Shown here: piece by piece, positions 1-64,000 of the stretch
Layout: each line of letters begins with the position of its first letter
Position numbering within the stretch: position 1 is the first letter of the stretch
Source of the DNA: Psychromonas sp. CNPT3
GTDB taxonomy: Bacteria; Pseudomonadota; Gammaproteobacteria; Enterobacterales; Psychromonadaceae
Assembly (NCBI RefSeq): GCF_000153405.2
Contig: NC_020802.1
Span: 1,259,883-1,323,882, forward strand
DNA: 64,000 bases
Direction: 5' to 3'
Notes under the pieces: generated by a model
Database searches by the model: none
Told to the model about the DNA's origin: nothing
What the model saw: only the letters and a program-made list of their open reading frames with translations
Made by a program: the position numbers and the translations under genes

Positions 1-724
1 CTCTATATTGTTGCACCTCCTGATCGTTAAAACGAAACATTTTGATGGTCTCTAAATCTCGCGCTTTATTCGCTACCTCAATCACCATGGCTTCCGTTAA
101 TCGGTGTTGTAAATAACGGTTATCTGATTTTGAATCATGAATTGTCAAACTTGACTGCGTTTTCATAAACAGCATTTGCAACTGATATTTTTGATCGGGA
201 GTTAAGCGACTATTATCGTATTCACGTTTGTTAGATTGGCGCGTCAGTATGTAATTAAAGAGCGGATCAATATCTATTTTTATGTGCTTAGTTAATACAA
301 TTCTGGCAATGGGTTTACTTTTTAACACTGTGTTTTTGTATTCGCCTTGTGGAAAATACTCAATCTCAGCGTGATAACCTAAACCCGTTGCTGCAATGCT
401 CAACATTTCTAAAAAACAGCCTTGACCAATATGGATTTGTCGATAAAACGGATCTGTTTCGGGTAATAAACGCGTTTGATCTATATACAGATCAAAACTT
501 TTAGGATGATTAACCTTAATTAACCAAGGCTGTTTATTGTGAGGGTTAGGGCAAAGGATCGCATATGCGAGTACCTTTAAATAGATATCCGACTTACTGT
601 CATCAGGCCCATCCCAACCGTAATCAATGCTATCATTATTTGTGGCGTAACGACTTAATGTACTAGTTAAAGTCGCGACAGCAAGCCCAACGCCCATAAC
701 GCGAATAAAATTTCGACGTTCCAT
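1..724 (-). CDS. Nitroreductase-like (Acg-type) oxidoreductase with Tat signal, 3' end outside window
   Basis: The frame is open from an ATG at 724 down to the left edge of the window, giving 241 residues of an incomplete protein. The N-terminus carries a twin-arginine motif (ERRNFIRV) followed by a small hydrophobic stretch, so export by the Tat system is likely. The motif NPHNKQPW resembles the FMN-contacting region of nitroreductase-fold proteins, and the rest of the visible part resembles the Acg-like family of exported FMN oxidoreductases. A GGGAG Shine-Dalgarno lies six bases before the ATG. The gene is divergent from the marR gene, and the shared 88-bp gap carries a large palindrome, so control by that MarR protein is a reasonable inference. 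The substrate cannot be judged. Confidence 0.62.
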   Translation of the reverse strand, partial: MERRNFIRVMGVGLAVATLTSTLSRYATNNDSIDYGWDGPDDSKSDIYLKVLAYAILCPNPHNKQPWLIKVNHPKSFDLYIDQTRLLPETDPFYRQIHIGQGCFLEMLSIAATGLGYHAEIEYFPQGEYKNTVLKSKPIARIVLTKHIKIDIDPLFNYILTRQSNKREYDNSRLTPDQKYQLQMLFMKTQSSLTIHDSKSDNRYLQHRLTEAMVIEVANKARDLETIKMFRFNDQEVQQYR

Positions 725-746
725 AAATTACTCCCAATATTAATTT

Positions 747-784
747 ACATTCCTTGGAATATAAATTAATATTCTTTGGAATGT
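747..784. promoter_or_regulatory. Palindromic putative MarR operator
   Basis: Two 16-base arms at 747-762 and 769-784 form an inverted repeat with two mismatches around a 6-base AT spacer. Each arm itself contains the dyad ATTCC-TT-GGAAT or a near copy. It sits in the intergenic region between the divergent nitroreductase-like gene and marR. MarR proteins bind such dyads as dimers and usually repress themselves and a divergent neighbour, so this is the likely operator. Binding itself is inferred. Confidence 0.6.
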
Positions 785-812
785 TTGTCAAGTCTTACGT
801 TAAGGAAGTGCA

Positions 813-1271
813 GTGAACATACGCCAACAGAATGAACTACGTTTAATGATTGTAAATGGTATTATTCAACAACTAATGGATACGAGAACGAATAAGCTAT
901 TTAAAAATTTTGAAATTAGTAAATCAGAATTTTCTTTGCTTTGTCACTTTAGTCACAAGCCTGAGCGTAGTTGGATTATTTCTGAATTAGTGGAGGTGAT
1001 GGAAATGAACCAACCCGGCATTAGTAAATTGGTCGCGGCGTTAAGCGAAAACGCCATGTTATGTGCTAAAACGGATAAGTTTGATAAACGTAAACGTCAT
1101 ATAAGCATCACTTCAAAAGGGTTACAAATATGCAAGGATGTCATGCAAAAACTGAAGCCTGATATAAATTTATATTTTGCTGATTGGCAAGATCAGGAAG
1201 TACTTCAGATGCTAAAGTATAGCGAGAAATTGATGCTATGGTTGGATAACAACAAGATAAGAACATTGTAA
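813..1271 (+). CDS. MarR family transcriptional regulator
   Basis: This 152-residue protein has the size and layout of a MarR winged-helix regulator. The helix-turn-helix and wing fall around residues 55-100 (SELVEVMEMNQPGISKLVAAL, then a basic wing KTDKFDKRKRHISIT). The flanking helices, which form the dimer interface, lie at both ends. The start is a GTG at 813 with AAGGAAG five bases upstream. It is divergent from the nitroreductase-like gene, with a perfectly placed palindrome between them, so it probably represses both and responds to a small phenolic or redox-active ligand. The ligand is unknown. Confidence 0.85.
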   Translation: MNIRQQNELRLMIVNGIIQQLMDTRTNKLFKNFEISKSEFSLLCHFSHKPERSWIISELVEVMEMNQPGISKLVAALSENAMLCAKTDKFDKRKRHISITSKGLQICKDVMQKLKPDINLYFADWQDQEVLQMLKYSEKLMLWLDNNKIRTL

Positions 1272-1394
1272 ACTTTTGATCAAAGAAACGATGATCATCA
1301 TGGTTATTGTTTAGGGACTTGGTTGATAAAATCTAGAGAAAAATTGATTTCACTCCTTATGTAAGAGAAACGATCGATAATAAGGTGAGAAAAA

Positions 1395-1438
1395 TTGAAT
1401 AATTAAACCGTAAAAGTGACACATGTTTAATTATTCAA
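1395..1438. terminator. Bidirectional hairpin between convergent genes
   Basis: A perfect 14-base inverted repeat (arms 1395-1408 and 1425-1438, beginning TTGAATAATTAAAC) lies between the convergent marR and MFS genes. An A-run precedes it, which would read as a U-run on the minus strand. It is probably a shared terminator serving mainly the minus-strand gene. Confidence 0.55.
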
Positions 1439-1449
1439 TAGACAGGATA

Positions 1450-2754
1450 TTAGGTATCTGATGAAACTAGGCGCTCTTTTTTTAGTCGTTGTCGTAAAAT
1501 CAATTGTGCAAATAACCAACCGGAAGCTGCGATAACAGCCATTAATATAAATAAATTATGAAATCCTTGCGCGCCGGGGGATGCATCTAAAATGCGACCT
1601 GCAACGGGCGCAAAAAAGATATCAGGGGTAAAACCTATCACTGAAATAATACCGACAGCCGTACCGGTCACTCTACCCGCAAGCTTACTTTCGGCTAATA
1701 GGGCGAAATAAACCCCTCGAATAGCAAATACTAATAAAAAAGTTAACGTGATATTAATTTCAAGTAAATAATTGGCAGAGTCATTGTTAAAGAAGGCAAA
1801 GCATAAATAACATAAAGTGAGTAAAACAAACCCCCAAGAAATAACGCGATCTGCACGTAGTTTATCAGCAAGAACACCTGCAAGTAGAGCTGCTATCGGC
1901 CGAATATAAGAAGCATTGGTGACTAATGATGCAGACTCTATATCTGACATCCCTAATACATTGGTTGCGTAAAGACCAAAATAATCGATGCTTTTATAAG
2001 TACAATAGGCCGCCAGTACAATAAATGATTGTAACCAAACGTTAGGATCCTTGAGCGTTTGTTTTACACCTGCAACTATGTCAAATTTACGATCTTTAGT
2101 TATTTCTTGGATTGTATCGGATGTACTGGATATATCACTCGGTATAACGGCTCTAAGTAAAATGGCAGCCAAAAAAGTTAACACTGAGTAAAAAATAATA
2201 ACGGAGGTTAAACCGTCAATTTGATTAGCCCGTGTCATTACCTCTGTATTGATAGGCATTGCTTTGCTGAGTAAAAAGACCGCAACACTTGCGACGCCTG
2301 CTGCAACTAAACCTCGACCGCCATCAAGAACCCCAAAAGCTTTGCCTTGGGATGTTTCACCGCCCCATTGGCGGGTGACTTTTATCATGGGAGCCCAAAA
2401 TAATAAAATAGTGGTGATGCCCCAGTAGCCATACAGTAAGGCAAGTCCATTTATATCGGGGATTTGAACAAAGTACAGCCCACCTAGTGCTGTTGCAAAT
2501 AATGAAAAGCACATTAAATCTCTGCCAGAGAAACGATCTGCAATAGCGCCCCCTGGGAAATAAGCCAGCATGGCCATCACCCCATAGAGTCCAAAAACAT
2601 CGCCTAATTGCGTATTTGTCAGTGAAAAAGCATCGAGCAATGTGGGTCTAAAAAAACGAGCAACATGAAAAGGTAAACTAAAAATAATCTCCCCTGCGAA
2701 TACGATGCAAAATATAATGAGTAATCGATGGGATGGGCTAATAATTTTATTCAT
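1450..2754 (-). CDS. Major facilitator superfamily transporter (YihN-like)
   Basis: A 434-residue hydrophobic protein with about 12 membrane spans and a hydrophilic middle loop around residues 205-235, which is the usual two-times-six MFS layout. The loop between spans 2 and 3 carries GGAIADRFSGRDLM, the MFS signature G-x3-D-R-x-G-R in slightly altered form. The N-terminal FFRPTLLDAFSLTNTQLG is like that of sugar-acid and YihN-type carriers. It stands alone, with no catabolic gene beside it to suggest a substrate. A secondary carrier in the inner membrane is certain enough; the transported molecule is not. Confidence 0.8.
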   Translation of the reverse strand: MNKIISPSHRLLIIFCIVFAGEIIFSLPFHVARFFRPTLLDAFSLTNTQLGDVFGLYGVMAMLAYFPGGAIADRFSGRDLMCFSLFATALGGLYFVQIPDINGLALLYGYWGITTILLFWAPMIKVTRQWGGETSQGKAFGVLDGGRGLVAAGVASVAVFLLSKAMPINTEVMTRANQIDGLTSVIIFYSVLTFLAAILLRAVIPSDISSTSDTIQEITKDRKFDIVAGVKQTLKDPNVWLQSFIVLAAYCTYKSIDYFGLYATNVLGMSDIESASLVTNASYIRPIAALLAGVLADKLRADRVISWGFVLLTLCYLCFAFFNNDSANYLLEINITLTFLLVFAIRGVYFALLAESKLAGRVTGTAVGIISVIGFTPDIFFAPVAGRILDASPGAQGFHNLFILMAVIAASGWLFAQLILRQRLKKERLVSSDT

Positions 2755-3152
2755 GGAATTTCGGTTTAGTGATTAATAATAGTCAGCAATATATAGATAA
2801 AGGGTAGGATCCGCTAGGAAAAACTAAAATAAAGATATATAAGCTAATAAGGGGGGAGCTAGGCGTCTACTCTTAACAAAATGCCGCGTTGTATTCTAAG
2901 TATTGTGGGCTTTAAAATATTTATTACTATATTTTAGCGTTTATGTTTTTGACGAGAAGCCTGCCAATAGAGGGTGACTTTGAACATTTAAAGTGATACG
3001 AGAGCATAAAATGAGCTATGAAAGGATCACTTTATATCTTTTTGAAATTTAGATATATCATCTTATGGATACGATTATGAATCGTTACATTACATAAGCG
3101 TATATCTATTTATATTGTCAACTTTAGATAGGTGTTTCTCCTACTTATTTTA
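2755..3152. other. Intergenic region without recognised gene
   Basis: About 400 bases upstream of the MFS gene. It presumably holds that gene's promoter on the minus strand. It is very AT-rich with stop codons in every frame, and no RNA gene or strong hairpin was recognised. Confidence 0.4.
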
Positions 3153-3326
3153 TTAACGTACTTTTAAATGGGCTAAGATCCCGAGTATTCTTAACCAGTC
3201 AATACCAAAACTGGAATCGTGATTTCCGAATACCTTATCTACCATAGGGACCTTTTCCGGAGTGACGATATCTGAATATGCAGCAGGACCAGTGTTAATG
3301 TTTCTGATATTGCTCAGTTTGTCCAT
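3153..3326 (-). CDS. Small hypothetical protein, orphan
   Basis: A 57-residue frame starts at an ATG (3326) preceded by AAGG at eight bases. The frame can be extended to 3419 but that start has a poorly spaced ribosome site. The peptide is mixed and globular in character, with a tryptophan-containing hydrophobic C-terminus (IDWLRILGILAHLKVR) that could form an amphipathic helix. Its base composition is less AT-rich than the flanks, which supports coding or a remnant of a larger gene. I do not recognise the family. It stands alone between long non-coding flanks, so it may be a gene fragment. Confidence 0.3.
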   Translation of the reverse strand: MDKLSNIRNINTGPAAYSDIVTPEKVPMVDKVFGNHDSSFGIDWLRILGILAHLKVR

Positions 3327-3602
3327 CAGAGTAACCTTCAAGGCTATATTTATTGTCCTGTAAAGAACAACAGCCCCTAAACGGCTACGGCAGGATAACA
3401 CCAATATAAGGACTCCCATAAACCTTTGATGGGATGGTATGTTTAATTAAGATCCTCCTTGTTGCGCGGTTAGGTGACAGAATTTCGTGATGACAAAAAA
3501 TGAAACTCTTAACGGATCATGTATAAAAAAATAAGGTGGGACGTTGATTGTATATGGGTTTTAATTTATTCTATTCGTTTATTTTAATGTAAGGATCGGA
3601 AA

Positions 3603-5054
3603 GTGCGAAATATAATTGTTATTGTTATTTTATGCTTATTATTGTCCATGGGATTAGGGTTCGATGTAGAACTTAATTATAAACATAATTTATCGGTATG
3701 TGCTTTGCTGATTTCATTGTTTTTATTGTCTGGTAATAAAAACATCAAACTGTACTTTATATTGCCTCTTTTAGTTTTACCCGTGATCTATTTCACAACA
3801 GGAATGGTATATGGCCGATTAAATAATGGGATTTTGATGTCGTTGTTTGAAACGAACATAAGAGAATCTTTAGAGTTTATTACCGTGATCCCAATGTTGT
3901 TTATATTCTTAAATATATTATTACTGATAGTATTAATTTTGTATGTCGGTTATGTGGAGTTTAAGTTTAATAAAAGATTAATATATGTCGGCTTAGTGCT
4001 ATTTGTGATATCTCCAGTCGGTGACTTCTATAAAAAAGTATCACCACTTTCAGCCTTAAAGGAGAGTGAAACACTTAAAGAAAGCCTATTAATCAAGCCT
4101 AGTTGGGACATTACCGCTAACCACAGTAAGTATGATGATTATGTATTAATTATAGGTGAAAGCATGCGTAAAGATTACATGTCTGCTTATGGTTACGCAT
4201 TAAATACGACGCCTTTTTTAAAAAAGACGAATGGTTTTTTCCTTGATGGCTATCTTTCTACCTCTCCTAATACGACGACGTCATTACCAAGAACATTGTC
4301 GATAAGTGATTTTAAAAATGTGGAGATCAATAATACTATTATTACATTAGCAAATAAATCTGGATTCGATACGACATGGATTTCGAATCAAGGTTTTGTT
4401 GGTGAATTTGATACTGCCATATCGATGGTTGCGCAACGGAGTAAGAATAAGTTCTTTTTAAAGCTAGGTGGATCTAAGAGTAGGAATATTAATGATGCTG
4501 CTATTTTACCCATATTCGCAAAAGAGTTGAATAAACAAACAACAAAGAAGCGTTTGTTTGTTTTACATTTAATGGGATCCCATCCTAATTTTTGTAAACG
4601 AATAAAAAAAGATATTTATAATTTAGATAACCAGCAATTGTCATGTTATCTGTCTAGTTATACTGCTACAGATAATGTAATTAAAAATGTGATCAATAAG
4701 TTAAAAGAGCGCAAGCGTAGTTATTCGTTAATATATTTCTCTGATCATGGGCTAAATGAGAGCGGCACAGAACAAGACTCCCAGCTACATATTGGTAATA
4801 AACATTTATCTAATTATAGTATTCCATTTATTAGGTTATCGAGTGATGATACAAGAAGAATAACGGTAAAAAATAACGTGAGTGCCTTTCATTTTTTATC
4901 TATTTTTTCAGATTGGATAGGTGTTAAAACAAAGCAAATACCTGATTTTGACATAGCTAAAAAAGAAAAATACGTGTATGTCTTTGACTGGAATAAAATG
5001 ATTGAAGTGAATACATTACTATTAGATCCGACTATTGTTGTCCCAATAAAGTAA
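3603..5054 (+). CDS. Phosphoethanolamine transferase (EptA/CptA-like, sulfatase fold)
   Basis: This 483-residue protein has about five N-terminal membrane spans (to roughly residue 150) and a C-terminal periplasmic alkaline-phosphatase-type catalytic domain. Visible metal and nucleophile motifs are IIGESMRKDYMSAYG (metal-binding Glu), TSPNTTTSLPRTL (nucleophile Thr region), HLMGSHPNF and FSDHGLNE (metal-binding Asp-His). The family moves phosphoethanolamine from phosphatidylethanolamine to lipid A, LPS core or periplasmic glucans. It lacks most of the cysteines that brace EptA, so it is closer to CptA-like members. The GTG start follows GGATCGGA. It is a single-gene unit, so the acceptor cannot be inferred. 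Confidence 0.85.
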   Translation: MRNIIVIVILCLLLSMGLGFDVELNYKHNLSVCALLISLFLLSGNKNIKLYFILPLLVLPVIYFTTGMVYGRLNNGILMSLFETNIRESLEFITVIPMLFIFLNILLLIVLILYVGYVEFKFNKRLIYVGLVLFVISPVGDFYKKVSPLSALKESETLKESLLIKPSWDITANHSKYDDYVLIIGESMRKDYMSAYGYALNTTPFLKKTNGFFLDGYLSTSPNTTTSLPRTLSISDFKNVEINNTIITLANKSGFDTTWISNQGFVGEFDTAISMVAQRSKNKFFLKLGGSKSRNINDAAILPIFAKELNKQTTKKRLFVLHLMGSHPNFCKRIKKDIYNLDNQQLSCYLSSYTATDNVIKNVINKLKERKRSYSLIYFSDHGLNESGTEQDSQLHIGNKHLSNYSIPFIRLSSDDTRRITVKNNVSAFHFLSIFSDWIGVKTKQIPDFDIAKKEKYVYVFDWNKMIEVNTLLLDPTIVVPIK

Positions 5055-5269
5055 TGAGGGCGTGGAGGTGGGCCTGGTCTTTAATCTTGATATGCTCAGT
5101 TAAAGTGAATCAGATTAGCCATTGAATCTATTATGATTAGCCCATTTTGATCAGTGTGCCATTGGCATTTTAGACGAAACGATGTCTGCTGATCATACTC
5201 CCGTTATTTTATAGATCTCTCGTGATTGTATTTCTTAAATATTTTAGATCTGAGGCTATGCATCGAATA

Positions 5270-6136
5270 TTAAGATAAGTTATCCGCAAGAAAATCGACT
5301 AATAATCTTATTTTTGAGCAAAGATGTCGGTTATGTGGGTAGACAGCCCAGATTGATTCATCAGGCTCTTGGCAATGCTCTAATATACTCATTAAAGTGC
5401 CACTATCTAAATGTTTCTGCACGTAACAGTCGGGTAATTGGACAATACCTTGCGATTTTAAGGCTGCATCTGCTAAGCCCCAACCACTGTTATAACGTAA
5501 GTTCCCTTTTACTCTGATCTTCTTTTCAATCCCATTTTCTTTAAAGTGCCAATGATCAAGTACGCCCATTAAGCAGTTATGTTGATTCAGATCTAACAAT
5601 GAGAGGGGAGTACCATATTTCTCTAAATAAAAGGGTGAGGCGCAAACGTAATTACTTCGGACACTCAATTTTTTAGCCATCATTGTAGAATCACTTAATT
5701 TACCAATACGAATGGCTAAATCATAACCATCCCCGACCAGATCAACTTGCTGGTTCCCTAAGTAGGCAAAAACCTCAATATCGGGATAGAGCAACATAAA
5801 ATCATTTACGAGTGGTAATATTTGTTGTTCACCATAAGAGACAGGGGCTGTTAGCTTGATCATTCCTCGTGGTCGATCTTGAAGATTGGAGATAGCGCGT
5901 TTGGCGTCTTCTAAACCATTTAATAAAAGACGACAGTGTTGATAAAAAATATGTCCTTCTTGGGTTAAGGATATTTTCCGAGTGGTACGGTAAAAAAGTT
6001 TTATGTTTAATCTGTTTTCTAATGCACTAACCTGACGGCTTACTTGTGCTGTTGATATTGACATTCTTCTTGCCGCTTTTGTAAAGCTTTCTGTCTCAGA
6101 AACATATACAAATTCATTGATCCCTTCCCATTTCAT
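5270..6136 (-). CDS. LysR family transcriptional regulator
   Basis: A 288-residue LysR-type regulator. The N-terminal helix-turn-helix is clear (ESFTKAARRMSISTAQVSRQ, about residues 15-35) with the usual NRLNIKLFYRTTRKISLTQEG continuation, and a periplasmic-binding-like effector domain follows from about residue 90. It is divergent from the Gfa-like gene across a 222-bp gap, the classical arrangement for a LysR protein and its target. It belongs to the AaeR/DsdC-like subgroup common beside oxidoreductases. The effector is unknown. Confidence 0.9.
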   Translation of the reverse strand: MKWEGINEFVYVSETESFTKAARRMSISTAQVSRQVSALENRLNIKLFYRTTRKISLTQEGHIFYQHCRLLLNGLEDAKRAISNLQDRPRGMIKLTAPVSYGEQQILPLVNDFMLLYPDIEVFAYLGNQQVDLVGDGYDLAIRIGKLSDSTMMAKKLSVRSNYVCASPFYLEKYGTPLSLLDLNQHNCLMGVLDHWHFKENGIEKKIRVKGNLRYNSGWGLADAALKSQGIVQLPDCYVQKHLDSGTLMSILEHCQEPDESIWAVYPHNRHLCSKIRLLVDFLADNLS

Positions 6137-6358
6137 CGCGTTTACCTAGATATATAAATATAAACGTAGATATAGCATATTTTTAAGGAGAAATTAAGGC
6201 CATTTTGGTAATAGTCTTTTACGTAAACTCAGCCTTATCATACGCATCAAATCAATTAAACTCTGCGCATTGTTTACAAGCAATTTTTCTTAGCGTATTG
6301 CAAAGTTACGTCTTAATTTGTAACACACCTATACACCTTAACGTAAGAGTTAGATCAG

Positions 6359-6943
6359 ATGACAAATAAAACAGAAAATAAAGTCGTAGTAAATGTAAAT
6401 ATTCACCCTCAGATCGATAAAGGCATGTCACCTACATTAAATGATTTTAAAGGTGGCGAATTAAAATGTCATTGCAAATCAAATGCAGTTACGGTACAGA
6501 TCATTGGACAAATTGCGCATAATCATGCATGTGGTTGTTCTAAGTGTTGGAAACCGGAAGGCGCTCTTTTCTCGCTGGTAGCCGTCGTTTCAAAAGATAA
6601 CGTAAAGGTAACAAGTAATGTAGATAAGCTGAAAGTGATAGATGAAAGTGCTGCCATTAAACGCTTTGCTTGTACTGATTGTGGTGTACATATGTATGGG
6701 CGTATCGACAATACAGGGCATCCATTTTTTGGGCTAGATTTTATTCATACTGAATTATCGGCTCAAACGGGTTGGGCTGCACCTGAATTCGCTGCATTTG
6801 TATCATCAATTATTGAAACAGGTACAGATCCTAAAGATATGACTGCAATACGTCAGACATTAACATCACAAGGATTACTTCCTTATGATTGTCTTTCACC
6901 TGTATTGATGGATGCAATAGCGACACATATCGCCAGTAATTAA
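6359..6943 (+). CDS. gfa: Glutathione-dependent formaldehyde-activating (Gfa) family protein
   Basis: 194 residues with the Gfa/CENP-V fold. The zinc-binding cysteines are present as [16 protein letters not shown] and [12 protein letters not shown]. The family binds glutathione and is described as S-(hydroxymethyl)glutathione synthase, helping formaldehyde react with glutathione, although that activity has been questioned. Its length matches the dedicated Gfa family (about 190) rather than the short CENP-V-like paralogues. No formaldehyde dehydrogenase gene is adjacent. The LysR gene is divergent and probably controls it. Confidence 0.85.
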
Positions 6944-6961
6944 TAAATAGTCACTGCTGTT

Positions 6962-7017
6962 AAGCCCTCTTTTTGTCTCCTCATTTTAAAATGGGTGAGA
7001 TGAAAGGGGGCTTTTTT
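6962..7017 (+). terminator. Rho-independent terminator after gfa
   Basis: A long stem pairs AAGCCC at 6962 with GGGCTT at 7008-7013 and continues inward with interruptions to the self-complementary CATTTTAAAATG. A run of six T follows. It lies 18 bases after the gfa stop. Confidence 0.75.
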
Positions 7018-7052
7018 GATAAAGGAAAGTATAAAATAGCAAAGAATAATAC

Positions 7053-7090
7053 GCTCTCATCGAGGCAAAAAGAGAGATGAGAGCATTTTT
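7053..7090 (+). terminator. Second hairpin terminator
   Basis: Arms GCTCTCATC (7053-7061) and GATGAGAGC (7076-7084) pair perfectly and are followed by ATTTTT. It forms a tandem stop signal between convergent genes. Confidence 0.6.
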
Positions 7091-7096
7091 AGATGT

Positions 7097-7139
7097 GTCG
7101 AATGTTATCAGGAGAAATAACATTCGACATTTTTTATTT
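7097..7139. terminator. Hairpin at the end of the DauR-like gene
   Basis: A perfect 12-base stem (arms 7097-7108 and 7117-7128, GTCGAATGTTAT) abuts the stop codon of the minus-strand regulator gene and is followed on the plus strand by a T-rich run. It probably works in both directions. Confidence 0.6.
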
Positions 7140-7805
7140 TAAGTTTCGTAAATAGCGATACACACTGTGTATTGATATATCTAAGCTTTTAGCCACGTAG
7201 ATAATGCTATCTTTTAAGTCAAAGATACCAAGTTCATGTAAAGATATGACTATTTCACGATTTTTTTTCTTCATGGGAATGTTGTTATTTTCGATGACTT
7301 TAGTCTGTATACTTTTAATGGAACTCTGCATAAATTCATTGTGATCAAGCGCGAAAGTCTCTGGAGAGTGTTCACCTTGATTCATTGACATCACATCCGG
7401 TAATAAAGCGCGCATTACCGATTGAAAGGGCGCATCAAGATTGCTATTTATACATAATAAGCCGATAGCTTGATTTTGGGGGTTACGAATAACGGTCGTA
7501 ATGGATCGTAACATTTTACCATCGGGGGATTTAGTTAAATAAGAGGCGGATACGTCATGTCCTTCATTTAGTTTTAGTAACGCTAAATTAGTGATTGGCG
7601 AGCCGACTTCTCTGCCGGTAATATTTCCATTTGCGATCTTTATAATGGATGCATTACGTACATCAAGTGTATGTAGTAACACTTCAGTATGTTCTCCAAA
7701 CATTACAGCAATGCCATCAACTATATTTTTCATGGCATTTAATATATCGATATCACTTTGGGTTAGTTGATGCACTCTTTTATGTTCCTCTACACGATAA
7801 ACCAC
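7134..7805 (-). CDS. PAS/HTH regulator of the YheO-DauR family
   Basis: 223 residues with the two-part architecture of YheO-like regulators: an N-terminal PAS-type domain (about residues 15-135, with IVDGIAVMFGEHTEVLLHTL and GLLCINSNLDAPF) and a C-terminal DNA-binding domain (about 165-223, ending SLDISIHSVYRYLRNLK). DauR, a studied member, represses a D-amino acid catabolic operon. Here the gene lies 81 bp downstream of cyuA in the same direction and probably closes the ridA-cyuA transcript. It likely senses an amino acid or cysteine-derived signal for these genes. In Escherichia coli the cyuA/yhaO pair is served by an Lrp-type regulator instead, so regulator replacement is inferred. Confidence 0.82.
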   Translation of the reverse strand: MVYRVEEHKRVHQLTQSDIDILNAMKNIVDGIAVMFGEHTEVLLHTLDVRNASIIKIANGNITGREVGSPITNLALLKLNEGHDVSASYLTKSPDGKMLRSITTVIRNPQNQAIGLLCINSNLDAPFQSVMRALLPDVMSMNQGEHSPETFALDHNEFMQSSIKSIQTKVIENNNIPMKKKNREIVISLHELGIFDLKDSIIYVAKSLDISIHSVYRYLRNLK

Positions 7806-7886
7806 CTACTATAGGGTGGTTTATTATTGACTTCAATAAATAAACAATAAAATAGATAAAGTAGTTATTTTATTTGATTTTATTGG

Positions 7887-9161
7887 TTATTTTCCGGACA
7901 TAATATCAATGATCACGGTATCAGTACTCTGCATTCCATTGCTTATTAATTTTCCTAAATTAACAATAGTTTGTTCTACATTTTGTCCTACGATACCTTG
8001 ATCGTTAGCTTCTGTTGAATTAATGGCTAAAAGAGCGCCGTAAATAGCACTACTTGTTGATGTTTTTACTTTCATCGCACAAGTCGATTTAGCACCATCA
8101 CAAATCATGCCCGTACAATCACCGAGTACATTTTGGATCGCATAGCTACATTGTTCGAAACTACCACCCATTAAGTAGACCATTGCCATGGAGGCTGCCG
8201 AACTAGTGGCGCTATTACCACAAAAAGCAGAGAGGGGTGGGTAATGAGATTTAATATAAATCGCGCCTAAATGGCTGAGTATTAATGCTCTGGCAAGTTT
8301 CTCTTCATCGACATTACAATGCTTCGCCATAATAACGACAGGTAATGTGGCTGCTATCCCTTGGTTGCCACTACCATAATTACTCATAGCGGGTAAGGTC
8401 GCGCCACCCATTCTGGCGTCGGATGCTGCTGTTGTTTCCATTAATATATTATTAATTAAACCTTCTGATATAAATCCATCTTGCATACTTTTTTTAATGA
8501 TCCCGCCGAGGTTTAAGCCATATTGTTTATTTAAACCTTCATTTGCTAATGCAGAATTTAATTTAGCAGCTTCTAAAATGAATTTGATATCAGAAAAAGG
8601 CGCGTGCATTGAAAAGTCATAAATCTTTTCAATATTAATATCGATAGAATCAAATATTGAAGCTTTAGATGAACTGTTATTGGGGGCTGAAAAAATAATG
8701 TCATCATTGAATTTTTTGCTGGTAACGTGGGTATGTGCACCACTAATTTCAACACTGGCAACATTTCCATCTGCTTCGAGCTCAACATAACAATAGATGA
8801 ATTCATTAACGTCAATACGCTCTACGGTTACTTTTTTTGCATCGATTAGGCGCTGAGCTTTGTCGACATCTTGCATTGTTATTTTTTTCAATACTTCTAA
8901 GTCAGCAAGAGGGTCTCCTGCGATTGCGCCAACAGCCGCTGCTATATGTAAACCAATTTTACCTGTCCCAGGAACAAAGACACCCATTGAATTTTTATAT
9001 AGATTATCAGATACCTTAACGGTGATCTTTTCAGGTGTTTTATTTAATATTTTTGTCGCTACTGCGCAAGCATAGGCGACGGATATTGGTTCAGTGCAAC
9101 CGAGTGCAGGCTTCACGACAGAATTTAAAATATTTATATATTGTTGCCATTGAGTTTTCAT
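7887..9161 (-). CDS. cyuA: L-cysteine desulfidase family protein (CyuA/YhaM, UPF0597)
   Basis: 424 residues, matching the UPF0597/YhaM family. The N-terminus has [20 protein letters not shown], and the C-terminal half has [21 protein letters not shown] and [18 protein letters not shown]. The conserved cysteines there are thought to hold an iron-sulfur cluster as in L-serine dehydratase alpha domains. Members convert cysteine (and perhaps serine) to pyruvate, releasing sulfide or water and ammonia. It sits 20 bp after ridA, whose product deals with the reactive enamine made by such enzymes, and is divergent from a YhaO-type transporter. That context firmly supports cysteine or serine breakdown. 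Confidence 0.87.
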
Positions 9162-9181
9162 TTGGATCCCCTCGATCTTAT

Positions 9182-9562
9182 TTATTTACAATAAGCGATA
9201 GCTTCGATTTCTATTTTAACACCTAGTGGTAAATCTTTAACCGCAAAACAACTACGCGCAGGACAATCTGTTTTAAAAAAGTCACTATATACGTTATTAA
9301 AGGCGGCAAAGTCATTAATATCTGAAAGATAACACGTCGTTTTTAAAACGGTTTCTAAGCTTCCTCCACCTGCTTCAACGACCGCTTTTAAGTTCTTTAT
9401 GGATTGTTGAGATTGCTCAGTGATACCACCATTAACGACGCCCCCTTTTTCTTTGCAGATTGGAAGCTGACCCGAGGTGAAAATCAAATTAGAAAATTGA
9501 TTGGCATGAGAGTATGGGCCGATAGCGTCAGGCGCGGTGTTTGCTGTAATAATTTTTTTCAT
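9182..9562 (-). CDS. ridA: RidA family enamine/imine deaminase
   Basis: 126 residues of a typical RidA/TdcF/YjgF protein: [15 protein letters not shown] at the N-terminus, FTSGQLPI, and the C-terminal [21 protein letters not shown], including the arginine that binds the carboxylate of the substrate. Trimers hydrolyse 2-aminoacrylate and related enamines to keto acids, protecting PLP enzymes. It is the first gene of the minus-strand unit with cyuA 20 bp downstream, so it is probably the dedicated partner of that dehydratase/desulfidase rather than the housekeeping copy. Confidence 0.92.
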
Positions 9563-10029
9563 GTTATTTCCTATATAAAGAATCGTAATAACGAAACACT
9601 ACTACTTACAAATAAATTTGCAAGATAGATTCAAATATTTTTATCAATAGTGTGCATGGGTTAATGTAAAGAGGTGAAAATTAGAAATAAAATCCATTTC
9701 ATAAAAGACTTAAATGAAGATATATGATGATTTTATTGTATATATTTAGTTAAACACATATAAAACGAAGTAATTAAAATGATTTTGTTTTATGTATGGT
9801 GTTGTTTTGAATGAAAAATGTCGATTCCAAATCGTATTGGGCATATTAATTTAAAATATTTTCTTTATAAATGACAGTGCGTGGTTGTTATATAAATATA
9901 TTAAAAATATAACGTTATCAGCGCTGCAAAACTTGCAAAAATATTTGAAAGTTGTGTTGTTGTTTTGTGGAATGAATTTATATTCACTTTCAACAACAAT
10001 ATTAAATATTAATTTAACCGGAGATAATT
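9563..10029. promoter_or_regulatory. Divergent control region between ridA-cyuA and yhaO
   Basis: 467 bases separate the two divergent units and must hold both promoters. The region is strongly AT-rich. The one clear structured element is the dyad at 9956-9997, described separately. No coding frame was recognised. Confidence 0.5.
9956..9997. promoter_or_regulatory. Dyad with ArgR-box-like core upstream of yhaO
   Basis: Outer arms GTTGTTG (9956-9962) and CAACAAC (9991-9997) enclose GTG/CAC arms. At 9973-9986 is TGAAT-TTAT-ATTCA, which fits the ARG-box half-site pattern TGAATnnnnATTCA. It ends 33 bases before the yhaO ATG. It may be an operator or a leader hairpin. A single box by itself is weak evidence for ArgR. 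Confidence 0.35.
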
Positions 10030-11340
10030 ATGGATAATACGCGTACGGTTTCTAAGCAACCGTTATATGTTAAAGCTAATATGACTGAGCAAGAATGGAA
10101 GACAGCCATCAAATTCGATAGTGTGGATATCGGATGGATAGTGATGAGTATTGGTATGGCCATTGGTGCGGGTATTGTATTTTTACCTATTCAAGTCGGC
10201 ATCATGGGATTATGGGTGTTTTTACTCTCTTCTGTACTTGGTTATCCGGCGATGTATTTATTTCAAAAATTATTCATAAATACTTTGGCAGAATCAAAGG
10301 AATGTACTGATTATCCAGGCGTTATTACCGGTTATTTAGGCAAAAACTGGGGGATGGTGTTGGGGATCTTGTATTTTGTGATGTTAGTTATTTGGGTCTT
10401 GATATATTCATTGGCGATAACCAATGATAGTTCTTCTTACTTGCATACATTCGGGATCACTGAGGGCCATTTAAACGATAATATATTTTATGGGCTTGGG
10501 TTAATTTGTATTTTGGCATTTATCGGCACCAAGGGTGAAAAGTTATTATTTAAGTTGTCAGGCTTTATGGCGGTAACGGTACTTTCGCTGGTGGGGGTTA
10601 TGGGTGTGTTACTGATGTCTCGATGGAATTTAGATAATGTTCCACCCATGGGAGATATGATGCCAATGATTAAAGATGCGATTATTACATTGCCCTTTAC
10701 ATTAACCTCTATTCTTTTTATTCAATCACTTAGCCCTATGGTTATTTCATATCGCTCGCATGAAAAATCGATTGAAGTGGCTCGTTACAAATCATCTCGT
10801 GCTATGACAATTGCCTTTATTATTCTTTTTGTCATCGTTTTCTTTTTCGCCGTATCATTTACCTTGGCGATAACCCAAGAGCAAGCGAGAGAAGCAATGC
10901 ATCAAAATATCTCATCATTGGCTATCATTGCGCATTACTTCCCGGGTAGTTGGGCGACGATCACGGGCATTGTCATTAATATTTTTGCTATTGTGACTTC
11001 ATTTTTTGGTGTGTTTCTTGCTTTTCAAGAGGCTTGTCGTGGCATCGCGATGAATGTGTTACGCCGTTACATGGATGAATCAAAAATAGATAAGAAAATA
11101 ATGAACAAACTTATTACTGTCTTCATTATTTTATTATCATGGCTCGCTATCGTACTTAATGCGCCTATTTTATCTTTTACATCTATCTGTAGCCCTGTAT
11201 TTGGCTTGGTGGGTTGTCTCATTCCTTCTTATTTGGTTTATAAGGTGCCACACTTAAATAAATATAAAGGTAAGGCGACTAACCTGATCATTATTACGGG
11301 TGTTTTATTATGTATTTCTCCCTTATTGACCTTTTTATAA
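10030..11340 (+). CDS. yhaO: HAAAP-family amino acid permease, YhaO/CyuP-like
   Basis: 436 residues with about 11 membrane spans, of the hydroxy/aromatic amino acid permease family. The conserved first-span motif is present as SIGMAIGAGIVFLPIQVG. Length and sequence character match YhaO (CyuP), which imports cysteine and serine in enteric bacteria. It is divergent from ridA-cyuA, whose products degrade the imported amino acid to pyruvate, so serine or cysteine is the probable substrate. The ATG follows AACCGGAG. A terminator hairpin lies directly after the stop. Confidence 0.85.
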   Translation: MDNTRTVSKQPLYVKANMTEQEWKTAIKFDSVDIGWIVMSIGMAIGAGIVFLPIQVGIMGLWVFLLSSVLGYPAMYLFQKLFINTLAESKECTDYPGVITGYLGKNWGMVLGILYFVMLVIWVLIYSLAITNDSSSYLHTFGITEGHLNDNIFYGLGLICILAFIGTKGEKLLFKLSGFMAVTVLSLVGVMGVLLMSRWNLDNVPPMGDMMPMIKDAIITLPFTLTSILFIQSLSPMVISYRSHEKSIEVARYKSSRAMTIAFIILFVIVFFFAVSFTLAITQEQAREAMHQNISSLAIIAHYFPGSWATITGIVINIFAIVTSFFGVFLAFQEACRGIAMNVLRRYMDESKIDKKIMNKLITVFIILLSWLAIVLNAPILSFTSICSPVFGLVGCLIPSYLVYKVPHLNKYKGKATNLIIITGVLLCISPLLTFL

Positions 11341-11366
11341 TGAGTAGATCCAACGCATAAATAAAA

Positions 11367-11417
11367 AACCAGACCTGTTGAAGCAACATAATGTAGCGTC
11401 AATAGGTCTGGTTTTTT
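11367..11417 (+). terminator. Rho-independent terminator after yhaO
   Basis: AACCAGACCT (11367-11376) pairs exactly with AGGTCTGGTT (11404-11413) across a 27-base loop and is followed by a T-run. Confidence 0.8.
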
Positions 11418-12195
11418 ATGTTATAGAATGCTAAAAACATCAGATCTTTAGCCTGCAATTTCACTGGCTTTCGGCTCTTAGTTAAGTGAAGAATATTCGC
11501 TATTGCAGAGGTTAAGAGTTGCAATGATGAGTTGAGTGCCAAATCAAATATAGAGATAAACTTAAGCGCGATACAAGGTATATCTACAGGGCTAACAAAT
11601 ATCAAAGAGGATCACATTATTAATGTCTGAGGGAAAAGATTTAAAGATGTGCTCCCTTTATCCCTTGAGCAGAATATCTCCGTTATACCTATCGGTCACG
11701 ATCAAACCCTTTAAAAATGAAAGCCTAACCTTTATATGTTAGTTGCTTTAATTTCAGCTTTATTTGAGTGTGAACAGCTCGCTTAATGTACTTTATAATG
11801 TTGTACATTCATATTTATCACGAGTGCCATCATCAACACTCAAGAAACTAGCCGATTTCAAGACGCCCGCTCTATAAAATAAACCTCACAAACGTTACGA
11901 GATGGAATTAATTGTTAATTACCTGTTAAATAAAAATCTTTCTTTATCAGTGTGTTGTGATCAAATCTTTAAAGTGGTTAAATGTAACTATATAATATAA
12001 GTCATACCTTAAAGCGTTGATGTAGATCAACATTTAAAATTTAATTAATAGTAATGTTGCGAACTCAATAATGCATCGCTGTCGTGGTACGTAGGTGTAG
12101 CAGTTAATGTGTGAGTTGGTGGTTATCTTTTTTTTGATGTTTTTTAGTTTAAATAACGTCAAAAATGGCATTCGAAATGGATTTTATAGCAGCAT
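11418..12195. other. Long non-coding region before the capsule locus
   Basis: About 780 bases without a convincing gene. A 68-residue frame on the minus strand (11399-11605) runs into the yhaO terminator, starts at TTG without a ribosome site and is probably fortuitous. The region should carry the capsule promoter. Only a very degenerate resemblance to the JUMPstart/ops pattern is seen near 12091-12120 (GTAGCAGTTAA), which I do not rely on. Confidence 0.4.
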
Positions 12196-12978
12196 ATGAA
12201 AAAAGATCGAAATTCATTGCAAATAATGCGTGATACCGTACATGCGCTCATGATGCGTGAGATCAAAACCCGATTTGGCTCTAACCGCTTAGGTTATTTT
12301 TGGGCGATAGCGGAGCCGATAGCCGCCGTTGCGGTGATGGGGCTTATTTTTTCATTATTAGGTCGGCACAGTGTTGCAAATGTCCCTGTGGTTTTATTTT
12401 TATTTGCGGCGATGCTTCCTTTTAACTTGTTTCAGAACTTAATGAATCAGCTTTCTTCTGCTGTTGACGCGAATAAAGCGTTAATGGCTTATCGGCAAGT
12501 TTCAGCAATAGATCCCGTTATCACTCGCATAATCATTGAGCTAGCTACTTATCTTGTTGTGTATTTTATTATTTTTTCTTTTTTAGCTTGGTTTGGCTTT
12601 AACGTTTTACCGGATGACATATTGAAGGTTTTGGCCGCAAGTGCGCTATTAGCCTTATTGGCCATTGGCTTTGGCTTAATGCTATGTGTGGGGATGTCGT
12701 ATTGGCAAGATTGTAAAAAATTTACTGGCATTATTACACGCCCATTAATGTATATTTCTGGGGTTTTGTATTGCGCCACTATGGTGCCTGCTAAATATTG
12801 GTACTTGTTAGATTGGAACCCCATTTTTCATGCAATGGAATTAAGTCGAGATGCTTTTTTTAGTAGTTATGTGACTCCGATAGGTAGCTGGGGATACTTA
12901 AGTTTGTGCTCTCTAGTGAGTTTCAGTTTAGGCATTACCACATTTTATTTGAATAGACTGAGATTTATTACAACATGA
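12196..12978 (+). CDS. kpsM: Capsule polysaccharide ABC exporter, permease
   Basis: 260 residues of an ABC-2 type permease with six membrane spans, matching KpsM/BexB/CtrC in length. The amphipathic N-terminus has HALMMREIKTRFGSNRLGYFW, the typical cytoplasmic interface segment before the first span. It forms the inner-membrane channel that exports lipid-linked capsule polymer, with KpsT as the ATPase. The stop overlaps the start of the ATPase gene by four bases (ATGA), indicating translational coupling. It is the first gene of the export block of this locus. Confidence 0.93.
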   Translation: MKKDRNSLQIMRDTVHALMMREIKTRFGSNRLGYFWAIAEPIAAVAVMGLIFSLLGRHSVANVPVVLFLFAAMLPFNLFQNLMNQLSSAVDANKALMAYRQVSAIDPVITRIIIELATYLVVYFIIFSFLAWFGFNVLPDDILKVLAASALLALLAIGFGLMLCVGMSYWQDCKKFTGIITRPLMYISGVLYCATMVPAKYWYLLDWNPIFHAMELSRDAFFSSYVTPIGSWGYLSLCSLVSFSLGITTFYLNRLRFITT

Positions 12979-13640
12979 TCCATTTAGAAAATTTAAGCAA
13001 ATATTACGCCACTAAGCAGGGGCGTCATTATGTATTTAAAAACGTCAATATTAGCCTGCCGACAGATCGTAATATCGCTATTTTAGGGCCAAACGGTGTG
13101 GGGAAATCAACCTTGATCCGCATGATGGGCGGGGCTGATATGCCAAATCGAGGGCGTATACATTCTAAAAAGAACATTTCATGGCCACTTGGCTTGCAAG
13201 GGGGTTTACAAGGCTCAATGAGTGCGCGTGAAAATGTGCGTTTTGTCGCGCGTATTCATGGTTATAAAAACACCAAAAATATTGAGCAACAAGTTGAAGA
13301 CTTTGCTGAAATTGGCAAGTTTTTTGATGAGCCGGTTAAAACATATTCGAGTGGAATGAAGTCGCGTATTACATTCGGTTTAACGATGGGGTTTGATTTT
13401 GATTTTGATGTGTTACTGATTGATGAGTTAGGTGCAGTGGGGGATGCTAACTTTCGCAAAAAAAGTGAAAAATTATTATTAGCTAAATATGATAAAACCA
13501 AATTAATCATGGTGAATCACTCAATAGGCGAGCTTAAAAAGTTTTGTGACTCAGGAGTGCTTATTCACAAGCAAAATTTGGTTTTTTTTGAAAACTTAGA
13601 GTGTGCCATAAAAGCGTATCAGGATATTTATGTCAAATAA
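12975..13640 (+). CDS. kpsT: Capsule polysaccharide ABC exporter, ATP-binding protein
   Basis: 221 residues, the short ABC ATPase of the KpsT/BexA class that lacks the C-terminal polymer-binding domain of Wzt. Walker A is LGPNGVGKSTL (about residues 37-48), the signature is YSSGMKSRI, and Walker B is FDVLLIDELGAVGD, all with the slight departures typical of capsule exporters. It drives KpsM. The gene overlaps kpsM by four bases and kpsE by eleven, so the three are one translational unit. Confidence 0.94.
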   Translation: MIHLENLSKYYATKQGRHYVFKNVNISLPTDRNIAILGPNGVGKSTLIRMMGGADMPNRGRIHSKKNISWPLGLQGGLQGSMSARENVRFVARIHGYKNTKNIEQQVEDFAEIGKFFDEPVKTYSSGMKSRITFGLTMGFDFDFDVLLIDELGAVGDANFRKKSEKLLLAKYDKTKLIMVNHSIGELKKFCDSGVLIHKQNLVFFENLECAIKAYQDIYVK

Positions 13641-14877
13641 TAAAAGCGCACTACAAGCGGTAACGCCACAAATAATAAAGAAAAAAGAAATAAGAAAACT
13701 GACATCATCACAGCGGAAAGTGAGAAAGTTTAAACGGGATCCAAGGTCGTTTTTAGTGGATTCAAAAGCTTACATTAAAGCCCGAAAAGCTGCATATTTA
13801 GCGAGAGCAAAGGTGGGTTCATTTTCTTTCGTAATTTTAGTTTCATTATTAGTGGTCATTTACTTTAGCTTAATAGCGTCTCCACGTTATGTTAGCCAAT
13901 CGCAATTTGTTATTAAGCAGGCATCGGGTAAAGGGATCCAACTTGGCGGGTTAATGGCGCTAGGTGGCTCATCATCTTCGACGCAAGATGCACTTATTTT
14001 ACAGGGTTATATTTTGTCACAAGGTATGGCCTTAGCATTAGATGAAAAAATAGGCCTAAAAGCGCATTACCAACAAGACGACTGGGATCGGTTAAGCCGT
14101 TTAGAAGCGGATAGCACACAAGAGGCTTATGTTGAATATTATCAAAAGCATGTATCTGTCAATTATGATGCGATGTCGGAAATTTTGCTGGTAGAGGTAC
14201 AAAGCTTTGACGCGGATTATTCGTTATTGGTGGCGCAAACATTATTAAGTATTAGCAAAAAATTCATTAATAGTTTGGCGGATGACATGACGCAACAACA
14301 TTTAAGCTATGCCAAACAGGATGTACAAAGAGCTTATAACGAATTAAAAAAGCAACAAATAAACTTAATAGACTTTCAAAATAAAAATTCACTTTATAAC
14401 CCCGAGTTACAAAGTATGGCGTTATTTACTGCCGTTAATAAAATAGAGTCTTCTTTGATAGAAAAGAGTACGCAATTAAAATCATTGCAAGCTTATTTAG
14501 GTAATGATGCCTCGGAGATAAAAGCGCTCGGTTATCAAATAGCGGCGCTTAAAACACAGTTAAAAGAAGAAAAGTTACGACTGACTAATGGAAACATGCA
14601 GTCATTAAATAAAATTAGCTTTGATTTCAAAGAGTTAGAGCTTAACGTTGTTTTTGCGGGCGATCTTTATAAATCGGCCTTAACAAGTTTAGAGTTGACG
14701 CGTACCGAAGCCTTTAAAAATCTTAAATATTTGTTAGTGGTTGTTAAGCCGAGGTTAGCAGAGGAGCAAAAATATCCGCGCAGATTGTACAGTATTTTCA
14801 CCTGGTTTACCGTTCTCTTGCTTATCTACCTCGTTGGGCGATTAGTACTGGCCATTGTGAAAGAGCACCGAGAATAA
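13630..14877 (+). CDS. kpsE: Capsule export inner-membrane protein (KpsE/BexC/CtrB)
   Basis: 415 residues with a basic cytoplasmic N-terminus, a first membrane span around residues 60-80, a long coiled-coil periplasmic part (about 200-330, rich in K, E, Q and L) and a second span near 385-405. This is the polysaccharide co-polymerase type 3 layout of KpsE/BexC/CtrB, which links the ABC exporter to the outer-membrane channel. The sequence SPRYVSQSQFVIKQASG after the first span is conserved in the family. It overlaps kpsT by 11 bases. A GC-rich hairpin covers its stop codon. Confidence 0.93.
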   Translation: MSNNKSALQAVTPQIIKKKEIRKLTSSQRKVRKFKRDPRSFLVDSKAYIKARKAAYLARAKVGSFSFVILVSLLVVIYFSLIASPRYVSQSQFVIKQASGKGIQLGGLMALGGSSSSTQDALILQGYILSQGMALALDEKIGLKAHYQQDDWDRLSRLEADSTQEAYVEYYQKHVSVNYDAMSEILLVEVQSFDADYSLLVAQTLLSISKKFINSLADDMTQQHLSYAKQDVQRAYNELKKQQINLIDFQNKNSLYNPELQSMALFTAVNKIESSLIEKSTQLKSLQAYLGNDASEIKALGYQIAALKTQLKEEKLRLTNGNMQSLNKISFDFKELELNVVFAGDLYKSALTSLELTRTEAFKNLKYLLVVVKPRLAEEQKYPRRLYSIFTWFTVLLLIYLVGRLVLAIVKEHRE

Positions 14878-14904
14878 ATGCTCTGTTGCCATGATGCTCG
14901 GTGC
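14865..14904 (+). other. Intercistronic hairpin at the kpsE stop
   Basis: Arms GCACCGAG (14865-14872) and CTCGGTGC (14897-14904) pair perfectly. The first arm includes the last kpsE codons. No T-run follows, so this is more likely an mRNA processing or stability element than a full terminator. It separates kpsMTE from the lipoprotein-kpsD part. Confidence 0.45.
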
Positions 14905-14965
14905 GGTTAAATCAGGCACTGAGTTGTATTTTAATTTAATTTTGACCCTTTAAAAGTGATCAACT

Positions 14966-15391
14966 ATGGACGTTATGAGAGATATTTTAAGCCGGATGCT
15001 TTTTAAAAAAACAATGTTGCTTTGTGTGTTACTGACACTAAGCGCATGCACTAGTGGGCCTCGTATCGTCAGAGCCTCTTTACCTTTGGTAAGCGCGTCT
15101 ATTATCCCCCCCTATAAACAAGAAATACCTGAAAAATATTGGGTTATTTTATCTGATAGCCGTCAATCGAATGTATTACTTGAGTCGCAGAAAGTAGCCC
15201 TTAATGACATATATATATCTGCGTTGGGGCAATCATGTCGAACATTGATATTTGAAAGTAAGAATAAAATGACAAAAAAACGCATTGCGTGTGAAAATTC
15301 TTTTTTTGATAAAAAGAATAAAGAAAAAAAAGGCTGGTTTCTTGAGAAGATGATCGTTGACTCTACTCGTTACGTGGAGTTATTAAAATGA
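14966..15391 (+). CDS. Small lipoprotein of the capsule export block
   Basis: 141 residues with a lipoprotein signal ending LLTLSACTS (Cys about residue 28 from this start). An internal ATG eleven codons in would give a more ordinary signal peptide (MLFKKTMLLCVLL) and may be the true start. The mature part is basic and has two or three further cysteines (SCRTL, IACEN), so a disulfide is possible. It overlaps kpsD by four bases. I do not recognise a named family. Its position between kpsE and kpsD suggests an outer-membrane-anchored helper of the export channel, which is inference. Confidence 0.7.
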   Translation: MDVMRDILSRMLFKKTMLLCVLLTLSACTSGPRIVRASLPLVSASIIPPYKQEIPEKYWVILSDSRQSNVLLESQKVALNDIYISALGQSCRTLIFESKNKMTKKRIACENSFFDKKNKEKKGWFLEKMIVDSTRYVELLK

Positions 15392-17112
15392 AGATAAAAA
15401 CAGTTATTTGCTTGTTTCTTTTTGTGATATCTCCACCAATATTGGCGGCATTCGAGCCTAGCGCGGTTGATGCTTTAGGTGCTAATAAAATAACCTCTAT
15501 TCCTGAAATAAAATCGGCTGAGGCTAAGAAAATATCACCGATAGGCGTTTACAATCAGCAAGCAAGACGTAGCGTTTTACTGCCTGGTGAAGTTGATATT
15601 CGGCAGTTATTGCCTTCATCTGCTGAGGCCTTACCGCCACCTTACGGAGCAAATTTATTCGCGGGGGGCTATGAGTCTGAAAGAGCGGATGGACTTAATG
15701 ATAATTACTTGATAGCCGCGGGTGATAAAATTAATATTTGGATCTGGGGAGCGATTAGTTATTCAGATCTGGTTACCGTTGATAATCAAGGCAATATATT
15801 TATCCCTAAAATTGGGCCAATCAATGTATTAGGTGTAAAAGCCAGCAACGTTAATAAATTAGTCAGCACAAAAATCAAATCTATTTATACCAATAACATT
15901 AATGTATACGTTAATTTATTGACCTCAACGCCTGTCAGTGTGTATTTGTCTGGGCCGGTGATCAGACCTGGGCAATACGCAGGAATGGCATCAGACAGTT
16001 TATTATATTTTTTAAAACGAGCGGGGGGTATCGATTCAGAGCGAGGTAGTTATCGTGAGATCTTAGTGTTAAGAAATAATAAGATCATTGCCAACATTGA
16101 TTTGTATGAGTTTGTACAAAAGGGAACATTACCAAATATAAACTTTAAAGATAAAGACATTATTTTAGTAAAACCGCAAAAATCTGCGATCAATGTTTCA
16201 GGTGCAGTGCGTAACCCCTTTCGCTTCGAGTTAGAGCATAAAATATCGACGGGAAGAGAGCTTGCTGGTTATGCAAGACCATTCGCTAAAATTAGCCATG
16301 TTGGCGTTTTTGGCGATCGTAAAGGTGGCCCTTTCAGTGTCTATTTGACAGTTAAAAACTTTCAAAATTTTGAATTGAAAGATGGCGATAGTGTTGTTTT
16401 TAATGCAGATCTGCATACACAAGTCATTGATGTAAAAATCTCAGGCAGTTATATGGGACCTTCGTATTTTGTCGTGAACAATACGACCAGACTTCATGAT
16501 CTGTTGAGCCGAATTCCAATCAACCCGGAACTAACCGATTATAAATCAATTTATATCCTACGTAAAAGTGTAGCGCAACGTCAAAAACAGTTGCTTAACG
16601 ACTCATTAGATAGGCTCGAGCGAAGTATTTATACTGCGCCGATCTCTTCAGATAGTGCGGCTTCTATTCGCGCTAAAGAAGCTGAGATGGTAATGCGATT
16701 TGTTGAAAAAGCGAGAAAAATCGAGCCACTCGGTAAAGTCATCGTCTCTGATAATGGTATTACCGCAAACATCTTATTAGAAAAAGGTGATCAAGTGGTC
16801 ATCCCGCATTATACAGATCTGATCCAAGTCGCGGGAGAAGTTTTGATGCCACAAGCGGTTGTCTTTAATAAAGATGCAAGAATTGATGATTACATAGCAT
16901 GGGCGGGAGGCTTTACCAACAGGGCGGAAGATCACAAAATATCAATAGTAAGAGCCAATGGCATTGTCGTTTTTGATCCTAATGCACAAATTAGGCCCGG
17001 AGATCAGATCATTGTAATTCCGAAAGTAGAAGCTAAAACCATGCAGACGGTCAAAGACATTACACAAATTATGTACCAGATTGCAATTGCCGCGAATGTG
17101 GTGCTGAAGTGA
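15388..17112 (+). CDS. kpsD: Capsule polysaccharide export protein (KpsD-type, SLBB domains)
   Basis: 574 residues with a signal peptide (MKIKTVICLFLFVISPPILA). The poly-export domain lies at about residues 105-185 (AAGDKINIWIWG, then VTVDNQGNIFIPKIGPINV). SLBB-type repeats follow, for example VYLSGPVIRPGQYAG, INVSGAVRNPFRFE and IQVAGEVLMPQAVVF. Length is close to Escherichia coli KpsD (about 560) and longer than Wza-type or BexD proteins. It forms the periplasmic and outer-membrane passage for capsule polymer together with KpsE. It is the last gene of the export block before the biosynthesis genes. Confidence 0.92.
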   Translation: MKIKTVICLFLFVISPPILAAFEPSAVDALGANKITSIPEIKSAEAKKISPIGVYNQQARRSVLLPGEVDIRQLLPSSAEALPPPYGANLFAGGYESERADGLNDNYLIAAGDKINIWIWGAISYSDLVTVDNQGNIFIPKIGPINVLGVKASNVNKLVSTKIKSIYTNNINVYVNLLTSTPVSVYLSGPVIRPGQYAGMASDSLLYFLKRAGGIDSERGSYREILVLRNNKIIANIDLYEFVQKGTLPNINFKDKDIILVKPQKSAINVSGAVRNPFRFELEHKISTGRELAGYARPFAKISHVGVFGDRKGGPFSVYLTVKNFQNFELKDGDSVVFNADLHTQVIDVKISGSYMGPSYFVVNNTTRLHDLLSRIPINPELTDYKSIYILRKSVAQRQKQLLNDSLDRLERSIYTAPISSDSAASIRAKEAEMVMRFVEKARKIEPLGKVIVSDNGITANILLEKGDQVVIPHYTDLIQVAGEVLMPQAVVFNKDARIDDYIAWAGGFTNRAEDHKISIVRANGIVVFDPNAQIRPGDQIIVIPKVEAKTMQTVKDITQIMYQIAIAANVVLK

Positions 17113-17189
17113 GTAGAATAATATTTTTAATGTTATCTGATATCCCTCTTTTAATTCGTCATAAGCAAGTATTTATGGTGTTCATCTAG

Positions 17190-18134
17190 ATGAGAATAGG
17201 ATTAATTTCAGACCCTTTTACGCAGGTAGCATTTGAATATGAAGATGCGATAGAACTCATATTATTATCACCCAAATATTGGCGTTTACAATTATTAACA
17301 AGCCAAATTGACATCTTGTTTGTTGAGTCCTGCTGGCAAGGATATCAGGGACTTTGGAAACACAAAGTTGCAAATTATAGGGATAGGGATAGGGATCTAA
17401 CACTTAGTAAAATAACTGCATATTGTAAGCGGAAAAAAATATTAACTGTATTTTGGAATAAAGAAGATCCCATTCATTACAACAGATTTTGTCATAATTT
17501 GTCATTGTTTGACGTTTGTCTTACAACTGAGGCGAGTTTGATTTCACAGTATAAAAGACAATTTATACATCTTAAATCAGTTGAATTATTACCTTTTTTC
17601 TTTCAACCTAAAATTCATAATCCAGAAATGGGAGAAAGGATCAAGGAGCTAGATAATCGGATACTATTTTGTGGTGGTTTATATCAGCAAGAGTTTCCTG
17701 AACGAGCAGAGCGTTTAAAGATGGTTGCTAAAGGGCTCAATAAACAAAAACTAGTTGTCTTTGATCGATTTACAGAGGGGCACAATGGGTGGGGAAATAG
17801 CTCTCAGATAGAGCGATGGGAAAGTTTCATATATACAGATTCAAAAAAACATTATCAATCTGGTCGTTTACATATCAATGTAAATACCTGTGATGGTTCA
17901 AAAACCATGTATAGCCGACGTTTAATTGAATTATTAGCATGTCAGGCCTCGGTAATAGATATAACAAAATTTAAAAAAAATGGCGTATTGAGTACTTTTG
18001 TACAACAAGTTAGTACAGAGAAAGAATTTCAGAGCGCCATATTAAAAGAAGCACCTCATCCTGACTATCAATATCTAAAGGATAACTATTCAGTCAGTTG
18101 TGTCGTCAAAATGTTACAAAACTTCTTAAATTAA
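17190..18134 (+). CDS. CgeB-like glycosyltransferase
   Basis: 314 residues resembling the CgeB/DUF3880 group of GT-B glycosyltransferases. Key stretches are [32 protein letters not shown] and [20 protein letters not shown]. The same stretches recur, slightly altered, in the multi-domain protein three genes downstream (IESAWKG, TIFWNKEDPVHFD, MFARRVFELLA), so the two are paralogues within one locus. The family transfers sugars or sugar phosphates in cell-surface polymers. A short hexamer repeat (AGGGAT three times near 17378-17396) encodes RDRDRD; being in-frame, it would not switch the gene off. The exact linkage is unknown. Confidence 0.75.
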
Positions 18135-18144
18135 GGAAAATATT

Positions 18145-19275
18145 ATGAAAGTCTTGCTTGTTTTTGGAACGCGTCCTGAAGCGATTAAAATGTGCCCAGT
18201 GATTGAGGCTATGAAATTAAATCCAATGATTGAACCGATAGTTTGTGTCACGGGACAACATCGTCAAATGTTAGATCAAGTTTTGGATCTATTCAATATT
18301 AAGCCTGATTATGATTTAGACATTATGAAACCTGATCAAGATTTAACAGATATTACAACTACTATTTTACAAAAATTAAAACCAGTTTTGATGGAAGTTA
18401 AGCCAGATCGTGTATTAGTGCATGGCGATACTGCGACATCGTTTGCTACTACATTGGCTGCTTATTATCAGCAGATCCCAATTGGGCATGTGGAGGCAGG
18501 GCTTCGAACGGGTAATCTTTATTCACCTTGGCCAGAAGAAGGTATGCGTCGTTTGACAGCAAGTCTGGCGGATCAACATTATACACCGACAGTTCGATCA
18601 CTAAAAAACCTACTAATAGAAAATATTGAGCCTGAAAATATTTTTGTTACAGGGAACTCTGTCATTGATGCACTGCTGATGGTATCGAAACGTTTAGATA
18701 GCAACCCGAATATGATGAGTGAGTTTACTAATAAGTTTTCATATATTGATTTTTCTAAAAAATTAATTTTAGTGACTGGGCATCGACGTGAAAACCACGG
18801 AGAAGGCTTAGAAAACATTTGTAAAGCAATTTCGGAGTTAGCTAAACGAGATGATGTGCAAATTATTTATCCAGTGCATCTAAATCCAAATGTGCAAGGG
18901 CCTGTAAATAGAAACTTAAAAGGTTTAGATAATGTGTTTTTAATAGAGCCACAAGACTATCTACCTTTTGTATTCCTCATGAAGCAAAGTTACATTATTT
19001 TAACAGATTCTGGTGGTATTCAAGAAGAAGCACCGACTCTTGGTAAGCCTGTTTTATGTATGAGGGAGACGACTGAGCGTCCGCAAGCAGTAAAAGCCGG
19101 TACCGTTAAATTAGTTGGAACGAGTGCAGAAGTGATCATTGCGGAAACAAATAATTTACTTGATAACGACCAAGCATATAAAAGGATGAGTCGAGCCATT
19201 AATCCTTATGGTGACGGTACTACCAGTCAACAGATTATTAGTGCCATTCTCACTAAAGAGTATGTAGAAAGTTGA
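18145..19275 (+). CDS. wecB: UDP-N-acetylglucosamine 2-epimerase
   Basis: 376 residues, full length for the non-hydrolysing UDP-GlcNAc 2-epimerase. Visible family motifs are [49 protein letters not shown] and [17 protein letters not shown]. It makes UDP-ManNAc in the cytoplasm, which the next gene product oxidises to UDP-ManNAcA. Placed inside the capsule cluster, it probably supplies a ManNAcA (or ManNAc) residue of the capsule repeat rather than enterobacterial common antigen, for which no other genes are present here. The start follows AAGGAAA. Confidence 0.95.
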
Positions 19276-19395
19276 TAACGAGAAAGTTTTATGAGTATTA
19301 AAACGATATTTATAAAATTAATAAAATGGAATTCCTTTCGATTTTAGGTATTGAATAAGATTGAAAGATTGCAAAATAAAAAAACAGGAAGTTAT

Positions 19396-20631
19396 ATGAA
19401 TATTAATACTATTTCAGTTGTAGGGTTAGGTTACATTGGTTTACCAACCGCAGCTGTTATTGCAAGTAATGGAATAAGAGTTAAAGGCATTGATGTCAAT
19501 CAACACGTTATTGATATTATTAATCAAGGTAAAATCCATATCGTTGAGCCGGGGCTAGAAGAATTGGTTAAATCCGTTGTAGCAGAAGGCTATCTAACGG
19601 CACATACAGAGCCACAATCTGCCGATGCATTTTTAATTGCGGTACCTACACCATTTAAAGGTGCTGATCATGAACCGGATCTTAAATATATTGAAGCTGC
19701 ATCAAAAGCATTAGCATCACAATTGGTTAAAGGTAATTTAGTGATATTGGAGTCAACATCTCCTGTTGGTGCAACAGAAAAAATGGCAGCTTGGCTTGCT
19801 GAAGCGCGACCTGAATTAAGCTTTCCACATACGGTGAAAGAAGGTCAAGTTGCAGATATTTTAGTTGCATATTGTCCCGAGCGAGTATTACCTGGACAAG
19901 TGATCCGAGAACTCGTTGAAAATGATCGTGTTATTGGTGGTATGGATGAAGCAAGCACGAAAGCAGCAACTTTAGTTTACAAATCTTTTGTGCATAAAGG
20001 TAACTGTATTGCAACAACAGCACGTACTGCTGAAATGGTAAAGTTAACTGAAAATGCGAGTCGTGATTCACAAATCGCTTTTGCTAATGAATTATCTATG
20101 ATTTGTGACAAGCAAGGGATTAATGTTTGGGAATTAATTGAGTTGGCAAACTTACACCCTAGAGTTAACATTTTGCAACCAGGTGCGGGTGTTGGTGGGC
20201 ATTGTATTGCAGTTGATCCTTGGTTTATTGTCAATCAAAACCCAGAAGAAGCCAAACTTATCCATCAAGCACGGTTAACCAATGACGCGAAACCTCTTTG
20301 GGTAATTAACAAAATAGAAGAGGCTATTAGCAATATGGTTAAACCAAAAATCGCGTGTTTAGGTCTCGCATTTAAGCCTGATATCGACGATCTTCGTGAA
20401 AGCCCTGCATTAAATATCATCAAAAACTTAGTTATGAGTGGTTTCGATATTCTTGCCGTTGAACCAAATATTGATGTTCTGCCTACAAAACTCTGTGATT
20501 TAGGAAACATTAAATTGACAGATTTACATTCTGCACTAGTTGATGCAGATTTAATAGTCATATTGGTTAAACATCAAGAGTTCATCAACTTAAAGAGTGG
20601 TAGTAAAATTCTAGATTTTGTAAATTGTTGA
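19396..20631 (+). CDS. wecC: UDP-N-acetyl-D-mannosamine dehydrogenase
   Basis: 411 residues from the ATG at 19396, which has AGGAAG directly upstream. An in-frame extension begins at a TTG 45 bases earlier but lacks a ribosome site. The Rossmann motif is VVGLGYIGLPTAAVIA at the N-terminus, the catalytic cysteine is in GVGGHCIAVDPWF, and the C-terminal UDP-binding part has GLAFKPDIDDLRESPAL. It oxidises UDP-ManNAc with NAD to UDP-ManNAcA. It follows wecB, and together they feed acidic ManNAcA to capsule synthesis. Confidence 0.94.
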   Translation: MNINTISVVGLGYIGLPTAAVIASNGIRVKGIDVNQHVIDIINQGKIHIVEPGLEELVKSVVAEGYLTAHTEPQSADAFLIAVPTPFKGADHEPDLKYIEAASKALASQLVKGNLVILESTSPVGATEKMAAWLAEARPELSFPHTVKEGQVADILVAYCPERVLPGQVIRELVENDRVIGGMDEASTKAATLVYKSFVHKGNCIATTARTAEMVKLTENASRDSQIAFANELSMICDKQGINVWELIELANLHPRVNILQPGAGVGGHCIAVDPWFIVNQNPEEAKLIHQARLTNDAKPLWVINKIEEAISNMVKPKIACLGLAFKPDIDDLRESPALNIIKNLVMSGFDILAVEPNIDVLPTKLCDLGNIKLTDLHSALVDADLIVILVKHQEFINLKSGSKILDFVNC

Positions 20632-20639
20632 GAATGATT

Positions 20640-23600
20640 ATGGATAATAATAACTTAGATAAATTAAAAAATGATTATATTGAAGCAATAACTGTTTCTG
20701 AAAAAAGATTGATTAGCTTTATTGGTATGGAAGCTCTTTATAAAAATCAATTAATACACAATGCAAAATTGATTAAAAAAAATGAAAATTTATATAAAGA
20801 TCTTGATAAATATAAAACAAATTTTATGGGGATGGATAGTAGAAATAAGAGTTTACAGTCAGAGTTGGAAAGGATGAAAGAAACAGTAGGAAGTATAAAA
20901 AATACACTTTCATTTCGCTGGGGTAATAGGTTAGTTAATTCTACGGAATCTTTTATCGTATTTTTAAAGCTTCCTTTTCACTTATACAAAGAATATAAAG
21001 ACTTTAAATGTAAAAGAAAGATTATTGTGAAGCAATTATCAAGAATAGTTGTTAAAAGAAGCGAAAAAAATAAGCTAGTCCTTCCAATAAATTTAAACGA
21101 ATTAAAAGTAGCCTCCATCATGGATGAATTTACTTTTAACTCGTTTAAGTATGAATGTAATTTGCTACAGCTTACTCCTAAAACCTGGCGGGGGGAGTTG
21201 GAAAAATTTCAACCTAACTTACTTTTTATTGAATCAGCTTGGAAAGGAAAAGATGATTTATGGATAAAAAAAGTTAGTAATTGTGAATCTGAACTGGTTG
21301 AATTAGTACAATACTGTCATGAAAATAAAATACATACTATATTTTGGAATAAAGAGGATCCAGTACACTTTGATACTTTTTCTTCAGTAGCAAAAATTGT
21401 TGATCATGTATTTACGACAGATATTGATTGTGTACCTAGATACAAAAAAATTGTTAACCATAATAATGTTAATTTCCTTCCTTTTGCTGCGCAACCTATG
21501 AAGCATAATCCAATAGAAATATATAAAAGAAAAGATGCATTTAACTTTGCTGGTTCTTATTATCTTCGTTATCCGGAAAGGCAGAGAGACTTTTCATCTT
21601 TAATAAGTGCGGTGAAAAAGTTCAAGCCTGTAGATATTTACGATCGTAATTTTGATAATTCGCATAAAAATTATTTATTCCCAGATAGCTATCAATCAAT
21701 GATCTTGGGTAAATTACCTTTTGAAGAAATAGATAAAGCATATAAAGGTTATCGTTATGGCATCAATATGAATACGATAAAACAATCTCAATCAATGTTT
21801 GCAAGACGAGTATTCGAGCTTCTTGCTTCTAATACTATAGTTGTGAGTAATTACTCCAGAGGCATGCGATTATTATTTGGTGATTTAGTGCTATCCTCGG
21901 ACAATAGTAATCAAATAGAAATCATGCTAAAAAAAATATGTGATGATGGAAGTTATTATAAAAAGTTAAGGTTACTTGGTTTAAGAAAAGTTATGTCAGA
22001 GCATACTTATGCAGATAGGCTTGCATTTATACTTTCTAAAATAAATAACTTTGACTTTAAAAAAACATTACCATTTGTATATTTATATGCAAATGTAGAT
22101 AATAAAGAAGAATTTGATAGTGTTATAAATTCATTTAAAAAGCAAACGTATTCAAATAAAAAATTGATTGTATGCCAATCGTTCAAAAGTGACTTGCAAC
22201 TAGAGCATGTTATTATAAAATCGAAAATTTCAGATTGCCTAAAATATCTTCAGATGATCCAAGAAGAAGGTGCTTTATTTGGGGTTTTAGAGCCAAAAGA
22301 TTATTATGGTAAGAGTTATCTGGTTGACTTGGTCTCCGCAACTATTTATGGAGATTATCCAGCTTTTGGTAAAGGGTGTTTTTACGAGTATAAGCAATCT
22401 ATTATATTGAATGGCGATGGCCGACAATATAAGGCTACAACTAATTTGGATATTCGTTCTTCCTTAGTTAAATTGAAACAATTCAATAAAAAATATTTAC
22501 AGAATTTTTTAAATAATAAATACTCGATTTCAGATATTGAAATGCTTGCAATAGATGAATTTAACTATTGTAAGAATGGAGCTAATGCTAATAAAACGTC
22601 ATTAAATAAAGTAGAGGATTTAATATTAGTCGATCAAGGTGTATCTTTTATTGAAAAGCTTGCAAAAATTTCGGATGGGCTTCAGCCGAGAGAAAAAAAG
22701 ATTAAGAGTGATTCATCTTTGCCATCGTTTAGTGCTGAAAAATTATTTAATTTATTTGCCAAACCCATATCTAGTAAAATAAAAATAAACTTTATAGATA
22801 ATAAAATGAGAATTATTACAAAATTAGGTAATAGTAATCATACGTATATATACACTAAAAAATCTTTTGGCCGTGAAGAGCTAAATATGATAATTAATAG
22901 TCAATTCACATTACTTTGTAAATCTTCTTTAGAAAATATGTATACAGTATTTGAATTTCAAGATAAAGATGGAAAAAAAATATCTCATAGTATAAATCCG
23001 ATTGGAGATACACATACGATAGCAATACCTGTCGAATGCAGATATATTCGACTTGGATTGAAATTGGTTGGAAATGGAACTGTGGCTATATCTAAACTTA
23101 TTCTTGGGAGCCATGGCGAATTACCATTTTCTATTGTTGGGAAATCTAAAAAATTAGTTTTAACTAAACAATATCCATCTTATAACGATATATATAAATA
23201 TGGTTTCTTACATAGCAGAGTTAGAGCGTATAAAAAGGAAGGTTTGTTAGTCGATGTATTTCGGATTAATGATCAATCTCAACTGCCATATAGAGAATTT
23301 GAAAACATAGATATAGCAACGGGGAATGCTGCTCTGCTAAATGATACACTTAATACAGGTCAGTACGATCATGTTCTTGTGCATTTGATGGATGAGAAAA
23401 TGTGGAATGTTCTTGAAAAACATATTGACAAAGTTAAAGTGACGGTTTGGTTACATGGTGCTGAAATCCAAGATTGGACTCGTAGAAAATTTGATTTGGA
23501 GGATTTAACTAAGGAAGAAATAGCTAGGAAAAAAAAATTATGTGCTAGTAGGTTAATTTTTTGGAAGAAATTAATTCGAGAGAATCATAAAAATGTGCAT

Positions 23601-24269
23601 TTCGTCTTTGTTTCAAATACTTTTCGTAAAGAAGTTGAAGTTGATTTAGACTTACAACTTGATAAAAATATGTATTCAGTTATTCATAATTATGTGGATG
23701 AAGATATTTTTAGATATTTCCCAAAAGAGAAAAAAGATAGATTGAAAATTTTTTCAGTTAGATCTTTTGCTTCAAAAAAGTATGGAAATGATTTAACGAC
23801 TCAAGCAATAGAGATGCTTTCTAAGGAAAAATTTTTTAATGAATTAGAGTTTCTCATTATTGGTGATGGCCCTTGCTTTAAGAAAGATACTCAAGCGTTA
23901 GAAAAATTTGAAAATGTTAAAATTGAACAAAAATTTTTGACACATGCGGAAATTGCGGAAATTCAGAAAAAGCATGGAATATTTATGAATCCAACCCGAT
24001 GGGATTCTCAAGGTGTTTCAAGAGATGAAGCAATGTCTTCTGGGTTGGTTGTTGTTACAAACAACGTTGCAGCCATACCTGAGTTTGTCGATAACTCTTG
24101 TGGTATGGTTGTTGCTTCAGAAGACTATATTGGCATGGCTAAAGCTATAAATACTCTATATTATAATCCGGATAAATTTTTGACGCTATCAATCGCTGCT
24201 AATGAGAGAGTCGTGGAGAACTTAAATCTAGAAAAAACTATTTTGGAAGAGATAAAAATAATTAGTTAA
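20640..24269 (+). CDS. Giant multi-domain capsule glycosyltransferase
   Basis: About 1,209 residues. From the N-terminus: a coiled-coil stalk (about 1-95), a membrane-proximal motif common in surface-polymer transferases (SFRWGNRLVNSTE), a CgeB-like GT domain (about 150-460, with TIFWNKEDPVHFD), a GT2-like segment (about 475-660, starting PFVYLYANVDNKEEFDS), a beta-rich region (about 710-825), and a C-terminal GT4 domain (about 835-1209, with IIGDGPCF and the DSQGVSRDEAMSSGL region). It probably adds more than one sugar, in the style of bifunctional polymerases. The frame extends upstream over wecC to two TTG codons and an ATG at 20634; I chose the ATG at 20640 because TGAGA lies at good spacing. 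AT content is higher than in the export genes. Confidence 0.78.
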   Translation: MDNNNLDKLKNDYIEAITVSEKRLISFIGMEALYKNQLIHNAKLIKKNENLYKDLDKYKTNFMGMDSRNKSLQSELERMKETVGSIKNTLSFRWGNRLVNSTESFIVFLKLPFHLYKEYKDFKCKRKIIVKQLSRIVVKRSEKNKLVLPINLNELKVASIMDEFTFNSFKYECNLLQLTPKTWRGELEKFQPNLLFIESAWKGKDDLWIKKVSNCESELVELVQYCHENKIHTIFWNKEDPVHFDTFSSVAKIVDHVFTTDIDCVPRYKKIVNHNNVNFLPFAAQPMKHNPIEIYKRKDAFNFAGSYYLRYPERQRDFSSLISAVKKFKPVDIYDRNFDNSHKNYLFPDSYQSMILGKLPFEEIDKAYKGYRYGINMNTIKQSQSMFARRVFELLASNTIVVSNYSRGMRLLFGDLVLSSDNSNQIEIMLKKICDDGSYYKKLRLLGLRKVMSEHTYADRLAFILSKINNFDFKKTLPFVYLYANVDNKEEFDSVINSFKKQTYSNKKLIVCQSFKSDLQLEHVIIKSKISDCLKYLQMIQEEGALFGVLEPKDYYGKSYLVDLVSATIYGDYPAFGKGCFYEYKQSIILNGDGRQYKATTNLDIRSSLVKLKQFNKKYLQNFLNNKYSISDIEMLAIDEFNYCKNGANANKTSLNKVEDLILVDQGVSFIEKLAKISDGLQPREKKIKSDSSLPSFSAEKLFNLFAKPISSKIKINFIDNKMRIITKLGNSNHTYIYTKKSFGREELNMIINSQFTLLCKSSLENMYTVFEFQDKDGKKISHSINPIGDTHTIAIPVECRYIRLGLKLVGNGTVAISKLILGSHGELPFSIVGKSKKLVLTKQYPSYNDIYKYGFLHSRVRAYKKEGLLVDVFRINDQSQLPYREFENIDIATGNAALLNDTLNTGQYDHVLVHLMDEKMWNVLEKHIDKVKVTVWLHGAEIQDWTRRKFDLEDLTKEEIARKKKLCASRLIFWKKLIRENHKNVHFVFVSNTFRKEVEVDLDLQLDKNMYSVIHNYVDEDIFRYFPKEKKDRLKIFSVRSFASKKYGNDLTTQAIEMLSKEKFFNELEFLIIGDGPCFKKDTQALEKFENVKIEQKFLTHAEIAEIQKKHGIFMNPTRWDSQGVSRDEAMSSGLVVVTNNVAAIPEFVDNSCGMVVASEDYIGMAKAINTLYYNPDKFLTLSIAANERVVENLNLEKTILEEIKIIS

Positions 24270-24691
24270 TTTCTGCATATTTGTTTTAATAAATCAAAGC
24301 AGTTTTATTAAGGTGATTCTAAGTGCTAGAAATATAGATAAAAAATGCCATATATTAGACTTCCAGAAATTGGAAGTCATCCCTGACATTTGGAGGCGGT
24401 TATTTTTCCTCTCAATTATAATGAAGATCTTACGATGTATAAAATACAACCTGATAAATTCTCCAAACATGAAAGCATGTATATTATTATATTCAACTTT
24501 GTAATGCTTATATTAAAGGAATAAAATAATAGATTTCATTTTCTCTGCTCTAAAAAATAATCCCCCCCGTGTTCTTATAGATGTATTTATTAACAAATTA
24601 AAGGTGCTTTTAAGGTTTATTTGTGTCATTAAGTTGATGACTGTGGAGTTAAGCTACTCATTACTGAATTCAAAAAAGGTTTAATAAATGT
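24270..24691. other. Gap inside the capsule locus
   Basis: About 420 AT-rich bases between the giant glycosyltransferase and the heparinase-like gene. A 63-residue frame at 24313-24504 has no ribosome site and no recognisable character. The gap may be the scar of a lost gene and may hold an internal promoter. Confidence 0.35.
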
Positions 24692-26737
24692 ATGGAAAAT
24701 AATAATAAAAATGACAAATTACATGTTATTAGGTATAGAGGTTGCCAACCTTTAAGTACAACTAAAGAAGGTAAGTTATTCAAGTTTGTAATACCCTATG
24801 ATCACAAATGTAAATTAACCATTCATGTCGAGTCTAATAATAAAGAACCGCATAATGCGTGTTTAATTTCAATTGAATCTCATAGCTTAGATATGAAATC
24901 TTTTGCCTTTCAAAATGGATTTAGTATCTCTAAACATATTGGTATTTATAAATATTTAAAGTTTAATGCTATTAATGAAGTGGAGATTATTGCAGAGAAA
25001 TTTGATCATGATATATCTGTTCGTATAATACGCTGGAGTACAGATACAAAAAATATCGTCATTAAGAGATTTGATGTTAAATTTGAATCACCAAAGCAAA
25101 CGCACTCTGAAGCTATAAAATGGTTAGAGCATGATTATTTTGTAGTAGGAAAAAGCTCTAACCATACAAGAGCATTAGATATATTACGCAATGAATTTAA
25201 GTTTGGATCTTTCCCTATCACTTCATTACCCCTAGATTCGATATGGAGTGCTAACCCCTTTAATGATCGCAATTGGCAGTGGCGTCTCCATCAGTTAGAA
25301 TTTTCAAAATACTTACTAGAAGCCCATGTTGCAACAGGAGATACAAAATACATATCTAAATTAGAAGAGCTAATAAAGTCGTGGGTTAATAACAATAAAG
25401 TCGAACCTTATCCATCCGAGTTTAGTTGGCATGACCATTCGTCTGCAATACGACTTAATAATTTAATTAAATCTTGGTTATATTTTAATAAAATGGGTTG
25501 GAATAACATTTGTTCGATAATTGAGAAAGTATCTGTTCAACATTGTCTGTTTTTAGCTCAAGAGAAATTTTATAGTAAACATACTAATCATGGATTTGAT
25601 CAGTCGTTGTCATTGTATTTTGGGGCATTAGTTTTTCTTTCTTGGGAGCAACAACATAATTTAGTAGCACTAGCGCTGAGTCGAATTAAAGATGAACTTG
25701 AGTTTGCCTTTACCGTTGAAGGCGTTCATGTAGAAAATAGCCCTGGTTACCATGCTCATATGTTGTGTGAAATCATTAGAATAAAGAATATATTCCAATT
25801 TACGGATATTTTATTCTTTAATTATCTCAATAGCATATTGGAAAGTGGTATTGATTACCTTATTCATATGAACACTCCAAACGGAAAAATTTCACTTTTG
25901 GGTGATAGCGAAGAATTATCATTGAATAATCTTTTATTGAAAGCAGAGACCAAAAATATAGAACAACTCAAGTATATAATGACTAAAGGTCAAGATGGCG
26001 TTGTACCCGTACAAAAAAACTATATTGCAGTTAATGCGGGTTATGCCGTGTATAGAAATACATGGCGTTTTAATGATCTCGCTCAAATCCACTTAATATT
26101 AAAGTGTGGTTATTTGAGTAATTATCATCGACAAGATGATGATCTCAATATTTTGTTACATGCTTATGGTGAAGATTGGTTTATTGATTCAGGTTTGTAC
26201 AAGCATGATCATCAGGACGAAATTCGTGACTATATGCGAGGCCCTTTTGCTCATAACATACCGATACCCAAAGGTTCAAAAACGTTACGAAAGATTAAAC
26301 AAATTGGAGTTAATTGTAAATTTGAGCGTCATAATGTCAATGATCAGGCGTTTTGTGTAAATGCTACCACGAGTATGTTTGACGGATTTATAGTGAAACG
26401 GGTTGTTGAAGTGACTGCTAATAATGAGATTAATATTATCGATAGTGTGAGTTCAGGTGAGGTAAGTGATAGTTCTTATGTAACTTTATTTCATTTCCCA
26501 AAGGATAAAGTGATTGATAACTCAGATAAAAATCGAATTGTTATTAAATCTTCTTTGGGTAAATCTATGTTTATTGATTGTACCGCTAAAGGGCTTTTTG
26601 AAGTAAGAGTTACGAAAGGTAAAGATAAAGAATATCCAAGCTTTACTTCAAAAAAATATGGAGAATTAGAGGAATCATATTGCATTAGTTTTCACATTGA
26701 GAGTGGAAGTTCAGAATATCGCATTAGTTTTGACTAA
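24692..26737 (+). CDS. Heparinase II/III family protein
   Basis: 681 residues. An N-terminal beta-rich region (to about 130) is followed by an alpha-toroid part (about 150-420, with FSWHDHSSAIRLNNL and ENSPGYHAHMLCEI) and a C-terminal beta-sandwich carrying the heparinase II/III signature YHRQDDDLNILLHAYG and WFIDSGLY. Heparinase II/III enzymes cleave uronic-acid-containing polysaccharides by beta-elimination. No signal peptide is seen, so it acts in the cytoplasm or stays unexported. Such genes occur in capsule and exopolysaccharide clusters, where they may trim or edit polymer. The uronic acid here could be ManNAcA from WecBC. Substrate is inference. Confidence 0.8.
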   Translation: MENNNKNDKLHVIRYRGCQPLSTTKEGKLFKFVIPYDHKCKLTIHVESNNKEPHNACLISIESHSLDMKSFAFQNGFSISKHIGIYKYLKFNAINEVEIIAEKFDHDISVRIIRWSTDTKNIVIKRFDVKFESPKQTHSEAIKWLEHDYFVVGKSSNHTRALDILRNEFKFGSFPITSLPLDSIWSANPFNDRNWQWRLHQLEFSKYLLEAHVATGDTKYISKLEELIKSWVNNNKVEPYPSEFSWHDHSSAIRLNNLIKSWLYFNKMGWNNICSIIEKVSVQHCLFLAQEKFYSKHTNHGFDQSLSLYFGALVFLSWEQQHNLVALALSRIKDELEFAFTVEGVHVENSPGYHAHMLCEIIRIKNIFQFTDILFFNYLNSILESGIDYLIHMNTPNGKISLLGDSEELSLNNLLLKAETKNIEQLKYIMTKGQDGVVPVQKNYIAVNAGYAVYRNTWRFNDLAQIHLILKCGYLSNYHRQDDDLNILLHAYGEDWFIDSGLYKHDHQDEIRDYMRGPFAHNIPIPKGSKTLRKIKQIGVNCKFERHNVNDQAFCVNATTSMFDGFIVKRVVEVTANNEINIIDSVSSGEVSDSSYVTLFHFPKDKVIDNSDKNRIVIKSSLGKSMFIDCTAKGLFEVRVTKGKDKEYPSFTSKKYGELEESYCISFHIESGSSEYRISFD

Positions 26738-26750
26738 AGAGAATAAGTAC

Positions 26751-28232
26751 ATGAAAAAACTAAGAAAGTGGTTTTCTTTTTCATATTTTTTACTAAAGGA
26801 TTTAAGGGGCTCTTTCGGTCCAAATTTTTATTGTCGATTAGCCAAAAAGAGGGTAAAAAGGCACTGCATTCGTCAACCTCTAAGGTTATTAATGCGATGG
26901 TCCCCGACAGAAAGAGAGGAATTAGCCTTCCTTGAGATGTTGGAATTTAAGTGTTCTGTTTTAGATGATTTATTTAGCTTACCGGAATATCGAAAAAATA
27001 AACGAGATCAAGTATTTAATTGTCGAGTATTAATGGCGTTGCATAACTCTGCTCCTTATGATGTTGCAGGCTATTGGCAAAGAACTTCTGGTAATTTGAG
27101 AGCAATGAAATTGAACAATATAGAGGCCATTTGTGCTACAAGGCCTGGTTATTTTTTTGATTCTAAGCTGGATCCGGACAATAAAAATTTCAATTTTGAA
27201 TTTATTGAAGATCATTGTTTTTATCGTTTAAGTAGTGAATTCCCCTCATATACACAGATGAGTGATTCGAAATATATTAAAAATTATGGCGCTCAATTAG
27301 CTGTGATTGCAAAGCAGAAAAACTGTAGTGTCATTCATGGGCACTCTAATTTCTTAAATGGTTTAGCTGCAATTGATGGGGCTCGAAGAGCTGGTGTCTA
27401 TTCCATCTATGAAGCTCGAGGTTTTTGGCATATAACGGGGTTGGCTAAAAACCCTACATATGCGAAAACGGATCAGTTTGAATATGAATCAAAAATGGAA
27501 ATTTTGGCTTTGGAACAATCAGATCGCGTTGTGACGTTATCGGGCGCAATGAAAGATTTAATTGTAAGTTGGGGTATCAATGTAGATAAAATCCATGTTA
27601 TCCCTAATGGAGTCGATGTAGAACAATTTAAGCCTCAAATGGTTGACCAAATATTAAGATCTCGTTGGGGATTCAATCGTTTTGTTATTGGCTTTATTGG
27701 TTCATTAACACTGTATGAAGGTTTAGCTGATCTTATAACGACTGTGATCCAGCTGAATCAACAAGGCTTCCCTGTTAGTTTGGTGGTGGCGGGTTCTGGA
27801 CCTATTGAAATAGATTTACAATTATTAGCACAGGGTCACATCTACATTCATCTGGTAGGCTCTATTGAGCATGAGCATGTGAAACGTTGGTATAGTAGCT
27901 TTGATTTATGTGCTTATCCACGTACTGATGATGTGGTGTGTCGTTATGTGCCTCCAATGAAAGTGTTAGAAGCAATGGCGATGGAAATTCCTGTGATAGT
28001 GTCTGATTTAGCTCCTTTAAAGGAAATGGTACGTCACAATCAAACGGGCCTTATTTGTCAACCGAGTCATATCAATTCTTTAACTGAAACTATCATCTTT
28101 GCGTTCAATCATCGAGATCAACTCATTCAGTTAGGTAAAAATGGAAGAGTATGGGTATCAAAGCATCGTACTTGGTCAAAAAATGCAGAACGTTATCAAG
28201 CTATGTATCAATCATTAGGAAAAAACGTTTAA
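26751..28232 (+). CDS. GT4 family glycosyltransferase
   Basis: 493 residues from the ATG at 26751, which follows AAAGAGAA; an open extension upstream overlaps the heparinase gene by 41 bases without a ribosome site. The fold is GT-B: an N-terminal acceptor domain with VIHGHSNFLNGLAAIDGARR, and a C-terminal nucleotide-sugar domain with VIPNGVDVEQFKP, IGFIGSLTLYEGLADL, VVAGSGP and the PMKVLEAMAMEIPVIVSD E-x7-E region. It is a retaining transferase of capsule repeat-unit assembly. Donor and linkage are unknown. Confidence 0.88.
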   Translation: MKKLRKWFSFSYFLLKDLRGSFGPNFYCRLAKKRVKRHCIRQPLRLLMRWSPTEREELAFLEMLEFKCSVLDDLFSLPEYRKNKRDQVFNCRVLMALHNSAPYDVAGYWQRTSGNLRAMKLNNIEAICATRPGYFFDSKLDPDNKNFNFEFIEDHCFYRLSSEFPSYTQMSDSKYIKNYGAQLAVIAKQKNCSVIHGHSNFLNGLAAIDGARRAGVYSIYEARGFWHITGLAKNPTYAKTDQFEYESKMEILALEQSDRVVTLSGAMKDLIVSWGINVDKIHVIPNGVDVEQFKPQMVDQILRSRWGFNRFVIGFIGSLTLYEGLADLITTVIQLNQQGFPVSLVVAGSGPIEIDLQLLAQGHIYIHLVGSIEHEHVKRWYSSFDLCAYPRTDDVVCRYVPPMKVLEAMAMEIPVIVSDLAPLKEMVRHNQTGLICQPSHINSLTETIIFAFNHRDQLIQLGKNGRVWVSKHRTWSKNAERYQAMYQSLGKNV

Positions 28233-28271
28233 TGCCATGTTGTGATCTTTTTTGTAAAGGAGATAAGTTTA

Positions 28272-28328
28272 ATGACTGAGTCGAAATGTCACATGATTTT
28301 AGTTGGAAATTCTAGAAATGAATTTTAA
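28272..28328 (+). CDS. Short leader frame overlapping the GT2 start
   Basis: An 18-codon frame begins at an ATG with a very strong ribosome site (AAAGGAGAT, spacing seven) and stops at 28326-28328, eight bases past the ATG of the GT2 gene. The GT2 ATG itself has only a weak site. This could couple translation of the GT2 gene to the leader, or mark a frameshift at the true GT2 start. The peptide has no recognisable family. Confidence 0.35.
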   Translation: MTESKCHMILVGNSRNEF

Positions 28329-29412
28329 CATTTCTTTCATTATTCCTTATAGTAACCGTCACTTTTTAACTAATGATGATCGATTAATAAAGTTAGTTAA
28401 AATGTTAGTTAAGGTGCCATGCTGTGAAGTGGTAATAGATTTTCAAGGTGAAATTGATAATAAATTAGTTGATTTAGCTATTATTTATAATCAATTAAAT
28501 ATTGTTGTAAGTCAAAATAACACAAGCCATATATACTCTCCAGGGCAGGCTAGAAACCGGGCAGTGGCAAAAGCATCAGGTGAGTATCTTTTTTTTATAG
28601 ATGCAGATTTACTTTGCCAACCTTGTTTATTAAGTTATTTACTTGAACGTAGTAGGTACTTATCCAGTATAGGAAAGCAAGCTTTTGAAATGTTTCCTTG
28701 TTTTTATTTGACAGAAAAAGAAACTAAGAAATCAAATGTATATTTCGAAAAGTATTTAAAATCTTATTTAAGCGGAGAAATTGATCTGGTTGAAAATATT
28801 GCTCTTGCAAGTAGCTGTTTATTAGTAAATAGAGAGTGGTTCATCGCGCTAGGAGGTTTTGATGTTGATTTTATTGGGCATGGAGGAGAAGATTTAACAT
28901 TAATACATCAATTGGCTTTACATTACCCCATCGCTCCATTACCGAATGATTATTCTGATAATATCAAATCTCAGTTTCCTGGTTGCTATCAAGGGTTCAG
29001 GCGTTATTTTAGTTTATACGCATTAGCGCATTTATTTGCTGGTCGTTTTTTTGTTCACTGTTGGCATCCAAGGCCATTGACCAATGCCTATCATAAAAAA
29101 CGTGAGAGTAATGATTTATTATTAGTTGATAAATTAAACGATTGTTCTACTCATTTCCCTATTGTGAATAATAAGAGTGTAAAATTACTACAAAAAAATT
29201 GTTTAGTAGATCCTCTTTTATTATCTAATTTCAAAAAAAATTATCGCGACTGGTTAAGTTCAGTTCAAGAGAAATATGATTATCCTGTCGGACAGTTTCC
29301 AGGGTTATTTAACTGGGCGGATGGAGTAAAGAAAAGATCATCGATGAAACGGAAGTTTCGGAAACTATACTTAAATCCGAGATTATTTTTTATTGATATG
29401 TTTAAGCTATAA
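28318..29412 (+). CDS. GT2 family glycosyltransferase
   Basis: 364 residues from the ATG at 28318. The GT-A fold is shown by FNISFIIPYSNRHFL at the N-terminus, SPGQARNRAVAKASGEYLFFID, the DxD metal motif in FIDADLL, and a C-terminal galactosyltransferase-like part with ALGGFDVDFIGHGGEDLTL. That latter region is shared with polymerising and chondroitin-synthase-like transferases. It is probably an inverting transferase of the capsule repeat. It is the last biosynthesis gene before kpsC, from which it is separated by a 420-bp gap. Confidence 0.87.
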   Translation: MNFNISFIIPYSNRHFLTNDDRLIKLVKMLVKVPCCEVVIDFQGEIDNKLVDLAIIYNQLNIVVSQNNTSHIYSPGQARNRAVAKASGEYLFFIDADLLCQPCLLSYLLERSRYLSSIGKQAFEMFPCFYLTEKETKKSNVYFEKYLKSYLSGEIDLVENIALASSCLLVNREWFIALGGFDVDFIGHGGEDLTLIHQLALHYPIAPLPNDYSDNIKSQFPGCYQGFRRYFSLYALAHLFAGRFFVHCWHPRPLTNAYHKKRESNDLLLVDKLNDCSTHFPIVNNKSVKLLQKNCLVDPLLLSNFKKNYRDWLSSVQEKYDYPVGQFPGLFNWADGVKKRSSMKRKFRKLYLNPRLFFIDMFKL

Positions 29413-29832
29413 AAAACAGCATGATAAATGCGAGGATCCTTTAAAAAAATTATTTTTTTGATGACTAATAGTCAAATGTGAAGGATAAGTGATTTATTAC
29501 TACTCTATAGAAATCGTTATGAATAGATCCTTAAAATTATTTTTACTCTCTATTAACTCTATTTTAGATCCGATTTTTTAGGAAGAAAGTCTTGAATAAA
29601 AAGGGATGTAAAAGGTTTTGTAGGGATATTTTTGATTGTTAGGAAATGAAATGAAGGAATCATTGATATCGCTCATTATTTTGATGAGTAGTTGATTTAT
29701 TTTATAGTAAATATGTTACATTTAGTAGGTTGTTTTTAGTTATATATGTGATTTAAAAGAGAAATTATTATAAGGCGTGTTATTGACACCTTTTTATATA
29801 CTAAATTAATATGCACCTTAAATGGATTTTAA
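29413..29832. promoter_or_regulatory. Gap with probable internal promoter before kpsC
   Basis: About 420 AT-rich bases. TTGACA at 29783-29788 with TAATAT at 29807-29812 (18-base spacing) is a plausible sigma-70 promoter ending about 20 bases before the kpsC start. No gene was recognised. Confidence 0.4.
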
Positions 29833-31944
29833 ATGCAGAATAAAAATAATATATGGACGTATTCGAAGGGTATTGAAAAGGGGGCTTCTCTCGCACTTTT
29901 TTTAGAGTCCCCGATAAAAAAAATTAATCGCATTCACAAAATATATCCGACCGATAGTATTGTGGGCTGGGGTAATAAAACTAATACCCATAAAGCAAAA
30001 CTGCTTGCTCAGAAATTAAAGGCCCAATATATTCATCTTGAAGATGGCTTCATCGGTTATTTGGGTCACCCCAATGACAACTGCAAACGATTGTCATTGA
30101 TTCAAGATAAGACGGGCATTTATTACGATGCCACGAAAACAAATGATCTCGAATCATTATGCCTATCCGTTACTCATTGGATCTCCCCTGAACTTGAAAT
30201 GCGAGCTGAAAAATTACGCTCTAAAATCATCCGCTTTGGTATCTCTAAATATAACCATCAGCGTGAAAACTTACCCGCTTGGCTGATCGATCAAGATGCA
30301 CACAGTGCGATATTAGTGGTGGATCAAACCGCGGGAGATATGTCGGTTGAATATGGTTTAGGCACCTCACAAACATTTAAAAATATGATAAAAGATGCGT
30401 TAAGGGATCACCCTAAACAGCTTATCATTGTCAAAACACATCCCGATGTCATTAAGGGTAAGAAAAAAGGTTATCTTGATATTCAAGATTGCACCCACCC
30501 ACGCGTGCGCTTACTCGCCGTCGATTGTTCCCTAAAAGCACTTTTTAATAAAGTCGAACGCGTTTATACGGTAACGTCACAATTGGGTTTTGAAGGGCTT
30601 CTTTATCATATTCCCGTGCATTGTTATGGGTTGCCTTTTTATGCAGGTTGGGGGCTAACACAGGATAAACAAATTTGTGAACGTCGTAATATATGCTTAA
30701 CACTCAATCAATTGATATGTGCCTCATTAATAAAATACCCAACCTATTTAGATCCTCAAAGACAAAAGCTTTGTGACGTTGAAACGATTGTGGATTGGTT
30801 AGCGTTGCAAATGGGTGATCAAGATAAAGCGGTAAATATTTGTTATGCCTTTGGTTTTTCACTCTGGAAACGCGCTTTTATTAAGCAGTTTGTGGGGCGT
30901 ATGGCAAAGAAAATCATTTTTATTAAGAGTAAAGATAAGTTAATAAATTTAGTCTCAAAAAATAAAAATGTAGCTGTTTTAGTGTGGGGAGCCAACCATA
31001 GTTCTTGGATAATAAAATTAAAACAGTCTTGCTCGGTATGGTTTATTGAAGATGGTTTTATTCGCTCAATAGGCTTGGGAGCCGACTTATGCCGACCATC
31101 CTCTTTGGTTATCGACAAGCAAAGTATGTATTACGTACCCGATAGGCCCTCTGACATTATCGACATTCTTAATACAATAGCATTAACGTCAGAACAAACG
31201 TTACGTGCTAAGAGACTAACAAAATCAGTCATTAAACACGCATTAAGTAAATATAATGTGGGTCAAAAAGAGTTAAACGAAAATACGATTAACACCTTGG
31301 ATCCATTACGTAAATTGTCTGTTAGCCAGCAAGAGATTATTTTGGTGCCGGGCCAATTTGAACAAGATCAATCTATTGCCAATAGCCGAGGAAAAATTAA
31401 AAGTAATTTATCTTTATTACAGCAAGTGCGTATTGATCACCCGGATGCTTTTATTATTTTTAAGGAGCATCCTGACTTGTATTCCGGTGTAAGGCCTGGG
31501 GCATTAGGTCAAAAGACTGCGATGACAGTTGCGAATATGTATCTTAGTGATGTGGATATTAGCGTGGTAATTGATTTATGTGATCGCGTTTGTACTTTAA
31601 CGTCGTTAACCGGTTTTGAGGCGTTATTAAGAGGCAAAAAAGTCAGCACTTATGGCTCGCCTTTTTATGCGGGTTGGGGGATGACAGATGATCACTTAGC
31701 CTTTGCTGAGCGTAAGAGTCATTTAACGTTAGATCAGCTTGTTTATTCTACTTTGGTTTTATATCCCCGTTATGTTGATTGGACAACCGGATCATTAACG
31801 TCACCCGAAAGAGTCATTGAGTTATTAATAAAGCAGCGTGAGATCAACGATCTTAAAAGTAAAAAAGGGCAGAGCCTAAATAGCCCTTGGCACGCACGTT
31901 TTATGCGTAAATTAAAGTATTTTTATGAAGCAAGTCGTTTTTGA
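29833..31944 (+). CDS. kpsC: Capsule linker beta-Kdo transferase KpsC
   Basis: 703 residues, close to Escherichia coli KpsC (about 675). The protein is a tandem duplication of two GT99/GT107-type Kdo transferase modules: both halves carry a version of YxxPFYAGWGxTxD (GLPFYAGWGLTQDK near residue 270 and GSPFYAGWGMTDDH near 615) and of IEDGFIRSIGLG (HLEDGFIGYLG near 75). KpsC adds alternating beta-Kdo residues on lyso-phosphatidylglycerol, making the poly-Kdo anchor of group 2-type capsules. It overlaps kpsS by 20 bases. Confidence 0.94.
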   Translation: MQNKNNIWTYSKGIEKGASLALFLESPIKKINRIHKIYPTDSIVGWGNKTNTHKAKLLAQKLKAQYIHLEDGFIGYLGHPNDNCKRLSLIQDKTGIYYDATKTNDLESLCLSVTHWISPELEMRAEKLRSKIIRFGISKYNHQRENLPAWLIDQDAHSAILVVDQTAGDMSVEYGLGTSQTFKNMIKDALRDHPKQLIIVKTHPDVIKGKKKGYLDIQDCTHPRVRLLAVDCSLKALFNKVERVYTVTSQLGFEGLLYHIPVHCYGLPFYAGWGLTQDKQICERRNICLTLNQLICASLIKYPTYLDPQRQKLCDVETIVDWLALQMGDQDKAVNICYAFGFSLWKRAFIKQFVGRMAKKIIFIKSKDKLINLVSKNKNVAVLVWGANHSSWIIKLKQSCSVWFIEDGFIRSIGLGADLCRPSSLVIDKQSMYYVPDRPSDIIDILNTIALTSEQTLRAKRLTKSVIKHALSKYNVGQKELNENTINTLDPLRKLSVSQQEIILVPGQFEQDQSIANSRGKIKSNLSLLQQVRIDHPDAFIIFKEHPDLYSGVRPGALGQKTAMTVANMYLSDVDISVVIDLCDRVCTLTSLTGFEALLRGKKVSTYGSPFYAGWGMTDDHLAFAERKSHLTLDQLVYSTLVLYPRYVDWTTGSLTSPERVIELLIKQREINDLKSKKGQSLNSPWHARFMRKLKYFYEASRF

Positions 31945-33238
31945 AAACGATCCTTTTATGTCAATTTTTAAGAGTTATATTTTGAATCATAATATTTTGT
32001 TTTTACAGGGGCCTTTAGGTCCTTTTTTTAAAAAGTTTGCTCGTTATGCCTCAGATCAAGGACATCGTACTTATAAAATAAATTTTAATGGGGGCGATAA
32101 ATATTATGCTTGGGCAGATCAACAAGTTGATTATATTGATACAAGTGAAATGTGGCATGCTTATTTAAGTGAATTTATTAAAGCTCGCCATATTGACATG
32201 GTAATGGTCTATGGCGATTGCCGTTTTTATCATAGCGTTGCCAGGAAAGTCGCACGGGAGTTGGGTGTTAATTTTTGGGCGATGGAAGAAGGTTATCTAC
32301 GTGCCGGTTTTGTTACGTTTGAAAAAAATGGTTGTAATGCAAACTCTCCCTTATTTAACAATTTTAAAAATCTAAAAAGTGTAAAAGAGCAGGAAATAAA
32401 GAGTTCACTAAACGTTGGTGCAACCTTTTCTCGACGTTTCTGGTTTGCGACTTGTTATTATATTATTTTGCATCTATCAAAAAACATTTTCCCTCATTAT
32501 CTGCATCATCGCCCTTGGACGACAATACAAGAGGCAATGTATTGGGTAAAAGGTTTTGTACAGCATGGAATATCAAAATTAACAGATCCCAAACGCTACA
32601 AAGCATTTATTAAACAATATGATCAACAATTTTTTCTCTTGCCACTACAAGTGGAAGTAGACTTTCAACTGAGAGAGCATTCACCTTTCAATTCAGTTGA
32701 GCAGGTGATATCAGAAGTATTGCGTTCATTCTCTCTGTATGCGCTACCCCAGCAAGCGTTGCTTATTAAGCATCACCCTCAAAACCGTGGTTTTGTAAAT
32801 TATGGGAAATTAATCAGTAAACTGGTGGATGAATTAAATCTCGGCGATCGTGTGCTCTATGGGCATGATTTTAATTTACCCGATGTATACCATCATGCGC
32901 GTGGTGTCGTAACCGTCAATAGTACCGTCGGTATGTCGGCGCTATTACATAATTTGCCAACCATTGTACTGGGCAAGGCGATTTATGACATCACGGATAT
33001 CACTTATCCTCGTACTTTAGCGTATTTTTGGCAGGACGATTTTTCAATGGATAGAATATTATTCTCTAAATTTAGAACTTATCTTTGTCATAATAGCCAA
33101 CAATCGGGTGATTTTTATAAGCAATCAGAAGGGTTAATAGAAAATCTCCTTGCACATTGCTTAAACCAAAAAGAAGACGTCACGGTATTCGAGTATAAGC
33201 ATGTAGAATTATTGATTGAAAGTGAAGTGACGGTATAG
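31925..33238 (+). CDS. kpsS: Capsule linker Kdo transferase KpsS
   Basis: 437 residues of the KpsS/LipB family. The family N-terminal motif FLQGPLGPFFKKFARYA, then YKINFNGGDKYY and MEEGYLRAGFVT, are clear, and HHPQNRGFVN plus NSTVGMSALLH mark the C-terminal domain. KpsS adds the first Kdo to the lipid acceptor before KpsC extends it. The frame starts inside kpsC (31925); an ATG at 31958 would align better with shorter homologues and is a fair alternative. With KpsC it completes the ABC-dependent capsule system. Confidence 0.92.
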   Translation: MKQVVFENDPFMSIFKSYILNHNILFLQGPLGPFFKKFARYASDQGHRTYKINFNGGDKYYAWADQQVDYIDTSEMWHAYLSEFIKARHIDMVMVYGDCRFYHSVARKVARELGVNFWAMEEGYLRAGFVTFEKNGCNANSPLFNNFKNLKSVKEQEIKSSLNVGATFSRRFWFATCYYIILHLSKNIFPHYLHHRPWTTIQEAMYWVKGFVQHGISKLTDPKRYKAFIKQYDQQFFLLPLQVEVDFQLREHSPFNSVEQVISEVLRSFSLYALPQQALLIKHHPQNRGFVNYGKLISKLVDELNLGDRVLYGHDFNLPDVYHHARGVVTVNSTVGMSALLHNLPTIVLGKAIYDITDITYPRTLAYFWQDDFSMDRILFSKFRTYLCHNSQQSGDFYKQSEGLIENLLAHCLNQKEDVTVFEYKHVELLIESEVTV

Positions 33239-33434
33239 ATATTTGATTGGGGATCTTACTAATTTTACGTTAAGTTAAAGGGAGTCATGTTATTCCTTTT
33301 AGGTGGTTTTATTTAGTACTCGATGAGCATTAAATAAAACATAAAACGCGAAAGTTATCAGAGCCATACAATAAAATATAAATGCTTATTATCGTAAAAT
33401 CATACTGATATATTATTTGAACAAAGGAATGATC

Positions 33435-34058
33435 ATGACTTTTGAATCGTTAATAGGGTTTGCGGGAATTGTCTTTGTGATAGCCATTATTCCAGGACCC
33501 AATGCTTTATTGGTACTTTATACTGCATTAACAAAAAATCGTACAATGGCTTTGGCTAATGTTGGTGGTGTGGCACTCGGTTTTATTTTCCATGCACTTA
33601 TTTCAGCTTTTGGCTTGAGTATACTTATCGCTCAATCGAGTGTGGCATTTATGATGTTAAAGTGGATAGGGGTGGTATATCTAGTTTGGTTAGGCTTGAG
33701 TAATATCAAGGCGGGTTTAAGTTTAAAAACACTCAAGATACCAGAAAGTGGCAATATTAATAATATAATGAGTCATTTTATTAAAGGTCTGTTAACCAAT
33801 ATACTCAATCCGAAAATCATTTTATTTTATCTGTCTATTTTCCCTCAATTTGTGAGTAAAGATGCTGTGTTCAGAGAAAGTATTTTACTGGGTGGCGTAC
33901 AAGCTCTTGTAGTATCCGCATGGTTTTTAGTTGTGATATTACTGGCTCGGCATTTTAAAGTGTTTTTAACAAATTCCAATAATGCTCGTTGGCTTAATTT
34001 TCTTTCAGGCGGGATTTTTATTGCTTTTAGTGCAAGATTAGCGACGGCTAAGCTATAA
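33435..34058 (+). CDS. LysE/RhtB family amino acid exporter
   Basis: 207 residues with six membrane spans. The N-terminus FVIAIIPGPNALLVLYTALT is the conserved LysE/RhtB signature, and GVVYLVWLGLSNIKAG and LTNILNPKIILFYLSIFPQF are the usual later motifs. The start at 33435 has AAAGGA seven bases upstream; the frame is open to a TTG 18 bases earlier. It exports an amino acid or derivative such as homoserine or threonine; the substrate cannot be told from sequence. It is a single-gene unit. Confidence 0.87.
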   Translation: MTFESLIGFAGIVFVIAIIPGPNALLVLYTALTKNRTMALANVGGVALGFIFHALISAFGLSILIAQSSVAFMMLKWIGVVYLVWLGLSNIKAGLSLKTLKIPESGNINNIMSHFIKGLLTNILNPKIILFYLSIFPQFVSKDAVFRESILLGGVQALVVSAWFLVVILLARHFKVFLTNSNNARWLNFLSGGIFIAFSARLATAKL

Positions 34059-34420
34059 AATGAGAAGGGATCTAAGTTGATCCTTATTAATTTATATCAA
34101 GAAACAAGGTATTAGAGCCTCTTTTAACATCCTACTTAGTCCGATTTATATTTTATTGGGATCATAACTCTTCATATATAGGTTTAAATATTCACCAGAC
34201 AGAATATTTAAAACCACTCCTCATATGTTACGGCCAGCTTATAAATAGTTAGTTATATTTAAAGGGGGCTCTCCTCTTTTATCTTTTTTAAATGCACCGT
34301 TCATAAACACAAATTAAAAAGAGAATTAAGGAATGACACGATAAAAACATTAAATAATGAAATTGACATTTTCACGCCAAAAGAATGCGATTTATATATA
34401 TAACATATATGGAGCGTATA
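34059..34420. other. Intergenic region with an inverted repeat
   Basis: About 360 bases. The notable element is GGTTTAAATATTC (34181-34193) facing GAATATTTAAAACC (34202-34215), a 13-base inverted repeat with one extra A. It has no T-run, so an operator or stabilising hairpin is more likely than a terminator. Nothing else was recognised. Confidence 0.4.
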
Positions 34421-34585
34421 GTGGGTATAGTAAAAATATCGGATGGATCACATGACGAAATTAGAAAAGCGAGTAATGTCATGTCTCGATCTATCAATTC
34501 TCAAGCGGAGTTTTGGATAAAAACAGGCATGCTTGCCGAGTTAAATCCAACACTTACTTTTCATGAGATTATTAAGAAGCAATGA
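34421..34585 (+). CDS. ParD-like small protein
   Basis: 54 residues from a GTG at 34421 with GGAGCG upstream; the open frame reaches back to 34385 but without a ribosome site. The sequence VKISDGSHDEIRKASNVMSRSINSQAEFWIKTGM is typical of the ParD-like family (ribbon-helix-helix related, annotated as antitoxin-like). No ParE-type toxin gene follows. Instead a methionine aminopeptidase gene starts 35 bases downstream. It may be a DNA-binding regulator of that gene. Confidence 0.72.
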   Translation: MGIVKISDGSHDEIRKASNVMSRSINSQAEFWIKTGMLAELNPTLTFHEIIKKQ

Positions 34586-34619
34586 TTAAAAGAAACATTG
34601 ACGCTTGCAGAGGCGATTG

Positions 34620-35375
34620 ATGACTAAAGTGATAATAAAAACGGACGCGCAAATCACCCTTATGAGAGAAGCGGGTAAACTTTTAGCGCAAGTATTTAAA
34701 ATGTTAGATGAATTTATATGCGTAGGGCGAACCACGCTAGAAATTGATAATAAAGTGGAAGATTATATTGTTAATGTATTAAATTCACGTCCGGCGAGTA
34801 AAGGACAATATGGTTATCAGTTTTCACTTAATTCTTCGATTAACGAAGTGGTTTGTCATGGGACCCCTAGTGAGACGCATCGTTTAAAAGCTAAAGATAT
34901 TGTAAATATAGATATTACTTTAGAAAAAGATGGGTTTATCAGTGATTCAAGTAAAATGTATACGTTTGAAGCTACTAGCCCTGCCGCACTGCGTTTAGTT
35001 AACACGACTTATGAGGCAATGTGTGCAGGCATTAAGGTGGTTAAACCTAATGCTACACTTGGTGATGCCGGTTATAGCGTCGTGCGTGAATATTGTGGGC
35101 ATGGTATTGGCAGAGAAATGCATGAAGATCCACAAGTACTTCATTATGGAAAGCGCAACACAGGCTTAGTGCTTGAGGCTGGAATGATTTTTACCATCGA
35201 GCCAATGATCAATCAAGGCAAACATAAAATCAAAACGAAAAAAGATGGTTGGACTGTTATTACGCGTGATAAAAAGTTATCGGCGCAGTGGGAGCACACT
35301 ATTTTAGTGACGCAATCGGGGTTTGAGGTATTAACGCTTCGACAAGAAGAGTTAGGATCGGCCTTAAATATTTAA
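34620..35375 (+). CDS. map: Type I methionine aminopeptidase
   Basis: 251 residues from the ATG at 34620, preceded by AGAGG. The whole pita-bread metallopeptidase fold is present: substrate-binding His in NEVVCHGTP, metal ligands in VNIDITLEKDGFISDSSKMY (two Asp), CGHGIGREMHEDP (His), FTIEPMIN (Glu) and QWEHTILV (Glu). It removes N-terminal methionine from nascent proteins. It is not next to rpsB or other translation genes and is coupled to a ParD-like gene, so it is probably a second, accessory copy. An E. coli-type Map has about 264 residues. Confidence 0.93.
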   Translation: MTKVIIKTDAQITLMREAGKLLAQVFKMLDEFICVGRTTLEIDNKVEDYIVNVLNSRPASKGQYGYQFSLNSSINEVVCHGTPSETHRLKAKDIVNIDITLEKDGFISDSSKMYTFEATSPAALRLVNTTYEAMCAGIKVVKPNATLGDAGYSVVREYCGHGIGREMHEDPQVLHYGKRNTGLVLEAGMIFTIEPMINQGKHKIKTKKDGWTVITRDKKLSAQWEHTILVTQSGFEVLTLRQEELGSALNI

Positions 35376-35452
35376 GCTCTGATGATAAAAAGAATGCTAG
35401 CTATAAGTTTTAAGCGCTAATACGTATTTAAAATATGAGAGGTATCCCTGTT

Positions 35453-36004
35453 ATGAATATAATTTTAGTGGCTGATATTTTTGGGAAAACGCCTGCGCTG
35501 ATTGCGTTAAGTGACGCACTAGGGGCAAGCAATATATTAGATCCCTATGCTGGCGTAAATATGGATTTTAAAAGTGAAGCCGAGGCTTATTCTTATTTTA
35601 TGGCGCATGTGGGACTTGACGTGTATTTTTCTAAGTTAGTCAAAATAACCGCCTCATTGACGTCACCGAGTGTATTAGTCGGGTTTAGTGTCGGCGCTTC
35701 GTTGATTTGGAGGTTATCTGAAAGACTCTCACTGAACAATATACATGTAGGGATCTGTTATTATGGATCTCAAATTAGGCATTATAAAGAGATAAACCCG
35801 GCGTTTAATATTGAGCTTATCTTTCCTGAAAAAGAAATTCATTTTGACGTCTTAAAGTTACAAAAGATCTTATCCCTAAAGCCCAAGGTTAAAATCATAA
35901 AGGTAAATTATTTACATGGCTTTATGAATACACATTCAATTAATTATCATCATTTTGCATATATTAAGCAGCTAAATTGGCTACGCGCAAAAAATATAAA
36001 TTAA
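35453..36004 (+). CDS. Small alpha/beta-hydrolase-like protein
   Basis: 183 residues from the ATG at 35453 (GAGAGG ten bases upstream). The order IILVADIFGKTPAL, then a nucleophile elbow LVGFSVGASLIWRL and a late His in NYLHGFMNTHS resembles dienelactone-hydrolase-type alpha/beta hydrolases, though it is shorter than usual (about 230). The serine and histidine of a triad are visible; the acid may be Asp or Glu near FPEKEIHFD. Substrate unknown. It lies 77 bp after map in the same direction and could be cotranscribed. Confidence 0.65.
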   Translation: MNIILVADIFGKTPALIALSDALGASNILDPYAGVNMDFKSEAEAYSYFMAHVGLDVYFSKLVKITASLTSPSVLVGFSVGASLIWRLSERLSLNNIHVGICYYGSQIRHYKEINPAFNIELIFPEKEIHFDVLKLQKILSLKPKVKIIKVNYLHGFMNTHSINYHHFAYIKQLNWLRAKNIN

Positions 36005-36079
36005 TATTCAATATTGATTTATTAAAAGAGCATAGCGCTATTTGGTTTCGTCATGACAAGGGCCTTAACAAAACTGACC

Positions 36080-36773
36080 TTATGCATGCTTAGAGGTTAG
36101 CGTATGCAGTCGCTGAGAAAATGCATTTAGGTGCGAGCTTGATCTCTTTTCTTTAACCGCCACTCTTGCACCATGTAATATCAAGGGATCTAAAAACGTT
36201 AAGCCGGTGTCTTTTGCCATTCGTTTAAGGGGAGTCAATAATTCTACAAGCGAGAAGCCATCCTCTTGATAAGAAGAAACAGGGCTGCCAGTACTTTATA
36301 CCAAAGGAACTAAAAAGGTGCTCCGTCTTGCTTGTTGAAATTATCCCTACCAGCGTTGTGAGTTTTGAAGTGAGAACAACTATCTCCTACAACTCATGCC
36401 TTGCTAGTGTTAATTTTTCCTGCGCAATACATGAAAACTTAATTAATTCCTTTGGTATCATGCAAAGTAGTGATTTTCCGTGTAATTTATTCCCTTTTGA
36501 GCCGTAAGCAAAGCCATATTCTAAAACACTGTCTTGCCATTGTTTTAGAAGTGCAGGTGTTGAATACCAGTAAAGCGGAAACAAAAAAACAATCACATCA
36601 TGTGCTAACAATCTTTGCTGCTCTTTTTTGATATTGATTTTAAAATCTGGATATTCTTTATATAAATCAACGCTTGTTATGTTTTTGGTGAGTGTTGCGA
36701 CCTTAAATAATGCATTATTTATAGTTGATGTTTCAATATTCGGGTGTGCAAGGAGCACTAATACCTTTTTCAT
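36080..36773 (-). pseudogene. Flavodoxin-fold NAD(P)H:quinone reductase (KefF-like), split by a miniature element
   Basis: The intact N-terminal part (36773 down to 36459, 105 codons) has VLVLLAHPNIETSTINNALF and FLFPLYWYSTPALLKQWQD, as in KefF/MdaB-type reductases. Reading then enters a 161-bp repeat element (36298-36458) and stops after a foreign tail. Beyond the element the same strand continues, in frame from 36295 to a stop at 36080, with STGSPVSSYQEDGFSLVEL and FLDPLILHGARVA, the expected C-terminal half. The two parts add up to about 176 residues, the usual length of this family. The element therefore inactivated the gene. Restoring the exact joint leaves a one-base discrepancy, so later drift occurred. 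Confidence 0.85.
36298..36458. mobile_element. 161-bp miniature inverted-repeat element, copy 1
   Basis: The ends are perfect inverted repeats (ATACCAAAGG at 36298-36307 and CCTTTGGTAT at 36449-36458), extended imperfectly by AACTAA/TTAATT. A TA may be the target duplication. It has no coding capacity and sits inside a reductase gene. Bases 36296-36404 match the inverse of 38559-38667 without gaps at 97 of 109 positions. Small size, terminal repeats and a second copy fit a non-autonomous element mobilised by a transposase coded elsewhere. Confidence 0.82.
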
Positions 36774-36856
36774 AGAGAATTCCTCTGTTTAATGTTCAAT
36801 TGTGGCTATTTTTTTCATATAGCCACTCAGTGAATTAGACTAAAAATAAAGAGATC

Positions 36857-37300
36857 TTAGTTAGTTGGATGATACATTTTTGTAGAGAGAGCAATTCTAT
36901 TCCAAGCATTGATCGTTACAATCTGCATAATGCATTGTGCCAGTCCATTTTCGCCTAAATATTTAAGCGCGTTAGAGTAGGTCGCGTCAGTGACCCCTTT
37001 TTCTGATATCAATGTGACCTCTTCAGTTAACGCCAGTACAGCGCGCTCTTTTTCGCTAAATAAAGGTGATTCTTGCCAAGCGGTTAAAGCATATAAACGT
37101 TGCTCTGTTTCGCCATTGCTTCGGGCTTGCTCAGTATGCATTTGAATGCAATAAGCACATTTATTAATGATCGATGCTTTTACTTTGATAAGCTCTTTAA
37201 GAGAGGGCTCAATATCTGTTGTTGCTAAATATTGCTCTAGTGCAATCATTGGTTTGTATGATGCTGGCTCAAGTTGGTCGACTCTGATCCTATCTTGCAT
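36857..37300 (-). CDS. AhpD-like carboxymuconolactone decarboxylase family protein
   Basis: 147 residues of the AhpD/CMD fold. The redox site is NKCAYCIQMHTEQARSNG, the C-x-x-C-x3-H motif typical of alkylhydroperoxidase-like members, and AFTLIS-type helices flank it. Such proteins reduce peroxides through a thiol relay. It is divergent from a LysR gene (124-bp gap) and lies 83 bp upstream of the broken quinone reductase in the same direction. The set looks like a small oxidative or quinone-stress unit whose reductase has been lost. Confidence 0.87.
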   Translation of the reverse strand: MQDRIRVDQLEPASYKPMIALEQYLATTDIEPSLKELIKVKASIINKCAYCIQMHTEQARSNGETEQRLYALTAWQESPLFSEKERAVLALTEEVTLISEKGVTDATYSNALKYLGENGLAQCIMQIVTINAWNRIALSTKMYHPTN

Positions 37301-37424
37301 GGTGTTTCCTTTTTTGTGTGGGTGGAGAAGTTGTAAAGATTGTATATAAGTCGAATAAAAATTAGAATACTCAACTAATGCATATCAGTTTTGCGTTTTA
37401 CGCAAAGGAAAGAGGGGCGTCGTT

Positions 37425-38327
37425 ATGTTAGATTTGATCCGTGTATTTATACAAACTGTCGATTCAGGTAGTTTTACGAAAGCGGGGGCCGTGTTAAACA
37501 TGGTGCCGTCATCAATTGCTCGTAATATAGATAATTTAGAAAAAGAGCTGGGTGTTACTCTTTTTAAACGCAGTACACGTCAGCTATTAATAACCGAAGA
37601 TGGCCAACAATTTCTAGGTGGAGCAACCAAGCTTTTACAAGATGCTGATAATTTAGTTGCCTCAATGTCGAAAATTAATCGGGAGCCAGAAGGGATCTTA
37701 AAGATATCCGTATTTGAAAGTTTTGGTCGGCAATGTATCTCACCTATTCTTCCCGAGTTTTTACAACGTTATCCGAAAGTACAAGTGGAAATTGAATTAG
37801 ATAATCAAATGATCGATTTGAATAGCGAGAATGTGGATATCGGGATCCGTATCGGCAGGCCCGCAGACTCATGTTTACATGCAAGAATGCTACTGACAAA
37901 TCATACCCTATTGTGCGCTTCTGCCGATTATTTAGAGAAATATGGCACACCCAAAACGCCAAAAGATCTTATCCATCATAATTGTCTATTGCTCGCAAAT
38001 GACAAGCAACGGACTTATTGGTATTTTAATAAGAACAAACAACATTTAAAAATTCCAGTACGTGGAAATTTACGCAGTAAAGGTGGAACGCCATTACTTG
38101 AAGCTGCTATCTATGGGGGAGGGATTGTACAAATGTCTCGTTGGATGATGACGCCATTGATAGCCTCAGGAAAAGTGATCGTATGTCTTGCTGATTGGAA
38201 AGCGTCTTTATATGAAGGCTCAAGTGCAGAGATTTATGCGGTGTACCATGGCAGTAAGTACCCAAGACCCGCATTACGTGCTTTTCTCGATTTCTTGATG
38301 GAGAAAGTAAACGATAAAACCCTATGA
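37425..38327 (+). CDS. LysR family transcriptional regulator
   Basis: 300 residues with an N-terminal LysR helix-turn-helix (GSFTKAGAVLNMVPSSIARN, about residues 16-36) and KELGVTLFKRSTRQLLITEDG, followed by the effector-binding domain. It belongs to the group commonly found beside quinone or aldehyde reductases. It is divergent from the AhpD-like gene and probably controls that gene and the now-broken reductase downstream of it. Confidence 0.9.
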   Translation: MLDLIRVFIQTVDSGSFTKAGAVLNMVPSSIARNIDNLEKELGVTLFKRSTRQLLITEDGQQFLGGATKLLQDADNLVASMSKINREPEGILKISVFESFGRQCISPILPEFLQRYPKVQVEIELDNQMIDLNSENVDIGIRIGRPADSCLHARMLLTNHTLLCASADYLEKYGTPKTPKDLIHHNCLLLANDKQRTYWYFNKNKQHLKIPVRGNLRSKGGTPLLEAAIYGGGIVQMSRWMMTPLIASGKVIVCLADWKASLYEGSSAEIYAVYHGSKYPRPALRAFLDFLMEKVNDKTL

Positions 38328-38731
38328 CGTTTAATTTGCGTTGTCTTGTCATGACGGCAGTGGCATAAATAATTAGCCTGATCTGTTTAAAATTAAAGCG
38401 CTTATCCTGTCACTAGGCACTGCATTTTATGCGTCAGCCATTAATAAGTGATTTAGCCATCTTGATTTTAAATCCAATTAAAAAGCTTTAAGCATCAGAC
38501 AGATGCCCCCTAATTGAATATACTAAGTCGGAGAAAATGCGGTTTATAAATTTTCACGGCAATGCGTGAGTTGTAGGAGAGTGTTGTTCTCACTTCAAAA
38601 CGCACAACGCAGGGTGGGATAATTTCAACAAGCAAGATGGGTAACCTTTTTAGTTCCTTTGGTATAAGTCTGAGAAATGATTATTTTAGGTTATGACGCC
38701 ATGATGGCGATTAAATGAGTAGAGTATTCTT
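38328..38731. other. Intergenic region holding element copy 2
   Basis: About 400 bases between the LysR gene and the epimerase gene. Roughly 38520-38665 is the second miniature element; the rest holds no recognised gene or RNA. Confidence 0.5.
38520..38665. mobile_element. Miniature inverted-repeat element, copy 2 (inverted, degenerate end)
   Basis: One end is intact (CCTTTGGTAT at 38656-38665, preceded by TTTTTAGTT). The core 38559-38667 is the reverse complement of 36296-36404 with 12 mismatches. The other end shows only ATACTAAG near 38520, so it has diverged. It lies in non-coding DNA, opposite in direction to copy 1. Together the copies enclose about 2.1 kb with the AhpD-like and LysR genes. 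Confidence 0.75.
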
Positions 38732-39607
38732 TTGAAAATATTAATTACGGGTACGGCAGGCCGGGTTGGGCGCGCTATATATATTAAGCTAATGAAATAC
38801 CATGAGGTTGTTGGTGTTGATTTAACGCCATGCTCCACGGTGGATCACATTGGGGATATTCGAGATAAAGCCTTAATGAGTAAAGCGCTCCATGGCGTCG
38901 ACGTTATCGTGCACTGCGCAGCATTACACGCTCCACATGTGGGTATCTTTAGTGATGCTCAATTTGTAAGTATTAATGAAGATGCAACGCAAAACTTAGC
39001 GTTACAAGCCATACAGCAGGGTATTAAACACTTTGTATTTACCAGTACAACGGCGTTGTATGGGTATGCTTCAACACCCGAAGGTATGGCTGGGTGGATT
39101 GATGAAAGTGTGCTTCCAAAGCCTAAATCGATATATCACCGCACGAAGATTAATGCGGAAAAAAAGCTTGAAAACATTTCAAATCATTTTAATTTCCCCA
39201 TTACTGTATTACAAATGTCGCGCTGTTTTCCTGAGCCGGTTGATATGATGTGCGTTTATCGCTTAACGCGAGGCATTGATGCGCGCGATGTTGCCAGTGC
39301 GCATTTATGCGCGATTGAAAAACGTTTAAATGGCTTTAATCGTTTTATCATCTCAGGAAAAACGCCTTTTGATCCGTCATGTTGCCGGGCCTTATTAGAA
39401 AACGCATCACCTGTCATTGGAGAGTATGCCAGTGATTTGGCCACTGAGTTTTTAAAGCGAGGCTGGGATGTGCCCAAAAGTTTAGATCGTGTTTATGACT
39501 CAAGGGCCGCCCAACGCGCGCTAGATTGGCAACCGTCACATGGATTTGAGAGTGTATTAGCGATGTATGACAGTGAACTGGCGGAAGTATTACCGGTCAG
39601 AAAATAG
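38732..39607 (+). CDS. NAD-dependent epimerase/dehydratase family protein (extended SDR)
   Basis: 291 residues. The NAD-binding motif is MKILITGTAGRVGRAIY, the acidic dinucleotide-binding step is VVGVDLTP, and the catalytic set is FTSTTALYGYA with YHRTKINAEKKL (Tyr-x3-Lys), as in nucleotide-sugar epimerases. The start is a TTG with GAGTAGAG upstream. The C-terminal half is short for a UDP-sugar epimerase (usually about 330), so it may act on a free sugar acid or another small molecule. It is a single gene ahead of a strong hairpin. Confidence 0.82.
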   Translation: MKILITGTAGRVGRAIYIKLMKYHEVVGVDLTPCSTVDHIGDIRDKALMSKALHGVDVIVHCAALHAPHVGIFSDAQFVSINEDATQNLALQAIQQGIKHFVFTSTTALYGYASTPEGMAGWIDESVLPKPKSIYHRTKINAEKKLENISNHFNFPITVLQMSRCFPEPVDMMCVYRLTRGIDARDVASAHLCAIEKRLNGFNRFIISGKTPFDPSCCRALLENASPVIGEYASDLATEFLKRGWDVPKSLDRVYDSRAAQRALDWQPSHGFESVLAMYDSELAEVLPVRK

Positions 39608-39759
39608 AGTTATAACGTTACTACAATGTTAGGTATGGAAGATAGTGTACATTCTAATATTGCGATGATGGGATCTCAGGATCCACTTTATTTTAGAATT
39701 TTTAATATCAAGGGTTATAGATAAGTGGATTTAAAGGCTGGAGAATTAAAGAAGCTCTC

Positions 39760-39797
39760 TTTAGAAGAGAGCGCAAAGGAACACGCTCTCTTCTAAA
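39760..39797. terminator. Strong hairpin between convergent genes, with alternative fold
   Basis: A perfect 14-base inverted repeat has arms 39760-39773 and 39784-39797 (GAAGAGAGCG against CGCTCTCTTC). The left arm can instead pair with GCTCTC at 39754-39759, so two mutually exclusive hairpins are possible. There is no clean T-run. It lies between the epimerase gene and the minus-strand nucleotidyltransferase gene and is likely to end transcription in both directions. Confidence 0.6.
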
Positions 39798-39825
39798 TCT
39801 AAGATATTATGAAGGGATCAATATT

Positions 39826-40578
39826 TTAGTGACATTTTTTAAATATATTTTCAGCTTTTGCAAAATCATCTAAAGTATCAATTTCAATCCATTTTAATCC
39901 AGTAATATCTAAGATATTGAAGATAACATTTTTGGCAATAAGTCGTTCATATGCTGCTTCGTAATACTCTTGATGATGTTTTTCATCGCTCATCATCTCT
40001 TTTAATTCTGAAAACAAGCGTTTTGCAGTACTATTACTTATTTTTTCAATACCAATAGACTCGCCGATAGCATCTTTAGGGGCGACATCTTTACTGGCTT
40101 TAAGAACCTGATTTTTATCATTGATGATAATTTTTATTTCTTCTGCATCTAGATTTATCTGGGTATCAACACATAAGCAATTTTCATATTCAGATGCGAT
40201 GAGTTGTTTAAGGATCTCAATATCAAAAACCACATCCGCATCAAATTTTATAAAAGAAGAATCCTTAACGAGCTCTTCTGCCAGCATTAAAGAGTAACCT
40301 GTATTCGTTTTGGTATAAAATTCATTGGTAATAAAATGCGCATTTAAACTCGGGAAATTCTTATTTATAAAATCTTTAATATCATTTTCTAAATAGCCAA
40401 GAATAAATACAATCTCAGTAATACCACATTTGACTATATTAGAAACCATCATTTCTAATATAGTGTATTCACCTATTTTTAATAAACTTTTAGGGCAGTT
40501 ATTCGTTAAGGGTCTTATTCTTGAGCCAATACCGGCAGCTAAAATAATGGCTTTCAGGTTTTTATTATTATCTTTCAT
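39826..40578 (-). CDS. LicC/PntC-like CTP-dependent nucleotidyltransferase
   Basis: 250 residues from the ATG at 40578; an upstream TTG adds three codons. The nucleotidyltransferase motif is AIILAAGIGSRIRPLT with PKSLLKIGEYTI, and metal binding is by FDADVVFD. The later stretches GESIGIEKIS and WIEIDTLDDFAKAE are typical of choline-phosphate and 2-aminoethylphosphonate cytidylyltransferases. It would activate a small phospho- or phosphono-head group as its CDP derivative. It is the third gene of an operon with a PhnW-like aminotransferase and a CDP-alcohol phosphatidyltransferase, which fits head-group activation before transfer to lipid or polymer. Confidence 0.78.
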   Translation of the reverse strand: MKDNNKNLKAIILAAGIGSRIRPLTNNCPKSLLKIGEYTILEMMVSNIVKCGITEIVFILGYLENDIKDFINKNFPSLNAHFITNEFYTKTNTGYSLMLAEELVKDSSFIKFDADVVFDIEILKQLIASEYENCLCVDTQINLDAEEIKIIINDKNQVLKASKDVAPKDAIGESIGIEKISNSTAKRLFSELKEMMSDEKHHQEYYEAAYERLIAKNVIFNILDITGLKWIEIDTLDDFAKAENIFKKCH

Positions 40579-40647
40579 AGTTATCAATAAATCTTTTGTT
40601 AAATATACTTGTTGATAGGAAATAAGACGGCATTTTAGAATGGCGTC

Positions 40648-41418
40648 TTATTTGGTTATTTGGTTATTTATATTGTTTTCTAACTCTTGGCCTCGTTGTA
40701 GTCCTCGATATAAGCCATAAAATATCTGACTGAGGGCAAAGATCCAAAGCATGGGGGTAAGTAGATTAAAGATCAAAGAAAACGATAACATAAAGATAAA
40801 AACGCCTTCATTAAAAGATAGGATTTTTTTCTGCTCTTTAATAAACCAACATAAATTATCGAGGAAACTAAATTCAATACCAGCAACATTATTTTGTTGC
40901 ACTTTATTTTTAGACAGAGAGTCTAAATAGTGGCAATCCTCCTCCATGTGTGTGTAGATCGTGATGTATTTTACATAGCCTCGTAAAGAGTAAAATGCGA
41001 TCCCTAATAAAGCTAAACAAATAGGAAGAACACTTTCTGATTGTGCATAGGCAGCGAATCCCACTGAGCCGAACCACATAGTGACCTGAATTTGATCTGT
41101 TAATTTATCGTAATAGGCTCCCGATGCAGAAGTCGTTTTTCGATAGCGAGCCATTTGTCCGTCCATACAATCAAAAACATGGCTTAGGGTAATTAAAATA
41201 GCGGCAATAATAAAATTTTGCATGCCTCCAACAAGGATAAAGACACATGAAAGGATAGCGGTTAAAAATGAAATTAAAGTGATTCGATTAGGTGTTAAAA
41301 ATTTCATGTCGACCACAATATAATTGAGTAATATTGCTAATGGAGACGTTACAAAAGAGGACCACCACTCATCATCTTTAGTTTTGGTTGCCCATAATGT
41401 TTTTAATTTAGTGTTCAT
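40648..41418 (-). CDS. CDP-alcohol phosphatidyltransferase family protein
   Basis: 256 residues, about six to eight membrane spans. The family motif D-G-x2-A-R-x8-G-x3-D-x3-D is exact (MDGQMARYRKTTSASGAYYD, about residues 88-107, followed by KLTD). These enzymes move a phospho-alcohol head group between CDP and an alcohol acceptor in the membrane. It overlaps the aminotransferase gene by four bases and precedes the nucleotidyltransferase by 69. It is therefore expected to use the CDP-activated head group made by that enzyme. The acceptor (diacylglycerol or another lipid) is inferred. Confidence 0.85.
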   Translation of the reverse strand: MNTKLKTLWATKTKDDEWWSSFVTSPLAILLNYIVVDMKFLTPNRITLISFLTAILSCVFILVGGMQNFIIAAILITLSHVFDCMDGQMARYRKTTSASGAYYDKLTDQIQVTMWFGSVGFAAYAQSESVLPICLALLGIAFYSLRGYVKYITIYTHMEEDCHYLDSLSKNKVQQNNVAGIEFSFLDNLCWFIKEQKKILSFNEGVFIFMLSFSLIFNLLTPMLWIFALSQIFYGLYRGLQRGQELENNINNQITK

Positions 41419-42593
41419 AAAGCAATCTCTCTTTTTTCATCATTTATAATAATCAAATTATCTTTATATTTGTTTTTGTGGGTTAATAAGTGATCCACTT
41501 CAATATTTAATAGATCATGCAATATGAGTTTTAAACAATTTAAAAAATATTGTATGTCATGAAGCGATAGCTCTCCAATATTGCCGACTTGAAAAACTTT
41601 ACCTAAGAAACAGCCTTTCCCTTCATAAATAATAATAGATTTATCGCGTAGTTTTTCCCGCAGAATGCTTACATCTATATTAGACGGGACACAAACCGTT
41701 GTTAACATTGAGCACATTTGTTGGGGCTCAATTAAAAATTTCAGCCCTAACTTAGTAATGCCTCGTCGTAAAATATTCGCTTTATTTCTGATATCTTTAT
41801 AATAATTGTTGATACCTCGATCAATAAGGTTGGATAAGGCTTGATCTAATGCATAAAAAAGATGCACCGCTGGTGTATTGGGTGTTTGTGACCAATTACA
41901 CATAAAACGGTAAAAAGTATATAAGTTAAGGTATGTGGTTTTAGCGGGTAAATCTTTTAGCTTTTCAAACTCTGTTGTTTTACCGATGACAAATGATAAG
42001 CCTGAATATGACGCGATAGCTTTAGAGCTTGAGCTGGAAATAAAGGCAATATTGCATTTATCCATCTCAATAATTTCTACACCGGCACTGCTGACGCAAT
42101 CGACAAAAAAAGTGATGCCGTATTTTTTAGTGAGCTTACCAATATCAGATAATGAATTTAACATCCCTGAACTGGTCTCATGGTGAACCATTGCAATAAT
42201 ATCAATCTTATTGTTAGATAAATAATCTTCTATGATGTTTAAATCAAGGGATTTCCCCCAGGGGAATGACAATATATGAGTGTTTTTATTGTGAATTTTA
42301 GATATGTTATTCAATCGTTCGCCAAATTCACCATTAGATAATATAAGGATATGTTGATCACTCACAATGGATGACAATATAGATTCATTGGCAGCCGTTC
42401 CTGATCCGGTAATAATCACGGCGCGATAATTATTATGATCTACATCGAAAATATGTAACAGTTTAGTCTCAATACTATTGAGTAAAGTTTCAAACTCCAC
42501 TTCACGATGACAAATATCTTTTTTAATGATAGCCATTTTCACATTACTGGCTAAATTGACTGGGCCTGGTGTAAATAATAAATCTTTTTCCAT
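41415..42593 (-). CDS. 2-aminoethylphosphonate aminotransferase-like PLP enzyme
   Basis: 392 residues of the class V aminotransferase fold. LFTPGPVNLASNVKMAI and KDICHREVEFETLL resemble PhnW and alanine-glyoxylate transaminases, VDCVSSAGVEIIEMD holds the PLP-contacting Asp, and the Schiff-base lysine is in SSSSKAIASYSGLSF. PhnW exchanges amino groups between 2-aminoethylphosphonate and phosphonoacetaldehyde. Coupled with a CTP nucleotidyltransferase and a CDP-alcohol transferase, the synthetic direction (making aminoethylphosphonate) is the likelier role. No phosphoenolpyruvate mutase or decarboxylase gene lies in this window, so the carbon-phosphorus step would have to be encoded elsewhere. 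Confidence 0.78.
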   Translation of the reverse strand: MEKDLLFTPGPVNLASNVKMAIIKKDICHREVEFETLLNSIETKLLHIFDVDHNNYRAVIITGSGTAANESILSSIVSDQHILILSNGEFGERLNNISKIHNKNTHILSFPWGKSLDLNIIEDYLSNNKIDIIAMVHHETSSGMLNSLSDIGKLTKKYGITFFVDCVSSAGVEIIEMDKCNIAFISSSSSKAIASYSGLSFVIGKTTEFEKLKDLPAKTTYLNLYTFYRFMCNWSQTPNTPAVHLFYALDQALSNLIDRGINNYYKDIRNKANILRRGITKLGLKFLIEPQQMCSMLTTVCVPSNIDVSILREKLRDKSIIIYEGKGCFLGKVFQVGNIGELSLHDIQYFLNCLKLILHDLLNIEVDHLLTHKNKYKDNLIIINDEKREIAL

Positions 42594-43305
42594 TTTATGA
42601 TCACGCCTATTAATATTTAATCGCCTATTCCTTAAAATTGCTTGATCAGTTTTACGTTATTTATTGCTGATAAAAGAAGAAAAGTGATAAATAAAATTAA
42701 TGTAAAATACTTACAGGTTATAACGTAGTTCATTAAAACTTTCATTTTTTGATAAGAATCATCCCTAGAATTTATTCGGGGCGATCGTCTAATTCAGGTT
42801 TCGGGTGAGTGTTACTGTTTTAGGTGTTTATTTGAAATGAAACGTACTTTTTGGGGGAGGTACCCATGCAATTTGAAAAGAGATTACTCCATATGATCTT
42901 TGCTAGCAAGAGATATTAACACTATCCATGTCAAATATAGATGAATAATAAAGCGTATTATCAACGCCTTGTCTTTTGGTTTTTATTATTTTTTTTTGTT
43001 GTTTATTTGTTTTGATAAAAGATTTTTTGTTTTTTGTTATATTAATAATTCCATATTCATAAGTCTTATCTATTTTAATAAAAACAGGGTGTATTTAAAG
43101 GTTAAATGTCACATGTAAGAGACTGATTTAATTTGTTTATAGTATTATTGTGTTAAATTCCAATCGCTTTATGGAATAGATCGTTTGATGGGTTGTGTCT
43201 GTTTTATTCTCAATGTCTCATTTTGATTATAAAGATAAGAGCAAAGGAATTGCTTTGTTATTAATATCACTATTAATAACGTGAATGTTTTGAAGAGGGA
43301 AAATC
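42594..43305. other. Divergent control region, 712 bp
   Basis: Separates the head-group operon from a LysR gene. It is very AT-rich. One 17-codon frame at 42866-42919 has a striking ribosome site (GGGGGAGG) but no recognisable product. No other gene or RNA was seen, and promoters for both directions must lie here. Confidence 0.4.
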
Positions 43306-44205
43306 ATGCAGAATATAAAAGATTTTGATTTACACTTACTTGATTTATTTGTCACCATTGTTGAGTTAGGCGGGTTTTCAGCTGCGCAATCAAAACTAAA
43401 TATGCACCAGTCAACGATCAGTACCAAAATGACGACGCTAGAAGTGCGTTTAGGGATGACCTTATGTCATCGAGGGCGTCGGGGTTTTTATTTGACCAAT
43501 GATGGTGAGAACGTTTATAAACTCTGCCTAAAAATATTTAATGAAATTGCCTCGTTTGAAGAAGCATTGAATAATATTAGAAACATATCCAACGGGCATA
43601 TTATATTAACCTTAACCGATAATATTGCGACAAATCCTAATTGTAAAATCAAAGATGCCATCAAGTCTTTTTCTAATCTTTACCCAAAAATAACCATGAA
43701 AACAGATGTATTTGATTCGTTTCAAATTGAAATGATGCTATTAGACGAGCGTATAGAGCTTGGCGTGACATCTTCAGAAATAAGAAAAAAAGGTTTAACG
43801 TATCTCTCTTTATTTGATGAAACACAATCACTTTACTGCGCCGCCATGCATCCTGTATTAGACGTTAAAGGTAAATTAAGCGCAAAAAAGATGGCTGCTT
43901 TTAATTTAATTGATCGTGGTGTTTCGCATAAAATAACGCCATTAACTAATCTAAATAAAGGCGAAAATGTTGCCACTAGTGTCAATATGGAAGCGACCGT
44001 GCATTTGATTTTATCGGGGAATTTTATTGGCTATCTGCCCGATCATTTTGCAGACATTTGGGTATCAAAAGGCGAAATGATAAAAATTAATGCGCCGGAT
44101 TTAGATTATACCGCAGCCTTTCATCTCACACTTTTAACCTCTAAAGAATTATCATTAGCCGCACGAAAACTAAAAGATCTTATTATTAAGGCGCATACAA
44201 TATAA
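43306..44205 (+). CDS. LysR family transcriptional regulator
   Basis: 299 residues. The N-terminal helix-turn-helix is GGFSAAQSKLNMHQSTISTK (about residues 21-40), followed by RLGMTLCHRGRRGFYLTNDG and an effector-binding domain. It precedes the racemase-like and YfcC-like genes by 121 bp in the same direction and probably regulates them, perhaps sensing their substrate amino acid. Confidence 0.9.
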   Translation: MQNIKDFDLHLLDLFVTIVELGGFSAAQSKLNMHQSTISTKMTTLEVRLGMTLCHRGRRGFYLTNDGENVYKLCLKIFNEIASFEEALNNIRNISNGHIILTLTDNIATNPNCKIKDAIKSFSNLYPKITMKTDVFDSFQIEMMLLDERIELGVTSSEIRKKGLTYLSLFDETQSLYCAAMHPVLDVKGKLSAKKMAAFNLIDRGVSHKITPLTNLNKGENVATSVNMEATVHLILSGNFIGYLPDHFADIWVSKGEMIKINAPDLDYTAAFHLTLLTSKELSLAARKLKDLIIKAHTI

Positions 44206-44326
44206 AGGCTTGATTGCTATTAGATCATTACATCGAATTTGAACAATGTAAGCATATAAAACGAGATATTTTACATTTACTAAAAAAAACTTAATGTGAA
44301 TAAAATATCAGATAATGGAGTTTTAT

Positions 44327-45391
44327 ATGCATAAGTCACCTTGCATTAATATAGATTTGGGTATTATTAAATCCAATACACAATCGTTAATTAAAGAATG
44401 TAAAAAACATGGCGTGATCCCCTGTGGTATCGCCAAGCTTGCCTGCGCAGAGCCAAAAGTAGAGCAAGCTTTAATTGATGCTGGCATTCATCTTATTGCC
44501 GATCCCCGCATTGTTAACCTTAAAAAAATTAAACACTTAAACTGCATAAAAATGCTGCTAAGAATGCCTTCTTTGAGCGAAATTGAGGATGTGATCACAT
44601 ACTCTGACATCTCCTTAAATACGGAAATAGTCACGCTAAAAGCGTTATCTGTTGCCGCTATCAAGCAACATAAAATTCATAAAATCATTATTATGCATGA
44701 TCTTGGAGACCTTCGAGAGGGCGCATTTTATGAGCAAGAAACATTAACCTTAGCAGAGCAGTGTATGCAGCTTAAAGGCCTTGAACTTGTTGGTCTTGGC
44801 AGTAATTTGGCGTGCTATGGCGGTGTTGAACCTACGTTTGAAAATCAAACTCAATTGTTACAGATTGCTAAAAAAATTGAAAATAAAAATGCCATTAAAT
44901 TAACTTACATTTCGGGTGCAAGTTCAGCCGCTTTGCCTTTAATGCTCAGTGGTAAATTACCCAAAGGTATTAACCAATTAAGGTTAGGTGCTTCCTTATT
45001 AATGGGCATCGGACTAAATGATGATGTTATCCCCAATACCCAACAAGATGCTTTTACGCTGAGCGCTGAAATCATTGAAATTAAAATAAAACCATCTGTT
45101 CCGCTCAATTCAACAGCAAAAGATGCCTTTGGTCATAAACCTGTTTTTGTTGATAGGGGCAACCGAAAACGCGCTATTTGCGCACTGGGGAAACAAGATA
45201 TCGATTTCTCTCAATTATTTTTAAAAGATAAAAATATTATGCTGATTGGCGGAAGTAGCGACCACTTGATTTTAGATATTACCGATGTAGAGCCCGCCCT
45301 ACAGATAGGAGACAGTGTTGATTTTACACTTTCCTATAGCGGTATTTTACAGTGTATGACATCAGAATATGTGCATAAGAATTTTTGTTAA
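44327..45391 (+). CDS. Alanine/ornithine racemase family PLP enzyme
   Basis: 354 residues from the ATG at 44327 (TGGAG upstream). The protein has the alanine-racemase N-terminal TIM-barrel, but its lysine is in GIAKLACAEPKVEQ rather than the standard AVVKANAYGHG, as in the ornithine racemase-like family. Further motifs are IIIMHDLGDLREG, SGASSAALPL and LRLGASLLMG, the last a PLP-phosphate site. Length is close to the family (about 350). It lies between a LysR gene and a YfcC-type transporter, so it probably racemises an imported diamino acid such as ornithine. Substrate is inference. Confidence 0.82.
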   Translation: MHKSPCINIDLGIIKSNTQSLIKECKKHGVIPCGIAKLACAEPKVEQALIDAGIHLIADPRIVNLKKIKHLNCIKMLLRMPSLSEIEDVITYSDISLNTEIVTLKALSVAAIKQHKIHKIIIMHDLGDLREGAFYEQETLTLAEQCMQLKGLELVGLGSNLACYGGVEPTFENQTQLLQIAKKIENKNAIKLTYISGASSAALPLMLSGKLPKGINQLRLGASLLMGIGLNDDVIPNTQQDAFTLSAEIIEIKIKPSVPLNSTAKDAFGHKPVFVDRGNRKRAICALGKQDIDFSQLFLKDKNIMLIGGSSDHLILDITDVEPALQIGDSVDFTLSYSGILQCMTSEYVHKNFC

Positions 45392-45436
45392 AGAATAAAT
45401 TTAAAAAAAACAATCAACTTTAGATGAGGTTAGACT

Positions 45437-46852
45437 ATGTTCAAAATAAAAAAGTTTCCTAATACGTTTACGATATTATTTGTTTTAATTGGTTTTTTTG
45501 CGCTACTCACTTATATATTGCCTGCGGGGGAATATGTACGCGAGATGAACGAAAGTTTAGGCCGTGAAGTGCCAATACCTAATTCATTTACAATCATTGA
45601 ATCTTCACCGCAAGGTTTTTTTCAGACATTAATGGCGCCTATATCCGGCTTTTATGATCCCTCATCTGGGATGATTGGCGCGGTGGATGTGAGCTTGTTT
45701 ATATTAATGGTAGGTGGGTTTTTAGGTATTATCACTAAAACGGGTGCAATTGATACCGGCCTTGCACGGATAATGGACCGATTAAAAGGCAAAGAGCTTT
45801 ATATGATCCCGTTATTGATGTTTCTCTTTGCGATTGGAGGCACCACTTATGGGATGGCAGAAGAATCGTTAGCTTTTTATGGATTGATGATCCCGCTATT
45901 TATGGCTGCCAGGTTTGATCCCTTAGTGGCGGTATCGGTGATTTTTGTTGGCACGGGTGTCGGCACCTTGGGTTCAACTATTAATCCTTTTGGTACGGTG
46001 ATAGCCTCAAGTGCTGCCAGTATCGATTTTTTAAGTGGTATTAGTTTACGTCTTTGTATTCTTGTCATCGCACTTATTGTCAGCTGTGCGTACATCATGC
46101 ATTACGCGCGTAAAATTCAAAAAGATCCCCGCGCATCACTGCTTTATCACCTTAAAGAATCAAACGAAAAACACTTCTTTGCGAATAAAGCAAGCAATCC
46201 CAACGTGCTATTAACAACCTCGCAAAAAGGTGTGCTTATTTTATTTGTAACCACCTTTGCCATTATGATTTACGGTGTTTCTATCTTGGGCTGGTGGATG
46301 GGTGAAATGGCCACTTTATTTATTTTCATGGGGATTTTATGTGGAATAGTGGGGCGTTTAAAAGAAGATGAGTTAATTAATTCCTTTATCGCCGGCGCCG
46401 CTGATTTAATTGGTGTTGCATTAATTGTTGGTGTGGCACGTGGCATTGTTGTGGTGATGGAAGCCGGGCATATTACCGATACAATTTTGCATTATGCAGA
46501 AGCGTTTGTGCAAGGTAAAAGCTCCATCTTATTTATTAATATGATTTACCTAATAGAGATGATGTTATCTTTTATTGTTCCTTCAACGTCGGGTCTTGCT
46601 GTAATGAGTATGCCTGTTTTAGCGCCATTGGCTGATTTTGCAGGCACAGGCAGAGAGCTTGTTGTTACCGCATTTATGAGTGGTATTGGTACGGTTTTAT
46701 TTGTCACGCCGACCTATGGTGTGTTAATGGGTGGCCTTGCTATCGCGCGTATTCCTTATATCACTTGGCTCAAATTTATTGCGCCATTAGTTGGATTTTT
46801 CATCGTGATGAACTGCATTATTTTATCATTAGGGGTAACGGTATTTGCTTAA
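45437..46852 (+). CDS. YfcC family basic amino acid / dicarboxylate transporter
   Basis: 471 residues with about 12 membrane spans. The family signature is clear: FPNTFTILFVLIGFFALLTY with ILPAGEYVRE at the N-terminus, LFILMVGGFLGIITKTGAID, and GVGTLGSTINPFGTVIASSAA. The YfcC/ArcD-like group includes arginine/ornithine exchangers and short-chain carriers. It follows the racemase-like gene by 45 bp and is likely cotranscribed with it, supporting an ornithine or related role. A terminator follows the stop. Confidence 0.88.
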   Translation: MFKIKKFPNTFTILFVLIGFFALLTYILPAGEYVREMNESLGREVPIPNSFTIIESSPQGFFQTLMAPISGFYDPSSGMIGAVDVSLFILMVGGFLGIITKTGAIDTGLARIMDRLKGKELYMIPLLMFLFAIGGTTYGMAEESLAFYGLMIPLFMAARFDPLVAVSVIFVGTGVGTLGSTINPFGTVIASSAASIDFLSGISLRLCILVIALIVSCAYIMHYARKIQKDPRASLLYHLKESNEKHFFANKASNPNVLLTTSQKGVLILFVTTFAIMIYGVSILGWWMGEMATLFIFMGILCGIVGRLKEDELINSFIAGAADLIGVALIVGVARGIVVVMEAGHITDTILHYAEAFVQGKSSILFINMIYLIEMMLSFIVPSTSGLAVMSMPVLAPLADFAGTGRELVVTAFMSGIGTVLFVTPTYGVLMGGLAIARIPYITWLKFIAPLVGFFIVMNCIILSLGVTVFA

Positions 46853-46920
46853 TATGAAACCTCGATATAAGTACTCGATACTTGGTTAATGATTAACAAG
46901 TTATGGTTAAAAGTAGGTTT

Positions 46921-46952
46921 AAAGGCTCTTTGTCTGTGCAGAGGGCCTTTTT
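46921..46952 (+). terminator. Rho-independent terminator after the YfcC-type gene
   Basis: AAAGGCTCT (46921) pairs with AGAGGGCCTTT (from 46940) and is followed by TTTA. It lies about 70 bp after the stop. Confidence 0.7.
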
Positions 46953-47164
46953 ATATATCAAAGGAGAATCTTTGTAACCTATTAGCTCTTTAAAAAAGAA
47001 GATGAGAGCAAAATGCTTTGCTGATGTTATTGTCTGTTTACATTAAGATGCAATACACTTGAAGACATTTATGCGTCATTTGTCATCAATAAGGCGCTAA
47101 TTGCTATTTATTGTTCTGCTCACTATCGAGCTTCATTATTTTATCTTTATCCTAGGAAATATTT
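46953..47164. other. Upstream region of the DUF1090 gene
   Basis: About 210 bases after the terminator, making the whole gap 312 bp. It should hold the promoter of the small DUF1090 gene. No coding frame or other structure was recognised. Confidence 0.35.
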
Positions 47165-47590
47165 ATGAAAAATAAATGCCCTAAATTATTCAATATTTTA
47201 ATGCACGCTATGCTGGGATTATTATTTGTCGGGGTATCGACGCCGGCCTTTGCGACCTCTGATTGCGATCAGTTTAAAGGATGTGAAAAAAAATACTGCG
47301 CCATTGAAAAGCAACTCAGTATTGCAACGGAAAAAGGTAATGAACGCAGAGCAGATGGACTCCTTAAAGCCTTGGGTAATGCTAAATCATATTGTACGCA
47401 TCAAGGGTTAAAGGATGATGTGACGTCTAAAATAGACGCGATTAACATTAAGATCAGTACTTATGATATTAACCTTAAAAAGGCCAGAGAATACGAAAGA
47501 GAGGATAAAGTACGTAAGTATCAATATAAAATTAAAGAAGCCAAAATCAAACGTCAGTATCTACAAAATACATTATCAAACCTCGAATAA
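47165..47590 (+). CDS. DUF1090 family periplasmic protein (YqjC-like)
   Basis: 141 residues with an N-terminal signal peptide (hydrophobic core MLGLLFVGVSTPAFA). The mature part has CEKKYCAIEKQL and GLLKALGNAKSYC, the two paired-cysteine segments of the DUF1090 family, and a highly charged helical C-terminus. The function of the family is not established. Length matches family members (about 120-140). It stands alone between terminators. Confidence 0.85.
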   Translation: MKNKCPKLFNILMHAMLGLLFVGVSTPAFATSDCDQFKGCEKKYCAIEKQLSIATEKGNERRADGLLKALGNAKSYCTHQGLKDDVTSKIDAINIKISTYDINLKKAREYEREDKVRKYQYKIKEAKIKRQYLQNTLSNLE

Positions 47591-47638
47591 ATTGCTTGAA
47601 TTCTTATTAACAAACTTAGCGTTACTTGTATGGAAAAT

Positions 47639-47684
47639 AAAGATAAGGCTCTAATATATTCAATCAGAGCCTTATCTTTATATT
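47639..47684 (+). terminator. Rho-independent terminator after the DUF1090 gene
   Basis: AAAGATAAGGCTCT (47639-47652) pairs exactly with AGAGCCTTATCTTT (47666-47679) across 13 bases. It also stops the convergent DUF475 gene from the other side. Confidence 0.8.
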
Positions 47685-47741
47685 AAGATTTTTTAAGTTT
47701 ACCTACAATATAAAGCAGGCGTTTAGTGAGCGCGTTACATT

Positions 47742-48776
47742 TTAAGTGCCTTTGTTATTTTTACGCGAGGCAATTAAGGAATGTATAAAGGCAAGTGCAA
47801 TAAATCCGGCTCCAATGAGGCCGGTAAGAATTTCGGGTACATGAATGAATGTTTTCAAAAACATGATGATAGCAAGGGCAATAACCGCATAGAATGCACC
47901 ATGTTGTAAGTATTGATATTCTTCTAAAACATTATTTTCAACAAACATGATCGTTAAAGAACGTACGAACATCGCGCCAATACCAAGCCCCGTGGCAATA
48001 ATTAATAAGTTAGTTGTGATAGCAAAGGCGCCAATGACGCCATCAAAACTAAAGGATGCATCGAGAAGCTCTAAGTAGAGAAACATACCTAAACTGCTTT
48101 TGGCAACAACGACTGTGCCATTACATGAGGCGCGCCGATCTTCTCTTTTTTCCATTTGCGCCGAGATTTTATGGATCAATGTAAATGCAACGATACCACT
48201 GGCACCAGAGGCGATAAATGAATATTGATCCGCATCGGGTAAGTAGAGCCCTGCTATCAAAAGAATACCTAAAACGGTAAAAATAGGCGCTGAAAACTTC
48301 AATTTACCAATATGTAAAAGAGGGCGTTCAATAATACCTATCCAATGTTCTGTTTTATCTTCATTTAAAAAGAAATCTAAACCCACCAATAAGAGAAAGG
48401 ATCCACCAAACCCCATCAAAGAGATATGCGCACTCTGCATTAAAACTTGGTACTGGGAAGGGGAGTTGATAGCGATGAGTATGGCAGACCAAGGCGAGAC
48501 GCCTGCGACGACAGAGACGACAGCAACAGGGAATATCACGCGCATGCCAAAAACAGAAATTAAAATTCCCCAAGTAAGAAAGCGTTTTCGCCATAACGCA
48601 TCCATCTTTTTAAGTACCGTGGCGTTAACGACCGCATTATCAAAAGAAAGAGAAATTTCGAGGACAGATAATACAAAAATAAGAAAGAGCGCTTCAAAAC
48701 CACCGATCAAATATCCAAGTAAAGCGCCTATGAATGTGACTAAAAAACTACCTCTAAAAAACCGTAAGTTACGCAT
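47742..48776 (-). CDS. TerC-family membrane protein (DUF475)
   Basis: 344 residues with about nine membrane spans. Two acidic motif blocks typical of the DUF475 branch of the TerC family are present: EISLSFDNAVVNATVL near residue 40 and LELLDASFSFDGVIGAFAI near 230. These paired aspartates are expected to coordinate a divalent ion in a membrane pathway. Related proteins are linked with metal ion efflux and tellurite or stress resistance. It is transcribed alone, convergent with the DUF1090 gene. Confidence 0.87.
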   Translation of the reverse strand: MRNLRFFRGSFLVTFIGALLGYLIGGFEALFLIFVLSVLEISLSFDNAVVNATVLKKMDALWRKRFLTWGILISVFGMRVIFPVAVVSVVAGVSPWSAILIAINSPSQYQVLMQSAHISLMGFGGSFLLLVGLDFFLNEDKTEHWIGIIERPLLHIGKLKFSAPIFTVLGILLIAGLYLPDADQYSFIASGASGIVAFTLIHKISAQMEKREDRRASCNGTVVVAKSSLGMFLYLELLDASFSFDGVIGAFAITTNLLIIATGLGIGAMFVRSLTIMFVENNVLEEYQYLQHGAFYAVIALAIIMFLKTFIHVPEILTGLIGAGFIALAFIHSLIASRKNNKGT

Positions 48777-49010
48777 TGATAAGACCTTCTCTTTTTAATT
48801 GTTCTCAAAAATATAGGTATTGAATATATCAATTCAGAACGCAGGGCTCAATAACAAAAATCAAATTTTTATCGAGGTGGTGCCGTGTTGGTGTTGAGAT
48901 TAATGTCATAAAAATGATTCGGTTTATTCTAAAGGGAGGGAGAGGCTTATAGGATAATTTTTAGAGACGTTATCAATAAGCCAATTATATTTATTTTCGA
49001 ATGAGTTTAT

Positions 49011-49580
49011 TTATGATATTTCTTGTGTTTCTTTATATCTAAAGCACGAGGTTATATGATCGTTAACCATGCCAACCGCTTGCATATAAGCATAACAAAT
49101 AGTCGGACCAACAAATTTTAAACCTTTCTCTTTAAGACCAATGCTCATTTTTTTAGAGACCTCTGACATGGAGGGGACATCTTCAATGCAAGTCCATTGA
49201 TTATTAATGGCCTTACCCCCGACAAAGGACCAAATGTAGCGATCGAAGCTACCGTACTCTTGTTGAATCTCTAAAAAACGTTTTGCATTTTCGATACAAG
49301 CATTAATTTTCATCTTATTTCTAACTATTTCTGCATTATGACGTAAAATTTCGACTTTTTTTGTACCGTAGAGTGCGATTTTATTCACATCAAAGTTGTC
49401 AAAAGCTTTTAAGTAACCCTCGCGTTTTTTGAGAATAGTTAGCCAGCTTAAGCCCGATTGAGCGCCCTCAAGAATAAGCATCTCAAACAACATACGGTCG
49501 TCATGTATGGGAACTCCCCATTCTTCATCGTGATAATGTATTTCTAAAGAGGAGGTATTTGCCCAGTCACATCGTTTCAT
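49011..49580 (-). CDS. tag: DNA-3-methyladenine glycosylase I
   Basis: 189 residues, the exact family length. The zinc site is visible as the N-terminal MKRCDW plus HDEEWGVP and the C-terminal NDHITSCF; catalysis and base binding involve EGAQSGLSWLTIL and KFVGPTICYAYMQAVG. It excises 3-methyladenine from alkylated DNA, starting base excision repair. It is a single-gene unit divergent from a FUSC-type gene across 600 bp. Confidence 0.95.
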   Translation of the reverse strand: MKRCDWANTSSLEIHYHDEEWGVPIHDDRMLFEMLILEGAQSGLSWLTILKKREGYLKAFDNFDVNKIALYGTKKVEILRHNAEIVRNKMKINACIENAKRFLEIQQEYGSFDRYIWSFVGGKAINNQWTCIEDVPSMSEVSKKMSIGLKEKGLKFVGPTICYAYMQAVGMVNDHITSCFRYKETQEIS

Positions 49581-50182
49581 TAAATATAATTTCCTTAGCG
49601 CTTAATTCGATAGCGTCACTTAAAAGGTCACGGATAAACTCTCGTCATTATCTATCATCTTTTAAGTATCTAATATAAGTCTTTAATGAGCAGGTTATGG
49701 AATTAACCTTCAATTTAATGCTCATGCTTACGTTATGTGTATCTTACTGCTTTTTGAAGAGTTAAAAGTCGATAGGCTCTTACTTTTAAATTATATTTTT
49801 TTTATTTTAATGAGAAAAAGTGACACTGTAAGTTATTTTATATAGCATCATTTATTCATTGTTAAAAACAAACCCAAGAGTACAATGTAAGCTTATTCCT
49901 TTGCGTATTTGTTCTTAATATGTGTTGCTTATCTCATCACGAAATTTTATAACAAAAAAAACTCCCTGTGTATCATGTTTTTATATGATGCATTTTTATT
50001 AATAAATACTTGGCCTAAATACGAAAACACTTACCTGTTTATCTACTTTAGTTCATTAAATCGTGCCCCAATATACCTTTGTTTTAAGATGAAAATTAGG
50101 ATCATAACCTGTACAGGTATAAATGATCTTAGCGGAGAGAATAGGTATCAGTCACATTATAATTTGTTTTAGGACGTAGTTT
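49581..50182. other. Long divergent intergenic region
   Basis: About 600 AT-rich bases upstream of both tag and the FUSC-type gene. An open frame at 49909-50172 lacks a ribosome site and its composition (many Y, F, K, N) is that of random AT-rich DNA. No RNA gene or repeat was recognised. Confidence 0.4.
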
Positions 50183-52231
50183 ATGGCAAAAAAGTTACAT
50201 TTTATGACCTCTATTTTTTACCATCCCGCTGTTAATTTTAGTAGTCGTGTTTCGACCCTGTTTTTTTTGATTTTTGGCGCAGGTTGGTTAACAGATCATC
50301 TCATGTTCTCTGTGATAGCTGCCTCTGCGATACCTGCTGCCTTAATTAGTGGCATTGACCAACCCAATAAGGATTGTTGTAAACACCTGCTTATATTGTC
50401 ATTGGCTTGGGGGCTTGCCATATTAAGCAGTTACACCTTAATGCGATCAGACCTTCCTATTTGGCTCGTTTTCTTTCTTTGCGGTTTTGTATTTTCATTA
50501 GGGGCATTAAATGGTGAGTTTTGGAATCGTTTAGGATCGTCTTGTTTATTTATATTAGTGATGGTCTTTTTTCTTTTTTCAAAGCAAAGTCCAACATATC
50601 AATACGCCTTGTTAGTGCTTGGTCCCGCATTATTTAGCCTTTTAAGCTGGTTATGGTTTTCAATTTGGCGACATATCGTATTACGATCTGCCCTAAGTAC
50701 GATCTATGTCGCGTTAGCCGATTATATCTATTTACGCCAATGTGCATTATTGGGTGAGTCGTTGATTAAAATAAAGTTAAATAAACAAAAACATCTGTTA
50801 GTGGGGTTGATCTCACAGGCATTTCAATCCTCATCATTAACTAAAAAAGAAGATCCTGCATTAATCAAATCATTATATGTGGCCAATGAGATGTTTGAGT
50901 TGGCACTTACAGGTCATTCGATGCATCCAGATTTACACAAAAAATTTAAAGATCCTATTTGTAGCACACTACTTGTAAATTGGAGTGATGCTTTGCAACA
51001 ACGATTACGATCGCTTGCTATCGCCGTAAAATATAAAAGAACACCTTCGTCACAGACTCCTATTATTGAAGCCGCCCAGCGCCTAGTGCATCAAGTTGTT
51101 GTGCCAGAGTATATTCATTTACAATTTTGGGGACGAAGTATTTTACTGCTTAGCAAGTTAGTGGATATCAATGAACCCCGCTATCTTTGCGCTAAAGATA
51201 TTGAAGTTTCATCACAATCATGGCACTGGCCAACATGGGATCTTAACCTTTTAAAATATGCCGGGCGTATTGCATTGATGTTGGCACTGGGTGCAGATAT
51301 TGCACAATATTTTGAATTATTGCGTCCAGATTGGGTTGTTTTATGTATTTTAATGGTAATAAAATCGGATTTTTTAGCAACGCGTAGCCGTATTTTTGAG
51401 CGCTGTCTGGGCACTTTGTATGGTTTAGCATTTGCCGTTATTTGGATTGAACTCGGCGTGAGTGATCCTGTTTTGATTGTGCTGATGATTGTTTTATTAC
51501 CCATTTCATTCTTTCTTTATATGATCAATTATATGTTTTTTATGGCGGGGATCAGTGCATTTATTGTATTAGTGTTTGAATTGATATTGCACCAAGGCTT
51601 ATCTTTTGTATTGCCTCGTTTACTCGATACCCTTATAGGGGCGAGTATTGTTTATCTTGGCTATAGCCTATTATGGCCACAATGGAGAGGCAAAGAAATT
51701 CATCATAAAAGCATCGAATCGATTCAAGCAGTGGGGGGTATTTTAGCGTTTACTTTTAATTCATTACGGCGTGATGCTGCGCAAGAGGTTGATAAAAAAG
51801 AATTAACGCAGGTTAGACGCAATATGTTTATGAGCGAGCATGCCTGGGAGCTGGTGTTAAAGGAAATGCAGCAAGAGCCCGTGCACACGCATATGCAAAG
51901 TGACTATTATGAGCAATTATTACAATTACATCGGCAATTAGTACATTATTTAACGGTACTGAGTGTTCTCATCAGAGAAGGTGCTCGCTATAAAAAATTA
52001 GGGATATTTCAACAAGAAGTACAACAGGCGGTTGATGCTTTAATTGTGCTTCTTCGCACTAAAAAAGAGACCGAGTTTCCTTCTTTTAGTCAGGATCATG
52101 ATAGGTATTATGACGCGGAAAGTATGGATCAAAATGGTGTTCGTTCGTTGTTGTTTTTATCTGTCAGCACTTTAAAAAAAATGCATGAAATAAGTTTAAA
52201 GCACTTATGCCCTAATATTATTAAAGAGTGA
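50183..52231 (+). CDS. FUSC/YccS-like inner membrane protein
   Basis: 682 residues with two groups of membrane spans (about 20-160 and 365-510), each followed by a large cytoplasmic part. This is the duplicated layout of the FUSC/YccS-YhfK family, with the first-block motif IPAALISGIDQPNKD and the second LRPDWVVLCILMVIKS near residue 385. Members are related to aromatic-acid exporters (AaeB), but no partner membrane-fusion protein is adjacent, so export of an organic acid is only a suggestion. The start follows AGGACG. It is a single-gene unit. Confidence 0.82.
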   Translation: MAKKLHFMTSIFYHPAVNFSSRVSTLFFLIFGAGWLTDHLMFSVIAASAIPAALISGIDQPNKDCCKHLLILSLAWGLAILSSYTLMRSDLPIWLVFFLCGFVFSLGALNGEFWNRLGSSCLFILVMVFFLFSKQSPTYQYALLVLGPALFSLLSWLWFSIWRHIVLRSALSTIYVALADYIYLRQCALLGESLIKIKLNKQKHLLVGLISQAFQSSSLTKKEDPALIKSLYVANEMFELALTGHSMHPDLHKKFKDPICSTLLVNWSDALQQRLRSLAIAVKYKRTPSSQTPIIEAAQRLVHQVVVPEYIHLQFWGRSILLLSKLVDINEPRYLCAKDIEVSSQSWHWPTWDLNLLKYAGRIALMLALGADIAQYFELLRPDWVVLCILMVIKSDFLATRSRIFERCLGTLYGLAFAVIWIELGVSDPVLIVLMIVLLPISFFLYMINYMFFMAGISAFIVLVFELILHQGLSFVLPRLLDTLIGASIVYLGYSLLWPQWRGKEIHHKSIESIQAVGGILAFTFNSLRRDAAQEVDKKELTQVRRNMFMSEHAWELVLKEMQQEPVHTHMQSDYYEQLLQLHRQLVHYLTVLSVLIREGARYKKLGIFQQEVQQAVDALIVLLRTKKETEFPSFSQDHDRYYDAESMDQNGVRSLLFLSVSTLKKMHEISLKHLCPNIIKE

Positions 52232-52286
52232 CATTAAAATAAAAGGCATAAGTGTTTGATGCTTGTTAAAACGGGCTTTCTTTCTG

Positions 52287-52517
52287 TTAAGAGTTAGCCA
52301 TAAAGGTTCCGATAACGAAAAACACCATCCCTATTAATTGTATAAAGAAAGGTTTTTTAGCCACTGGCCAGTGCACAACAGTAAAAATAAACGTAACCGG
52401 CATTAAAAATAGACACAAGAGGCCCCAAACCAGACTCATTTTAAAGGCTTGGATCACAAGTAGTATTCCACCAATAATACATATAATGAAGCCAATGCTC
52501 ATTATTATTTCTGCCAT
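52287..52517 (-). CDS. Small membrane protein, two or three spans
   Basis: 76 residues, almost wholly hydrophobic, with two to three predicted spans (MSIGFIICIIGGILLVIQAF and later). An ATG start with GAGGAAG upstream supports a real gene. It lies 24 bp downstream of a small exported protein gene in the same direction and is likely cotranscribed with it. I recognise no specific function. Confidence 0.6.
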   Translation of the reverse strand: MAEIIMSIGFIICIIGGILLVIQAFKMSLVWGLLCLFLMPVTFIFTVVHWPVAKKPFFIQLIGMVFFVIGTFMANS

Positions 52518-52541
52518 GTTACTTCCTCATTTAGACGTAGT

Positions 52542-52820
52542 TTAAAAGCGCGGATCATCTTTACAAGGAAGACTATTAGGCTCTGCTACTATTTTTACAT
52601 TGGGGCAGTTTTCAATAAAATAGAGAGCTTCATCTTGCGAGTTCATTTGTGTGCAATATTGACGATCATCACACGTAAATTGAACGTTATCTTTCTTTAA
52701 AAAATGCTCTACTTTACCTTTTAATTGAGTGACCAAATCATTGACGCCTGACTTTTCTTCTGTGGGGTAGAACTTCCAAAGAGTGGTGGCCAGGAGGATC
52801 AAAAAGATAAGTTTTTTCAT
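52542..52820 (-). CDS. Small exported protein with an Excalibur-like C-terminus
   Basis: 92 residues with an N-terminal membrane segment or uncleaved signal. The C-terminus (FTCDDRQYCTQMNSQDEALY, then FIENCPN and LPCKDD) matches the pattern of Excalibur-type domains in spacing of cysteines. However, the D-x-D-x-D-G calcium loop of that domain is missing (here VAEPNSLPC), so metal binding is doubtful. Proteins of this type are often attached to nucleases or occur alone. Function unknown. Confidence 0.65.
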   Translation of the reverse strand: MKKLIFLILLATTLWKFYPTEEKSGVNDLVTQLKGKVEHFLKKDNVQFTCDDRQYCTQMNSQDEALYFIENCPNVKIVAEPNSLPCKDDPRF

Positions 52821-53190
52821 AAGTTGCTCGTGCCTGTAAGTGTATGAAACTTGACCGTATATATTACATCATATATTTATCTTTGGAAGTGTAAATTTAG
52901 AGTATGTGCTCGTGTTAGCCTGAGCATTAAAAATAGTCAATAAAATCATAATGCTACTGTTTTGTGGTGAAAACACTTTGCGGGAAATGGCCATCATAGC
53001 GTTTGTTTTCGGTGCCTGTTGGGTGTTTGTAAACAAAGTGGCGGAAGGAAATTATGCCTGTTCTATGCGCTTAATATCGCCCTTATTTATCAAACAAATA
53101 CACTTTTTATATTGTTATGCTTTAAAAATAAGCGATAAAAACATCAGTGTGTTGTGGGTTGCTCTTTTAATATAATTTGTTATTATGCGC
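52821..53190. other. Intergenic region before the TPP riboswitch
   Basis: About 370 bases with the thi operon promoter expected near the right end. A frame at 52951-53175 runs into the riboswitch and lacks a ribosome site, so it is probably fortuitous. Confidence 0.45.
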
Positions 53191-53281
53191 TTCGATAGTC
53201 GGGGGGCCCAAAAGGCTGAGATCGTAGAAACGAGACCCGTTGAACCTGATCCAATTAATATTGGCGGAGGGAACTATGCAT
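53191..53281 (+). ncRNA. TPP riboswitch (thi-box)
   Basis: The thi-box landmarks are plainly present in order: GGGGGGCCC, then AGGCTGAGAT, ACCCGTTGAACCTGATC, and the closing GGCGGAGGGAACTATG. These form the two ligand-binding helices that clamp thiamine pyrophosphate. It is upstream of thiD and the linked thiamine transport and salvage genes, whose expression it is expected to shut down when TPP is plentiful. The downstream hairpin at 53335-53352 probably serves as its expression platform. Confidence 0.95.
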
Positions 53282-53334
53282 CTTGTTAGATCTCTTGGGT
53301 GTTTACCTTGATTTTTACCTGCATGCCTTAAGTT

Positions 53335-53352
53335 CCTTGTGTCAACACAAGG
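53335..53352 (+). promoter_or_regulatory. SD-masking hairpin (riboswitch expression platform)
   Basis: CCTTGTG and CACAAGG pair perfectly around a short TCAA loop. The second arm contains the AAGG that serves as the Shine-Dalgarno of thiD, seven bases before the ATG at 53360. Folding therefore blocks ribosome access. Switching by TPP is inferred from its position. Confidence 0.65.
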
Positions 53353-53359
53353 CGCTCTT

Positions 53360-54205
53360 ATGATAAATACAACGTCCCCCAGAAAACATTCCCTCATTCC
53401 GATTGTACTTACCATTGCTGGCTCTGATAGTGGAGGTGGTGCGGGTATTCAAGCTGATATTAAAAGTATTTCTGCAACAGGTAGCTATGCGTGCTCAGTG
53501 ATCACGGCTATCACGGCGCAAAACACACTGGGCGTGACAGCAATATTTCCTATCCCGCTTGAGCATATTGAAAAACAATTAGATGCTGTTTTTAGTGACT
53601 TAAATATAATCGCCGTCAAAGTGGGCATGTTAGCGGATAGTGATATTATTGCGCTGGTGGCGCGGAAAATAAAGCAATATAGACCTATTTTCGTGGTTGT
53701 TGATCCTGTGATGGTTGCCAGCAGTGGTGATTTATTATTAAAAAAATCGGCTATTAATACACTTAAAACACAATTATTACCGCTTGCAGACATAGTCACC
53801 CCCAATTTACCAGAGGCTGCCGCCTTACTTAATATCTCTTATGATCCCGCTATTGATGCGATGCAAGCCATGATCCCCGCGCTCAGCCAATTAGATACCT
53901 CTGCAGTACTTCTGAAAGGCGGGCATAACACCTCAAATACAAGCAGTGATGATATTCTCATCATCAACAACGACACTAAGATTTTTCGCGCACCGCGAAC
54001 CCATACTAAAAATACACACGGGACAGGTTGCACCTTATCATCGGCGATTGCCTCTTATTTAGCGCAAGGCGATAGCTTAGAAAAAGCGGTGCAAAATGCT
54101 AAAGATTATGTCTCATTGGCGATAGCGCATGCGGATAAATTAGACATTGGTAAGGGAAGCGGGCCAGTACATCATTTTTTTAATTTACCCTTGTCAGAGC
54201 TTTAA
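53360..54205 (+). CDS. thiD: Hydroxymethylpyrimidine/phosphomethylpyrimidine kinase
   Basis: 281 residues from the ATG at 53360 (AAGG upstream, inside a hairpin); a GTG further upstream lies in that hairpin and is less likely. Motifs are LTIAGSDSGGGAGIQADIKS at the substrate site and HGTGCTLSSAIASYLAQG with the catalytic anion-hole Cys. It phosphorylates HMP twice to HMP-pyrophosphate, the pyrimidine half of thiamine. First gene of the TPP-controlled operon, followed two bases later by an ABC ATPase. Confidence 0.95.
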   Translation: MINTTSPRKHSLIPIVLTIAGSDSGGGAGIQADIKSISATGSYACSVITAITAQNTLGVTAIFPIPLEHIEKQLDAVFSDLNIIAVKVGMLADSDIIALVARKIKQYRPIFVVVDPVMVASSGDLLLKKSAINTLKTQLLPLADIVTPNLPEAAALLNISYDPAIDAMQAMIPALSQLDTSAVLLKGGHNTSNTSSDDILIINNDTKIFRAPRTHTKNTHGTGCTLSSAIASYLAQGDSLEKAVQNAKDYVSLAIAHADKLDIGKGSGPVHHFFNLPLSEL

Positions 54206-54207
54206 TC

Positions 54208-54975
54208 ATGTCGATAAAAATACAGGGCAGTCGGCCAATTAATATCAATATTAGTGATGGATATTTACGTTATTACAAAAGTGACAATGCCACGTTGTCG
54301 GGATTGAATATGTGTATTCCCGCTCAATCGTGGACATGTCTTCTGGGGAAAAGTGGCTGTGGTAAGAGCTCTTTACTGCGCTATATCGCGGGCCTACTTG
54401 AAAAAACAGTGCATTGGCAAGGACAATTACAAACGGATCCCGAGTGTCAGTTAGACAATGAAGTGGCGTATATGGCGCAGCAAGATCTATTGATGCCTTG
54501 GTTATCTGTTTTAGATAATGTGCTCCTTAGTACTCAGTTTTTAAAAACATCCAAAAAAGAGCAAAAAATCCGCGCATTATCTTTATTAGAGAGCGTTGGG
54601 CTTGCGCATCAAGAGGCGTTATTTCCGCAGCAACTCTCTGGCGGTATGCGCCAACGCGTCGCATTAGCACGCACCTTAATGCAAGATAAACCCATTGTTT
54701 TAATGGATGAGCCTTTTTCATCTCTTGATGCAGTGACACGATACCGATTACAAAATCTTGCCATAAAATTATTAAAAGATAAAACCGTTTTACTGATAAC
54801 CCATGATCCGCAAGAAGCGATCCGTTTAGCTGACAAGCTTTATATTATGCAGGGTCGTCCGGCTTTTGTGACCGCTTTAGATGTTCCCTCATCAAAGACG
54901 CCGCGTCTATTTGATGCGCAGTGCGCAACCTTGCAGCAACAAATTATGATCTGTTTAGAGAATGATAATGAATAA
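54208..54975 (+). CDS. thiZ: Thiamine-precursor ABC transporter, ATP-binding protein
   Basis: 255 residues of an ABC ATPase: Walker A LLGKSGCGKSSLLR (about residues 47-58), signature LSGGMRQRVALART, Walker B VLMDEPFSSLDAV and a downstream His in LLITHDPQEA. It is the energy component of the ThiXYZ system, which imports pyrimidine precursors of thiamine. It overlaps the permease gene by about 14 bases. Its place in the TPP-controlled operon between thiD and thiX supports the assignment; related nitrate/taurine ATPases have similar motifs. Confidence 0.88.
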   Translation: MSIKIQGSRPININISDGYLRYYKSDNATLSGLNMCIPAQSWTCLLGKSGCGKSSLLRYIAGLLEKTVHWQGQLQTDPECQLDNEVAYMAQQDLLMPWLSVLDNVLLSTQFLKTSKKEQKIRALSLLESVGLAHQEALFPQQLSGGMRQRVALARTLMQDKPIVLMDEPFSSLDAVTRYRLQNLAIKLLKDKTVLLITHDPQEAIRLADKLYIMQGRPAFVTALDVPSSKTPRLFDAQCATLQQQIMICLENDNE

Positions 54976-55756
54976 TATATCTGCACCACCTCAAGGCGTT
55001 AAAAGATCAAGAAATATGTTTGCCGCTGCCTTTCGTTTTTTGATAAGTGCCTTGGTGATCTTATCGATATGGCAAGCTGCGGTACTCTTTTTTGCCTTAC
55101 CCAATTTTATTTTACCAAGCCCGTTGGCGGTGTTTGAGCGCTTATGTTTTCGTTATGACGTTTTACTGAGACATGCGTGGATAACGTTTATCGAGATCGT
55201 GCTCGGGTTAGGCTTAGGTTTGTCTATGGGGATGTTATTTGCCCTGCAAATGTTGTTATTTAAGCCTTTAAAACGTTGGCTGATGCCAATATTAATTGCC
55301 AGTCAGGCGTTTCCTGTTTTTGCTATCGCCCCCATTTTGATGCTTTGGTTGGGGTATGGCATCGCCTCTAAAGTGGTGATGGCCGCCTTAATTATTTTTT
55401 TCCCTATCTGCACCTGTTGTTATGACGGACTACGTAATACCCCGCAAGGTTATTTAGATCTGGTAAAAACCATGGGCGCCAGTAAATGGCAAGTATTACG
55501 TTATATCCAGTTACCCGCATCACTGCCGACACTTGCATCCGGTATTCGTGTGGCGGTGGTGATAGCACCTATCGGCGCTGTTGCAGGAGAGTGGGTTGGC
55601 TCGAGTGAAGGCTTGGGGTATCTCATGTTACAGGCAAATGCGCGCATGCTTATTGATGAAATGTTTGCTGCGCTATTTATTTTATCGGCTTTGTCAGTGG
55701 GGCTTTATTTTTTAACAGATATCTTGTTAAGAAAGCTCATTCATTGGCAAGACTGA
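54962..55756 (+). CDS. thiX: Thiamine-precursor ABC transporter, permease
   Basis: 264 residues, six membrane spans, of the SsuC/TauC/ThiX family of ABC permeases. The cytoplasmic EAA-type loop that docks with the ATPase is YLDLVKTMGASKWQVLRYIQ. It sits between the ATPase and substrate-binding protein genes of the thi operon and so is assigned to the same importer. Two ATG codons stand three codons apart at the start, and the choice does not matter. Confidence 0.88.
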   Translation: MIMNNISAPPQGVKRSRNMFAAAFRFLISALVILSIWQAAVLFFALPNFILPSPLAVFERLCFRYDVLLRHAWITFIEIVLGLGLGLSMGMLFALQMLLFKPLKRWLMPILIASQAFPVFAIAPILMLWLGYGIASKVVMAALIIFFPICTCCYDGLRNTPQGYLDLVKTMGASKWQVLRYIQLPASLPTLASGIRVAVVIAPIGAVAGEWVGSSEGLGYLMLQANARMLIDEMFAALFILSALSVGLYFLTDILLRKLIHWQD

Positions 55757-55798
55757 TGTTACTGCGCTCCTTTGGGGCGTTTTTTAAAAGGAAGTAAG

Positions 55799-56743
55799 AT
55801 GAACAATAAAATGAAACTCTGCGTATTGGCTTTAGTGCTGAGTGTGTTTTCACTTAATAGCTACGCACAAAAAATGACATTAATGCTGGACTGGTTCGTT
55901 AATCCAAATCACGGCCCCATTATTATTGCGCAACAACATGGCTATTTTAAAGCGCAGGGCTTAAGCGTGGATATTCAAGAGCCTGCGGATCCGTCAATGC
56001 CCCCTAAATTAGTGGCCGCTAATAAAGTGGATATGGCGGTGTCTTATCAGCCGAGTTTAATTATTGATGTTGCTGCAGGCTTACCCTTGATCCGCAGTGC
56101 GACACTAATTGCCACACCATTAAATACACTAATAGTACTTGATGATAATAAAATCAATACGTTAGCGGATTTAAAAGGTAAAAAAATTGGTGTGTCAATC
56201 AGTGGTTCTGAAGATGCAAGCATTAAAGCAATGCTCGAGGGCCAAGGTTTAAAGTTTAGCGATGTACAACTTATTAATGTGGGTTGGGCGTTATCATCAT
56301 CACTCGCATCAGGAAAAGTCGATGCAATTTGGGGTGGATACCGTAACTTTGAGATGAATCAATTAACGCTTGAAGGTTTTGCGAATAAAGGTTTTTATCC
56401 AGAAGAAAATGGCGTGCCTATTTTTGATGAGCTTGTATTTATTGCTAATTCAAAAACCTATGACAAACAAAAAATTCGTGCGTTTAATAAGGCGTTAGAG
56501 CAGGCGACAACTTATATTCTTAACCATCCAGATGCAGCATGGAAAGAATTTGTTTCTTATGCGCCGGACACTTTAAATAATGAATTAAATAAACGCGCAT
56601 GGAAGGCAACGTTAAGCCGCTTTGCACTGCGTCCGAGTGCGATTGATTTAGGGCGTTATGATAATTATGCTGCCTTTATGTATGCTAACAAAATCATTAA
56701 AGTGCTACCAAAAGCCAAAGATTATATGCCTGATTTTCAATAA
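55799..56743 (+). CDS. thiY: Thiamine-precursor ABC transporter, substrate-binding protein
   Basis: 314 residues from the ATG at 55799, which has AAAAGGAAG upstream. A signal peptide (CVLALVLSVFSLNSYAQ) precedes an NMT1/THI5-like type 2 periplasmic-binding fold: LMLDWFVNPNHGPIIIAQQHG is diagnostic for ThiY and THI5-like proteins. It would bind HMP or formylaminopyrimidine in the periplasm and deliver it to ThiXZ. It lies in the middle of the TPP-regulated operon. Confidence 0.93.
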   Translation: MNNKMKLCVLALVLSVFSLNSYAQKMTLMLDWFVNPNHGPIIIAQQHGYFKAQGLSVDIQEPADPSMPPKLVAANKVDMAVSYQPSLIIDVAAGLPLIRSATLIATPLNTLIVLDDNKINTLADLKGKKIGVSISGSEDASIKAMLEGQGLKFSDVQLINVGWALSSSLASGKVDAIWGGYRNFEMNQLTLEGFANKGFYPEENGVPIFDELVFIANSKTYDKQKIRAFNKALEQATTYILNHPDAAWKEFVSYAPDTLNNELNKRAWKATLSRFALRPSAIDLGRYDNYAAFMYANKIIKVLPKAKDYMPDFQ

Positions 56744-56754
56744 GAGAGCAAAAT

Positions 56755-57447
56755 ATGCGCTATCAAGATTTAATTAAAGCCTGTGAGCAAGATTGGGCTG
56801 CTTATACCGAACATGAATTTGTGCGTTTATTGGCAACGGGGGAGTTGCCTCAGCCATGTTATTTACATTATCTTAAGCAGGACTTCTTATTTCTAAAACA
56901 ATATGCGCGGGCTTATGCGTTGGCAATCTATAAAGCGCGTACCTTAGCTGAAATGCGTCAATTTTTGCCCAGTGTACAAGCGCTTTTACAAGAAGAAATC
57001 TCCCATCATGTGCGTTATTGCAATGATTGGGGACTCACTGAGTTAGATTTAGAAGCGCAAACCGAAGAAGTCGGTACGGTTGCATATACGCGTTATGTTT
57101 TAGATACGGGGATGAGCGGTGATGTTGTGCAATTGTATACGGCCTTAGCACCTTGTTTTATTGGCTATGCGCAAATAGGGCGAGCACTGGTAATGGATAA
57201 AAGGACATTGAAAGAGGGTAATCCATATACAAGTTGGATAGACTTGTATTCGGGTGATGATCTGCAGCAGTCAACGCTTGAAAGTCAGCAATATTTAGAC
57301 GTGTTATTAGCCGATATTGATGTGCACAGTGCGCAAGGTAAAACGTTAATTGAAGTGTTTCGAAATGCGACGCGTATGGAAATCGCATTTTGGGAGCAAA
57401 GTTTAAAGATACGGGACCTTAATGCGGACAATCAAGGGGCAGTGTAA
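56755..57447 (+). CDS. tenA: Thiaminase II / aminopyrimidine aminohydrolase
   Basis: 230 residues, full length for TenA. Catalytic residues are visible: the nucleophile Cys in [13 protein letters not shown] and the C-terminal Glu in [12 protein letters not shown]. It hydrolyses aminomethyl-pyrimidine breakdown products of thiamine to HMP, which ThiD can phosphorylate. Its stop overlaps the start of thiM by one base. This fits the salvage character of the operon, since ThiYXZ imports degraded pyrimidine and TenA converts it. Confidence 0.94.
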
Positions 57448-58238
57448 TGCGTTTAAAAACAGAAAAAATAGTGCAGGCATTAGCGTTGCTGCGCGCGAAA
57501 AAACCATTAGTACTTAACATCACCAATTATGTGGTGATGAATAATACCGCTAATGCGTTACTGGCAATCGGCGCATCTCCCATTATGGCGCACTCTCGCG
57601 CTGAGATGATTGAGATGGTGGGGATTGCAGGGGCTGTTGTGATCAACATCGGAACAATAGATGAAGACGGGCTAAAGCGTATGTTATTTGCCGTGCAACA
57701 AGCGAACATTGCAGATAAATGGGTGGTACTTGATCCTGTCGGCTGTGGTGCGAGTGTTTTTCGCACTCAAAGTGCGAGGCAAATAGTGCGTTTAGCGAAT
57801 AAACTGATTATTCGCGCTAATGCGTCAGAAATCATTGCCCTTGCGGGTTATCCTGTAAGCAGTAAAGGCGTTGATTCTGTGCATGTGAGTCTTGATGCGA
57901 GAAGTGCAGCCCTCGAGCTAATTGCAAGTTATGCGTGCCAAGTGGTGATCTCTGGTGAAACAGACGTGATCTTAGATGGCGCAAATGAAACGTACTTACG
58001 TAATGGCGCTGCTATGATGGCATCGGTCACGGGGATGGGGTGCACGTTATCAGCATTAACCGGTGCGTTTGCAGCCATTGGCGAAACAACGGGGCTGGCA
58101 GCGACGGCTATTTTAGGTGTCGCAGGTGAAATAGCGGCTATGTCATCTAAAGGGCCGGGTAGTTTACAAGTTAACTTGTTAGATGAATTGTATGCATTAG
58201 ATGCACAAAAAATAGGTGAGTATTTAAAAATAAGCTAA
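57447..58238 (+). CDS. thiM: Hydroxyethylthiazole kinase
   Basis: 263 residues. Motifs include [20 protein letters not shown] at the N-terminus, [15 protein letters not shown], and [17 protein letters not shown] with the catalytic Cys. It phosphorylates hydroxyethylthiazole, salvaging the thiazole half of thiamine. It closes the TPP-controlled operon; a strong terminator follows. No thiE gene (joining both halves) is in the operon, so that step must be encoded elsewhere. Confidence 0.95.
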
Positions 58239-58270
58239 TTTTTTAAAGCTTAGATTCAAATAATAAGAAA

Positions 58271-58309
58271 AAGCGCATTGTGAATTATTTTCACAGTGCG
58301 CTTTTTTTA
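58271..58309 (+). terminator. Rho-independent terminator after thiM
   Basis: AAGCGCATTGTGAA (58271-58284) pairs with TTCACAGTGCGCTT (58290-58303) with one mismatch and is followed by a run of T. It sits between convergent thiM and dsbB. Confidence 0.85.
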
Positions 58310-58312
58310 TGC

Positions 58313-58834
58313 TTAATTAAGCCATTTTTTAGGATATAAGGCGCTTCCTGCAATGACAATAAATAGCACTAAATAAATAATAAAGCTGACAATCAACCAT
58401 TGTGGCATGGTGTAGCCTAAAAATTGCCAAACAATATTGGCGCAATCACCGGTGGGGTTAAATAACCAGGGGAACCATAAATGTAATGGCGCCCAATTTG
58501 GAAAGTCAGGTAAAAAAGCGCAAACGGCAAAAGGTGATGGGTCGAGTTGATATTTTGTATGCTCTAATGCTAATTGTAAGCCCCAATATGCACTGATCAG
58601 CCAGCTCGAAAATGCTATTAAGCGCAGTAATAAAAATTGTGGGGCGATGGCGCCAATGAGTCCAGTGACAATAAGGCCTATCATAGCGAGGCGCTCGTAA
58701 ACACACATAACACAAGGCTCTAAGTGCATAACATGTTGAAAAAACAAGGCGCAGAGTTCAAGTGTGAGCGCACTGCTTGCAAGTAATAGCCATGGCCAAC
58801 GCTGTTTTGATAAATTTTTTAAGATTAAAAACAC
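58313..58834 (-). CDS. dsbB: Disulfide bond formation protein B
   Basis: 173 residues with four membrane spans. The first periplasmic loop has the Cys pair of LEPCVMCVYERLAM and the second loop carries two more cysteines (FAVCAFLPD and TGDCANI), the four that shuttle electrons from DsbA to quinone. Length matches Escherichia coli DsbB (176). It is divergent from fadR. The nhaB gene that often sits between dsbB and fadR is absent. Confidence 0.95.
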   Translation of the reverse strand: MFLILKNLSKQRWPWLLLASSALTLELCALFFQHVMHLEPCVMCVYERLAMIGLIVTGLIGAIAPQFLLLRLIAFSSWLISAYWGLQLALEHTKYQLDPSPFAVCAFLPDFPNWAPLHLWFPWLFNPTGDCANIVWQFLGYTMPQWLIVSFIIYLVLFIVIAGSALYPKKWLN

Positions 58835-59223
58835 AATTTTTCCTTACACGGGAGTTTATACAAATTTTATAACATGGCTAAGCATGTGATCACAAATGAA
58901 ATTTGTATCATTGGCGTATCTGTTGTTTAATAAAACGCCCTAATGATGCGAGATAAGGGCACTAAATAAGCATTAAAATCGAATCAGTCTTTATTTTTAG
59001 TTAAAAGATAAAAAACGAGGTGTTTCTACAAATGTTGACTGTGTTATTATATCTTTGTATTCCTTTGATCTATTTTGTTATTTATACTTCTTAACAAGGG
59101 TTGCGCCTTGAAGGACTATCGAGCGAGTGCCGAATAAGCATTTTTAGGTAACATGGGTATAAATTAAAGATATCAAGCTTACAGGTTGTATTGTTAATGA
59201 ATAAGTATATAGCGAATAATAAC
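58835..59223. other. Divergent intergenic region between dsbB and fadR
   Basis: About 390 bases, AT-rich, with promoters for dsbB and fadR expected. It holds no recognised gene, RNA or clear operator. Confidence 0.4.
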
Positions 59224-59934
59224 ATGATAATGAAAGCAAAAGGGCCTGCTGATGTCGCAGAGCAATACCTTATTGAGTCAATATGGAATGGCTCTATTGC
59301 AGTTAATTCAGTTTTACCGGCAGAGCGTTTATTGGCGGATAAAATAGGCGTAACACGTACAACATTGCGTGAAGTCTTACAGCGCCTAGCAAAAGATGGT
59401 TGGATCACTATTCACCATGGTAAGCCGACTAAAGTGAATGATTTCTGGGAAACATCAGGTCTCAACATATTAAGCACTCTCACACGTTTAGACGTCAGTA
59501 GACGCAGTGATTTTATTGATCAATTAATGTCAGTACGCACCAATATTAGTACTATTATATTGCGTATGGCAGCTAAAAATAATAAGAACAATGTATTAGC
59601 GTACTTGGAGAATGTCCCGTCGATTGATGCCAGCAGTGAAGAATTTACAGAGTTTGATTATCGCTTTTATCACAATGTGGCGGTGTCTTCTAATAATATG
59701 ATCTATGTTTTGATTTTAAATGGCTTACAAGATTTATACCGTAAGGTAGGTGTTTTTTATTTTTCAAATACCGAAGCCCGCTCGATTGCCTTAACGTTTT
59801 ATGCGGATATTAAAGCCGTATTAGAAAAAGGTGAGTTACAACCCATAATGCAAATAGTGCGAGATTCCGCATTCGCAAGTGGTAAAATATGGTTACGCTT
59901 ACGTCACCAGTTACCCGTAGACTTTCTAGATTGA
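59224..59934 (+). CDS. fadR: Fatty acid metabolism regulator FadR
   Basis: 236 residues from the ATG at 59224, chosen because MIMKAKGPADVAEQYLIESI aligns with the FadR N-terminus; an open extension to 59191 adds eleven unsupported residues. The GntR-type winged helix has LPAERLLADKIGVTRTTLRE and WITIHHGKPTKVNDFW, nearly identical to the enteric protein. The C-terminal FadR acyl-CoA-binding domain follows. It represses fad genes and activates unsaturated fatty acid synthesis; long-chain acyl-CoA releases it from DNA. Confidence 0.95.
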   Translation: MIMKAKGPADVAEQYLIESIWNGSIAVNSVLPAERLLADKIGVTRTTLREVLQRLAKDGWITIHHGKPTKVNDFWETSGLNILSTLTRLDVSRRSDFIDQLMSVRTNISTIILRMAAKNNKNNVLAYLENVPSIDASSEEFTEFDYRFYHNVAVSSNNMIYVLILNGLQDLYRKVGVFYFSNTEARSIALTFYADIKAVLEKGELQPIMQIVRDSAFASGKIWLRLRHQLPVDFLD

Positions 59935-59955
59935 CTTAAAATACAAGGTATTGTT

Positions 59956-62430
59956 TTGTTTAAAAAAAATATAATTAATCGTCTCTCCGGTATTCAAAAA
60001 CTTTTTGAAGTCGGTATTATCCTGACTTTTTTTGTGGCAATTTTTATTACACTGTCTCTTATGACCTTCTCTCCTTCCGATCCGAGTTGGTCGCAACAAC
60101 ATTGGGTTGCTGCCATTGACAATAGTTGTGGCCCTGTGGGGGCGTGGACTGCTGATATTTTATTTTATGCCTTCGGTTTACTCGCTTATTTATTGCCGAT
60201 AGTGATTGTTTTATTGGCATGGACTATTTTATGGAAACCTAAATTTAATTTAGACATAGATTTTTTAAATGCAGGTTTACGTATTATCGGTTTTATTTTT
60301 ACTGTTTTTAGCTTGTCAGCCCTTGCCTCATTAAATTTTAATGATTTTAATTATTATCCTTCTGGTGGCTTAATTGGCGATATCATCGCACAAAGTATGC
60401 TCGGATTTTTTAGTTTACTGGCAGTTAACCTTATATTATTAACCTTACTTATATCAGGATCTACTTTATTGTTTGGTTTTTCATGGCTGACGCTTATTGA
60501 TAGTTTAGGTGCGGGCACGATTGCCTCTGGTTATTTCTTATTGGCACTGCCGACACACTGGCACAACTTTACGCAGGCGCGCGACCAAAGACCCAAAGCG
60601 TCTTTATTTAGTGATAAGAAAGTGTTACTTAAAAAATTAACGCGTAAGAAAAAAACAGAGATTAATCGAGATGATGTCCCAATGGCAGAACAAGGGCCAG
60701 TGTTTAGCGCTACAGTGCCAGATTTTACAGCGTCTGAGCCTGATTTCTTAACACAACCCGTGTTTGATGAGCCAATCCCTAATATCGTATTTACAGAAAC
60801 GCCGATGCAAAGTGTGCCCGATGGCGAAGAGGTTCTTATTGATTTTAGTGAAGCGAGCACCGAGAAAGTACCTGATTTTTCACATTTACCTGCGCATGCA
60901 AGACCCTTTATCGCGCATAAAAAAGATTTGTCGATTGGTGATTTCCCCAGTATTGATTTATTAGATAAAGTCACTAAAAAAGAGCACCAAGTTTCACAAG
61001 AAGAACTCGACAGTGCGGCGCGATTAGTTGAAGCTAAACTGCTTGAATTTAAAATTAAAGCAGAAGTGGTGAATGTACTTCCTGGACCGGTTATTACACG
61101 CTTTGAATTGGCGCTTTCACCGGGTATGAAAGTGAGTGCGGTGACCGCTTTAGAAAAAGATTTAGCACGGGCTCTTTCAGCCATTAGCGTGCGCGTGGTG
61201 GATCAAATTCCAGGTAAATCAGTGATCGCATTAGAGTTGCCAAATAAATATCGTGAAATTGTTTATGCCTCACAAGTACTCGGTAGTGAAGCGTTTAAGA
61301 ACGCAAAATCGCCGTTAAGTATCGTACTTGGCGCAGATATATCGGGTGAACCTGTGGTGGTTGATCTGGCTAAAATGCCTCATTTATTGGTGGCAGGGAC
61401 GACGGGCTCAGGAAAATCGGTTGGTGTAAACTGTATGTTGATCAGTTTATTGTATAAGTCATCACCGGAAGATGTGCGCCTGATTTTAATCGATCCTAAA
61501 ATGCTGGAGTTAAGTGTTTATGAAGGGATCCCGCATTTGTTAACCGAAGTTGTGACAGACATGAAAGATGCAGCCAATGCTCTGCGCTGGTGTGTGGGTG
61601 AGATGGAGCGTCGTTATCGTTTGCTTTCAGCGGTTGGCGTGCGCACATTAGCCGGTTACAACGCGCAAGTATTAGAAGCTATTGAAAAAGGGGAACCCAT
61701 GTTAGATCCATTGTGGAAGCCCGGCGATAGCATGGATGAAACGGCGCCAGCATTACAAAAACTGCCTAATATCGTGGTCGTTGTTGATGAATTTGCGGAT
61801 ATGATGATGATTGTGGGTAAAAAATGTGAAGAGCTAATCACACGTATTGCGCAAAAAGCAAGGGCCGCTGGGATCCATCTTATTTTAGCAACGCAACGAC
61901 CATCAGTGGATGTTATTACAGGCCTTATCAAGGCAAATATTCCCACCCGTATTGCATTTCAAGTCTCGAGTAAAATTGACTCGCGTACGATTTTAGGCAT
62001 GCAGGGGGCTGAGACATTACTCGGTCACGGTGATATGTTATATCTACCGCCAGGAACAGGCGTTGCAACACGCGTACATGGCGCTTTTGTTGACGATCAT
62101 GAAGTGCATAAAGTGGTTGCGGATTGGAAAAAACGTGGCGCACCTAATTATGTGAAAGATATTTTAGAAGGTGAAATGAGCCTTGATACTATGCTACCGG
62201 GTGAAGAGGGCGATACAGAAAATGAAATCGATGCCTTGTTTGATGAGGTTGTCGCTTTTATTAGTGAAACCCGTAAAGTGTCTATTTCTAGCATTCAACG
62301 TAAATTTAGAATTGGTTATAACCGTTCGGCGCGTATTGTCGATCAACTGCAAGCACAAGGTGTGATCACGCCACCATCAGGGGCAAATAGCAGTCGTGAA
62401 GTATTGGCTGCTCCCCCAATAAAGGATTAA
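59956..62430 (+). CDS. ftsK: DNA translocase FtsK
   Basis: 824 residues with a TTG start after AAGG. About four membrane spans occupy residues 20-190, then comes a short linker (to about 330) and the motor. Walker A is [13 protein letters not shown] (about residue 480) and Walker B is [12 protein letters not shown] (about 605). The C-terminal gamma domain (about 758-815, with [20 protein letters not shown]) reads KOPS sequences and activates XerCD. The whole is much shorter than Escherichia coli FtsK (1,329) because the linker is short. It pumps chromosome ends through the division septum. It is followed by lolA two bases later. Confidence 0.96.
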
Positions 62431-62432
62431 AA

Positions 62433-63044
62433 ATGAAAAAAGTTATTTTAGTATTATTGTCTTTCTTGTTTTTTAGCATAACCCCTGCGCATGCGGATGA
62501 CAGCCAAATATTACAAGAGAAATTGGCGAAGTTAAAAATAATTAATGCGCATTTTTCTCAAGTTGTAAGCAATGCGGATGGAAAAGTTATCAATGAAAGT
62601 ATTGGTACGTTAAGCGTATTACGTCCGGGTAAATTCATTTGGCATGTGACGGCGCCTGATGAGCAAATGATTGTCTCTAATGGTTTGCTCATGTGGATAT
62701 ACGATCCTTTTATCGAGCAAGTGACAATATTAAACCTTGATGACACGATCACCGAGACGCCGTTTGTATTACTTGCTGGCAATGCAAGTGAGCAGTGGAA
62801 ATATTACAATGTAGTTCAAAAAGGTGACCAATTTACGCTTACCTCAAACCGCGATACGGACAGTGAACGCTATTTTATTTTTGAGTTTTCAAAATCAGGT
62901 GAAATAAGTAAATTTATGATCGTTGATGAGCAAGGTCAACGTAGTGCCTTCACTTTAGTGCCGTTTGCATTAAAGGCACCATTAAACGTCAGTATGTTTG
63001 AGTTTATTATTCCGGATAACGTTGAAGTGGATGATCAGAGTTAA
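62433..63044 (+). CDS. lolA: Outer-membrane lipoprotein carrier protein
   Basis: 203 residues with a cleavable signal peptide ([18 protein letters not shown]). The mature protein has the LolA half-barrel pattern, including [19 protein letters not shown] and [19 protein letters not shown]. It carries lipoproteins released by LolCDE across the periplasm to LolB. It overlaps rarA by one base (TAATG). The ftsK-lolA-rarA order is conserved in many gammaproteobacteria. Confidence 0.95.
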
Positions 63045-64000
63045 TGCAAGATCTCTTTGATATTAGCAATGAATTTCAACCCTTGGCTGCACGTATGCGC
63101 CCGAAAAACTTTGATCAATATATAGGTCAAACACATATTGTGGGTGTGGGTAAACCACTGCGCAAAGCGCTAGAAGCAGGTGCTGCTCACTCGATGATTT
63201 TATGGGGGCCACCAGGCACCGGTAAAACGACCTTGGCGGAGCTTATCGCCCATTATTGTGATGCGCATGTTGAGCGTTTATCGGCGGTAACAGCGGGCAT
63301 AAAAGATATACGCGCAGCCATTGAAATCGGTAAACAAAATCAAAGTAGAGGGATGCGCACATTATTATTTGTGGATGAAGTGCATCGTTTTAATAAAACC
63401 CAACAAGATGCGTTTCTGCCTTTTATTGAAGATGGCACTTTGTTATTTATTGGGGCGACCACAGAGAACCCCTCATTTGAGTTAAATAATGCATTGCTTT
63501 CACGGGCGCGTGTCTATCTACTAAAAAAACTCAGTGAAGATGAAATTGTCGAGGTTATTGACCAAGCTTGCCATGCTCAAGACGGACTGAAAGCGCATAA
63601 CCTACATTTTGCACAAGGCGTTAAAGAGAAACTGGCATTATTGGTACAAGGTGATGCACGTAAAGCGCTTAATTATTTAGAACTACTGAGTGATATGGCC
63701 ATTGAAGGCGAGATCAGTTTAGATTTATTAATGCAAATAGCGGGTCGAGAAGGGGTTTCTTTTGATAAAAAAGGCGATCTTTTTTATGATTTAATTTCAG
63801 CCTTTCATAAATCAGTGCGGGGATCAGATGTTGATGGCGCGTTATATTGGTATGCACGTATGCTTGGTGGTGGTTGCGATCCTTTATATGTAGCGAGGCG
63901 TTTGCTCGCCATCGCCTCTGAAGATATTGGTAATGCAGATCCTCGGGCGATGCAAATCGCTATCAATGCTTGGGATTGTTTCACCCGTGTTGGTCCTTAT
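63044..64000 (+). CDS. rarA: Replication-associated recombination protein A (partial, right edge)
   Basis: The ATG overlaps the lolA stop, and the frame runs open to the window edge (319 codons seen; the family has about 440). The N-terminus has [20 protein letters not shown], Walker [16 protein letters not shown] (about residues 53-66), Walker [17 protein letters not shown] (about 107) and sensor 1 [14 protein letters not shown]. RarA (MgsA, YcaJ) is an AAA+ clamp-loader-like ATPase that acts at stalled replication forks with SSB and RecA. Confidence 0.95.

Follow-up and report, generated by a model that had tools for sequence, protein, structure and literature searches.

Three adjoining genes of Psychromonas sp. 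CNPT3 raise the question of what is made by a set of enzymes that resembles phosphonate biosynthesis, in a neighborhood where no source of the carbon-phosphorus bond is apparent. The genes lie in a stretch of 64,000 nucleotides (contig NC_020802.1, positions 1,259,883 to 1,323,882; hereafter the window, in whose numbering coordinates are given) and encode a class-V aminotransferase-like PLP enzyme (AT), a CDP-alcohol phosphotransferase of the membrane (CD), and a LicC/PntC-like nucleotidyltransferase (NT). A sequence-only reading had proposed that they produce an aminated small molecule, activate it with CTP and transfer it by CDP-alcohol chemistry, with a phosphonolipid or a phosphonate-decorated polymer as a reasonable though unproven product. 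The logic of these steps, as those of one unit, holds up; phosphonate synthesis mostly does not. The cassette is conserved and its motifs are intact. We consider the odds slightly better than even that the cassette supplies an amino-alcohol head group by a Kennedy-like pathway, the carrier probably being a lipid, and that it is self-contained and has spread horizontally in bacteria of several phyla.

Gene Layout and Enzyme Families

AT (41415..42593, 392 aa), CD (40648..41418, 256 aa), and NT (39826..40587; likely start at the ATG at 40578, giving 250 aa) are all open reading frames on the minus strand. Their tight spacing was borne out, with a 4-bp overlap of AT and CD; the claimed gap of 69 bp between CD and NT stands if NT starts at its ATG and becomes 60 bp if the upstream TTG is used. 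A terminator-like hairpin 3′ of NT (39754..39772, minus strand) is found at the operon end; five such hairpins were found across the region, vs. 1.9 expected from shuffled sequence.

CD matches CDP-OH_P_transf (PF01066) with 59 bits (cut-off 22). Its CDP-alcohol motif, DxxDGxxAR-x8-G-x3-D-x3-D, had been called exact and is indeed complete at residues 83-108 (DCMDGQMAR...G...D...D; 41095..41172, minus strand). Among 34 aligned CDs, D83, D86, G87, G100, D104, and D108 are invariant, and A90 and R91 are kept in at least 90%. The single-chain AlphaFold model is all-helical (pLDDT 87.4), has AF2299 as its best fold match, and is closer to AF2299 and to the inositol-phosphate enzyme IPCT-DIPPS than to choline phosphotransferases, which leaves room for a soluble acceptor. 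IPCT-DIPPS makes a soluble phosphodiester, and CD could by analogy join a CDP-linked intermediate to a soluble polyol phosphate, yielding a phosphodiester osmolyte, or to the precursor of a surface polymer. Such a non-lipid product would agree with the fold neighbors of CD and with the NCBIfam model of the bifunctional IPCT-DIPPS, which picks up NT as well as CD, though with scores under its cut-off. However, choline phosphotransferase outranks PS synthases, PI-phosphate synthases, and the DIPP enzyme among the matches to the CD family profile, and no glycan gene was recognized among the annotated recurring neighbor clusters, so that we regard this outcome as decidedly unlikely.

NT matches NTP_transferase (PF00483) with 46.3 bits (cut-off 21.2). 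The nucleotide motif, GIGSRIRPLTNNCPK (40489..40533, minus strand), contains Arg20 and Lys30, which together with Lys163 are invariant in 32 aligned NTs. These three residues align with Arg15, Lys25, and Lys153 of Treponema denticola PntC, described as catalytic in PMC6697681. The single sequence of NT scores higher with PntC (75.2 bits) than with its LicC-side match (61.8 bits), whereas the family profile favors LicC (91.8 bits) over PntC (78.7 bits). A quick tree (SH-aLRT, no bootstrap) with long branches, built without characterized LicC or T. denticola PntC, gathers 23 cassette NTs in a clade of their own (SH-aLRT 97); the two NTs taken from PEP-mutase operons fall outside it and cluster with a Rhizobium NT adjoining LicD. 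The sequence-only reading had held that two results together would speak against its proposal: lack of PEP mutase in the genome, which is borne out below, and a firm grouping of NT with choline- or ethanolamine-phosphate enzymes, which these comparisons did not give. Asp113 and Glu207 were considered as residues discriminating AEP from phosphocholine and were rejected, as the NTs of PEP-mutase operons also carry Asp and Glu there.

AT is a member of Aminotran_5 (Pfam; 81.8 bits, cut-off 21.5). Its reported resemblance to 2-aminoethylphosphonate (AEP) enzymes is correct as to family and falls short as to assignment: AT scores 293 bits against TIGR03301 (PhnW/AepZ), under the curated cut-off of 360.8, and is distant from the AEP transaminases (AEPTs). 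The AEPT half of PntC-AEPT is its best single-sequence, profile, and fold match, the last being 6pd2 for a single-chain AlphaFold model with pLDDT 81.7. By alignment, Lys191 (42021..42023, minus strand) occupies the PLP lysine position, and every one of the 82 aligned AT-family sequences has Lys in this column. Gln335 (41589..41591, minus strand) stands where AEP transaminases have Arg, the motif FRIGNIG having become FQVGNIG. This arginine, Arg340 of the Salmonella enzyme, where it has a role in substrate binding, is found in 14 of 14 reference AEPTs and PhnWs and in the five solved homologues shown. The column of Gln335 has Gln in 74 of 82 aligned sequences, all of them from the type of cassette found in CNPT3 (type A), and Arg in seven, namely five enzymes of a second type (variant B) and two AEPTs from PEP-mutase operons. 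The 74 are all of the type-A ATs that reach this residue; one further type-A AT is truncated. A quick tree of the same kind, subject to long-branch warnings, sets AT in a separate clade with a long stem (SH-aLRT 96); the PhnW, AepZ-type, and variant-B enzymes sampled lie outside it. Of eight AEPTs labeled biosynthetic, seven have a PEP mutase or decarboxylase in the fetched stretch and one (L095) does not.

Conservation and Spread of the Cassette

At least 106 CD relatives were found in a genome scan that required the peptide T[KS]DDEWW or DCMDGQM; since the scan is tied to these two peptides, divergent CD relatives are missed. Eighty of the 106 loci and one plasmid were inspected (81 loci), and cassette loci are present in six named phyla. 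Type A accounts for 75 of the 81; the remaining six are variant B, which shares CD with type A and keeps the arginine in its aminotransferase. Seventy-one of the 75 type-A loci have AT, CD, and NT in this order on one strand, and the association is thus more than chance. Of the four exceptions, two are truncated after CD where the contig ends and one is truncated by the contig start; in the last (L033), no NT lies within 9.4 kb. The 4-bp AT/CD overlap recurs in 55 of 74 type-A loci. For the 64 loci that passed a length filter, pairwise distances of AT, CD, and NT correlate with r of 0.84-0.90, as high a value being reached in 0 of 999 permutations, which indicates that inheritance is shared by all three. 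The reading of AT, CD, and NT as one functional unit, a conserved cassette, is supported.

Many of the carriers are apparently marine, and the nearest relatives of the CNPT3 AT and NT come from the deep-sea species Shewanella benthica. Carriage by a virus was considered and rejected, as a scan of viral contigs returned no CD relative. Among the matches listed from the open-licence PMC literature, no title dealt with such a cassette or its product.

Some cassettes carry a kinase-like gene 3′ of CD (8 of 75 type-A loci, two of them with partial genes at contig ends, and two of six variant-B loci; 10 of 81 in total). Two families are involved: the first is of the uridine-kinase type (PF00485), and 6 of 51 genomes contain a match to it (one match being weak); the second has no Pfam or NCBIfam match, is P-loop-like in our reading, and is matched in 7 of the 51, with two or three weak cases. 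Neither family has a match in the CNPT3 genome, and a kinase as an obligatory fourth cassette gene was rejected.

Phosphonate Synthesis and Salvage

If the product were a phosphonolipid or phosphonate-decorated polymer made de novo, the carbon-phosphorus source would have to lie elsewhere in the genome, as the sequence-only reading allowed after finding no PEP mutase nearby. Its observation extends beyond the neighborhood: the complete CNPT3 genome has no match to the PEP-mutase family (PF13714), in a search that recovers 11 of 14 controls. Of the 50 cassette genomes searched (from 80 genome loci), 3 have PEP mutase (TIGR02320) over the cut-off, vs. 18 of 398 background genomes, all Pseudomonadota, and the enzyme is therefore not enriched; as most cassette genomes are MAGs of uncertain completeness, its absence from any one of them is weak evidence. 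Neither PEP mutase nor phosphonopyruvate decarboxylase was found around the 81 cassette loci in the fetched stretches (up to 10 kb or more per side, often less). The search does detect the link where one is present: PEP mutase is over the cut-off in every one of the five background genomes with a non-PhnW AEPT-like match at E ≤ 1e-40 (G186, G321, G327, G394, and G396).

In those genomes examined that contain both a cassette and PEP mutase, the two are apart. In Lucifugimonas they are separated by about 1.1 Mb; in G186, one contig carries an AT-NT-CDP-alcohol unit, and a different contig carries PEP mutase, decarboxylase, a further AEPT, and a further NT. A de novo route retains the family resemblance of AT to AEP enzymes and the frequent inclusion of a nucleotidyltransferase in phosphonate gene clusters (PMC6697681). 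With the AEPT arginine also lost from AT, we reject de novo phosphonate synthesis as highly improbable for the cassette, and for the CNPT3 genome it is close to refuted.

Salvage would need no PEP mutase. AEP or phosphonoacetaldehyde could be taken from sea water, NT could convert AEP to CMP-AEP, and CD could transfer it to form a phosphonolipid. The best single-sequence matches of AT and NT and the best fold match of AT, all to PntC-AEPT, fit such a pathway. CNPT3 encodes a genuine PhnW (532.5 bits; TIGR03301 cut-off as above), and its PhnW and PhnX, both over their cut-offs, lie beside ABC-transporter frames that we read as probably AEP-type, so that the strain appears able to import and degrade AEP; PhnD-type uptake had been sought earlier and was not found in the CNPT3 genome. 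Four of the five variant-B genomes searched have a phosphonate enzyme over its cut-off (PhnX in three, PEP mutase in one; raw counts). However, just four of 51 genomes have PhnX over the cut-off, CNPT3 being the only type-A one, activation of imported AEP needs no aminotransferase, the arginine has been replaced by glutamine in AT, and some cassettes carry kinase-like genes. On this balance AEP salvage seems unlikely.

Proposed Function and Related Systems

In the Kennedy (CDP-choline/CDP-ethanolamine) pathway and in bacterial LicC and CDP-alcohol routes, an amino-alcohol phosphate is activated with CTP and then used by a CDP-alcohol phosphotransferase. The cassette would share both steps with these routes and differs in having a dedicated PLP enzyme in the unit, and in the scarcity of kinase-like genes 3′ of CD. 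In the Kennedy-like route that we favor, AT would make a small amine-bearing phosphate ester from a common metabolite or, alternatively, an amino alcohol for subsequent phosphorylation by a kinase; NT would join the product to CTP to give CDP-X; and CD, in the membrane, would transfer phospho-X to an acceptor, most likely diacylglycerol, the end product being a phospholipid with an amine head group. Besides the conservation of the unit and the evidence against a link to PEP mutase, the kinase-like genes of some cassettes and the rank of choline phosphotransferase in the CD profile speak for this explanation. Counting against it are the best matches of AT (single-sequence, profile, and fold) and of NT (single-sequence) to PntC-AEPT, the lack of a kinase in most cassettes and of both kinase families in CNPT3, the apparent capacity of CNPT3 to import and degrade AEP, the arginine and the phosphonate enzymes of variant B, and the fold neighbors of CD.

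As to the identity of X, we offer only a guess, and an improbable one: serinol phosphate (2-amino-1,3-propanediol phosphate) formed from dihydroxyacetone phosphate. A cassette active in several phyla can be expected to draw on a universal metabolite, and Gln in place of Arg would suit a neutral CH2OH group. Ethanolamine phosphate and aminopropanol phosphate are alternatives, and the former could belong to a second route to ethanolamine lipids, in which AT, as a PLP lyase, decarboxylase or aminotransferase, would yield phosphoethanolamine or aminopropanol phosphate, NT would form CDP-ethanolamine, and CD would form PE. NT/PLP-enzyme pairs of the same shape occur elsewhere with LicD-like or CDP-alcohol enzymes (Prevotella genes among them were named by eye), the CD profile resembles choline/ethanolamine phosphotransferases, and the loss of the arginine could fit a changed reaction type. 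Hosts of this kind, however, already make PE through PssA and Psd, and there is no clear reason why a redundant route would be so widely transferred; we doubt that the cassette serves this purpose.

Several known or related clusters resemble the cassette in part. PntC-AEPT of T. denticola (PDB 6PD1/6PD2) and pnt clusters likewise pair a nucleotidyltransferase with a class-V aminotransferase, whereas the cassette has separate genes, Gln for the AEPT arginine, and no PEP mutase or phosphonopyruvate decarboxylase that was found. In Mycetohabitans endofungorum (L006), a CDP-alcohol enzyme, a 2OG oxygenase, a LicC-like NT, aepX, aepY, and an AEPT-family enzyme are together, which we read from its genes as a phosphonolipid-type cluster; unlike the cassette it has aepX and aepY, and its AT and NT are 31 and 28% identical to those of the window. 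The three roles of the cassette also adjoin one another in Erwinia rhapontici (L124) and Mesorhizobium mediterraneum (L127), with no PEP mutase in the stretch shown, but there the PLP enzyme is of class I/II, fused to an NT domain in the former and on the strand opposite the NT and CDP-alcohol genes in the latter. In plasmid clusters elsewhere, HAD or GHMP-kinase genes accompany a LicC-like NT, a different PLP enzyme, and a CDP-alcohol enzyme.

Implications

It is possible, though we would put it somewhat short of probable, that AT is a new-function offshoot of the AEP transaminases and that it serves to make a previously undescribed polar head group, encoded on a mobile three-gene cassette found across phyla. 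If so, bacteria of several phyla, many of them apparently marine, would make an amine-bearing lipid or phosphodiester from genes that can be read as phosphonate genes, and phosphonate production should not be inferred from PntC- or AEPT-like genes alone. The three genes would also be a compact set with which to make, identify, and delete a new head group. Pressure regulation of membrane lipids was reportedly first demonstrated in CNPT3; this history, together with the Shewanella benthica relatives of AT and NT, points to a possible importance of the head group for membranes in deep, cold water. Through this link to a classic deep-sea strain, what head groups do under pressure would become testable.

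The Operon and Its Host

Three genes on the minus strand of the window, open at exactly the positions where the sequence-only reading had placed them, encode a class-V aminotransferase-like PLP enzyme (AT, 41415-42593, the first gene of the operon), a CDP-alcohol phosphotransferase (CD, 40648-41418) and a LicC/PntC-like nucleotidyltransferase (NT, 39826-40587, with an ATG at 40578), all over their Pfam cut-offs. As had been proposed, AT and CD overlap by 4 bp, and the CD-NT gap is 69 bp counted from the NT ATG at 40578; a terminator-like hairpin (39772-39754, minus strand) lies 3′ of NT. The GC content of the trio is 0.324, vs. 0.363 for the window. Adjoining the cassette on the plus strand (43306-46852) are genes for a LysR regulator, an ornithine-racemase-like protein (434 bits against NF040742, below the cut-off of 480) and a YfcC/DcuC-family transporter. 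A quinone-oxidoreductase-like frame recognized by eye at 36387-36773 (minus strand), only 128 aa long, appears shortened.

The CNPT3 assembly consists of a single contig of 3,052,410 bases, 99.98% complete. Among 24 genomes of one genus (21 of them ≥90% complete), CD was detected at E ≤ 1e-10 in this host alone, which suggests that its cassette was gained by transfer.

Conservation and Spread of the Cassette

The same trio in the same order, with 53-59% identity to that of the window, is carried by a Sulfitobacter plasmid. A scan with the CD alignment of one genome per species (84,980 species) gave 131 pattern matches and 106 relatives; 80 of these relatives and the Sulfitobacter plasmid make up a set of 81 loci, comprising 75 like that of the window (type A) and 6 with a related CD but a different AT and NT (type B). 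The 80 genome loci belong to Pseudomonadota (58), Bacteroidota (5), Actinomycetota (3), Verrucomicrobiota (3), Chlamydiota (2), Planctomycetota (2), Nitrospinota (1), Chloroflexota (1) and Hydrogenedentota (1), with four given no phylum by the taxonomy tool, two of which bear the titles Aerophobetes and KSB1. Loci from Verrucomicrobiota, Planctomycetota and Hydrogenedentota are type B throughout, so type A extends over six named phyla and the Aerophobetes and KSB1 titles, many of the cassette genomes being MAGs whose individual phylum assignments are possibly wrong. Several locus titles name marine genera, and some others we take to be marine sampling series.

The order AT-CD-NT on a single strand is kept at 71 of the 75 type-A loci; the other four are L022 and L037, which stop after CD, L054, which opens with CD, and L033, where no NT lies within 9.4 kb. 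Overlap of AT and CD by 4 bp recurs at 55 of 74 type-A loci. Pairwise distances of AT, CD and NT correlate (r 0.90, 0.84, and 0.84; 64 loci), with none of 999 permutations as high, and in the gene trees phyla are partly intermixed.

Is the Product a Phosphonate?

A phosphonolipid or phosphonate-decorated polymer had been thought a reasonable product, and the best matches of AT (by sequence, profile and fold) and of NT (by single sequence) are indeed the two halves of one protein, the Treponema denticola PntC-AEPT fusion (6PD1/6PD2) of a nucleotidyltransferase and a 2-aminoethylphosphonate (AEP) transaminase. This fusion does make CMP-AEP, and Arg15, Lys25, and Lys153 matter in PntC (PMC6697681). 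All three are retained in NT, as Arg20, Lys30, and Lys163, together with the acidic pair Glu232 and Asp234; the residues compared do not tell a preference for AEP from one for phosphocholine.

Against a phosphonate, the likeness of AT to AEP enzymes stood as a best match but not at the level of the family model: AT scores 293 bits with TIGR03301 (cut-off 360.8; host PhnW, 532.5). In a tree built without the T. denticola AEPT, type-A ATs form their own clade (31 rows, SH-aLRT 96), set off from 8 AEPTs, 6 PhnWs and 5 variant-B enzymes. The arginine of the FRIGNIG motif, present in 14/14 reference AEPTs and PhnWs and in the five solved homologues shown, is retained in 5/5 variant-B ATs and is Gln in all 74 type-A ATs that reach it. 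We take this arginine to be Arg340 of the Salmonella enzyme, a residue that presumably binds the substrate's acid group. A caution against naming the substrate from the family comes from PMC7694997, which reports in vitro synthesis of methionine by a relative of these aminotransferases that is fused to a Mycoplasma methionyl-tRNA synthetase.

The distribution of PEP mutase also argues against a phosphonate. PF13714, a model spanning the PEP mutase superfamily, is unmatched in the whole host genome, while the same search was positive in 11 of 14 control genomes. Neither PEP mutase nor phosphonopyruvate decarboxylase occurs within the fetched stretches at any of the 81 cassette loci; weak PEP-mutase hits there start at query residue 271 or later and are positioned on NT genes, and therefore reflect the nucleotidyltransferase part of the query. 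Of 50 cassette genomes, 3 scored over the TIGR02320 (PEP mutase) cut-off (2/45 type A, 1/5 type B) vs. 18 of 398 background Pseudomonadota genomes; two further cassette genomes fell under it, with scores of 285 and 231 bits, the second from a match covering residues 99-279 only. In Lucifugimonas, PEP mutase (0.97 Mb) is far from the cassette (2.05-2.07 Mb). In G186, a background genome, one contig carries the AT-NT unit, a second groups PEP mutase, decarboxylase, AEPT and an NT, and a third has another PEP mutase; the genome of L033 (510-11873; AT and CD only) has PEP mutase over cut-off on a different contig. With no PEP mutase match in the host, no tie to it among the cassettes searched, and AT lying apart from the AEPTs sampled, de novo phosphonate synthesis by the cassette is unlikely.

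The cassette could instead salvage AEP. The host carries an AEP catabolism cluster (L110, C1:2312000-2329000, at 2711-9674) in which PhnW (532.5 bits) adjoins PhnX (318.9 bits), and on the opposite strand are ABC-transporter and GntR-type regulator frames, AEP-type by eye. PhnX was over cut-off in 4 of 51 genomes, namely this host, the sole type-A case, and three of five variant-B genomes. We regard AEP salvage by the cassette in this host as improbable. Type B may be tied to phosphonates, given PhnX in three of its genomes and PEP mutase in a fourth.

Variants and Accessory Genes

Type B (L041, L051, L052, L060, L062, and L082) has the order AT-NT-CD in five loci; L062 opens at NT, where its contig ends. 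Identity to the window is 26-30% for AT, 25-27% for NT and 52-60% for CD, and in the CD tree the type-B rows nest among those of type A, six of each sharing a group with a support of 99. In G186 the CDP-alcohol enzyme beside an A-type AT (66%) and NT (60%) is very unlike CD; PgsA comes nearest to it, with a score under the PgsA model cut-off. The AT-NT pair and CD are thus each exchangeable.

In some loci, extra genes follow CD or separate it from NT. They encode a uridine-kinase-type kinase (L022, L023, L025, L028, and L037, the L022 and L037 copies being partial; PF00485 matched the L028 protein), a P-loop-like protein matching neither Pfam nor NCBIfam (L008, L010, L031, and type-B L052 and L060), an HAD phosphatase (L013) or a second CDP-alcohol enzyme (L039, L062, and L082). 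Searches of the host genome found neither of the first two families; the occurrence of the P-loop-like family with both types is in keeping with one shared product. Also among these extra genes, in L027, L035, and L043, is one for a 356-381-residue protein (cluster 23), ATP-grasp-like by eye; its L043 copy matched nothing in Pfam or NCBIfam. Close to the cassette, L007, L033, L036, and L038 have a member of the 2OG-Fe(II) oxygenase family (Pfam match shown for L038), and L115 holds a protein that we read as similar.

A Proposed Head-Group Route

By profile, CD ranks AF2299 first, followed by choline phosphotransferase, IPCT-DIPPS and two choline/ethanolamine phosphotransferases, with PS and PI-phosphate synthases at the bottom; by fold, choline phosphotransferase comes below AF2299, IPCT-DIPPS and PI-phosphate synthases. 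Because of these rankings, diacylglycerol is the likely predicted acceptor. The head-group logic of the sequence-only reading, in which a small molecule is aminated, activated with CTP and transferred to the membrane, is supported, its product being a proposal. The enzymes probably act in the order AT, NT, CD: AT would supply an amino alcohol or a small phosphate that bears an amine, NT would convert this moiety (X) to CDP-X, and CD would move phospho-X onto a membrane acceptor. A cassette at work in several phyla, mostly with no extra genes alongside, would be expected to draw on a universal metabolite as its starting compound. Conversion of dihydroxyacetone phosphate to serinol phosphate is a first guess only, and a doubtful one.

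Plasmid clusters of Erwinia and Mesorhizobium, by our reading, follow the same idea with a different PLP enzyme, combining a LicC-like NT, a class I/II PLP enzyme and a CDP-alcohol enzyme with HAD or GHMP-kinase genes. In Erwinia (L124) the NT domain is fused to the PLP enzyme and adjoins the CDP-alcohol enzyme and HAD proteins; in Mesorhizobium (L127) the NT, CDP-alcohol enzyme and GHMP kinase have the PLP gene alongside on the opposite strand. Streptomyces plasmids (L005 and L126) carry a recurring row of a DUF5941 protein (bearing a CDP-alcohol domain in L005), a LicC-like NT, an iron alcohol dehydrogenase and a CDP-alcohol enzyme. Among the matches listed from open-licence PMC papers, we found no title on a cassette such as that of CNPT3, which we regard as a new version of CDP-activated head-group synthesis.
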